Of a stretch of 32,186 nt of DNA, positions 1-32,186 are shown one piece after another. The position numbers and the translations under genes are program-made. This DNA is from Neoroseomonas rubea (GTDB lineage Bacteria > Pseudomonadota > Alphaproteobacteria > Acetobacterales > Acetobacteraceae), in contig NZ_JACADQ010000017.1 in the NCBI RefSeq assembly GCF_016106015.1, positions 1 to 32,186 on the forward strand, read 5' to 3'. Positions within the stretch are counted from its first letter, which is position 1. Every line of letters begins with the position of its first letter. The notes under the pieces are model-generated. The model made no database searches. It had not been told where the DNA came from and saw only the letters and a list, made by a program, of their open reading frames with translations.

Positions 1-1
1 G

Positions 2-1444
2 GTGCCGGGGGACAGCCCGCGCGCCGAACTTGCCCGCGCGCTGGCGGACCCGCTGCCCGCGCGGCTCGAGGATGGGGGCCTGGTCGCCACCGGCTACGAC
101 GGCGAGCTCGACGCGCTGCGGCGGCTGGCGGCCGGTGCGCGGGAGGCGATCGCGGCGCTGCAGATGGAACTCGCCCAGGGCTGGGGCGTAGCGAGCCTGA
201 AGATCCGCCACCACCAGCAATTCGGCTTCCTCGCCGAAGTGCCGGCCGCGGCGGGGGAAAAGCTGTTGCGCGCCGCGCCCAAGAACGGGCCGATGGCGCC
301 CGTGCATCGCCAGACCATGGCGAATGCGATGCGCTTCACCTGTGCGGCGCTGGCGGAACTGGACCGGCGCGTGGCCGAGGCGGGCGAACAGGCGGGCAAA
401 CGGGAACGCGCCGTCGCGCAGCACCTGAAGCGGCTGTGTCTTGCCTCCGCACCCGCCCTCGCCGCCGCGGCGGCCGCGATGGCGGAACTCGACGTGCACG
501 CGGCCGCGGCCGAACTCGGCACCGATGGCAGATGGTGCCGGCCTGAGATCGCCGATCGCGCCGACTTCGCCATCGCCGCCGGGCGGCACCCGGTGGTGGA
601 AGCGGCCCTCGCCCGCGCGCGGGGGCCGGCCTTCGTGCCGAACGACTGCGACCTTTCGCCCGGTGGGCGGCTCTGCCTGCTGACGGGGCCGAACATGGCC
701 GGCAAGTCCACCTTCCTGCGGCAGAACGCGCTCGCCGTCGTGCTGGCGCAGGCGGGGATGTTCGTCCCCGCGGATGCGGCGCGGATCGGGCTGGTGGACC
801 GGCTGTTTTCCCGCGTCGGCGCGGCGGACGACATTGCCGGCGGGCGGTCCACCTTCATGGTCGAGATGGCCGAGACGGCGGCGATCCTGAACCAGGCGAC
901 GGCGCGCAGCCTGGTGGTGCTGGACGAGGTCGGGCGCGGCACCGCGACCTGGGACGGGCTCGCCATCGCCTGGTCGGTGCTGGAGGCGCTGCACGACCGC
1001 ATCCGATGCCGCACCATCTTCGCCACCCATTTCCATGAATTGACCGCGCTTGCCGGCAAGCTGCCGGACCTCGCCCCCGCCACCATGCAGGTGCGGGAAT
1101 GGCGGGGAGAGGTGGTGTTCGAGCATCGCGTGGGCCCGGGTGCCGCGGAACGATCCTGGGGCGTGCATGTCGCGCGGCTGGCCGGTGTCCCGCGCCCGGT
1201 GCTGCTTCGGGCACAGGAGGTGCTGAAGGCCCTGGAAGCCCGCGCGCGCGGACTCGACCCGCTGTCGGAGGAATTGCCCCTGTTTGCCCGCCCCGCGCCT
1301 GCGGTGCTGCCCGCCGCGGCGGACCATCCCGCGCTGAGGGCGCTGGAAGAACTCGATGCGGACTCGCTCAGCCCGCGAGAGGCGCTCGATGCGCTCTACC
1401 GGCTGAAATCTCTGCTGGGGCCTGTCGCGGAGGCGGCGGACTAG
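2..1444 (+). CDS. mutS: DNA mismatch repair protein MutS, C-terminal part (gene starts before the window)
   Basis: This is the last 480 codons of MutS, which binds base mismatches in DNA and uses ATP to recruit MutL. The visible part holds the end of the lever/clamp region and the complete ABC-type ATPase. The Walker A motif GPNMAGKST lies at 686-712, the Walker B LVVLDEVGRGT near 910-945, and the ATHFHEL motif near 1021. The GTG at position 2 is only the first possible start inside the window. The mismatch-binding and connector domains of a normal MutS (about 850-900 residues) must lie upstream, so the gene is cut by the window edge and not truncated in the genome. It ends 15 bases before glnD, which suggests co-transcription. 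Confidence 0.97.
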   Translation: MPGDSPRAELARALADPLPARLEDGGLVATGYDGELDALRRLAAGAREAIAALQMELAQGWGVASLKIRHHQQFGFLAEVPAAAGEKLLRAAPKNGPMAPVHRQTMANAMRFTCAALAELDRRVAEAGEQAGKRERAVAQHLKRLCLASAPALAAAAAAMAELDVHAAAAELGTDGRWCRPEIADRADFAIAAGRHPVVEAALARARGPAFVPNDCDLSPGGRLCLLTGPNMAGKSTFLRQNALAVVLAQAGMFVPADAARIGLVDRLFSRVGAADDIAGGRSTFMVEMAETAAILNQATARSLVVLDEVGRGTATWDGLAIAWSVLEALHDRIRCRTIFATHFHELTALAGKLPDLAPATMQVREWRGEVVFEHRVGPGAAERSWGVHVARLAGVPRPVLLRAQEVLKALEARARGLDPLSEELPLFARPAPAVLPAAADHPALRALEELDADSLSPREALDALYRLKSLLGPVAEAAD

Positions 1445-1459
1445 GTAGTCTGCCGCACG

Positions 1460-4279
1460 ATGACCTCCCTGGACGATCCCGGAACGACCGCCGGACCCGC
1501 CGAGGGCCCCGCACCGCGGCCGGCCCGGATGGTGGGCGAACCGCCCGTGGTCCTGGCCAATCTTCTCTCCGATCTCATGCCGCGCGGGCGCCCCCTGCCA
1601 CGGGAGGAGGCGGTGACCCTGCTGCGCCGCCATCTCGGCCGCGTCCAGAACCGCGTGCAGCAGGCCTTCGAGGCGCATGAGCTTTCGGGCCTCGCCGCCG
1701 CGCGCTGGCTTGCCGCGCTGACCGACACCGTGATGGCCGGCATCCACGCCTATACGGAAGCGATGCTGCCGCCCGCGGCGGGAGAGAAGCCCTGGGCGCT
1801 GGTCGCGACCGGCGGCTACGGGCGCGGCGTGCTCGCGCCCTTTTCCGACATTGACCTGCTGTTCCTGACCGACGGCGCAATGGGCCCGCGCGGCAAGCAG
1901 TCGGTCGAGTTCATGCTTTACCTGCTGTGGGACCTCGGCCTGAAGGTCGGGCATGCGACGCGGTCCCGCGCCGACTGCATCGTGGACGCCAAGGGCGACG
2001 CGACGGTGCTGACCGCGCTGCTCGATGCGCGGCACATCGCGGGCGAGGCCGCGATCTTCACCCGCTTCGAGGCCGCCTTCCGCGCCGCCCGCGCCGAATG
2101 GGGGCTGAAGCCCTTCCTCGCGGCCAAGCGCGCCGAACGGACGCAGCGCCATTCGCGCTACGGCGAAAGCCCCTTCCTGGTCGAACCCCATGTGAAGGAA
2201 GGGCGCGGTGGCCTGCGCGACCTGCAGACGCTCTACTGGCTCGCCCGCTATGCCTTCAACGTGCAGCGCATGCCTGAGCTGGTCGGGCCATCGACGCCCG
2301 GCGGCGGGCTGCTGACGGCCGAGGAAGCGCGTGCCATCCGCCGCGCCTGGGATTTCTTCTGGACCGTCCGCTTCCACCTGCACCTGGTCGCCGGCCGGGC
2401 GGAGGAGCGCCTGACCTTCGACCTACAGCCCGTCGTGGGCGCCCGCATGGGCTACACGCGCCACGGGCTGCAGGACGGGGTGGAGCGCTTCATGAAGCAC
2501 TTCTTCCTGACCGTGCGCGACGTGGCGCGCTTCACGCGCATCCTGGAACCGGCGATCGAGCGTGCGGCACTCGGCCCCCCCGCGGTCGTTCCTTCATCCG
2601 ACAAGGCGCTGACGCAGGCGGGCTTCGCGCTGGCGGACGGCAAGATCATCGCCGCCCCCGGCCACGACTTCACCATCGACCCGGTGCTGATGCTGCGCAT
2701 CTTCCGCATGGCGCGCGACCGGGGGCTCGAGATCCATCCGCTCGCCTTCCGCGCCATCGTCCGCCATGCGCGGCACGTCGCGCGGCTGCGCGGGGAACGC
2801 GAGGCGAGTGCCGAGTTCCTCGACATCCTGACCGGGCGCGACCCGGCCACCTGGCTGCGCATGCTGAACGAGGCGGGGCTGATCTCCCGCCTGCTGCCGG
2901 ACTGGCAGCGCATCGTCGGGCTGATGCAGTTCGACACCTACCATGTGTTCACGGTGGACGAGCACACGATCGAGGCGGTCGGCGTGCTCGCGGCACTGGA
3001 ACGCGGCGAACTCGGCGAAGTCGCGCCGGTCGCATCCGAACTGATCGGCCAGCTGCAATCCCGCCGCGCGCTCTATGTCGCAGTCCTGCTTCACGACATC
3101 GCGAAAGGCCGCGGCGGCGACCACAGCGAGATCGGCGCGCAGCTGGCCCAGACCATCTGCCCGATGCTCGGCCTGACGCCGGAGGAGACGGAGACGGTCT
3201 CCTGGCTTGTCCTGCACCACCTGCTAATCAGCCAGACCGCCTTCAAGCGCGATATCGAGGACCCGAAGACGATCCTCGACATCGCGGAAGTCGTGCAGTC
3301 CCCCGAGCGGCTGCGTCTGCTGCTGGTCCTCACGGTGGCCGACATGCGCGCGGTCGGGCCCAAGGTGTGGAACGGCTGGAAGGCGACCCTGCTGCGCGAG
3401 CTGTACTGGCGCGTTGCCGAAGTCCTGGCCGGCGGACTGTCCGTGCCCGAGCGCGACGTCCGCGTCGCCCGCGCCAAGGAAGCCGCCGCGCTGCTACTGG
3501 CCGACCGGCCGAAGCCGGATGTCGATGCCTTCCTCGACCTCGGCTACCCCGGCTACTGGCTGTCCTTCGACCCGGAGACGCATGCGCGCCACGCGGCGAT
3601 GATCCAGGAAGCGCGCGAAGCCAAGGCACCGCTGACCGTGCGCACGCGCGTGCTCGACAGCCGCGCGGTGACGGAGGTGACGGTCTTCTGCACCGACCAT
3701 CCTGGGCTGTTCAGCAAGATCGCCGGCGCGCTGGCCGTCGCGGGTGCGACCATCGTCGATGCGCGCATCCACACCATGACGGACGGCATGGCGCTCGACA
3801 CCTTCTGGGTGCAGGACGCGCAGGGCGGGGCCTTCGATGCGCCGCACCGGCTCGCGCGGCTGGCCGTGCTGGTGGAACAGTCACTGTCCGGCCGGCTGCG
3901 GCTGCGCGACGAGATCCGCAAGCTGAAGCGCGAACCCGCCCGGCTGCGCGCCGTGACGGTGCCGCCGCGCGTGGTCATCGACAACCACGCATCCAACACG
4001 CACACCGTCATCGAGGTGAACGGCCGCGACCGGCCGGGTCTGCTGCACGACGTGACGGCGGCGATCAGCGACCAGGGGCTGCAGATCGCCTCCGCGCACA
4101 TCACCACCTACGGCGTCCGCGCGGTGGACGTGTTCTACGTGAAGGACGTGTTCGGGCTGAAGGTGGAGAACGAACGCAAGCTGGCCGGGCTGCGCCGCGC
4201 GCTGGAGACGGCGCTGGACATGGCGGAACGGCCGGGCGGCGGCGGGGTGGCGACACGGGCGGCGGCGGAGCCGGCGTGA
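1460..4279 (+). CDS. glnD: Bifunctional [protein-PII] uridylyltransferase / uridylyl-removing enzyme GlnD
   Basis: GlnD senses glutamine and adds or removes UMP on the PII signalling proteins, setting nitrogen metabolism. The 939-residue length is normal for the family. The nucleotidyltransferase motif GGYGRGVLAPFSDID lies at residues 118-132, with D130 and D132 as metal ligands. The HD hydrolase domain has LLHDIAKG near residue 545. Two C-terminal ACT domains follow, starting near residues 738 (TDHPGLFSKIAGAL) and 848 (RDRPGLLHDVTAAI), and these bind glutamine. The ATG at 1460 lies 15 bases after the mutS stop, so the two genes are probably co-transcribed. A strong hairpin follows the stop. 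All domains look intact. Confidence 0.97.
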   Translation: MTSLDDPGTTAGPAEGPAPRPARMVGEPPVVLANLLSDLMPRGRPLPREEAVTLLRRHLGRVQNRVQQAFEAHELSGLAAARWLAALTDTVMAGIHAYTEAMLPPAAGEKPWALVATGGYGRGVLAPFSDIDLLFLTDGAMGPRGKQSVEFMLYLLWDLGLKVGHATRSRADCIVDAKGDATVLTALLDARHIAGEAAIFTRFEAAFRAARAEWGLKPFLAAKRAERTQRHSRYGESPFLVEPHVKEGRGGLRDLQTLYWLARYAFNVQRMPELVGPSTPGGGLLTAEEARAIRRAWDFFWTVRFHLHLVAGRAEERLTFDLQPVVGARMGYTRHGLQDGVERFMKHFFLTVRDVARFTRILEPAIERAALGPPAVVPSSDKALTQAGFALADGKIIAAPGHDFTIDPVLMLRIFRMARDRGLEIHPLAFRAIVRHARHVARLRGEREASAEFLDILTGRDPATWLRMLNEAGLISRLLPDWQRIVGLMQFDTYHVFTVDEHTIEAVGVLAALERGELGEVAPVASELIGQLQSRRALYVAVLLHDIAKGRGGDHSEIGAQLAQTICPMLGLTPEETETVSWLVLHHLLISQTAFKRDIEDPKTILDIAEVVQSPERLRLLLVLTVADMRAVGPKVWNGWKATLLRELYWRVAEVLAGGLSVPERDVRVARAKEAAALLLADRPKPDVDAFLDLGYPGYWLSFDPETHARHAAMIQEAREAKAPLTVRTRVLDSRAVTEVTVFCTDHPGLFSKIAGALAVAGATIVDARIHTMTDGMALDTFWVQDAQGGAFDAPHRLARLAVLVEQSLSGRLRLRDEIRKLKREPARLRAVTVPPRVVIDNHASNTHTVIEVNGRDRPGLLHDVTAAISDQGLQIASAHITTYGVRAVDVFYVKDVFGLKVENERKLAGLRRALETALDMAERPGGGGVATRAAAEPA

Positions 4280-4285
4280 GAGGGC

Positions 4286-4311
4286 GGGGGGAGAAGGGAA
4301 CTTCTCCCCCC
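4286..4311 (+). terminator. Strong hairpin after glnD, probable terminator
   Basis: A perfect 11-base-pair stem (GGGGGGAGAAG at 4286-4296 with CTTCTCCCCCC at 4301-4311) closes on a GGAA tetraloop seven bases after the glnD stop. A C-rich run and a pyrimidine tract follow (CTCAACCTTCTTT at 4319-4331) in place of a classic run of T. It would end the mutS-glnD transcript. The opposite strand could use it for the remnant gene that ends at 4321. Confidence 0.75.
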
Positions 4312-4320
4312 GGACCCCCC

Positions 4321-4850
4321 TCAACCTTCTTTGTCTGCGGGGGACTGGCGTTCCGCCTCGCTCACCCTCTTCACGCCATTGCCCTTCAGCCCCTTCTCCA
4401 CGCTTGCGGCGAGGAGCGCGTCTGAGACAGAGAACTCACCCCCCGTGAAGTGGGCATCCACCCAAAGCTGCCGTCCGGCGATCACCGCGGGCGAGACGCA
4501 CAATTCGTCGAAGTATGGGCGGCACTTCCATCAGCGTCTCGACGGCGCTGGCCCCTCGGACCGATGTATTCCCCAGGCAGCAGCAAGTTGAAGCGCACCA
4601 GCGGGCTCATGATGAAGCACTGGCCCGGCGCGACGTCCGGCCCATCCAGGCGTCCGATGGGCTTGCCGTTGGGCTGGCGGATCTTGATCGGGAGGAACTG
4701 GTCCAAGCCGAGTTCGAAGACTTCCACCTCCTACCGGAGTTCTGCCGAGACCCCCTGGCGGGCCACGACTGGTAGGAAGCGGGGAGGCATTTCGCGCGTT
4801 CCGCATGCAACCCGTCGACGATCCTGTCGTTGTTCGCGGGCGGCATGTCA
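4321..4850 (-). pseudogene. Frame-broken remnant resembling a DUF1629/Imm11-type immunity protein
   Basis: Protein-like sequence runs on the minus strand across several reading frames with no intact start-to-stop frame. Read from its 5' end: a segment with LHAERAKCLPASYQSW; a second frame with FELGLDQFLPIKIRQPNGK and then CFIMSPLVRFNLLLPGEYIG (about 4555-4727); a short third frame with ASAVETLMEVPP (about 4525-4555); and a final frame with PYFDELCVSPAVIAGRQLWV and FSVSDALLAASVEKGLKGNG, ending in TGA at 4321-4323. Moving between frames needs at least three shifts, near 4730, 4555 and 4525. The late pattern (V/I)SDAL..A...GLKG and the FLPIKI...F(I)MSPL block resemble DUF1629/Imm11 proteins, which include polymorphic-toxin immunity proteins. 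That family call is from memory of the pattern and tentative. That this is a decayed gene is better supported. Confidence 0.55.
4807..4831 (+). promoter_or_regulatory. Candidate EcfG-type stress promoter for the peptidoglycan-binding gene
   Basis: GCAAC (4807-4811), a 16-base spacer and CGTT (4828-4831) match the alphaproteobacterial EcfG promoter GGAAC-N16/17-CGTT except for C at the second -35 base. The -10 element ends 35 bases before the ATG at 4867, a normal leader length. It is one of eight such sites in the window. It overlaps the 5' end of the remnant gene on the other strand. Confidence 0.5.
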
Positions 4851-4866
4851 TGAGGGAACGGGAAGG

Positions 4867-5448
4867 ATGAAGCGGTCACGCGCACTTCTGGTCGGATTGT
4901 TCTTCGCCATGCCGATGGGGGCACCGCCCGTCCAGGCGCAGGCCTCCGCTGTCCTGCTGTATACCCAGGCGCTTTCGCCCGGCGCGACCGTCCTGATTCA
5001 GCAGAGGCTGCAGCAGGCTGGCGTCTACGGCGGCCATGCCGACGGCATCTGGGGACCGGACAGCCAGGCCGCGCTGGAACGCTTCCAGCAGACGCGCAAC
5101 CTCCAGGTCACCGGCCAGTTGAACGAGGCCACGGTCGCGACGCTTGGCGTCGCACCCGGCGAGTTGCTCGCCGCGCGGCCCATGCCGCCCCCCGCCGCCG
5201 CGTCGTCCGCCGCGGTGACGCCGGATATCCTGAGCGCGGCCGCCGTTCGAAACGTGCAGCAGCGGCTGCGGTCGCTCGGCTTCTACCGGGGTGCGATCGA
5301 TGGGCTCTGGGGCCCCGGGACGCAGGGCGCCCTTGAGCGCTTCCAGCAAGGGCGAGGCTTGCAGTCGACCGGCCAGGTCAATCCAGCAACCTTGCAGGCG
5401 CTGGGGCTGGATCCGAACAACCCCACCGCACCGCATCGGGTTCAATAG
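4867..5448 (+). CDS. Exported protein with two peptidoglycan-binding (PG_binding_1) domains
   Basis: A 193-residue protein with a Sec-type signal peptide (basic MKRSR, hydrophobic core, likely cut after about residue 25) and two PG_binding_1 repeats at about residues 40-92 and 125-180. The repeats carry the paired motifs DGIWGPDSQAALERFQQ and DGLWGPGTQGALERFQQ. An Ala/Pro linker joins them. Such repeats anchor proteins to the cell wall. No enzyme domain is present, so the role is probably structural or as a wall adaptor in the periplasm. The frame stays open further upstream, but the ATG at 4867 begins the signal peptide and follows a purine-rich ribosome site (GGGAACGGGAAGG). A candidate stress promoter lies 35 bases upstream. 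The next gene starts 72 bases downstream on the same strand. Confidence 0.85.
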   Translation: MKRSRALLVGLFFAMPMGAPPVQAQASAVLLYTQALSPGATVLIQQRLQQAGVYGGHADGIWGPDSQAALERFQQTRNLQVTGQLNEATVATLGVAPGELLAARPMPPPAAASSAAVTPDILSAAAVRNVQQRLRSLGFYRGAIDGLWGPGTQGALERFQQGRGLQSTGQVNPATLQALGLDPNNPTAPHRVQ

Positions 5449-5520
5449 GGTAACGGGAGTTCCGCAGCTTCCGCGGACGGCGCGCGACCGTCCTGGCGGC
5501 TTCGAGGCTCTCGAAAGGCG

Positions 5521-6573
5521 ATGGCAGGAGCCAATCCCTCCGACGATGGATCATCAGGGGACGGCGCCCGCTCCAGGCTCCGCCTGTTGCTCCTTGCCTT
5601 CGCCCTCGCGGCGGGCGCGTTCCTGGCCTGGCAGACGGCCGGTACACTGCTGATGATCTTCGGCGGCCTGCTACTTGCCGCCCTTCTCGACGCCGCGACG
5701 CGCGGGCTGCAGCATCTGCTTCCCCTCGGTCGCGGCGCCTGCTTTGCCATCGTCTGCACGCTGTCGGCAGGCGTGATCCTGATGGGCATCGCCTGGGGCG
5801 GCTATACGATCGTCCACGAGTGGGACGAGCTGCACCGCGTCCTTCGCAGCCAGGTCCAGAACATCGGGAACCGGCTCGCGGACATGGGCGTGCAGACGCC
5901 CGGTCCGCGCGGCGGACGAATCACGGACGAGCAGATCGCCGGGATCCTGCTGCCCGATCCCGCGAGCCTCTTCGGTCAGGCGCGCTCGGCGCTCGGTACC
6001 GCGGGCGATATCCTGCTCATGCTCTTCATTGGCTTCTTCGTCGGCCTCAATCCCGCCCTCTATCGCCGCGGGCTCGGGAGCATCATGCCCCGCGACCGCC
6101 GCGAACTGGTGCTGGATGTCGTCGACGACACGGCCGAGATGCTGCGGTGGTGGCTGGTCGGTCAGGTGGTCACGATCATCGTGGTCGCGCTTTCGATCGC
6201 GCTCGCGCTGATGGCGCTCGGAACGCCGGGAGCCCTGGTTCTCGGCCTTCTGGCGGGACTTCTCAACTTCATCCCCTATCTCGGGGCCTTCGTCGGCGCG
6301 GTCCCGATCGCGATTGCCGCCTCATCGCAGGGCACGACCATGGTCGTCTGGGTGATCGCGATCTATCTCCTGATCCAGATCATCGAGGGATATGTGCTCA
6401 CGCCGCTCGTCCAGCGGCGAACGGTCCACATCCAGCCCGCCCACGCGCTCGGCATGCAGATGCTGATGGGAACGCTGTTCGGTGCGCTCGGTATCGCGCT
6501 TGCGGCTCCGCTCCAGGCGGTTCTCCGCGTCGCCATCCTGCGTTGGACGGAGGGCGACGGAGACCAAGTCTAG
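5521..6573 (+). CDS. AI-2E family (PerM/YdiK-type) membrane permease
   Basis: A 350-residue integral membrane protein of the AI-2E transporter family (PF01594). About eight hydrophobic segments are visible: two near residues 19-60, one at 75-95, one near 165-182 and four between about 210 and 340. The family hallmark LNFIPYLGAFVGAVP lies in the C-terminal half, followed by a conserved EGYVLTPLVQRRTVHI-like stretch. Members are proposed exporters of small signals or ions, but the substrate cannot be told from sequence. It lies 72 bases after the peptidoglycan-binding gene and could share its transcript. A short GC hairpin follows the stop, between convergent genes. Confidence 0.85.
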   Translation: MAGANPSDDGSSGDGARSRLRLLLLAFALAAGAFLAWQTAGTLLMIFGGLLLAALLDAATRGLQHLLPLGRGACFAIVCTLSAGVILMGIAWGGYTIVHEWDELHRVLRSQVQNIGNRLADMGVQTPGPRGGRITDEQIAGILLPDPASLFGQARSALGTAGDILLMLFIGFFVGLNPALYRRGLGSIMPRDRRELVLDVVDDTAEMLRWWLVGQVVTIIVVALSIALALMALGTPGALVLGLLAGLLNFIPYLGAFVGAVPIAIAASSQGTTMVVWVIAIYLLIQIIEGYVLTPLVQRRTVHIQPAHALGMQMLMGTLFGALGIALAAPLQAVLRVAILRWTEGDGDQV

Positions 6574-6589
6574 GGGGCTGCCGCGCCCC
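6574..6589. terminator. Short GC hairpin between convergent genes
   Basis: GGGGC (6574-6578) pairs with GCCCC (6585-6589) around a six-base loop immediately after the AI-2E permease stop. It also lies 21 bases beyond the stop of the convergent holin-like gene. It could serve both strands, but the stem is short and there is no T run. Confidence 0.3.
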
Positions 6590-6610
6590 GAGGCTCATGC
6601 CCGGTCGACT

Positions 6611-7060
6611 CTATCGTCCCGTGGTTCGGCCGGCGAAGAAGCCGCTGATCAGCGAGATCGCAAGCAGCTGCATCGGCGACACGTCCCGCCCCACCTTGAG
6701 CGCCGCGATCAGCGCCATCTGATCCTGCGGCGTGCCCGCGCCAGCCAGGGACCGCAGCAGGGCCTCAAGGTTCTCGGGCGGTGCCGGCTCGGCGGGAGCC
6801 GCCTTCGACGAACTCGCATGCCAGCGCGCGAGCGCAATGCCCCCCGTGACCGCCGCGACGCCATAGGCCGCGGAGATCACGACCCCCGCGAAGACAGGTC
6901 CTTGCGTCGCGCTGAGATGCGCATAGGCGGCGAAGGTGCCGAAGCCCAGGCTCACAGCGCCGAGCAGCGTCACCACTTCCGCGCCGACCATGCCGATCAG
7001 GAAGTCGCGCGGCTGCCAGTCCGCCGCGGCGAGGAAGAGGCGATGCAGCCCGCGGAACAT
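6611..7060 (-). CDS. Holin-superfamily-like small membrane protein
   Basis: A 149-residue protein with two adjacent transmembrane segments (about residues 30-53 and 57-80), a charged Ala/Pro-rich linker and a C-terminal hydrophobic segment (LLAISLISGFFAG). The layout matches the putative holin-like or YqjE-type membrane proteins often found next to DUF883 (YqjD/ElaB) genes. Its start lies six bases after the DUF883 stop, so the two genes almost certainly form one operon. In other bacteria such pairs are linked to stationary phase and the inner membrane. I see no lytic context that would argue for a true phage holin. The exact function is unknown. Confidence 0.7.
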   Translation of the reverse strand: MFRGLHRLFLAAADWQPRDFLIGMVGAEVVTLLGAVSLGFGTFAAYAHLSATQGPVFAGVVISAAYGVAAVTGGIALARWHASSSKAAPAEPAPPENLEALLRSLAGAGTPQDQMALIAALKVGRDVSPMQLLAISLISGFFAGRTTGR

Positions 7061-7066
7061 GGGCTG

Positions 7067-7381
7067 TCAGTGCCGCGAGCGGCTCATCAGGCCGAGCGCC
7101 ATCCCGACGCCGAAGGAGATCAGCACGGCGGTCATCGGATTGCGCTCGATGCTGGCCTCGATCTCGCCGCCGGCCGCGTTGACGCGCGACTTCACGTCGG
7201 CCGCGGTGCTCGTGACCCTGGCCTTCGCGTCATCGACCATATCCGAGACGCGCTGCGCTGCGCCCTGTGCCTGGCCCTGCATCAGCGCCGTCATGGATTC
7301 CGCCAGGCGGGCGACATCCTGCCGAAGCGCGGCGAGGTCAGCCGCGACGTCTACGCCGGGGGTTTCGGCCATCTTGGTCAT
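7067..7381 (-). CDS. DUF883 (YqjD/ElaB-like) membrane-anchored protein
   Basis: A 104-residue protein with the family's architecture: a long amphipathic, coiled-coil-prone N-terminal part (about residues 12-75) and one C-terminal transmembrane segment after the ERNP motif (ERNPMTAVLISFGVGMALG), ending in basic SRSRH. YqjD and ElaB of E. coli are stationary-phase inner-membrane proteins that bind ribosomes through the N-terminal part. Whether this one does is inference. The start at 7381 has a GGAG ribosome site. It sits between the SYLF gene upstream, separated by a 13-base-pair hairpin, and the holin-like gene six bases downstream. Confidence 0.85.
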   Translation of the reverse strand: MTKMAETPGVDVAADLAALRQDVARLAESMTALMQGQAQGAAQRVSDMVDDAKARVTSTAADVKSRVNAAGGEIEASIERNPMTAVLISFGVGMALGLMSRSRH

Positions 7382-7415
7382 GGATATCTCCGATCGTCAG
7401 TGTTCCTGGCGGGGG

Positions 7416-7445
7416 TCACGCCATGCCGAAGCCGGCATGGCGTGA
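7416..7445 (-). terminator. Perfect 13-base-pair hairpin between the SYLF and DUF883 genes
   Basis: TCACGCCATGCCG (7416-7428) and CGGCATGGCGTGA (7433-7445) pair perfectly around a four-base loop, beginning four bases past the SYLF stop on the minus strand. No T run follows. It may terminate, attenuate or stabilise transcript ends between the two genes. Confidence 0.6.
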
Positions 7446-7449
7446 ACGG

Positions 7450-8019
7450 TCACTCCGGCTGGATGCGCGTGATCTTCGAGCCGTTGATCGAGAGCGACGC
7501 CATCAGCCCCTGCTGGCTGAAGCTGATCGCATAGACGGGCTCGCTTAGGGTCGTCGAGGTGATGTTCGCCTGCATGCCCTGGTCGAGTGCCACGACCGTC
7601 GGCCCGGTGCCGATCTCCCAGCCGCTCGCGGCATCGAGCGCGGCACGCGCCGCATCCGTCATGAAGAACATGGCGAGGCCCGCGACCTGCGCGCCGATGG
7701 TGAAGCCGAAAGATGCGCCGGCGATATTGTAGTAGCCGAGCGTGCGGTCACCGGCGATGAGCGCGCCCTGCCCGTACTGGCCGCCGACGATGAAGCCGCC
7801 GCTGAGGATGCGCGGGAAAATCAGGATTGACTTCGCCCCGGCGAAGAGCGGGCGCGTGTTCTCCTGCGCGCGCAACGTGCGCAGCGCGCTCGCGACCTCG
7901 GCGTCGATCTCGGCCCGCGTCGCGGCCTGTGCCCTGCCCGACGCGGCGGTCAGGATGGCGGGCGCGAGCGCGAGCGCCGCGCCCAGGGGAAGCAGGTTTC
8001 GTCTGGTAGACTGCGTCAT
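7450..8019 (-). CDS. SYLF-domain (YSC84-type) lipid-binding exported protein
   Basis: A 189-residue protein with an N-terminal export signal (TRRNLL followed by an Ala/Leu core, likely cut after AQA near residue 32; the twin arginine hints at Tat but is not decisive). A full SYLF/Ysc84 domain follows (about residues 38-187), with recognisable FAGAKSILIFPRI, GGFIVGGQYGQGALI and YNIAGASFGFTIGAQ blocks. SYLF domains bind phosphoinositides in eukaryotes. The bacterial proteins are periplasmic and poorly understood. The frame is open to 8283, but the ATG at 8019 begins the signal peptide and follows AGGAGG. A hairpin and a candidate stress promoter lie upstream, and a 13-base-pair hairpin follows the stop. 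Confidence 0.88.
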   Translation of the reverse strand: MTQSTRRNLLPLGAALALAPAILTAASGRAQAATRAEIDAEVASALRTLRAQENTRPLFAGAKSILIFPRILSGGFIVGGQYGQGALIAGDRTLGYYNIAGASFGFTIGAQVAGLAMFFMTDAARAALDAASGWEIGTGPTVVALDQGMQANITSTTLSEPVYAISFSQQGLMASLSINGSKITRIQPE

Positions 8020-8058
8020 GTCGTCCTCCTCGCATGTGGCGCAGCGCGCCACGCAATG

Positions 8059-8077
8059 GGCAGGGCGAAGCCCTGCC
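8059..8077 (-). other. Leader hairpin upstream of the SYLF gene
   Basis: GGCAGGGC (8059-8066) pairs perfectly with GCCCTGCC (8070-8077) around a GAA loop. It lies between the candidate promoter (8090-8114) and the ATG at 8019. It would form in the mRNA leader about 40 bases before the start codon and could affect stability or translation. Confidence 0.45.
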
Positions 8078-8089
8078 ATTCCGACCGGT

Positions 8090-8114
8090 AACGCGCGGCG
8101 GCCCGGGGAGTTTC
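8090..8114 (-). promoter_or_regulatory. Candidate EcfG-type stress promoter for the SYLF gene
   Basis: Read on the minus strand: GAAAC (8114-8110), a 16-base spacer, CGTT (8093-8090). It differs from GGAAC-N16/17-CGTT by one base, A at the second -35 position. The -10 element lies about 70 bases before the SYLF start codon. The rest of 8115-8330 holds no gene I can support. Confidence 0.45.
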
Positions 8115-8330
8115 GCGCATGCGCGATTCTTCGCGTCGTGGTCGTAAGGCGCGGGCCCCTGCAATCGCCAAGCGTCGGATCGAGCCTCGTGCCCGCCGTG
8201 AGATCGTCACGGCCCCGGTCTTGGAGTCGCAGTGGGCTCCGGGCGGGCGTCTTGCGATTCCGCAACAAGAGGCCGTGGTCCAATCGCAGCGCGTAAACCG
8301 CGCGGCTTGCCCCGGAGGCGGCGGTCTCGG

Positions 8331-8405
8331 TCAGCGGAAACCAAGAAATCCAAGAATGAAGAGCACGATGACCACGGCGCCGACGATATAGACAATGTTG
8401 TTCAT
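8331..8405 (-). CDS. 24-residue hydrophobic membrane peptide
   Basis: A 24-codon frame reads MNNIVYIVGAVVIVLFILG and then FLGFR before TGA at 8331-8333. Almost the whole peptide is one transmembrane helix with a basic C-terminal end. The ATG at 8405 is preceded by GGAAGGATC, a good ribosome site at proper spacing. Very similar one-helix peptides occur in alphaproteobacterial stress gene clusters, from memory; no function is known to me. The small number of codons limits confidence, but the start context and coherent helix support a real gene. It would be missed by gene callers with a size cut-off. A possible stress promoter lies about 125 bases upstream. Confidence 0.65.
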   Translation of the reverse strand: MNNIVYIVGAVVIVLFILGFLGFR

Positions 8406-8755
8406 GACCGATCCTTCCGTTCTGGCGTCAGGCATCCGTCGCTCCGACGTCTCCGCGTCAACAGGCCTCGTCGCCCGTTGCCGCGGAGGACACGCGGTCA
8501 TCCATCGACGGTGTTACGCCGACTGCAACAACGCTCGAAGATCGTCGCGGTTGCGAAGTTGATGCACCGCAATCCGATGGCACGGTGCGCAGGCAGACCG
8601 GGTCTCCTAAGCCGTGCGCGCGGGCTCTACGCCAGCCCGGTTCGAGAGGCCCGCCCTGTCCGATCATTCCTGAAGAGCCATGGGCCTGCGATCGCAGGTA
8701 CGAAGGGCGTCGGCGCATCGACGCGCCACCGTCGTGTGGCATGAAGCGGCAATCG
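8406..8755. other. Intergenic region with a possible promoter and a 14-base palindrome
   Basis: No convincing gene lies in these 350 bases. They hold the candidate promoter at 8530-8554 and a perfect palindrome, CCTGCGATCGCAGG, at 8685-8698. A weak GGCGC/GCGCC stem at 8712-8727 lies past the end of the exporter operon and may help terminate it. Confidence 0.5.
8530..8554 (-). promoter_or_regulatory. Candidate EcfG-type stress promoter upstream of the 24-residue peptide
   Basis: Minus strand: GCAAC (8554-8550), a 16-base spacer, CGTT (8533-8530). It has the same C substitution at the second -35 base as four other sites here. The leader to the ATG at 8405 would be about 120 bases, longer than for the other sites, so the assignment is weaker. 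Confidence 0.3.
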
Positions 8756-9499
8756 TCACGACGTGCTGATGCGTCTTGGCATTGGCACGGCGTCATCGGC
8801 GACGATCCGACCATCCACCACCTCGATGACACGATCGCAGCGCTGCGCCAGGCGAGGGTCGTGCGTGACGATCAGGAAGGTGGTGCGGCTCGTGCGGTTC
8901 ATTTCCCGCAGCAGATCGAAGACGCCATCGGCGGACTTCGTGTCGAGGTTGCCGGTCGGCTCGTCCGCAAGCACCAGCGCCGGCGACATGGCAAGCGCGC
9001 GCGCGATCGCGACCCGCTGCTGCTGGCCACCGGAGAGGTTCCCGACGCGGCTGTCCATCCAGGGGAGCAGGCCCACCCTGTCGAGCAACGCCTCCGCACC
9101 GCGACGCATCGCCGCGTCCGGGCGGTTGCGGTCGAGCAATAGCGGCATCATGACGTTCTCGGCCGCCGTGAAGGCGCCGATCAGGTGGTGATGCTGGAAC
9201 ACGAAGCCGATGCTTCGGCCCCGCAGCTGCGTCAGCGCCGCGTCGTCCATGTCACGCGTGTCCCGCCCTTCGATGAAGAGCGCGCCAGCCGTCGGGCGAT
9301 CGAGCAGGCCGATCAGGTTGAGCATCGTGCTCTTGCCCGATCCTGAGGGTCCGATCAGGGCGCAGAACTCGCCGCGCCGCAGGACGAGGTCGATGCCGTG
9401 CAGCACCTCGACCTCCCGCGGCGTTCCTACGCCGAACGACTTCCGCACGCCATCGAGGCGCAGGACTTCGGGCTCGCTCGGCGCGAGGGCGTCAGCCAC
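8756..9499 (-). CDS. ABC exporter ATPase subunit (LolD/MacB/DevA type)
   Basis: A 247-residue ATP-binding subunit with every motif intact: Walker A GPSGSGKS at residues 50-57, Q-loop glutamine at 102, signature LSGGQ at 155-159, Walker B ALVLADE ending in catalytic E180, and the switch histidine at 213. The pattern ADEPTGNLD is typical of the lipoprotein, macrolide and glycolipid exporter ATPases. The start is a GTG at 9499 that overlaps the permease stop by eight bases, so translation is probably coupled. It is the last gene of a three-gene operon (adaptor, permease, ATPase). It powers the FtsX-type permease from the cytoplasm. The substrate is unknown. Confidence 0.93.
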
Positions 9500-10718
9500 G
9501 GATCGCCTCGACGGGGTCGAGCCGTGCCGCGCGCAGGGCGGGCGCCATCGCCGCGAGCACCCCGGTCAATGCCGCCACGACCGCCGCGATGACGAAGAGC
9601 TGCGGCTGGATCATCAGGGGAAACAGCGGGCTTCCATCGGCTTGGCGGACCGAGGCATGCCAGGCCACCAGCGCGCCGACGCCCGCGGCAGACCCGATCA
9701 GCGATCCGAGCAGGCCGAGCACGCCGCCCTGGATCAGGAAGACCCGCAGGATCTGCCCGCGCCGCGCGCCCATCGCGCGCAGGATGCCGATCTCGCGCGA
9801 ACGCTGAACGACCGAGACCACGAGCACGCTCGCGATGCCAAGCGCCACCGACAGGCCGACCGAGAGCCGGATCACGGTGTTGGACGTCTGCTGCGCGTTG
9901 ACCGCGGTGAAGAACTGCAGGTTCGTCCTGATCCAGCTGTCGGCGCGGATGCCCGTCATGCCATGCGCCAGTCGCGCCAGGATCTCCGCCGCATAGGGAT
10001 CGTGCAGCGTGACCTGCAGGCTCGTCACGCCGCCGGTGAGGCCGAGCAGGCTCTGCGCCGTGCGCAGGGCGACGAAGGTGCTGCGCTCGTTCACGCCGCG
10101 GTTGCCGAGGTCGAAGAGGCCCGTCACCGTCAGCGTCGCGTCGCGGCCCCTGGCCGTCGTCACCCGCAGCTTGTCGCCGACGCCCACGCCGAGTTCGACC
10201 GCGAGGTCGGTGCCGATGACGATGCCCTCGCTGGTCAACCTGGGCTGCCCTGCCACGATGCTGGCTGGCAGCTTGACGATGCGGAAGTAGCCTTCCGGCT
10301 CGACGCCGGTCAGCGTGATGGATCGGCTGGCTTCGCCGCGCACGGCCAGCGCGCCGCCGGCGGCGACCGGCGTCGCCACGGCAATCTCCGGCATGTCCCG
10401 CATCTGCCGCAACACGGTCTGCCACTGGTCGATGGAGCGGATGCGCTGCGACGGCCGCTGCACCACTGCATCCTGGATCACGCCTTCTGCGGCGCGGAGA
10501 GGCCGCGCGACCTCGTCCGGCGGCAGCAGGACGAGATGGGCCTGGGCGCTGAGGACGCGGTTGAGGAAGTTCGCCTGGATGCCGGTAAGGAGCGCCGACA
10601 TGAACACGATCACGGCCACACCCATGGAGACGCCGGCGAGGATGAAGATCGTCTGCATCCAGCCATCGCGCAGGAACCGGATGGCGGCGATCCATTCGAA
10701 GGGCAGCCAGCCTCTCAT
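9492..10718 (-). CDS. FtsX/LolCE-type ABC exporter permease
   Basis: A 408-residue permease with the FtsX/MacB layout. There is one transmembrane helix near residues 20-45 ([20 protein letters not shown]), a periplasmic MacB-like core domain of about 200 residues, and three C-terminal helices near 278-303, 325-350 and 370-392. The [20 protein letters not shown] motif contacts the ATPase, and the end DPVEAIRG is characteristic. The ATG at 10718 overlaps the adaptor's stop (ATGA). The frame remains open far upstream, but that stretch lies inside the adaptor gene and is a shadow. It forms a tripartite exporter with its neighbours, by analogy with MacAB or DevBCA. The outer-membrane partner is not in the window. 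Confidence 0.92.
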
Positions 10719-12085
10719 CGCGCCGCCTCGGGCCGGACCCTGCCGCCATCGGCGACCGCCACGCTGGACGGCACGACCAGGTCGCCTTCGCGCAACCCGT
10801 CCAGGATCTCGACCCGCTGCGGGCCGCGCAGGCCGATCGTGACGGTGCGGCGTCGTGCGCGCCCCTCCTCGATGCGCAGCACCCAGGGTGTCGGCCCCGC
10901 TGCGTCGCGCACGGCCGAGACCGGCAGGACGAGCGCATCCGCCCGTTCCGCCACGGCGATATCCACCGACACCGTCATGTCCTGGCGCAGATAGTCCGGC
11001 GGCGCGGGCACGCGCAGCTTGACCTCGACCGCGGCGCGATCCGGATCGACGGACGGGTTGATGTAGGCGAGTTCTGCGGGGAACCGCCGATTGGGGTAGG
11101 CATCCGCCGAGGCGACCGCCCGCTGGCCAATGGCGATGAGGCCGAGGTTCTTCTCGTCGATCTGCACCACGATCTCGATCTGCCCGATCGGCGACAGCAC
11201 CATGAGGACCTGGTTCGGCTGCACGACCCAGCCGCGCTCCACGTTGCGGGCGATGAGTGTGCCGGCTTCCAGCGCCCGGATCTGCGTGTAGTCGAGGCGA
11301 GAAAGCGCCACGAGGAGGCTCGCGCGCGCCTGGCGCAACGCGGCTTCGGCGGCGACGTGGTCGGTCCCTCCGGGGGCGTTGCCGGCGACCTGGGCTTGCG
11401 CGGCCCGCACCTGTGCCTGCGCGATGTTGAGGGCGCGCCGCGCATTGTCGAGCTGCGCCTGCGTCTCGAAGCCGCCTGAGCGCAGGCTCTCCGCCCGGGA
11501 GTATTGCTGCTGCGCGTTGAGCAGCGTCGACTGTGCCTGGCTCAGATTCTCCTGCGCGACGGGCAGCGTCACCTCGACGATCTGGCGCAGCCGGGCCGCC
11601 GCCTGGGCCGCCGCCGCTTCGGCCTGTTCGACGCTGGCGCGCAATTCGCTGTCCTCGAGCGTGACGAGAACCTGGCCAAGTGCGACCGCCTGGCCTTCCG
11701 TGACGGGAACGGAGGCGACGGTGCCAGTGATCTGGCTGCCGATGTTCACGCGGTGCGGCGTCGCGATCCGGCCGCTTGCAACAACGCTCTGCACCAACAC
11801 GCCGCGGACCACGGGTTGCGTCGTGACGATCGGTCCCAACAGCCAGGGGATCGCGAGGTAGAGACCCACGCCCAGCAGCGCCAGGACGGCAAGGATGCGC
11901 CAACGCCGACGCCACAGCAGCACAGCGGCGACTCTCGCGAGGCGAAGGGGCGCCACCACGAACGCCGTCGGCCGGGCGTCCAAGGGGCCGACCGCCGTGG
12001 CGGGTGCCGTCACCGCAGTTCGCGGGAGCGGGACGCCATCATGCTCCGAGGCCGGAGGATGCGGCGCTGAGTCGGACGGCATCAT
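10715..12085 (-). CDS. HlyD/MacA-type periplasmic adaptor subunit
   Basis: A 456-residue membrane fusion protein. A cytoplasmic Pro/Ala-rich tail of about 60 residues leads to one transmembrane anchor (about 63-83). A lipoyl-like half-motif follows (IGSQITGTVASVPVTEGQ, about 116-133), then a long Ala/Gln-rich coiled-coil hairpin (about 150-270) and beta-barrel and membrane-proximal domains to the C terminus. It links the inner-membrane permease to an outer-membrane channel. The ATG at 12085 has a GAGGAG ribosome site, and a second ATG follows immediately. The gene leads the exporter operon and is divergent from the XRE regulator at 12323. The cytoplasmic tail is longer than in typical MacA. 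Confidence 0.92.
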   Translation of the reverse strand: MMPSDSAPHPPASEHDGVPLPRTAVTAPATAVGPLDARPTAFVVAPLRLARVAAVLLWRRRWRILAVLALLGVGLYLAIPWLLGPIVTTQPVVRGVLVQSVVASGRIATPHRVNIGSQITGTVASVPVTEGQAVALGQVLVTLEDSELRASVEQAEAAAAQAAARLRQIVEVTLPVAQENLSQAQSTLLNAQQQYSRAESLRSGGFETQAQLDNARRALNIAQAQVRAAQAQVAGNAPGGTDHVAAEAALRQARASLLVALSRLDYTQIRALEAGTLIARNVERGWVVQPNQVLMVLSPIGQIEIVVQIDEKNLGLIAIGQRAVASADAYPNRRFPAELAYINPSVDPDRAAVEVKLRVPAPPDYLRQDMTVSVDIAVAERADALVLPVSAVRDAAGPTPWVLRIEEGRARRRTVTIGLRGPQRVEILDGLREGDLVVPSSVAVADGGRVRPEAAR

Positions 12086-12256
12086 GACTCCTCATCTTCC
12101 TGTTCGGGCGCATCGCCAGGACGATGCGGGCGCATGAACGCCGGCGCGTCCACGGCGCGACGCCCGATGGCCGACATCCGAATAAGCATCGCGGCAAGGC
12201 CGGACATTCGCACCGGCCTTGCGGTCGCCGCCAGGGAAAGAACTTTACGATGCAGG

Positions 12257-12282
12257 GAAACCTCCTGTGCCTGCCCGGCGTT
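12257..12282 (+). promoter_or_regulatory. Candidate EcfG-type stress promoter for the XRE regulator
   Basis: GAAAC (12257-12261), a 17-base spacer and CGTT (12279-12282). A TTGACA at 12281-12286 overlaps it and could serve as a housekeeping -35, though no clear -10 follows. The XRE start is 41 bases downstream. The 237-base gap between the divergent exporter operon and the XRE gene (12086-12322) holds nothing else I recognise. Confidence 0.4.
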
Positions 12283-12322
12283 GACAGCCGGATGCAGCAA
12301 CAGATTGGACGGGGGAAAGAGG

Positions 12323-12931
12323 ATGAAGGAGATGGCCAAGCCGACCGACGTGCCCGGCTCCACCTCCGAGGATCCTGCGCGCGAACCCCATGACCGCGTG
12401 GGCGTCCGCAGCGCGCTTCCGTTTCGGTTGGAGCGTCTCGGCGAATCCCAGCCGGCCCGTCGCGAGGCCCCGGCCGAACCGACCCGGCGGCCTGCGGACG
12501 CGGCCGCCGACCCCCGGCCCAGGCACGCCCTGAACGGCGTCGATACCCATGTCGGTGCGCGCATCCGTCTCCGTCGCCATCTCCTCGGCATGAGTCAGAC
12601 GACGCTGGCGCAGGCAATCGGGGTCACGTTCCAGCAACTTCAGAAGTACGAGCGAGGCCTGAACCGGATTTCGGCGAGCCGGCTGCACGATATCGGACGC
12701 GCAATGGATACCTCGATCTCGTACTTCTTCGACGACATGCCGGCGAGCATCGGCGAGACGTCCGCGGTGCCGCTTGGCAACGGCCATGCCGGATTTCTGA
12801 ACGACCCGGAACTCGACAAGTCGCACAGGCGCGAGACGCTGAATCTGGTTCGTGCGTACTACAACCTTGAGGATCCCAATGTGCGCCGGCGTGTCCTTGA
12901 GCTCGTGGGAAGCCTTGGATCGGGCCATTAG
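12323..12931 (+). CDS. XRE-family helix-turn-helix regulator
   Basis: A 202-residue protein with a Cro/CI-type helix-turn-helix at about residues 77-137 (VGARIRLRRHLLGMSQTTLA through the SYFFDD end). This is the form common in alphaproteobacterial XRE regulators. A charged, Pro-rich N-terminal extension of about 70 residues precedes it, and a helical C-terminal segment (LVRAYYNLEDPNVRRRVLEL) may dimerise. The ATG at 12323 follows a purine-rich ribosome site (GGGGGAAAGAGG). A second in-frame ATG lies nine bases on. The open frame extends upstream to 12134 but without protein-like content. It is divergent from the exporter operon, which makes it a candidate local regulator. A possible stress promoter lies upstream. 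Confidence 0.87.
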   Translation: MKEMAKPTDVPGSTSEDPAREPHDRVGVRSALPFRLERLGESQPARREAPAEPTRRPADAAADPRPRHALNGVDTHVGARIRLRRHLLGMSQTTLAQAIGVTFQQLQKYERGLNRISASRLHDIGRAMDTSISYFFDDMPASIGETSAVPLGNGHAGFLNDPELDKSHRRETLNLVRAYYNLEDPNVRRRVLELVGSLGSGH

Positions 12932-13222
12932 TCACATGGAAACGGCGGGCGATGCTGGCGCACCGCTTGCGATCGCAATTGCGGTCGGCCAGCCCTCCGT
13001 GCGGTCCGGACCGAGCCGCTGCGTCAGCCCAGGCCACGTTTTCGCGCGCCGATTGTGCCTCCGCCACGTCGGCGCACGCGGTTCCTCCCCAATGCGGCGC
13101 CGCGCATCGAAATCGCGCGCGGCGTGCGACGTGTCGCCTCGACGAACGTTCCAGGGGATCAGGCGGCTGGTCCGTTCGATATCGAAGCGCTGCCTTTGCA
13201 CCAGAGAGGGGGATATCAAGAC
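12932..13222. other. Intergenic region without a recognised gene
   Basis: These 291 bases separate the XRE gene from the small lipoprotein gene. I found no coherent coding frame, no strong hairpin and no EcfG-like site. GAACGTTC at 13144-13151 is a short palindrome. The promoter of the 48-residue lipoprotein probably lies here. Confidence 0.4.
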
Positions 13223-13369
13223 GTGCGGTTCCCATTCATCGCGACCGGCCTTCTGGCGCTTGGCGCCGTGGGTTGCCGCGGCCCGGGCGATGGCACGCGC
13301 GACAACCCGCCCGGCACGGCCGCCAGTCGCAGCATCGATCGTGCCGCAGGGATGTCGGGAAACCGCTGA
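13223..13369 (+). CDS. 48-residue putative lipoprotein
   Basis: A short frame starting with GTG at 13223 encodes a hydrophobic signal (RFPFIATGLLALGAVGC) with a lipobox-like AVGC, so Cys18 would be the lipidated residue. A Gly/Pro/Asp-rich mature part follows (DNPPGTAASRSIDRAAG). The ribosome site GAGGGGG lies about ten bases before the GTG. The same frame is open from 13055, but the upstream part has no protein-like features. Small lipoproteins with repeated PPGT-A-R-DRA motifs occur in this group of bacteria, from memory; function unknown. It faces the convergent receiver gene 51 bases away. Confidence 0.6.
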   Translation: MRFPFIATGLLALGAVGCRGPGDGTRDNPPGTAASRSIDRAAGMSGNR

Positions 13370-13420
13370 TGGCAGACCCACCCATCGGGCCTGCGGGCGC
13401 CATGACGGACGCGGCGCCGC

Positions 13421-13780
13421 TCAGGCTTCGGCGGAGGCCTCGACCGCACGCTCGATGGCGGTCGCGATGTCTGCTTCACCGAACGGCTTCTGCAGCACGA
13501 CGCATCCCCGCCTGCCCGGCTGGACTGGTGCGCCGCTCATGAAGATGTGTGGGACATGGCGAGTCTGCAGCACCTTCTCGACCGCTGCGATCCCACTGCC
13601 ATGCCTCAGGATCACGTCGACGATCATCAGGTCGGGGCTGCAGCGCATGGCGGCCGCCACGGCATCTTCCTCGGATGTCTCGACCGCGCAGACGTCGTGT
13701 CCCATCGACTTCAGCATCCGTGCCAGCAGCATGCCGATCACGGCGTTGTCCTCGACCACGAGGATGCGGAGCGCCGTCAT
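13421..13780 (-). CDS. Single-domain response regulator (receiver only)
   Basis: A 119-residue stand-alone receiver domain. The acidic pair is E10 and D11, the phosphoacceptor aspartate is D55 (DLMIVDVIL), S82 stands at the Thr/Ser switch position (MSGAP), and K98 sits in LQKPF. No output domain is present, so it probably shuttles phosphate or regulates a partner by contact. It is divergent from the large CheB-CheR-kinase gene across 443 bases and is a candidate partner for it. The ATG at 13780 begins the first beta strand. Frame-open sequence upstream of it to 13930 is not receiver-like. Confidence 0.88.
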   Translation of the reverse strand: MTALRILVVEDNAVIGMLLARMLKSMGHDVCAVETSEEDAVAAAMRCSPDLMIVDVILRHGSGIAAVEKVLQTRHVPHIFMSGAPVQPGRRGCVVLQKPFGEADIATAIERAVEASAEA

Positions 13781-14223
13781 CGCCTCGCGCCATCCTGGGC
13801 CGCCACGTAAATGAGATTCAGCGCCTGTCGGATGTTCAAGCAACCTCCGTTGCGCATCCGCCTGCGCGAATGCGTCCCTTGCACTGAAGAGGCCCGCGCC
13901 TCGGATGCAGTGTCCGTGCCGATCAATCAATTCGCACGCGTTCTCGACGAACTATATCAGTATACGGCGCTTCGCATATCTTCCCGATAGCCTTATTCGG
14001 CATGCGAAGGCGGAACAATCGCGGGAATGCTTCCGGCAAGGCACGTTCGCCGCGGGTTCGGGATCGGGCGTATGGTTGCGCGTGTCCTTTTCCGGCCAGT
14101 ACCATGCGGACCCGTGCGGGCGAGGTCCAACGCGGCGCGCGCGGCAGTCCGTGACGCCCGGAGAGTTGCGAGGATGATCTGAAGAAGCACCCGACGGCGG
14201 AGGCCAGCACGCGCGGTACCCCG
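13781..14223. other. Divergent intergenic region with an AT-rich patch
   Basis: These 443 bases hold no gene I can support. An unusually AT-rich patch for this genome (about 13943-13995, containing TATATCAGTATAC) is a good candidate for divergent promoters of the receiver gene and the hybrid kinase. A GGAAC at 14012 and a CGTT at 14044 are 27 bases apart, too far for an EcfG promoter. Confidence 0.4.
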
Positions 14224-17200
14224 ATGCCACGCACGCGTCGTCGCGTCGCCGCGGGCAAGCCCGCGCCCGGCCTGCGCGACGACATCCTCGTGGTGGGTAT
14301 CGGTGCTTCCGCCGGCGGCCTTGATGCGTGCCGCCGCCTGATCGAGGCGGTCGTGGACGGCAGCGGCATGGCGCTGATCCTCGTCCAGCATCTCGATCCG
14401 GACCACGAAAGCATGCTTGTGGATCTGCTCGCGACGCACACCGGACTCACCGTGTGCCAGGTCGTGGACGGGATGCCGATCGAGCGTGGCCATCTCTATG
14501 TCATCCCGCCGGGCACCTATCTTTCCGTGGGCAAGGGTGCGCTGCACCTGACGGAACCGGCGGCACGGCACGGCGCGAGGCTGCCTTTCGACTTCCTGCT
14601 CCACTCGCTGGCCGAGGAGATGGGACCGAGGGCCGCCTGCGTCGTCCTTTCGGGGACAGGATCGGATGGCAGCCTGGGGCTGAAGGCCGTGAAGCAGAAG
14701 GGCGGCCTGGTGATCGCGCAGGACCCCGAGGAAGCCGCCTATGACGGGATGCCGCGCAGCGCGATCACGACCGGCGCCGTCGATAGCGTGCTTCCCGCCG
14801 CGGACATTCCGAACGCGCTCATGAAGTATATCCAGCGCAAGGGCCCTGCGTCCGGCGCCAATGTCGCGCCACCGCCTGCCGGGGACGTGCTTCTGGCCAT
14901 CGTCGCCTTCCTCCATGAGACTACAAGCCACGACTTCCGGCTGTACAAGCCCGGCACGCTGCGCCGGCGGATCGAACGGCGCATGTCCGCCGCGGCCGTC
15001 GCGCCGACGGATATGCATCTCTATCTGGACAAGCTGCGGCACGACCCCGTCGAGGTCGAGGCGCTGGCCAAGGATCTCCTGATCCACGTGACAAGCTTCT
15101 TCCGGGACGCGGAGGTCTTCGATCTCCTCGCGGAGGTCGTCATCCCCGAACTGGTGGACTCAGCGGAGCCCGGCCGTCCGCTCCGCATCTGGGTTCCCGG
15201 CTGCAGCACCGGCGAGGAAGCGTATTCCCTCGCCATGCTGTTCCAGGAGCGGATTGCCGCGAAGGGGCGCGAGGTCAAGCTGCAGATCTTCGGATCGGAT
15301 GTCGATCCGGACGCCGTCATCGCCGCGCGGGATGGGCTCTATCCGCCGTCGATCAAGACGGATGTGACGCCCGAGCGCCTCGCGCGATTCTTCACGAAGG
15401 AGAGTGCGGGCTACCGCGTCTCGTCCGAACTGCGCGCCAGCGTGGTCTTCACGGTGCAGGACGTGCTGAACGATGCGCCCTTCTCCCGGCTCGACATGGT
15501 GTCGTGCCGCAACCTGCTCATCTATCTGAGCCCTGAGGCGCAATCGAAGGTGATCGCGCTGTTCCACTTCGCGCTGCGTCCTGGCGGCATCCTGCTGCTC
15601 GGCGGCGCGGAGACGATCGGCAGCGCGCCCGGGCGCTTCGAGGTGATCTCGAAGCCTGGCCGGATCTACCGCCATGTCGGCCGCAGCCGGCCGGGCGAGC
15701 TTGGCCTCATCTTCGGCGCCGGCAGTGTCGATCGTCCCGGCCGGCAGGCGGGCAAGGCCGCGAGCGCCGCGCGCGGCACCGTCTATGGCGAATTGTGCCG
15801 GCGGCTGGTGATGGACGCCTACGCGCCCGCGGCGGTGCTGGTCGATCAGAAGCAGGAATGCCTCTATTCGCTCGGCCCGACGGACCGGTTCCTCCGCGTG
15901 CCGCCGGGCGCGCCGACGCAGGACCTGCTCGCGATGGCGCCGCGCAGCGTGCGGAACAAACTTCGCGCGGCGATCCAGCGCGCGCTGCAGGAGAATGGTC
16001 GGGTTTCGCAGCCCGGCGGCCTGATCCGGCTGGATGGCCGGACCCTGTCTTTCTCCATCGACGTCCAGCCGGTGCTGAGCGAGGGCGAAAGGCTGCTCCT
16101 CATCTGCTTCGTGGAGGAGAGGGCCCCCGCCCCGCCGGCGAGCCGAATCGCCGCGCCCCGCGATGTCCCCCGCATCGCCGAGCTCGAGCAGGAGCTGGAT
16201 GCGACACGCACGGAACTCCAGGGCGCGATCCACAACCTCGAGATCGCCAATGAGGAGCAGAAGGCGATCAGCGAGGAGGCGCTCTCCGCGAGCGAGGAGT
16301 ACCAGTCGACGAATGAGGAATTGCTGACGTCGAAGGAGGAACTCCAGTCGCTGAACGAGGAGCTGACGGCGCTCAACACCCAGTTGCAGGAGACGCTGGA
16401 GCGGCAGCGCACGACGTCCAACGACCTGCAGAACGTCCTCTACAGCACCGACGTCGCCACGCTCTTCCTCGATACGGAGCTGCGGATCCGGTTCTTCACG
16501 CCGGCGACGAAGGATCTCGTCAGCGTCATTCCCGGCGATATCGGCCGCCCGCTCTCGGACCTCAACCTGCTCGCCTCGGACAGCGACCTCCTGGCCGATG
16601 CGCGGAAGGTCCTGCGGACACGCAAGCCGATCGAACGGGAGATCATGACGCGCGGGACGACCTGGTATTCGCGCCGGATCCTGCCCTACCGCACCCAGGA
16701 TGACGGGGTGGAAGGCGTCGTCATCACCTTCGTCGACATCACCGAGCGTCGCCTGGCTGCGCAGAGGCTCGAGGAAGCGAAGCGCCAGGCGGAATACGCC
16801 AACGGCGTGAAGTCGCGCTTCCTGGCGGCTGCAAGCCACGACCTGCGGCAGCCGCTGCAGACACTGACGCTGCTCCAGGGCCTGCTGACGAAGTCCGCGG
16901 AGGGCGACAAGACGCATGATCTCGTCATGCGCCTCGGTGAAACGCTCAGTGCCATGTCCGGGATGCTCAAAACGCTGCTCGACATCAACCAGATCGAGGC
17001 CGGCACCATCCGCCCCGAGATCGTCCGCTTTCCGGTCAACGACCTGCTGGACCGCCTCCGGGGTGAATTCGCCTACCATGCGGAGGCGCAGAGGCTCGGC
17101 TTCCGCGTCGTGCCCTGCGGCCTCGTCATCGAGAGCGACCCCCGGCTGCTCGAGCAGATCCTGCGCAACCTGCTGTCGAACGCGCTGAAATACACGCGGC

Positions 17201-17937
17201 GCGGCAAGGTCCTGCTCGGCTGCCGCAGGCAGGGGGGGCAGCTGCGCATCGAGGTCTGGGACACCGGCATCGGTATTCCGGACAGCGAGCGCCAGGCCGT
17301 CTTCGAGGAATATCATCAGCTCGGCAATCCGGCGCGCGAGCGCGGCCGGGGCCTCGGGCTCGGCCTGTCGATCGCGCGCCGCATGGCGGAGCTCCTGGGC
17401 CATCGAATCACCGTCCGGTCTTGGCCGGGCAGGGGCTCGGTCTTCGCCGTCGACCTGCCCCTGCCGTCCGGCAAGCCCGTCGCACCCCCCGATCGCGCAC
17501 CCGACGCGATGCCGGCCAGGCCGGTTGAACCCGCCGGCCGCAGCGGCGCCATCCTGGTCGTGGAGGATGATCCGGACCTGCGAGACGCGCTCAGGATCTT
17601 CCTGGAGGATGAGGGCCATCGCGCCATGACGGCGGCGGATGGCGTCATCGCACTCGACATGGTGGCGCAGGGCTTGATCCGGCCGGACCTTGTCCTCGCC
17701 GACTACAACCTGCCGCGCGGAATGACCGGGGTGGAGGTCGCCAGGACGCTGCGCGAGCGGCTGCGCAGCGAGGTGCCGGCCATCATCCTGACCGGCGACA
17801 TCTCGACCGCGACGCTGCGCGACATCGAGCTGCCGCGGTCGGTGCAGCTGCACAAGCCGGTGCGCCTCGAGGGTCTCGCGCGCAGCATCCTGGATCTCCT
17901 GGCGGCGCAGGACGAGAGCCCATCCCACGGCAGATGA
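14224..17937 (+). CDS. CheB-CheR-PAS-histidine kinase-receiver fusion protein
   Basis: A 1237-residue signalling protein. A CheB methylesterase domain (about 20-200) carries the likely triad S29 (GASAGG), H56 (QHLDPDH) and D148 (GTGSDGS). A CheR methyltransferase domain (about 215-480) has the S-adenosylmethionine site WVPGCSTGEEAYSLAM. A long Glu/Gln-rich coiled coil (about 655-735) and a PAS domain (about 735-850) follow. The HisKA domain has phosphoacceptor H872 (ASHDLRQPLQ), and the HATPase domain has NLLSNALKY and GLGLGLSIARRMAE. A C-terminal receiver has D1160 (LADYNLP). No transmembrane segment is seen, so it is cytoplasmic. No chemotaxis genes are nearby, so a non-chemotaxis signalling role is likely. 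The ribosome site is weak. Confidence 0.93.
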   Translation: MPRTRRRVAAGKPAPGLRDDILVVGIGASAGGLDACRRLIEAVVDGSGMALILVQHLDPDHESMLVDLLATHTGLTVCQVVDGMPIERGHLYVIPPGTYLSVGKGALHLTEPAARHGARLPFDFLLHSLAEEMGPRAACVVLSGTGSDGSLGLKAVKQKGGLVIAQDPEEAAYDGMPRSAITTGAVDSVLPAADIPNALMKYIQRKGPASGANVAPPPAGDVLLAIVAFLHETTSHDFRLYKPGTLRRRIERRMSAAAVAPTDMHLYLDKLRHDPVEVEALAKDLLIHVTSFFRDAEVFDLLAEVVIPELVDSAEPGRPLRIWVPGCSTGEEAYSLAMLFQERIAAKGREVKLQIFGSDVDPDAVIAARDGLYPPSIKTDVTPERLARFFTKESAGYRVSSELRASVVFTVQDVLNDAPFSRLDMVSCRNLLIYLSPEAQSKVIALFHFALRPGGILLLGGAETIGSAPGRFEVISKPGRIYRHVGRSRPGELGLIFGAGSVDRPGRQAGKAASAARGTVYGELCRRLVMDAYAPAAVLVDQKQECLYSLGPTDRFLRVPPGAPTQDLLAMAPRSVRNKLRAAIQRALQENGRVSQPGGLIRLDGRTLSFSIDVQPVLSEGERLLLICFVEERAPAPPASRIAAPRDVPRIAELEQELDATRTELQGAIHNLEIANEEQKAISEEALSASEEYQSTNEELLTSKEELQSLNEELTALNTQLQETLERQRTTSNDLQNVLYSTDVATLFLDTELRIRFFTPATKDLVSVIPGDIGRPLSDLNLLASDSDLLADARKVLRTRKPIEREIMTRGTTWYSRRILPYRTQDDGVEGVVITFVDITERRLAAQRLEEAKRQAEYANGVKSRFLAAASHDLRQPLQTLTLLQGLLTKSAEGDKTHDLVMRLGETLSAMSGMLKTLLDINQIEAGTIRPEIVRFPVNDLLDRLRGEFAYHAEAQRLGFRVVPCGLVIESDPRLLEQILRNLLSNALKYTRRGKVLLGCRRQGGQLRIEVWDTGIGIPDSERQAVFEEYHQLGNPARERGRGLGLGLSIARRMAELLGHRITVRSWPGRGSVFAVDLPLPSGKPVAPPDRAPDAMPARPVEPAGRSGAILVVEDDPDLRDALRIFLEDEGHRAMTAADGVIALDMVAQGLIRPDLVLADYNLPRGMTGVEVARTLRERLRSEVPAIILTGDISTATLRDIELPRSVQLHKPVRLEGLARSILDLLAAQDESPSHGR

Positions 17938-17950
17938 GGCGCCGCTAAGG

Positions 17951-19768
17951 TCAGCGCCCGTAGCCTTCGCGCAGCAGGTCGACGACGGGCAGCGGCCGGG
18001 CGCGCGGCGCCATCGCCGCCTGGCGCCGCGCATAGACCTCCTGCAGCAGCACTTCGCCATCGGCGGCACGCGTCAGCGTCAGGCGCCGGTTGAAGGTCTC
18101 CGCCGATCCCGGATGGCGCCCGACCAGGACGATGCCGGAACCCGGCAGCCGTTCCACCAGCAGTCCGAGCATGAGGTCGGCAGTGAGCGGGTCGAGCGCA
18201 TCCGTCGCGTCGCCGAGCACGATCCAGTCGGGACGCAGCAGGAGCAGCCGCGCGAAGGACAAGCATTGCAGCTCCGCCGCGCTCAGGTTGCGGGCCCAGT
18301 CGGACGCCTCGTCCAGGCGGTCGGACAGGTGCCCCAGGCCGACGCTGTCGAGCGCCGCCGCGAGGTCCGCATCCGTGGTCCGTGTCGTGCCTTCCGAGAA
18401 GGCGATGGCCCGGCGCAGCGTGCCCTCCGGCAGGAAGGGCCGCGGGCCGACGGCGATCATGTCCGCATCGGCCGGCAGGTCCACCCGGCCTCGCCCCCAG
18501 GGCCAGATTCCGGCGAGCACGCGGAACAGCGCGCCCGCCGCCTCCGGATCGCCATCCACCAGCACGTGCTCGCCCGGCGCCACTTCGAGCGTGAGCCCTG
18601 ACAGCATGGCCGTCCCGTCGGGTGCAGCGACCCAGAGATCCCGGACGCCGAGCCGGGAGGTCGAGGCGCGGTCGAGGTTGATCGCCGTCTCCCCGGCACG
18701 TGCCGCCTCCAGAGCGACGACGCGGATCGCCTCGTCGAGCAGCAGGACCCGCTCCACCGAGGCGCGCCATTCCGCGATGCGTGCCAGGTTGTCGACCGGC
18801 CAGGAGAGCGCCGCCGTGACCTGCTGGAAGGCCTGCCCCGACTGCATCAGCCTGCCTAGGGACAGCGCGCCTTCGAGGAACCGCGGCGTGCCCACCAGGA
18901 TGGGCAGCACGGCGGCCAGGGCCACGTAGCCGGAGGAGAAGGCGAGGAGGCGCGCGAGCCCCATGGACTGGTCGCGCCAGGATTGCGCGATTGCCTCGAA
19001 GGTGGAGGACAGGCGACCCCGCTCCATCGCCTCGCCGCGCGCGATCGCGATCGGCTCCGCGTTCTCATGCGCGCGCATCAGGCCGAAGCGAAAATTTGCT
19101 TCCTTGGTCTGCCGCGTGTCGGTGGCGCGGACGAGCGGCCGCCCCAGGAAATAGGCTATGACCGCGCCCATGCCGGCGTAGCCGAAGGCCAGCGCGACGA
19201 GATGCCCGGGCATGCCGACGCCCAGCACGCTGATCCAGCCGGACAGCGACCAGAGGATGCCGACGAAGGTAATGAGCAGGAGGACGCAGTAGAACAGGCT
19301 GCTGGCGAGATCGATCGCGGCCTCCGTCGCGATGCGGATATCCTCGGCGATGCGCCCGTCGGGATTGGCGTGATCGCCCGGGATCAGGTTGGCCTGGTAG
19401 TGCCTTGCATCCGCCATCCAGTCGCCGATGACCCGCGCCGTCAGCCATCGCCGCCAGTCGAGCTGCAGGTGACGGTGAATGACCATGTGCGCCGTATTGG
19501 CCGACATGACCCCAAGGATGATCATCGCGAAGATGCCGATCTGCGCCATGGCGCTCTCGGTCGAGCGCCGTTCCAGCGCGTCGAACAGGTCGGCGCTCCA
19601 GATATTGAGGCGGATCGCCAGCGCCACCTGCACGATGCCGAGCACCGCGAGCGAGAGCGTGAGCAGGCGCGGCCGCCACTGCGCCCTGCCCGTCCAGTAG
19701 GGGCCCGACAGGTTCACGAAGTCGCGGAAGAACTGCTGCGGATGGCTAGGTCCGCCAATGCCGCTCAT
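17951..19768 (-). CDS. SbmA/BacA/ABCD-like transporter with a degenerate ATPase domain
   Basis: A 605-residue protein with an ABC_membrane_2 transmembrane domain (about 15-290, as in SbmA/BacA, YddA and peroxisomal ABCD transporters) and a C-terminal domain folded like an ABC ATPase (about 370-570). Its catalytic motifs are all altered: the Walker A loop is DGDPEAAGA, with A411 in place of lysine; the Q-loop glutamine is P442; the signature LSGGE is LSAAE (495-499); the Walker B aspartate is G519 and the catalytic Glu is D520; the switch histidine is R551. The frame is intact and flanking residues (LAGIWP, GTLRRAI, ATDALD) are well kept, so this is a non-catalytic domain and not a random wreck. 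ATP-independent, perhaps proton-driven transport as in SbmA is inference. It is convergent with the hybrid kinase, 13 bases apart. Confidence 0.88.
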   Translation of the reverse strand: MSGIGGPSHPQQFFRDFVNLSGPYWTGRAQWRPRLLTLSLAVLGIVQVALAIRLNIWSADLFDALERRSTESAMAQIGIFAMIILGVMSANTAHMVIHRHLQLDWRRWLTARVIGDWMADARHYQANLIPGDHANPDGRIAEDIRIATEAAIDLASSLFYCVLLLITFVGILWSLSGWISVLGVGMPGHLVALAFGYAGMGAVIAYFLGRPLVRATDTRQTKEANFRFGLMRAHENAEPIAIARGEAMERGRLSSTFEAIAQSWRDQSMGLARLLAFSSGYVALAAVLPILVGTPRFLEGALSLGRLMQSGQAFQQVTAALSWPVDNLARIAEWRASVERVLLLDEAIRVVALEAARAGETAINLDRASTSRLGVRDLWVAAPDGTAMLSGLTLEVAPGEHVLVDGDPEAAGALFRVLAGIWPWGRGRVDLPADADMIAVGPRPFLPEGTLRRAIAFSEGTTRTTDADLAAALDSVGLGHLSDRLDEASDWARNLSAAELQCLSFARLLLLRPDWIVLGDATDALDPLTADLMLGLLVERLPGSGIVLVGRHPGSAETFNRRLTLTRAADGEVLLQEVYARRQAAMAPRARPLPVVDLLREGYGR

Positions 19769-19870
19769 TGTCGTCCCCCTTTCCGCATCACGCCGACCGC
19801 GGGAGACGCCCTTTCAACGCCTTCAACGCCTTCGACGCGAACCGCGCATCGGCGCGCCGCGGCCGGCCCG

Positions 19871-20572
19871 TCACAGGATCGTGCCGAACATCATGCCGAT
19901 GCCCGCGGTGACCGCCATGGCCAACGCCCCCCAGAAGGTGACGCGCAGTGTCGCGCGCAGCACGCCCGCGCCACCGGCCCAGGCGGCGACGGCGCCGAGC
20001 AGCGCGAGGAAGACCAACGACGCCGCGGAGACGATGGCAACCAGCGCACCGGGCGGCGACATCACCACCATCAACAGGGGCATGGCCGCGCCGACCGCGA
20101 AGGTCGCGGCCGACGTCATCGCCGCCTGGACCGGCCGTGCCGTCATCATCTCGGAGATGCCGAGTTCGTCGCGCGCATGCGCGCCGAGCGCATCATGCGC
20201 CATCAATTGCCGGGCGACCTCCCGCGCCACGGACGGCTCGACGCCGCGCCCCGCGTAGATCGCGGAGAGTTCGTCGAGTTCCGCATCCGTGCCCGCCCCG
20301 AGTTCCCGACGCTCGCGCGCGAGATCGGCCTGCTCGGTGTCGGACTGCGAACTGACCGAGACGTATTCCCCGGCTGCCATGGACATGGCGCCGGCGACCA
20401 GGCCCGCGACACCGGCGATCAGCACGTCGCTCCGCGCTGCGGCGGCCGCCGCCACGCCGACGATCAGGCTGGCCGTGGAGACGATGCCGTCATTGGCGCC
20501 GAGAACGGCCGCCCGCAGCCAGCCGATCCGGTCCACGAGGTGCCGTTCCGGATGCACGCGAAGTCGGCTCAT
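19871..20572 (-). CDS. VIT/CCC1-family membrane transporter
   Basis: A 233-residue protein of the VIT1/CCC1 family, which moves iron or manganese across membranes. It has the hallmark LGANDGIVSTASLIVGV in the first helix and AGAMSMAAGEYVSVSSQSD in the second. A charged cytosolic metal-binding stretch with Glu-rich helices follows (about 75-140). Three more hydrophobic segments lie in the C-terminal half. The start at 20572 has a GAGGAAGG ribosome site. The frame is open further upstream, but that part covers the neighbouring small gene. It may store or detoxify iron under stress, fitting the stress genes around it. That role is inference from context. Confidence 0.9.
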   Translation of the reverse strand: MSRLRVHPERHLVDRIGWLRAAVLGANDGIVSTASLIVGVAAAAAARSDVLIAGVAGLVAGAMSMAAGEYVSVSSQSDTEQADLARERRELGAGTDAELDELSAIYAGRGVEPSVAREVARQLMAHDALGAHARDELGISEMMTARPVQAAMTSAATFAVGAAMPLLMVVMSPPGALVAIVSAASLVFLALLGAVAAWAGGAGVLRATLRVTFWGALAMAVTAGIGMMFGTIL

Positions 20573-20627
20573 GCGCTGGACCTTCCTCGACGTTCCTGCG
20601 GCGGCCTGTGGGCGCCGCGGAGCGCCG

Positions 20628-20771
20628 CTATCTCTCCTGGATCGAGACGCCGCGGCCGCCGATGGTGATGTCGACGCCCGAGCGGTGCCGCTCCTGGTAG
20701 AACCAGTAGCCGAGGACTCCCGCGCCGATCCCGAGCACACCGATCGCGATGATGAGCATGTTGCGATTCAT
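20628..20771 (-). CDS. 47-residue membrane-anchored small protein
   Basis: A 47-codon frame from ATG at 20771 to TAG at 20628. It has one N-terminal transmembrane helix (NMLIIAIGVLGIGAGVLGYW), a short charged stretch (YQERHRSG) and a small beta-like end (VDITIGGRGVSIQER). The pattern of a helix, E-x-R-x-x-G and then V-[ED]-I-x-I-G is familiar from short proteins in rhizobia and Methylobacterium, from memory. I know of no function. An AAGAGACG stretch lies just before the ATG. It lies between the DUF3309 gene and the VIT gene on the same strand. Confidence 0.72.
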   Translation of the reverse strand: MNRNMLIIAIGVLGIGAGVLGYWFYQERHRSGVDITIGGRGVSIQER

Positions 20772-20875
20772 CGTCTCTTGCCGCCTTCAGCTTTGGGGCG
20801 CGGACGCGTGCTGTGTCCGTGCAGCCCGTTGTTCGTCCGGTGGATGGTCCGCGCGCGGCGCCCGCCTTCGCGTCG

Positions 20876-21040
20876 TCAGAGCCGCCCCATCAGCACCAGG
20901 ATCAGGACGACGACCAGGACCGTTCCCAGCACGCCGACGCCGCCATGGCCGAAGCCGTAGCCGTAGCCGCCGACGACGCCGGTGAAGCCGCCGAGCAGCG
21001 CGATGACGAGGATGATGAGCAGGATCATTCCAAGCGACAT
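20876..21040 (-). CDS. DUF3309-type small hydrophobic protein
   Basis: A 54-residue protein with an N-terminal hydrophobic helix (MSLGMILLIILVIALLGG), a Gly/Tyr-rich middle (GGYGYGFGHGGVG) and a C-terminal helix ending LVLMGRL. This is the DUF3309 pattern: MSLGTILLI start, Gly/Tyr/Trp-rich turn, LLLLGR end. Members are short membrane proteins of unknown role and common in proteobacteria. The ATG at 21040 is preceded by AAGGAG at good spacing. An in-frame ATG at 21061 exists but would add a charged tail before the helix. It is probably transcribed alone, between the hairpin at 21139 and the next small gene. Confidence 0.82.
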   Translation of the reverse strand: MSLGMILLIILVIALLGGFTGVVGGYGYGFGHGGVGVLGTVLVVVLILVLMGRL

Positions 21041-21138
21041 GAGGTCTTCTCCTTGATGCACGTTCGTGCCGGCGTTCGCTTTTCGGCCGGGCCAGCCTGC
21101 CAGCCTGCGCTGCGGCCGCCCCGGCAGCTGATTCGTCG

Positions 21139-21160
21139 CCGCGCCGCGGTCGCGGCGCGG
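21139..21160 (-). terminator. GC-rich hairpin after the glycine-zipper gene
   Basis: CCGCGCCGC (21139-21147) pairs perfectly with GCGGCGCGG (21152-21160) around a four-base loop, ten bases past the stop at 21170 on the minus strand. No T run follows. It probably ends the Rap1a-glycine zipper transcript. Confidence 0.5.
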
Positions 21161-21169
21161 GGGCGTTCG

Positions 21170-21409
21170 TCAGTAGTAGGACTGCCGCGACCGCTGCGAC
21201 TGGTCGTAGAGGTAGCCGCCGACGCCGCCGACGCCGGCGCCGAGCAGCGCGCCCATCCCGGCATTGCCGCTGAAGGATCCGGCGATGCCGCCGAGGGCGG
21301 CGCCACCCAGGGCGCCGATGCCGACATTCCGCTGCGTTGGCGTCATCTCGGCGCAGGCGGACAAGCCAAGGCCGGCCAGGAGCATGAGAGCAAGTCGCGT
21401 CGAGCGCAT
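21170..21409 (-). CDS. Glycine-zipper outer-membrane-type lipoprotein
   Basis: A 79-residue lipoprotein. The signal ends in lipobox LSAC with lipidated Cys19. The mature part is a glycine zipper (about 28-66: GIGALGGAALGGIAGSF, GMGALLGAGVGGVGGYL) able to form two packed helices in a membrane, and it ends in a polar Ser/Gln/Tyr tail. It resembles YMGG-like/Gly-zipper lipoproteins of the 17 kDa antigen type, associated with envelope stress. It starts 16 bases after the Rap1a/Tai-type gene on the same strand, so both probably share a transcript. Its tail motif YLYDQSQ is echoed in the Tyr-rich lipoprotein at 22008-22289. Confidence 0.82.
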   Translation of the reverse strand: MRSTRLALMLLAGLGLSACAEMTPTQRNVGIGALGGAALGGIAGSFSGNAGMGALLGAGVGGVGGYLYDQSQRSRQSYY

Positions 21410-21425
21410 GGTCGTCTCCCGTATC

Positions 21426-21875
21426 TCAGCGCGTGCTGCGCGGGTTGCGGGCGGGCGCGCCCGCCGGGCAGGGGAAGTTCGCCTGCGCCCAGCGCAGGAG
21501 ACCATCGAGCGCCGGCTCGTTGCCGTAGCGCGGGTTCTCCCGGGTCCAGGCGGCGAAGGCGACGCCGGACTGCGCGACCGTCGGGCCCGGCACCGGCACG
21601 CAGAAGAGCGGCCTGGCCGGTCCGCCCCGCGGATAGAGCAGCGTGTGGTACTGCCCGAAGCTGGTGAGGAAGCCCTGACAGTAGGCGATGGCCTCGAGCC
21701 GTGGCACGCCGCTCCAGGTGGGATCGCAGATGGCCGCAAGGTCATTAGCCGTCTGCGCCTGGGTGACGATGGCCGGAGTCCCCGGCGCCGGCGTGCCCTG
21801 GGCCATGGCGCGTGGCGCCAGGGCGGCTGTGCCTGACAGCGCGACAGCCAGTGCAAGTGCAGTCACTGCTCGCAT
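21426..21875 (-). CDS. Rap1a/Tai-family exported protein
   Basis: A 149-residue exported protein. A signal peptide ends near AMAQ (about residue 26), and a Rap1a/Tai-like domain follows (about 43-137) with the family pattern of four cysteines: C50 and C66 (AYCQGFLTSF), C92 (LFCVPVPGPT) and C136 (NFPC). These could form two disulfides in the periplasm. The stretch FAAWTRENPRYGNEPALDGL is also typical. Rap1a and Tai were first described as immunity proteins against type VI secreted amidases. No such toxin or secretion gene is in the window, and many alphaproteobacteria have stand-alone members, so an immunity role is unproven. A GGAGGAG ribosome site precedes the ATG at 21875. Confidence 0.8.
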   Translation of the reverse strand: MRAVTALALAVALSGTAALAPRAMAQGTPAPGTPAIVTQAQTANDLAAICDPTWSGVPRLEAIAYCQGFLTSFGQYHTLLYPRGGPARPLFCVPVPGPTVAQSGVAFAAWTRENPRYGNEPALDGLLRWAQANFPCPAGAPARNPRSTR

Positions 21876-22007
21876 GATGATCTCCTCCAGTTGTGCGGGG
21901 ATCGCAAGCCTGGCTCAGCCCCGTCCCGCGTTGCGGCCTTGGTGGCGTGCCATCGACGGATGGCGTCTGCTGCGGCCAGCCATCCACACGCGCTGGCGCC
22001 GTCCCGG

Positions 22008-22289
22008 TCAGAAATTCCGACGATTGTCGTGGCCGGGCCGGTTGTACCGATTGCGGTAGTTGCCCTGGTCCGGGTACCGGTAGCCGCGCTGCCACGACGA
22101 TTGCGACTGGTTGTAGAGGTAGGGCGTGGAGCCCTGGGGATAGGCGTAGGGCGCGGTGAAGCGCGCATCGCCGCTGTAGGCGCCGTAGGGCTGCTGCTGG
22201 TAGTATCCGTCGCGCACCCCGACGCAGGCCGAGAGCCCGACGCCGGCCAGGACCAGGATCGCGAGGCGCGTCGCGCGCTTGACGATCAT
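22008..22289 (-). CDS. Tyr/Gln-rich small lipoprotein
   Basis: A 93-residue protein with a lipoprotein signal (VKRATRLAILVLAGVGLSAC, lipidated Cys22). The low-complexity mature part is rich in Tyr, Gln, Asn, Arg and Gly (YYQQQPYGAYSGD, YLYNQSQSSWQRGYRYP, NRYNRPGHDNRRNF). I recognise no domain. Such tails suggest an unfolded surface or wall-facing segment. The ATG at 22289 has a purine-rich AAGG immediately before it, closer than usual. The candidate stress promoter is about 160 bases upstream, which would leave a long leader. The frame is open to 22511, but without a signal peptide or protein-like content. Confidence 0.7.
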   Translation of the reverse strand: MIVKRATRLAILVLAGVGLSACVGVRDGYYQQQPYGAYSGDARFTAPYAYPQGSTPYLYNQSQSSWQRGYRYPDQGNYRNRYNRPGHDNRRNF

Positions 22290-22450
22290 CCTTGGTGATA
22301 GGACGGGCCTTGCCCCTCGCCGCTCGCGATCGCCCGCGCTGGGCGACACCCGACACCACGCCACGGCTCCGACCTGCATCGGTGAATTCCTTCTGCCTGG
22401 CGTCGGAGGCGCCATCCGAAGTCGGTGCCGCGCGATGCCTGCCGCGTTGA

Positions 22451-22475
22451 AACGCCGGCAATCCCGCCTGGTTTC
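22451..22475 (-). promoter_or_regulatory. Candidate EcfG-type stress promoter for the Tyr-rich lipoprotein
   Basis: Minus strand: GAAAC (22475-22471), a 16-base spacer, CGTT (22454-22451). The gene starts at 22289, so the leader would be about 155 bases. The 305-base gap 22290-22594 holds this site and the terminator at 22543-22572, but no gene I can support. Confidence 0.4.
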
Positions 22476-22542
22476 AGGTTGTCGTCGAATTTCTTCGTTC
22501 CGCCCGGACACATGCTCGTGGCGGGCGACGCGCCATGGCGAC

Positions 22543-22572
22543 GGGCGGCGCGGGATCGTCTCCGCGCCGCCC
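22543..22572 (-). terminator. Hairpin after the PRC-barrel gene
   Basis: GGGCGGCGCGG (22543-22553) and CCGCGCCGCCC (22562-22572) form a perfect 11-base-pair stem with an eight-base loop, 22 bases past the stop at 22595 on the minus strand. It is a likely terminator, though without a T run. Confidence 0.6.
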
Positions 22573-22594
22573 GCCCTTCACCTGGCGACCAGGT

Positions 22595-23239
22595 TCACCG
22601 CGCCTGGAGCTCGGAGTACTGGAAGGCGGGACGGGTCTGCAGGATGTCCTTCGTCGCGCCGGGCAGCACAAGGTGTTCGTTGCCGGCGTTCCAGCGGAGA
22701 TCCGCCAGGGGCACGGTGATCAGCCGCCCACCCATGCCGAGGAACCCGCCGACCTGCACGACGGCCAGCGGATAGCCGGTGGCAGGCATGGCCGGTGCCG
22801 CTGCGCTCGGGGCCGTCGCGGGTGCGGGTGCGGGTGCGGGTGTCGGCGGGGTCGCGGGCGTCGCAGCCGTCGGTGCCGCGGCACCCTGGGATGCGCTCGG
22901 CGCCGGCATCGGCGCCGGCGTTACCGCCACCCGCGTCGTCGGGGCGCTGGCGGAGGGGAACAGCAGAATGTCTTCCACCTCGCCGATCTTCTCCTCGCGC
23001 TCATTGTAGATCGTGCTGCCGATCAGCTGGCTCAGCCGAGGGCGCAGCATGACCGTGGTGCCGGCCGTCGCGGTGAAGAGCGGAACGAGCGCCGGACGCG
23101 TCGCAGCGGGACTGCTGGCGGCGGGCGGGCTCGTCGGCGTCGGGCTCGTCTGCGCGAGCGCGAGCATCGGCACGACGATCAGGCCGGCCGCGAGCGTCAT
23201 CGGGATCATGGGAAGTCGGAAATCATGAAGCGAGTTCAT
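22595..23239 (-). CDS. Exported PRC-barrel protein interrupted by a Pro/Ala-rich insert
   Basis: A 214-residue protein with a signal peptide (hydrophobic core ending near ALAQ, about residue 30). The first half of a PRC-barrel is seen (LSQLIGSTIYNEREEKIGEV, about 69-88). A run of about 60 residues made almost only of Ala, Pro, Thr and Ser follows (about 97-155). The second half (YPLAVVQVGGFLGMGGRLIT and VPLADLRW) comes after it. PRC-barrel proteins of this exported type are common in alphaproteobacterial stress and envelope clusters; function unknown. The insert contains a six-base tandem repeat (22818-22841). A second possible start, MIPMTLAAG, lies 11 codons in. A candidate stress promoter lies about 65 bases upstream and a terminator follows. 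Confidence 0.82.
   Translation of the reverse strand: MNSLHDFRLPMIPMTLAAGLIVVPMLALAQTSPTPTSPPAASSPAATRPALVPLFTATAGTTVMLRPRLSQLIGSTIYNEREEKIGEVEDILLFPSASAPTTRVAVTPAPMPAPSASQGAAAPTAATPATPPTPAPAPAPATAPSAAAPAMPATGYPLAVVQVGGFLGMGGRLITVPLADLRWNAGNEHLVLPGATKDILQTRPAFQYSELQAR
22818..22841. repeat. Four tandem GCGGGT hexamers inside the PRC-barrel gene
   Basis: GCGGGT repeats four times without error at 22818-22841. On the coding strand this encodes alternating Pro-Ala pairs. Because the unit is six bases, gain or loss of copies would lengthen or shorten the linker without breaking the frame. Confidence 0.85.
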
Positions 23240-23304
23240 GGTCGATTCCTTCTTGTGCGTTGCGGGGGGAAGCGCACTGGAGAACCTGCAGTGCCGTTCG
23301 CGAC

Positions 23305-23329
23305 AACGCCGCGCAGGTCGGGGAGTTGC
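23305..23329 (-). promoter_or_regulatory. Candidate EcfG-type stress promoter for the PRC-barrel gene
   Basis: Minus strand: GCAAC (23329-23325), a 16-base spacer, CGTT (23308-23305), about 65 bases before the start at 23239. The DUF1328 terminator lies immediately upstream, so this is a clean start-of-transcript position. Confidence 0.5.
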
Positions 23330-23330
23330 G

Positions 23331-23363
23331 CCGGCCCCGCCGCGAGGGCGTTGGCGGGGCCGG
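23331..23363 (-). terminator. Hairpin after the DUF1328 gene
   Basis: CCGGCCCCGCC (23331-23341) pairs perfectly with GGCGGGGCCGG (23353-23363) around an 11-base loop, 26 bases past the stop at 23390 on the minus strand. It separates DUF1328 transcription from the PRC-barrel promoter. Confidence 0.6.
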
Positions 23364-23389
23364 CGCGGCCGGTCAGCGCGATGGCGGGA

Positions 23390-23554
23390 TCAACTCATCC
23401 AACCGCGACCGGCAACCAGCGAAATGATGAAGAGGACGAGGAACACCGCGAACAGGATCTTCGCGACGCCGCTCGCGGTCGATGCGATGCCGCCGAAGCC
23501 GAGTACGCCCGCGACGAGTGCGACGACCAGGAAGATCAAGGTCCAGTAGAGCAT
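23390..23554 (-). CDS. DUF1328 (YtjA-type) small membrane protein
   Basis: A 54-residue protein matching DUF1328 (PF07043) over its full length. The start [20 protein letters not shown], the GGIAS turn and the second helix [17 protein letters not shown] are all typical. Two transmembrane helices leave almost nothing outside the inner membrane. Members are widespread in proteobacteria and often stress-induced; the molecular role is unknown. The ATG at 23554 follows GAGGAGG at good spacing, so the in-frame ATG at 23578 is unlikely to be used. It lies between CsbD and PRC-barrel genes, each separated by a hairpin. I see no EcfG-like site upstream. Confidence 0.9.
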
Positions 23555-23622
23555 GGTGCCCTCCTCGCGCTGCGCCACGTGACGGGAACGCCCGGCGGTG
23601 GATGGCTGCCAGGATCGCGAGG

Positions 23623-23648
23623 CGCCGCCGGGGCGTGGCCCGGCGGCG
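23623..23648 (-). terminator. Hairpin after csbD-like gene
   Basis: CGCCGCCGGG (23623-23632) pairs perfectly with CCCGGCGGCG (23639-23648) around a six-base loop, nine bases past the stop at 23657 on the minus strand. It is a probable terminator without a T run. Confidence 0.6.
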
Positions 23649-23656
23649 TCTTCAGG

Positions 23657-23860
23657 TCAGGAAGAAAGGCCCTTCTCCCAGGCCTTCACCTGATCCTCCG
23701 CAAGCTCCTTGGCGACGCCGTAGCGCTCCTGGATGCGGCCGATGAGCTGGTCACGCTTGCCTTCGACGACAGCAAGGTCGTCATCGGTCAGCTTGCCCCA
23801 CTTCTCGCGGACCTTTCCGTTCATCTGCTTCCAGTTGCCGGCGATCTGGTCCCAGTTCAT
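23657..23860 (-). CDS. CsbD-family stress protein
   Basis: A 67-residue protein matching the CsbD family (PF05532) from end to end: MNWDQIAGNWKQMNGKVREK, then WGKLTDDDL and GKRDQLIGRIQERYG. It is small, charged and predicted soluble. CsbD is a general stress protein under sigma-B in Bacillus, and its relatives belong to EcfG-type stress regulons in alphaproteobacteria. The biochemical role is unknown. The ATG at 23860 is preceded by AAGGAGATAGCG. A candidate stress promoter lies about 48 bases upstream, squeezed between this gene and the phyR stop. Confidence 0.92.
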   Translation of the reverse strand: MNWDQIAGNWKQMNGKVREKWGKLTDDDLAVVEGKRDQLIGRIQERYGVAKELAEDQVKAWEKGLSS

Positions 23861-23907
23861 CGCTATCTCCTTGTGCCGATTGCGCGCCCATGGGGCGGCA
23901 GTGGAGA

Positions 23908-23932
23908 AACGCGCGGCGCGCCTGGGGGTTGC
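23908..23932 (-). promoter_or_regulatory. Candidate EcfG-type stress promoter for the csbD-like gene
   Basis: Minus strand: GCAAC (23932-23928), a 16-base spacer, CGTT (23911-23908), 48 bases before the start at 23860. The target is a family expected to be in the general stress regulon, which makes this the best-supported of the eight sites. Confidence 0.55.
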
Positions 23933-23938
23933 CGTCCG

Positions 23939-24658
23939 TCAAGCGATCGGCGGCCGGCCTGCCGTTATGGCCTGGTAGGTTGCGACGGCGAGCGCCATCG
24001 GATCGAAGGGCTTGGTGATGAGGAAGGCCGGTTCCGGGCGTTCGGCCGTCAGCAGGCGCTCGGGGTAGGCAGTTACGAAGATGACCGGCACGGGCATCGT
24101 CCGCGCGATGCGCGCGACGGCGGAGATGCCGTCGCCGCCGCGTCCGAGATTGATGTCGGCGACGATCAGGCCGGGATGATGCTGTTCCGAAAGAGCCACG
24201 GCGGCTGCCTCCGTCGCCGCCACGCCGACGACGCGATGGCCGCACGCCTCGACCAGGCGCCGGATGTCCATCGCGATCACGGGCTCGTCCTCGATGACGA
24301 CGACGTCGGTGACCGAGGCGGCGCGCAGCGCGGACCGCGCAACCTCGATCTCGAACCCGGCCTCCTCCGCGCCGAGGCCGACGACCGCGGCCGCTTCGTT
24401 GAGGCGAAGATCCTCGAGCGACGTCAGCAGCAGCAGCTGCCGCTGCCGTGGCGTGAGGAGCGACGAATCCCGCGGTGCAGGCGCGGCGTGCGTGATCGCC
24501 GCGTAGAGCGCGAGGCGCGGCGCCATGTCCGGCAGTCCGGCGCGCAGCACGTCCGCGACCAGCCTGTCGCCATCCGCCTGCGAGCCCGTCAGTGCGCGTG
24601 CGTACCGTCTTGCGTAGGGCAGCGCGTGCAGCAGATCCGAATCGGCATGGTCGGTCAC
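23939..24658 (-). CDS. phyR: PhyR-type anti-anti-sigma response regulator of the general stress response
   Basis: A 239-residue protein with the PhyR architecture: an N-terminal sigma-like domain (about 5-112, including the region-4-like LTPRQRQLLLLTSLEDLRLN) and a C-terminal receiver (about 117-235). The receiver has acidic E123 and D124, phosphoacceptor D168 (LIVADINLG), T196 and K216 (LITKPFDP). When phosphorylated, PhyR binds the anti-sigma factor NepR and so frees EcfG. The start is a GTG at 24658 preceded by AGGGGGA at good spacing. It is divergent from the first ECF sigma gene, with only 66 bases between the starts. The nepR and kinase genes lie 1.3 kb away on the other strand. All key residues are present. 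Confidence 0.93.
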   Translation of the reverse strand: MTDHADSDLLHALPYARRYARALTGSQADGDRLVADVLRAGLPDMAPRLALYAAITHAAPAPRDSSLLTPRQRQLLLLTSLEDLRLNEAAAVVGLGAEEAGFEIEVARSALRAASVTDVVVIEDEPVIAMDIRRLVEACGHRVVGVAATEAAAVALSEQHHPGLIVADINLGRGGDGISAVARIARTMPVPVIFVTAYPERLLTAERPEPAFLITKPFDPMALAVATYQAITAGRPPIA

Positions 24659-24724
24659 CGTGTCGTCCCCCTATGCTCTTCTGCTAATGTTTCGCCGGAT
24701 GAAGCCGATGTGCCGGCGTTTCGC

Positions 24725-25216
24725 ATGACGGGCGCGCTGTCCGACTTCCGGAAGGGCCTTGCCGCACTGCTGCCGCAGCTGCGCGCCTTCGCGCGGTTCC
24801 TGGCCAGGGATCCGGGGCGCGCCGACGATCTGGTGCAGGACGCCATCCTGCGGGCGATGACGGAGGAGGCGCAATGGGAACCGGGCACCGACCTGCGCGC
24901 CTGGGTCTTCCGCATCCTGCGCAACGGCTTCCTGGGGCAGGTGCGCCGGGGGGGCGCTGAACGCCGCGCGCTGGAACGCCTTGACCGCGGCGCCTCCGCG
25001 GCGCCGGCGCAGCTGGCCGCGGCCGAGTTGCACGAACTCGATCGCGCGCTCGATCGCCTGTCCGTCGTCCAGCGCGAAGCGCTGGTGCTCGTCGCCGCCC
25101 TCGGCTTCTCGATCGAGGAGGCGGCCGGGATCTGTGGCGTACCCGCGGGCACCGTGAAGGCGCGCGTCTCCCGCGCGAGGGCGGCGCTCGCGCAACGTTT
25201 CGGCGATAGGGGCTGA
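24725..25216 (+). CDS. ecfG: EcfG-like ECF sigma factor (first of two)
   Basis: A 163-residue sigma factor with region 2 (about 15-78: ADDLVQDAILRAM, EPGTDLRAWVFRILRN) and region 4 (about 105-155: LSVVQREALVLVAALGFSIE, EEAAGICGVPAGTVKARVSRAR). The region-4 wording is close to that of known EcfG proteins, so this is the better EcfG candidate of the pair. The ATG at 24725 lacks a clear ribosome site. A GTG at 24710 in the same frame is an alternative. The frame is open far upstream only because it runs antisense to other genes. I found no EcfG-type motif in the 66-base gap to phyR. Confidence 0.87.
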   Translation: MTGALSDFRKGLAALLPQLRAFARFLARDPGRADDLVQDAILRAMTEEAQWEPGTDLRAWVFRILRNGFLGQVRRGGAERRALERLDRGASAAPAQLAAAELHELDRALDRLSVVQREALVLVAALGFSIEEAAGICGVPAGTVKARVSRARAALAQRFGDRG

Positions 25217-25322
25217 ACGACGCCCCAGGTCGCGGATCGGTGGTGGCTGCATCGGGACGTGAATGCGCGGAGCCTCTCATCGGTTGCAGGTCGTTCCACG
25301 TGCGGCATCCGATATGCCCCAT

Positions 25323-25348
25323 GCAACCATTTCCTGCCCTCATGCGTT
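25323..25348 (+). promoter_or_regulatory. Candidate EcfG-type stress promoter at the second sigma gene
   Basis: GCAAC (25323-25327), a 17-base spacer and CGTT (25345-25348). Transcription would begin close to the ATG at 25357, giving an almost leaderless mRNA. Self-activation of ecfG genes is common in this pathway. The position overlaps possible upstream starts, so site and start choice depend on each other. Confidence 0.35.
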
Positions 25349-25356
25349 CGGTCCGC

Positions 25357-26004
25357 ATGCCACTCGATGATGCCGCCCGCGCACCCGACCATGGGAATGT
25401 CCACGCCGCCGAGGCGGAGCCGCACGCGTCCTTCGGCGACGCTCTCGTCGCGCTGCTGCCGCGGCTGCGGGTCCAGGCGCTGGCGCTGACGCGCAACCGC
25501 GCCGATGCCGACGACCTCGTGCAGGCGGCGGTCACCAACGCGCTGGCCGCGAAGGCGAACTTCATCCCCGGCACGAATCTCGGCGCGTGGCTCTACCGTA
25601 TCCTGCGCAACCGCTTCCTGTCGGATCGCAGGCGGGCCCGGGAGACGGTCGAGCTCGACGACGCGCCCGCCGCTTCACTCGCGAGCCTGCCCCGCCAGGA
25701 GGGCAATCTCGCCCTCAAGGAACTGCGCAGGCACCTTGGACGCCTGCCGCCCGACCAGCGTGCCGCGCTGATCATGGTCTCGGTCCAGGGCCTGAGCTAC
25801 CAGGAGGTGGCGGACGCGCTGGGCTGCCCCGTCGGCACGGCGAAATGCCGCGTGTTCCGCGCGCGGCGGCAGCTCGAGACCTGGCTGCTCGGGGCCGACG
25901 ACCAGCCGCGCGGCAAGGATTCGGCGGTTGCGGCTGGTGCGGGGCCGACGACGACGGGTAGGCTCATGCGAGGCGCGGGCGGTTCGAGGCCCTCGGCCAC
26001 GTAG
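25357..26004 (+). CDS. Second EcfG-like ECF sigma factor, upstream of nepR
   Basis: From the ATG at 25357 this is a 215-residue sigma factor, with region 2 at about 29-94 (ADADDLVQAAVTNALAAKA, IPGTNLGAWLYRILRNRFLS) and region 4 at about 122-176 (LPPDQRAALIMVSVQGLSYQ, EVADALGCPVGTAKCRVFRA). In-frame ATGs at 25321 and 25342 are alternatives; none has a good ribosome site. A Gly/Ala/Thr-rich tail of about 35 residues after region 4 is unusual for EcfG proteins. The sequence differs clearly from the first sigma, including TAKCRVFRARR where the first has TVKARVSRARA, so it is an old paralog. It ends six bases before nepR, so this sigma and NepR are probably co-expressed. Confidence 0.85.
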   Translation: MPLDDAARAPDHGNVHAAEAEPHASFGDALVALLPRLRVQALALTRNRADADDLVQAAVTNALAAKANFIPGTNLGAWLYRILRNRFLSDRRRARETVELDDAPAASLASLPRQEGNLALKELRRHLGRLPPDQRAALIMVSVQGLSYQEVADALGCPVGTAKCRVFRARRQLETWLLGADDQPRGKDSAVAAGAGPTTTGRLMRGAGGSRPSAT

Positions 26005-26010
26005 GACGTC

Positions 26011-26217
26011 ATGGCAGAGAGCGACGACCCCGAGCAGAAACCCGAGGCCAAGATGCCGGACGCCGACGCCCGCGACCGCAAGCGCAGGAAGGGCACGCCG
26101 GACGCGGCCTTCGATGTCTGGCTGCGCCGCGGGCTGCACGCCATGTTCGACGAGGTGGCGCAGGAACCCATCCCGGAGGAGTTGATCCGCCTCATTGAAG
26201 CGGACCGGCGGAAATGA
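26011..26217 (+). CDS. nepR: NepR-type anti-sigma factor
   Basis: A 68-residue protein with the NepR signature. An unstructured, charged N-terminal part (1-30) is followed by helix 1 (about 33-50: AAFDVWLRRGLHAMFDEVA), the linker EPIPEE and helix 2 (about 55-65: ELIRLIEADRR). NepR binds and blocks the EcfG sigma factor until phosphorylated PhyR takes it away. It lies six bases after the second sigma gene and its TGA overlaps the kinase ATG (ATGA at 26214-26217), so translation of sigma, anti-sigma and kinase is probably coupled. The small size and low overall conservation make NepR hard to find by search, but position and motif agree here. Confidence 0.9.
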   Translation: MAESDDPEQKPEAKMPDADARDRKRRKGTPDAAFDVWLRRGLHAMFDEVAQEPIPEELIRLIEADRRK

Positions 26218-27935
26218 CGCATGGCGGCCCGATCGAGGCCGCCCGACCGCCTGGCCTTCGTCGCCTGTTGACGGGTGTCCGTGCCCGGCTGCTGATCCTG
26301 GTGGGCGCGGCGATGGTGCCCGTCATCGGCATCGCCTGCGCGCAGGCTTGGCACGACCACGGGCAGGACCTCGCGGCGGCGAGGCGGGTGGTGCAGGCGT
26401 TACAGGAACAGGCCGTCGCATACTATCGCGCCGAGTTCGACCTGATCGAGGAGATGCTGGTCTCCCTCACCGCGGACGTTGCGGACCTTCCGCCGGAGGC
26501 GTGCGCTGCCGCGCTGCGCGCCGCTCAGGCACTGTTCCCGCGGCGGATCGCAGATGTGTGGATGCTCGATCCCGACGGGCGGCTGCGCTGCAGCGCATTG
26601 CCGGCGGCGCAGCGCGGGCCCCTTGGCGCCAACCTGCTGCCCCTGCATGTCGAAGGCCGGCTCACGCTGGCTAGCTTCGCGGCGGATACCGCCCCGGGCG
26701 ATGCCGTTGTCCCGGCGGTCATGCCCATCCTGGCCGACGACGGCACGCCGCGCGCGGCGATCGGTGCCGCCATCAGGCTTGTCCACGTCGTCCCGATCGA
26801 CACATCGCCGCCGCGTGCCGACGACCACCACGCCTGGCTCATCGACCGCAACGGCGCGACCCTCGCCCTGACCGCGGCGGCCGAGGCGGAGCTGCCCCGT
26901 GCTGTGCCGCCGGTCGGTCGCGTCGAGCAGTTCGAGGGCGCTGCGCGGTCCGGCGCAACCCACGCATGGTCGATCGGAACCGTTCGGCCCGGCCTGCGCC
27001 TGATGATCGGCGTGCCGATGGACGGCGCGCGAAGCGCGGCGCGCGCGGCGCTGCAATGGCGGCTGGTCGAGATCGCCGCCTTCGTGCTGGCCTGCCTCAC
27101 GGCGGTCATGCTTGGCGTGGAACTCAGCGTCGCTCGGCCCCTGCGGCGCCTCGCGGGCGCGCTGCGTGGCTGGTCGCCACGCGAGCCCTATGCCGCCATC
27201 AGCGGCAGCCACGACCCGTCGGAGATGAAGGACCTCGACACCGCGCTGCTGGCCGCCAGCGGGGCGATCGCCCAGCGCGAGGATGCGCTGCGGGCCGCGC
27301 TGAAGCAGCGCGACCTCGCGATCGAGGAAATGCACCACCGCGTCCATAACAACCTCCAGATCGTCGCCTCGCTGCTCAGCATGCAGGCGGACAACTCGCG
27401 GCAGGCCGAGGTGAAGGCCGAACTGGCGCTCACACGGCACCGGGTCCGCGCCCTCGCGACCCTCTATCGCCACCTGTCGCGTGCGTCGCAGGCGGAACGG
27501 ATCAGGCTGCAGCCGTTCGTCGAGGAGCTGTGCCATCAGCTCAGCGAGCATGCCGGCGTCTCACGCTGCGGGAAGGTGACGATGGTGGTCGAGGTCGAGG
27601 ACATCGAACTGGATGCCGACCATGCCGACTCGCTCACGCTCCTGATCACGGAGGCGGTCAGCAACGCGATCCAGCACGCCTTTCCGGACGGAGCATCCGG
27701 CACCATCCGGGTGTCGCTGCGACGTCACGGCGAGAACGCGGAGCTCACCGTCGCCGATGACGGCATCGGCCTGCCGACGGATGTCGATCGCGCGGACGCG
27801 CTTGGACTGAACCTGATCCGGGCCTTCGCGTCGCATCTTGGCGGAACGGCCGTGATCACGGGCGATGGCGGGACGAGGATCGGCGTGACCTTCCCCCTGC
27901 GACGCGCGCCCTGCGTTCCCGCGCAGGATGCCTGA
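26214..27935 (+). CDS. HisKA_2-type membrane sensor kinase, probable PhyR kinase
   Basis: A 573-residue sensor kinase. A transmembrane helix (about 25-45), a periplasmic sensor domain of about 235 residues (Cache-like by layout) and a second helix (about 283-305) are followed by a short linker. The HisKA_2 domain has EMHHRVHNNLQIVASLLSMQ, with phosphoacceptor H375 (or adjacent H374), and the HATPase domain has LLITEAVSNAIQHAF and VADDGIGLP. HisKA_2/HWE kinases next to nepR/ecfG typically phosphorylate PhyR, as PhyK and PhyT do. It overlaps nepR by four bases. The sensed signal is unknown, and the sensor domain has no motif I recognise. Confidence 0.9.
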   Translation: MTHGGPIEAARPPGLRRLLTGVRARLLILVGAAMVPVIGIACAQAWHDHGQDLAAARRVVQALQEQAVAYYRAEFDLIEEMLVSLTADVADLPPEACAAALRAAQALFPRRIADVWMLDPDGRLRCSALPAAQRGPLGANLLPLHVEGRLTLASFAADTAPGDAVVPAVMPILADDGTPRAAIGAAIRLVHVVPIDTSPPRADDHHAWLIDRNGATLALTAAAEAELPRAVPPVGRVEQFEGAARSGATHAWSIGTVRPGLRLMIGVPMDGARSAARAALQWRLVEIAAFVLACLTAVMLGVELSVARPLRRLAGALRGWSPREPYAAISGSHDPSEMKDLDTALLAASGAIAQREDALRAALKQRDLAIEEMHHRVHNNLQIVASLLSMQADNSRQAEVKAELALTRHRVRALATLYRHLSRASQAERIRLQPFVEELCHQLSEHAGVSRCGKVTMVVEVEDIELDADHADSLTLLITEAVSNAIQHAFPDGASGTIRVSLRRHGENAELTVADDGIGLPTDVDRADALGLNLIRAFASHLGGTAVITGDGGTRIGVTFPLRRAPCVPAQDA

Positions 27936-28090
27936 TCCGGCCCTGCAGCGGGCGGGGGATCGCGGGCGTCGCCATCGGATCGAACTGCGCCCGCGCCCGG
28001 CGGGGCCCTCGGCAGCTCATGACTTTCCGCCATGCTCGCCGGGTCGACGGGACGGGGAGGTCGGGGAGACGGTTCCTCCTCCCCGCTATT
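27936..28090 (-). terminator. Convergent gap with a possible terminator hairpin
   Basis: The 155-base gap between the kinase and the convergent reductase holds a GGGGAG (28057-28062 or so) that can pair with CTCCCC just before the reductase stop region. The pairing is imperfect and several alternatives exist, so the exact stem is uncertain. No gene is seen. Confidence 0.3.
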
Positions 28091-29107
28091 TCACCCCGCC
28101 GGCACGCCCTTGCTTGTCGAGTACTCGAAATGCAGCGCCTCCCCCGGGAACACCCGGGGGTGGATCGCATGCGCCGCCATCGCGGCTTCCGAGAACCCCT
28201 GCAGGATCAGCTTGAGCTTTCCCGGATAGGTCGCGATGTCGCCGATCGCATGCACGCCGTCGATGTTCGTCGCACAGGTCGAAGGTTCGACGGCGATGTG
28301 GCTGCGCTCCAGCCCCAGCCCCCATTCGGCGATCGGGCCAAGGTCCATCGACAGGCCGAAGAAGGCGAGCAGATGGTCGGCCGGCACCGCCATCTCCTCC
28401 CCCTTCAGCGTGGCGAGCACGACGGAGTCCAGCGTCGATCCGTCGCCCTGCAGCCCGTGCAGCTGGTAGGGGATGGCGAGCTCGATCTCCCCCCGCTGCG
28501 CGGCGGCGTCCAGCTGCGCGGCACTTTCCGGCGCGGCGCGGAATTTCGGCCGTCGGTGCACCACCGTCACCTTTGCCGCGATGTCCTTCAGCGACAGCGC
28601 CCAGTCCACCGCCGAATCCCCGCCGCCGGCGATCACCACGCGCTTGCCGCGGAAGTCTTCCCGCCGCGTCACCAGGTAGCGCACGGCGCCGGAGGCCTCG
28701 TAGCCCGGCAGGCCGTCGAGCGGCGGCCGGTTCGGCCCGAAGGCGCCCGCGCCGGCCGCGATGATCACGGCCTTGCAGCGCACCCTGTCCCCCGCGCTGG
28801 TGGTCAGCAGGATCGCCGCGCCATCCTTGGCCAGGCCCTCGACGCGCCGGCCGAGCAGGTAGGTCGCGCCGAAGGGCTCGGCCTGCTTCTCGAGTGCCGC
28901 GACCAACTCGCCCCCCGCGATCGCGGGATGGGCCGGGATGTCGTAGATCGGCTTTTCCGGATAGAGCGCGCTGCACTGGCCGCCCACGGCGTCGAGCGCG
29001 TCGATCACGACGCATTTCATGCGCAGCATGCCGCATTCGAACACGGCGAAGAGCCCGACCGGCCCCGCGCCGATGATCGCGACATCCGTTTCGACCTGCG
29101 CGGCCAT
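28091..29107 (-). CDS. Ferredoxin--NADP(+) reductase, thioredoxin-reductase-like type
   Basis: A 338-residue flavoprotein of the TrxR-like ferredoxin/flavodoxin-NADP reductase family. The FAD motif GAGPVG lies at 13-18, and GQCSALYPEKPIYDIPAHP is highly characteristic. The NADPH-binding GGGDSAVDWAL and the second FAD motif AIGDIATYPGKLKLILQGF are also present. The redox-active CxxC of true thioredoxin reductases is absent, as expected. It passes electrons between NADPH and ferredoxin in the cytoplasm. The ATG at 29107 follows GGGGGAG. The frame is open to 29389, but that extension overlaps tsaE and has no domain. It is divergent from tsaE, with 82 bases between starts. Confidence 0.93.
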   Translation of the reverse strand: MAAQVETDVAIIGAGPVGLFAVFECGMLRMKCVVIDALDAVGGQCSALYPEKPIYDIPAHPAIAGGELVAALEKQAEPFGATYLLGRRVEGLAKDGAAILLTTSAGDRVRCKAVIIAAGAGAFGPNRPPLDGLPGYEASGAVRYLVTRREDFRGKRVVIAGGGDSAVDWALSLKDIAAKVTVVHRRPKFRAAPESAAQLDAAAQRGEIELAIPYQLHGLQGDGSTLDSVVLATLKGEEMAVPADHLLAFFGLSMDLGPIAEWGLGLERSHIAVEPSTCATNIDGVHAIGDIATYPGKLKLILQGFSEAAMAAHAIHPRVFPGEALHFEYSTSKGVPAG

Positions 29108-29189
29108 GGCCACTCCCCCGAATCCCGGCCCGCGTGATAGACGGGTCGGGCCGCCGATCCTAGCCGGGTGCTCCCCGGCCTGCCCCTCG

Positions 29190-29648
29190 ATGCCCCGGAC
29201 CGTGACCATCGACCTGCCGGACCTTGCCGCCACCCATGCCCTGGCCGCGCGCCTTGCCGCGCTGCTGCGGCCGGGCGATGCCGTGCTGCTGGAAGGCCCG
29301 CTCGGCGCGGGGAAAAGCGAATTTGCCCGCGCCGTGCTGCGCGCAGCGTCCGGCGATCCGGCGCTGGAAGTCCCCAGCCCCACCTTCACCTTGGTGCAGT
29401 CCTACGATCTGCCAGCCTGTGCGGCGCATCATTTCGACCTCTATCGCCTGGACGGGCCCGCGGGGCTCGTCGAACTCGGCTGGGACGAAGCGCGGGAAGG
29501 GATCGTTCTGGTGGAATGGCCGGACAGGCTGGGTGAGCTGGAACCGCCCGAAGCGCTGCGCGTGACGCTGGCGCAGCGCGATGCGGAGGATGGGCGCCGC
29601 GCGACGCTGGCGGGCTGGGATGCGCGGCTTGGGGCGCTCGCCGCATGA
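29190..29648 (+). CDS. tsaE: tRNA t6A37 threonylcarbamoyltransferase complex ATPase TsaE
   Basis: A 152-residue P-loop ATPase required, with TsaB and TsaD, to make the t6A modification at position 37 of ANN-decoding tRNAs. Walker A GPLGAGKS lies at 36-43, the family motif SPTFTLVQSY follows, and HFDLYRLD and VEWPDRL are typical. The ATG at 29190 fits the usual start. The stop overlaps the amgK start (ATGA at 29645-29648). It is the first gene of a four-gene operon whose other members act in wall recycling and DNA repair. Confidence 0.95.
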   Translation: MPRTVTIDLPDLAATHALAARLAALLRPGDAVLLEGPLGAGKSEFARAVLRAASGDPALEVPSPTFTLVQSYDLPACAAHHFDLYRLDGPAGLVELGWDEAREGIVLVEWPDRLGELEPPEALRVTLAQRDAEDGRRATLAGWDARLGALAA

Positions 29649-30634
29649 GGGACGCCGGCGACTTCCTCCGCGCCGCCGGCTTCGGCGCCGCGCGCCTGCT
29701 GCCGCTGCCCTCGGATGCGTCGCATCGCCGCTATGCGCGGCTGGTCGGCGGGCCGGCGCCGGCGCTGCTGATGGATGCGCCGCCGCCCGAGGATGTGCGC
29801 CCCTTCCTCGCCGTCGCGGGCCACATCGCCGGCATCGGGCTCTCCGCGCCGTCCATCCTCGCGCAGGACCCCGACAACGGCTTCCTGCTGATCGAGGATT
29901 TTTCCGACGCGACGCATGCGGCGCTGCTCGATGCCGGCGCCGACCCTCGGACGCTGTATCTGGAAGCCGCTGAGGCGCTCGCCGCGCTGCACGCCCATGC
30001 CCCGCCCGCCTTCCTGCCGGCCTGGGATGGCGCGACCATGGCGCGGGCGACGGCGGCGACCTTCCTCGACTGGTGGTGGCCGGCCGCGATGGGCGCGCCC
30101 GCCGATGCCGCCACGCGCGCGGCCTTCGACGGTGCGATCCGCGCCATGCTCGCGCCTTTCGAGCGCGAAGGCGGCTTCGTCCATCGCGACTATTTCCCGG
30201 CCAACCTGCTGCGGCTGGAAGGTCGCGACGGTCCGCGCCGCACCGGCATCATCGACTTCCAGGACGCCGCCATCGGCCATCCTGCCTATGACCTTGTCTC
30301 GCTGGTCGAGGATGCGCGGCGGGACGTCGCGGCCGAAATCCGCGCCGCCGCGATTGCGCGCTACCTCGACGCGCGCGGCGACGTGGACCGTGAACAATTC
30401 GCGGCCGCCATGGCCGCCTGCGCGGCGCAGCGGCATCTGCGGGTCGCGGCACTCTGGGTGCGGCTCGACCGGCGCGACGGCAAGCCGCGCTACCTCGTGC
30501 ACGGCCCGCGCTGCTGGCGGCTGCTCGATGCCGCGCTGGCGCATCCGGCGACGAAGCCGCTGCGCGATGTCCTCGACGTCCATGTGCCGCCCGCGCGCCG
30601 CACCACACCCGCCGCCGCGACGGAGGCCGCATGA
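29645..30634 (+). CDS. amgK: AmgK-type N-acetylmuramate/N-acetylglucosamine kinase
   Basis: A 329-residue aminoglycoside-phosphotransferase-fold kinase. The catalytic motif HRDYFPANLL (H180, D182) and metal-binding IIDFQDA (D204) are intact, and the N-terminal SDASHRRYAR matches AmgK. AmgK phosphorylates the anomeric position of MurNAc (and GlcNAc) released from old wall, so that MurU, encoded next, can make UDP-MurNAc and bypass de novo synthesis. Overlap with tsaE upstream and murU downstream (both ATGA) shows tight coupling. The start of the next gene confirms the stop at 30634. Annotation as AmgK rests on motifs plus the murU neighbour. Confidence 0.92.
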   Translation: MRDAGDFLRAAGFGAARLLPLPSDASHRRYARLVGGPAPALLMDAPPPEDVRPFLAVAGHIAGIGLSAPSILAQDPDNGFLLIEDFSDATHAALLDAGADPRTLYLEAAEALAALHAHAPPAFLPAWDGATMARATAATFLDWWWPAAMGAPADAATRAAFDGAIRAMLAPFEREGGFVHRDYFPANLLRLEGRDGPRRTGIIDFQDAAIGHPAYDLVSLVEDARRDVAAEIRAAAIARYLDARGDVDREQFAAAMAACAAQRHLRVAALWVRLDRRDGKPRYLVHGPRCWRLLDAALAHPATKPLRDVLDVHVPPARRTTPAAATEAA

Positions 30635-31359
30635 TCGCCCTGACCCACGCCATGGTGCTGGCCGCCGGCCTCGGCACCCGCATGCGGCCGCTGACCGACG
30701 ACCGGCCGAAGCCGCTGCTGGAACTGGATGGCCGCTCGCTGCTCGACCATGCGCTGGACAGGCTCGCCGCCGCCGGCGTGGCGGATGCGGTGGTGAACGC
30801 GCATTGGCGCGGGGCGCAGATCGAAGCCGCCATGGCAGGGCGCGACCATCCGCGCATCCACCTCCAGTCGGAGGAGACGCTGCTCGAGACCGGCGGCGGC
30901 GTCGCGCGCGCGCTGCCCGCGCTCGGCGGCGCACCCTTCGCCGTGGTGAACGGCGACGCCTTCTGGCTCGACGGCCCGACGCCCGCGCTCGCGCGCCTCG
31001 CCGCCGCCTTCGACGCGGCGGAGATGGACGCGCTGCTGCTGATGGTGCGCACCACGCAGGTGGAAGGCGTGGTCGGCAAGGGCGATTTCCTGCTCGACCC
31101 GGTGGGCCGCATGCGTCGGCCGAAGGAACGGGAGATCGCGCCCTACCTCTATGCGGGCGTGCAGATCCTCAATCCCGCATTGTTCGAGGGCGCGCCGTCC
31201 GGCGCCTTCAGCCTCAACCGCCTGTACGACCGCGCGATCGCGGCCGGGCGGCTGTATGGCGTGGTGCATGACGGCGTGTGGTTCCACCTCTCCACGCCCG
31301 AGGATCTGCGCAACGCGGAGGACACGCTGCGCGCGGGCCTGACGCGGGCGCTGTTCTGA
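30631..31359 (+). CDS. murU: MurU-type N-acetylmuramate alpha-1-phosphate uridylyltransferase
   Basis: A 242-residue sugar nucleotidyltransferase. The N-terminal signature AMVLAAGLGTRMRPLT lies at residues 7-22, followed by the PKPLLELDG motif with the catalytic-site Lys27, then ETGGGVARALP and the metal-binding VNGDAF near residue 109. MurU turns MurNAc-1-phosphate into UDP-MurNAc, completing the AmgK-MurU recycling shortcut that bypasses the fosfomycin-sensitive MurA step. The ATG at 30631 overlaps the amgK stop. The addB gene begins 14 bases after the stop. Confidence 0.93.
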   Translation: MIALTHAMVLAAGLGTRMRPLTDDRPKPLLELDGRSLLDHALDRLAAAGVADAVVNAHWRGAQIEAAMAGRDHPRIHLQSEETLLETGGGVARALPALGGAPFAVVNGDAFWLDGPTPALARLAAAFDAAEMDALLLMVRTTQVEGVVGKGDFLLDPVGRMRRPKEREIAPYLYAGVQILNPALFEGAPSGAFSLNRLYDRAIAAGRLYGVVHDGVWFHLSTPEDLRNAEDTLRAGLTRALF

Positions 31360-31373
31360 AGGGCGCGGTGCGG

Positions 31374-32186
31374 ATGACCCTGCACGCCATCCCGCCGCAC
31401 GCGCCCTTCCTGGAAACGCTCGCCGCCGGCCTGCTCGCGCGGATGCCGGCGGACGATCCGGCGGCCCTTGCCCGCGCCACGATCCTGCTGCCGACGCGTC
31501 GCGCCGCGCGTGGCCTGCGGGAAGCCTTCCTCACCGCCGCCGGCGGCCGCGCGCTGCTGCTGCCGCGGATGCGCGCGCTCGCGGGGCTCTCGACCGAGGA
31601 AGCGGACGAACTGGCTTTGCCCGACCTTCTCGACCTGCCGCCGGCGGTTGATCCGCTCACCCGGCAGGCGGTGCTCGCCGCCATGGCCGCGCGCATCCCC
31701 TCCCGCGCCGGCGGTCCCGCCACGCCGGAGCAATCCTGGCTGCTCGCCGGCGAACTCGCGCGGCTGTTCGACGAGGTGGCGCTCGAGGAAGCGGACCTCG
31801 CTCTGGTGGCCGAGGCCGGACCACGCGCCTTCGCCGAAGGCTGGCTCGCGCGGCTTGATGGGCTAGTGCCGGACCGGCACGCGACGCATTGGCGCATCAC
31901 CACCGCCGTCCTGCGCGGCGCGGCGATCGACTGGGCCGATTGGCTCGAGGATCGCGGCCTGCTCGACATCGGCCTGCGGCGCGTCAAGGCGCTGGTGCTC
32001 CAGGCGGCGGTCTGGCGGGAACAGCCCCCCGCAGAGCCAACCATTGCCGCGGGCATCGGCGCGGGCGGCACCATCCCGGCCGCCGCCGCGCTGCTCGGCG
32101 TGCTGGCCGCGGCACCCGCCGGCGCTGTCGTGCTGCAGGGCCTGCCGGAGCCGATGGCCGCGCCGCTGTGGGATGCGATCCGCGCC
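31374..32186 (+). CDS. addB: Double-strand break repair protein AddB, N-terminal part (runs off the window)
   Basis: The first 271 codons of AddB, the nuclease/helicase-like partner of AddA in RecBCD-type repair of double-strand breaks. The N-terminal block ILLPTRRAARGLREAFL (about residues 37-53) followed by LLPRMRALAGL is characteristic of alphaproteobacterial AddB, and TIAAGIGAGGTIPAAAALLG near residue 223 matches the family. The gene has no stop before the right edge. A full AddB has roughly 1000 residues, so most of it, including the C-terminal nuclease and iron-sulfur cysteines, lies outside. An in-frame GTG at 31368 is an alternative start. Confidence 0.92.
   Translation, partial: MTLHAIPPHAPFLETLAAGLLARMPADDPAALARATILLPTRRAARGLREAFLTAAGGRALLLPRMRALAGLSTEEADELALPDLLDLPPAVDPLTRQAVLAAMAARIPSRAGGPATPEQSWLLAGELARLFDEVALEEADLALVAEAGPRAFAEGWLARLDGLVPDRHATHWRITTAVLRGAAIDWADWLEDRGLLDIGLRRVKALVLQAAVWREQPPAEPTIAAGIGAGGTIPAAAALLGVLAAAPAGAVVLQGLPEPMAAPLWDAIRA

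Follow-up and report, generated by a model that had tools for sequence, protein, structure and literature searches.

The gene under study lies on the minus strand of the window, by which we mean the whole stretch of 32,186 nucleotides analysed here (positions 1 to 32,186 of contig NZ_JACADQ010000017.1, Neoroseomonas rubea, assembly GCF_016106015.1). It occupies positions 17951..19768 and, as the original prediction had noted, its frame is of full length, with an ATG start and 605 codons without internal stops. The protein consists of an ABCD/SbmA-type membrane domain (TMD) and a catalytically dead nucleotide-binding domain (NBD). The TMD covers about residues 20-345 (18734..19711, minus strand, bases converted by hand from residues). 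It was delimited with Pfam, in which the protein is a member of both ABC_membrane_2 (PF06472, residues 29-266, 139.6 bits, 1.7e-40, gathering score 24.4) and SbmA_BacA (PF05992, residues 45-340, 59.6 bits, 4.6e-16, gathering score 24). The pseudo-NBD was located at about residues 372-565 (18074..18655, minus) by alignment and by a model of residues 365-605. It gives no match to the Pfam family ABC_tran at 1e-3; the intact relative L145 matches that family at 1.8e-17. The protein is not an SbmA equivalog either, as it scores 36.3 bits with the NCBIfam SbmA model against a cut-off of 492, below the 111.8 bits of an intact relative from the same genome.

Upstream of the transporter, on the same strand, a VIT-family membrane protein is encoded at 19871..20572, with 102 bp between its end and the start of the transporter; the gene start at 20572 is a chosen codon, the longest frame beginning at 20740. 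The two genes may be co-transcribed. The other side is adjoined by a frame for a 1237-aa fusion of CheB, CheR, PAS, histidine kinase and receiver domains (14224-17937, plus). The window further contains a small protein that begins like a signal peptide and has a domain of the Rap1a immunity type (21426-21875, minus) and, at 22535-27935 (plus), sigma factor domains, one of them PhyR-type, that end a long, mostly low-complexity frame, together with a HisKA_2 sensor kinase. The latter region hints at a locus for the general stress response; an EcfG-type promoter pattern found 0 matches in the window, with 0.52 expected by chance. At 29645-31359 (plus) an APH-type kinase is followed by a MobA-like nucleotidyltransferase, a pair that we take to resemble the AmgK/MurU cell-wall recycling pair.

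In the window protein, six NBD positions no longer have their usual residue: Lys in Walker A, Gln in the Q-loop, the second Gly of the signature, Asp in Walker B, the catalytic Glu and the His of the switch. With all six lost, it does not have the motif set of a functional ABC protein. In the alignment, the degenerate Walker A reads GDPEAAGALFR (residues 406-416, 18521..18553, minus), with a gap at the Lys and one residue short with respect to the GESGTGKSTLFR of intact relatives. The Q-loop Gln is replaced by P442 and the LSxGE signature by LSAAE (residues 495-499, 18272..18286, minus); the D-E pair of Walker B and catalytic Glu has become G519-D520 within GDAT (residues 519-522, 18203..18214, minus), and the switch His is R551 within GRH (residues 550-552, 18113..18121, minus). 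All the losses listed in the original prediction are present, although one needs rewording: the Lys has not simply been swapped for A411, since the loop is one codon shorter.

For comparison, 68 rows without the Walker A Lys (dead) were aligned with 54 rows that have it (intact). As this Lys was the sorting criterion, the informative part is the common gap alone: the Walker A loop is one residue short in 68/68 dead and 0/54 intact rows, the conserved Gly-to-Leu stretch having 8 residues in the former and 9 in the latter, which is one codon fewer. Among the dead rows the Walker B Asp is kept in 2/68, the Q-loop Gln and the second signature Gly in 5/68 each, the catalytic Glu in 10/68 and the switch His in 13/68, and all six catalytic positions are gone in 41 of the 68; each of the six is present in 54/54 intact rows. 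Normal ATP binding is very improbable for the dead proteins, and the single motifs remaining in some rows might still permit residual nucleotide binding there.

At E 1e-5, three members of the family are encoded in the window genome: the gene itself, a paralogue on a separate contig (62% identity), which is equally dead, and the relative C117 (38% identity), whose motifs are intact. Among 59 relatives searched, orthologues (group A, 74-90% identity) and paralogues (group B, 60-63%) recur, and Walker A is dead in every row that extends into the NBD, 12/12 in group A and 12/12 in group B. The motif losses are neither chance nor recent, because they recur in orthologues of 74-90% identity and in the 62% paralogue of the same genome. 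Searches at the level of the family (397 genomes) and of the class (385 genomes) provided more dead members, with identities between 76% and about 41%; for the family, 21 newly returned and 20 further loci were read among the matches listed, and for the class, 10 of 14 loci from other families are dead, across six family codes, and 4 are intact. Six plasmid records were read of 174 matched: all five from Azospirillum are dead and the one from Microvirga is intact. Among the 40 matches listed in a search of the phylum (398 genomes), 37 are intact and 3 dead, two of these from the window genome and one from G460, of the same class. No dead member from outside Alphaproteobacteria appears among those 40 matches, which extend to 1e-105 and include five from other classes, all intact. 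The dead clade is present in Acetobacteraceae, Azospirillum and further alphaproteobacterial families.

Some loci have particular arrangements. L155 carries two dead transporters nearby on one strand (6129-7859 and 9110-10801), with a convergent gene for a GH1 beta-glucosidase next to them. One genome, of N. oryzicola, holds two near-identical group A copies (L034 and L035), each with a VIT gene. In L205, a full gene copy is closely followed by a second stretch (747-1475) with 65% identity to the pseudo-NBD (query 357-599). The proteins of L116 and L118-L121, from the window's family, are dead, with Walker B and switch regions that are barely recognisable.

For estimating the constraint on the dead NBD, dN/dS was calculated by the Nei-Gojobori method for pairs with a TMD dS of 0.02-0.9, group A being represented by 23 chosen rows. 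The median NBD values are 0.26 in group A (125 pairs) and 0.32 in group B (66 pairs), compared to 0.15 (214 pairs) and 0.37 (138 pairs) in the intact groups C and D. The membrane domain of the dead proteins is strongly conserved, with a dN/dS of 0.18. Relaxed selection on the dead NBD was also considered and left no clear signal: the NBD-to-TMD divergence ratio of the dead proteins, 1.29, falls between the 0.85 and 1.68 of the intact groups. Many non-catalytic NBD columns conserved in both intact groups are retained in more than 85% of 52 dead rows. The AlphaFold model of residues 365-605 (pLDDT 73, pTM 0.72) fits best the NBD of ABCD1, with a Z of 20.6 and an rmsd of 2.4 over 204 residues. 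Moreover, E246, located in the TM4-TM5 loop that, from the topology, should presumably face the NBD, is found in 68/68 dead and 54/54 intact rows, and its conservation fits a continued contact between TMD and NBD. The single frame, the modelled fold and this conserved Glu all indicate a folded NBD joined to the TMD. Judged from the codon ratios and the model, the dead NBD is under purifying selection and its fold is retained.

The original prediction of a retained non-catalytic domain is well supported by these data, that is, the group A dN/dS, the modelled fold and the ortholog alignment that it had proposed, in which the same replacements are largely conserved. Close orthologues with intact motifs and a high dN/dS, which would speak for recent decay, were looked for and not found. 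One protein with all six catalytic positions lost might be taken for a decaying pseudogene or a sequencing artefact, but we regard this as vanishingly improbable in view of the full-length frames in many genomes, the common one-codon deletion and dN/dS values well below 1.

The order of the losses was approached with trees built on membrane-domain columns alone, the wider one rooted on YddA. Both trees gave long-branch warnings, and their rows were thinned to 75 of 103 and 75 of 123. In the first, 44 dead rows form one clade (100/100), and in the wider one 51 dead rows do so (97/82, 98% of 200 bootstraps). Among the intact rows, L145 and L147 come closest to the dead clade, L146 falling outside both. 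L129 and L131, which form the earliest branch of the dead clade, retain the His-Arg-Pro switch and a QQRL stretch past the signature, so the P-loop would have been lost in the common ancestor, whereas switch and signature eroded later, and completely in the window protein. The place of the early loss of the Walker B Asp in this sequence of events is less clear, as L114 and L116, which are inner dead rows, show Asp in that column. Most likely, the ATPase motor was broken once in a distant ancestor and was then kept dead across many related bacteria. The original prediction had also suggested that the window protein could be an intermediate form. By descent it is not an intermediate of SbmA, since the dead clade falls among intact ABC proteins, apart from SbmA, whose branch in the first tree is very long.

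A dead half-transporter could still be driven by a partner, as in heterodimeric type IV exporters, if an intact ABC half supplied the ATP hydrolysis. Candidates exist, since the window genome has its intact relative C117 and five of the 12 genomes searched for PF06472 also have an intact-motif relative (L213-L217). Nevertheless, the dead gene is the sole PF06472 match in five of these 12 genomes (G583, G456, G679, G101 and G105), of 97-100% completeness, the other seven having two or three matches each, so in those five there is no intact family member to borrow. An intact relative beside the dead gene occurs in 0/59 flanks, in which the only second matches are the dead tandem copy of L155 and the NBD fragment of L205. 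By the composite-site logic of ABC dimers, neither site of a mixed dimer would be complete, because the dead half is without Walker A and usually without the signature Gly. We therefore find a heterodimer with an intact half quite unlikely. Two related candidates were rejected. An intact partner of the same family is not general, given the sole PF06472 proteins, and an obligate heterodimer of the two dead paralogues is at odds with several genomes of the genus, where A and B are found separately. Nothing supports a partner that belongs to a more remote ABC family.

The membrane domain also carries marks of the dead clade. R99 and Q267 are present in 68/68 dead rows and G138 in 65/68, against 2/54 intact rows in each case, which are L145 and L147; as these three residues also occur in the two intact proteins, they predate the ATPase loss. 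P324 (66/68 dead rows), H94 (61/68) and H189 (57/68) occur in 0/54 intact rows. In alignments with SbmA, which are of low identity, W323, adjacent to P324, aligns with Tyr368 of SbmA, and this tyrosine is described in PMC13316013 as an internal gate at the kink of TM6. Going by this position, P324 may fix the TM6 kink. The full-length AlphaFold model, with a pLDDT of 47 from an alignment of 9 rows, is too poor for the geometry of P324, H94 and R99.

Those residues would suit an independently evolved proton-driven carrier that works by an SbmA-like mechanism with the NBD still attached. The membrane domain belongs to the same fold family, as seen in the PF05992 match, and besides the new polar or charged H94, H189 and R99 and the proline at the TM6 gate position, part of the glutamate ladder of SbmA is present: equivalents of E193 and E276 in 52/52 dead rows and of E378 in 37/52. 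The complete ladder (E193, E203, E269, E276, E287 and E378) is not found, though. The equivalents of E203 and E269 are absent in the dead rows, the window protein having I and T there, and the E287 column is not securely alignable. The remaining Glu are largely common to intact ATP-type relatives, as in groups C and D E203 and E269 are missing too, E276 is invariant and the E193 position is either E or D. The ladder being incomplete much as in these relatives, the sequence leaves proton coupling neither shown nor excluded. R99, moreover, is older than the ATPase loss, and the window protein resembles the NCBIfam SbmA model less than the intact relative of its own genome does. We think that a proton drive of the window protein, as proposed in the original prediction, is possible, and regard the SbmA-like carrier as a doubtful variant of an ATP-independent transporter, within which it is a sub-case.

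Gene neighbours give another view of the function. The flanks of 59 dead loci (58 distinct, since L090 and L197 are the same DNA) were compared with those of 20 intact ones, contig ends cutting some of them. A GH1 beta-glucosidase gene adjoins the transporter in 14/58 distinct dead loci versus 0/20 intact, and all 14 belong to the 23 loci outside groups A and B. Within groups A and B it is beside the transporter in 0/35 distinct loci, and no GH1 gene was found in the window genome. Fisher's test gives 1.1e-5 for 14/23 vs 0/20 and 0.016 for 14/59, where one locus is counted twice, and both values overstate independence because the 23 loci include sister genomes. Two of the adjoining GH1 proteins were tested and both are above the NCBIfam BGL cut-off. 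The two genes share a strand in five loci and converge in nine, a mixed orientation which indicates that the adjacency survived rearrangement. In eight genomes (G456, G583, G679, G510, G632, G598, G361 and G101) the adjoining gene is the sole GH1 of the genome. The GH1 genes of the three genomes with near intact relatives are located elsewhere, and G105 has none. Of the five dead Azospirillum records read, three have GH1 directly upstream, followed further out by an alpha-galactosidase, and two have GH1 no more than 5 kb away. The flanks L161-L163, L191 and L192, from the set of L116 and L118-L121, have no adjoining GH1; their relative L117 (flank L190) has one.

A signal peptide is not evident in 6/7 GH1 proteins checked by eye, and the N-terminus of L153 is long and may come from a wrong start. 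GH1-linked dead members plausibly import beta-glucosides or glucosylated compounds. Neither the first dead lineage to split off (L129 and L131, flanks L165 and L193) nor the nearest intact relatives (L186-L188) have an adjoining GH1, so the linkage probably postdates the death of the motor and cannot be called ancestral. For the window protein itself, a peptide cargo would be a guess. The VIT-family gene lies upstream on the transporter strand in 8/58 distinct dead loci, window included, versus 0/20 intact ones, and this linkage is kept in only part of the close group.

The signalling genes around the window gene, namely the CheB-CheR-PAS-kinase-receiver fusion, the sigma factor region and the HisKA_2 kinase, could lead one to think of a membrane sensor or assembly platform that does not transport, its pseudo-NBD binding a ligand or a partner. 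Yet frames related to the large kinase fusion are near the transporter at some close loci and missing at others, and strong conservation of the membrane domain would hardly be expected. Import fits better with the linkage of distant relatives to a glycosidase without evident signal peptide. We consider a non-transporting role unlikely.

Several known systems can be compared with the dead clade. The closest solved relative by sequence is Rv1819c (6tqe; E 1.2e-53, residues 66-565). The BclA/YddA/Rv1819c proteins share with the window protein the two-domain layout, the PF06472/PF05992 membrane domain and the NBD fold, and they are the top match by sequence and with Foldseek. However, the aligned rows of Rv1819c and YddA have canonical motifs, whereas all six catalytic residues are lost here. 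Human ABCD1, ABCD3 and ABCD4, which are catalytically competent, give sequence matches over much of the length, and the NBD of ABCD1 is the best fit of the model. Exporters with one degenerate site, such as TAP, CydDC and MRP1-like proteins, likewise retain an NBD with lost catalytic residues, but they keep Walker A and pair the degenerate site with a canonical one. In the dead clade both sites would be dead if the protein is a homodimer. SbmA/BacA (SLiPT) has a related membrane domain and, like the dead proteins, presumably makes no use of ATP, but it is without an NBD, which the window protein has. Transport by BclA needs ATP hydrolysis, according to PMC12003926, and PMC13316013 describes SbmA as having no NBD, no coupling helices and a ladder of six glutamates. 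Titles and abstract openings in the literature gave no description of a dead-NBD clade in the SbmA/ABCD family. A survey from 2025 that deals with SbmA/BacA and BclA (PMC12003926) has none of the words 'degenerate', 'Acetobacter' and 'Roseomonas' in its main text, and the trees of that work and of PMC13316013 may hold unremarked members.

Taking all these elements together, we think it reasonably probable that the window protein, with its ABCD/SbmA fold, transports independently of ATP, the folded pseudo-ATPase likely clamping a homodimer that works by alternating access without hydrolysis. Its ancestor would have been a full-length ABC half-transporter in Alphaproteobacteria. The membrane domain changes R99, G138 and Q267 would have come first, the one-codon deletion would then have removed the Walker A Lys, and the remaining catalytic residues would have eroded afterwards. 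The pair of NBDs would most likely serve as a structural clamp, joining the halves of the homodimer through the retained TMD-NBD contacts. Transport would proceed down the substrate gradient or be coupled to another gradient, for example of an ion. For many lineages beyond the close group of the window protein, the beta-glucoside or glucosylated cargo would plausibly be split in the cytoplasm by the neighbouring GH1. Homodimer, alternating access, cargo and energy source are what we infer from the pattern as a whole. A precedent for the principle is a D-loop mutant of TAP, which according to PMC10960864 behaves as a facilitator uncoupled from ATP hydrolysis, letting peptides pass down their gradient. 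A bolder proposal, which we put forward as tentative, is that the clade made a second, independent passage from ABC protein to secondary carrier, in which the NBD, given up by SbmA, was kept and became the dimer clamp, H94, H189, R99 and the proline at the TM6 gate took over gradient coupling, and the protein was recruited early as an importer of beta-glucosides together with a cytoplasmic GH1.

Some practical consequences follow. The records of Azospirillum label dead proteins as 'ABC transporter ATP-binding protein/permease', and caution is advisable with this kind of annotation. Regarding the cargo, the GH1 linkage indicates the first substrate class to try. The route from an ABC protein to the proton-driven SbmA is unsettled; PMC13316013 offers, as a speculative view, that SbmA derives from a full-length YddA-like ancestor whose membrane domain parted from the NBD. 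The dead clade reveals that the motor can die first and yet be kept. L145 and L147, with intact motifs and with R99, G138 and Q267 already there, are a good 'before' reference. Living relatives represent three points of this course: L145 and L147 are near the stage preceding the loss, L129 and L131 belong to the dead branch that split off first, and the window protein is far advanced. This makes the order of events accessible to experiment. In our opinion, nature offers in the dead clade a form half-way between transporters driven by ATP and those driven by gradients.
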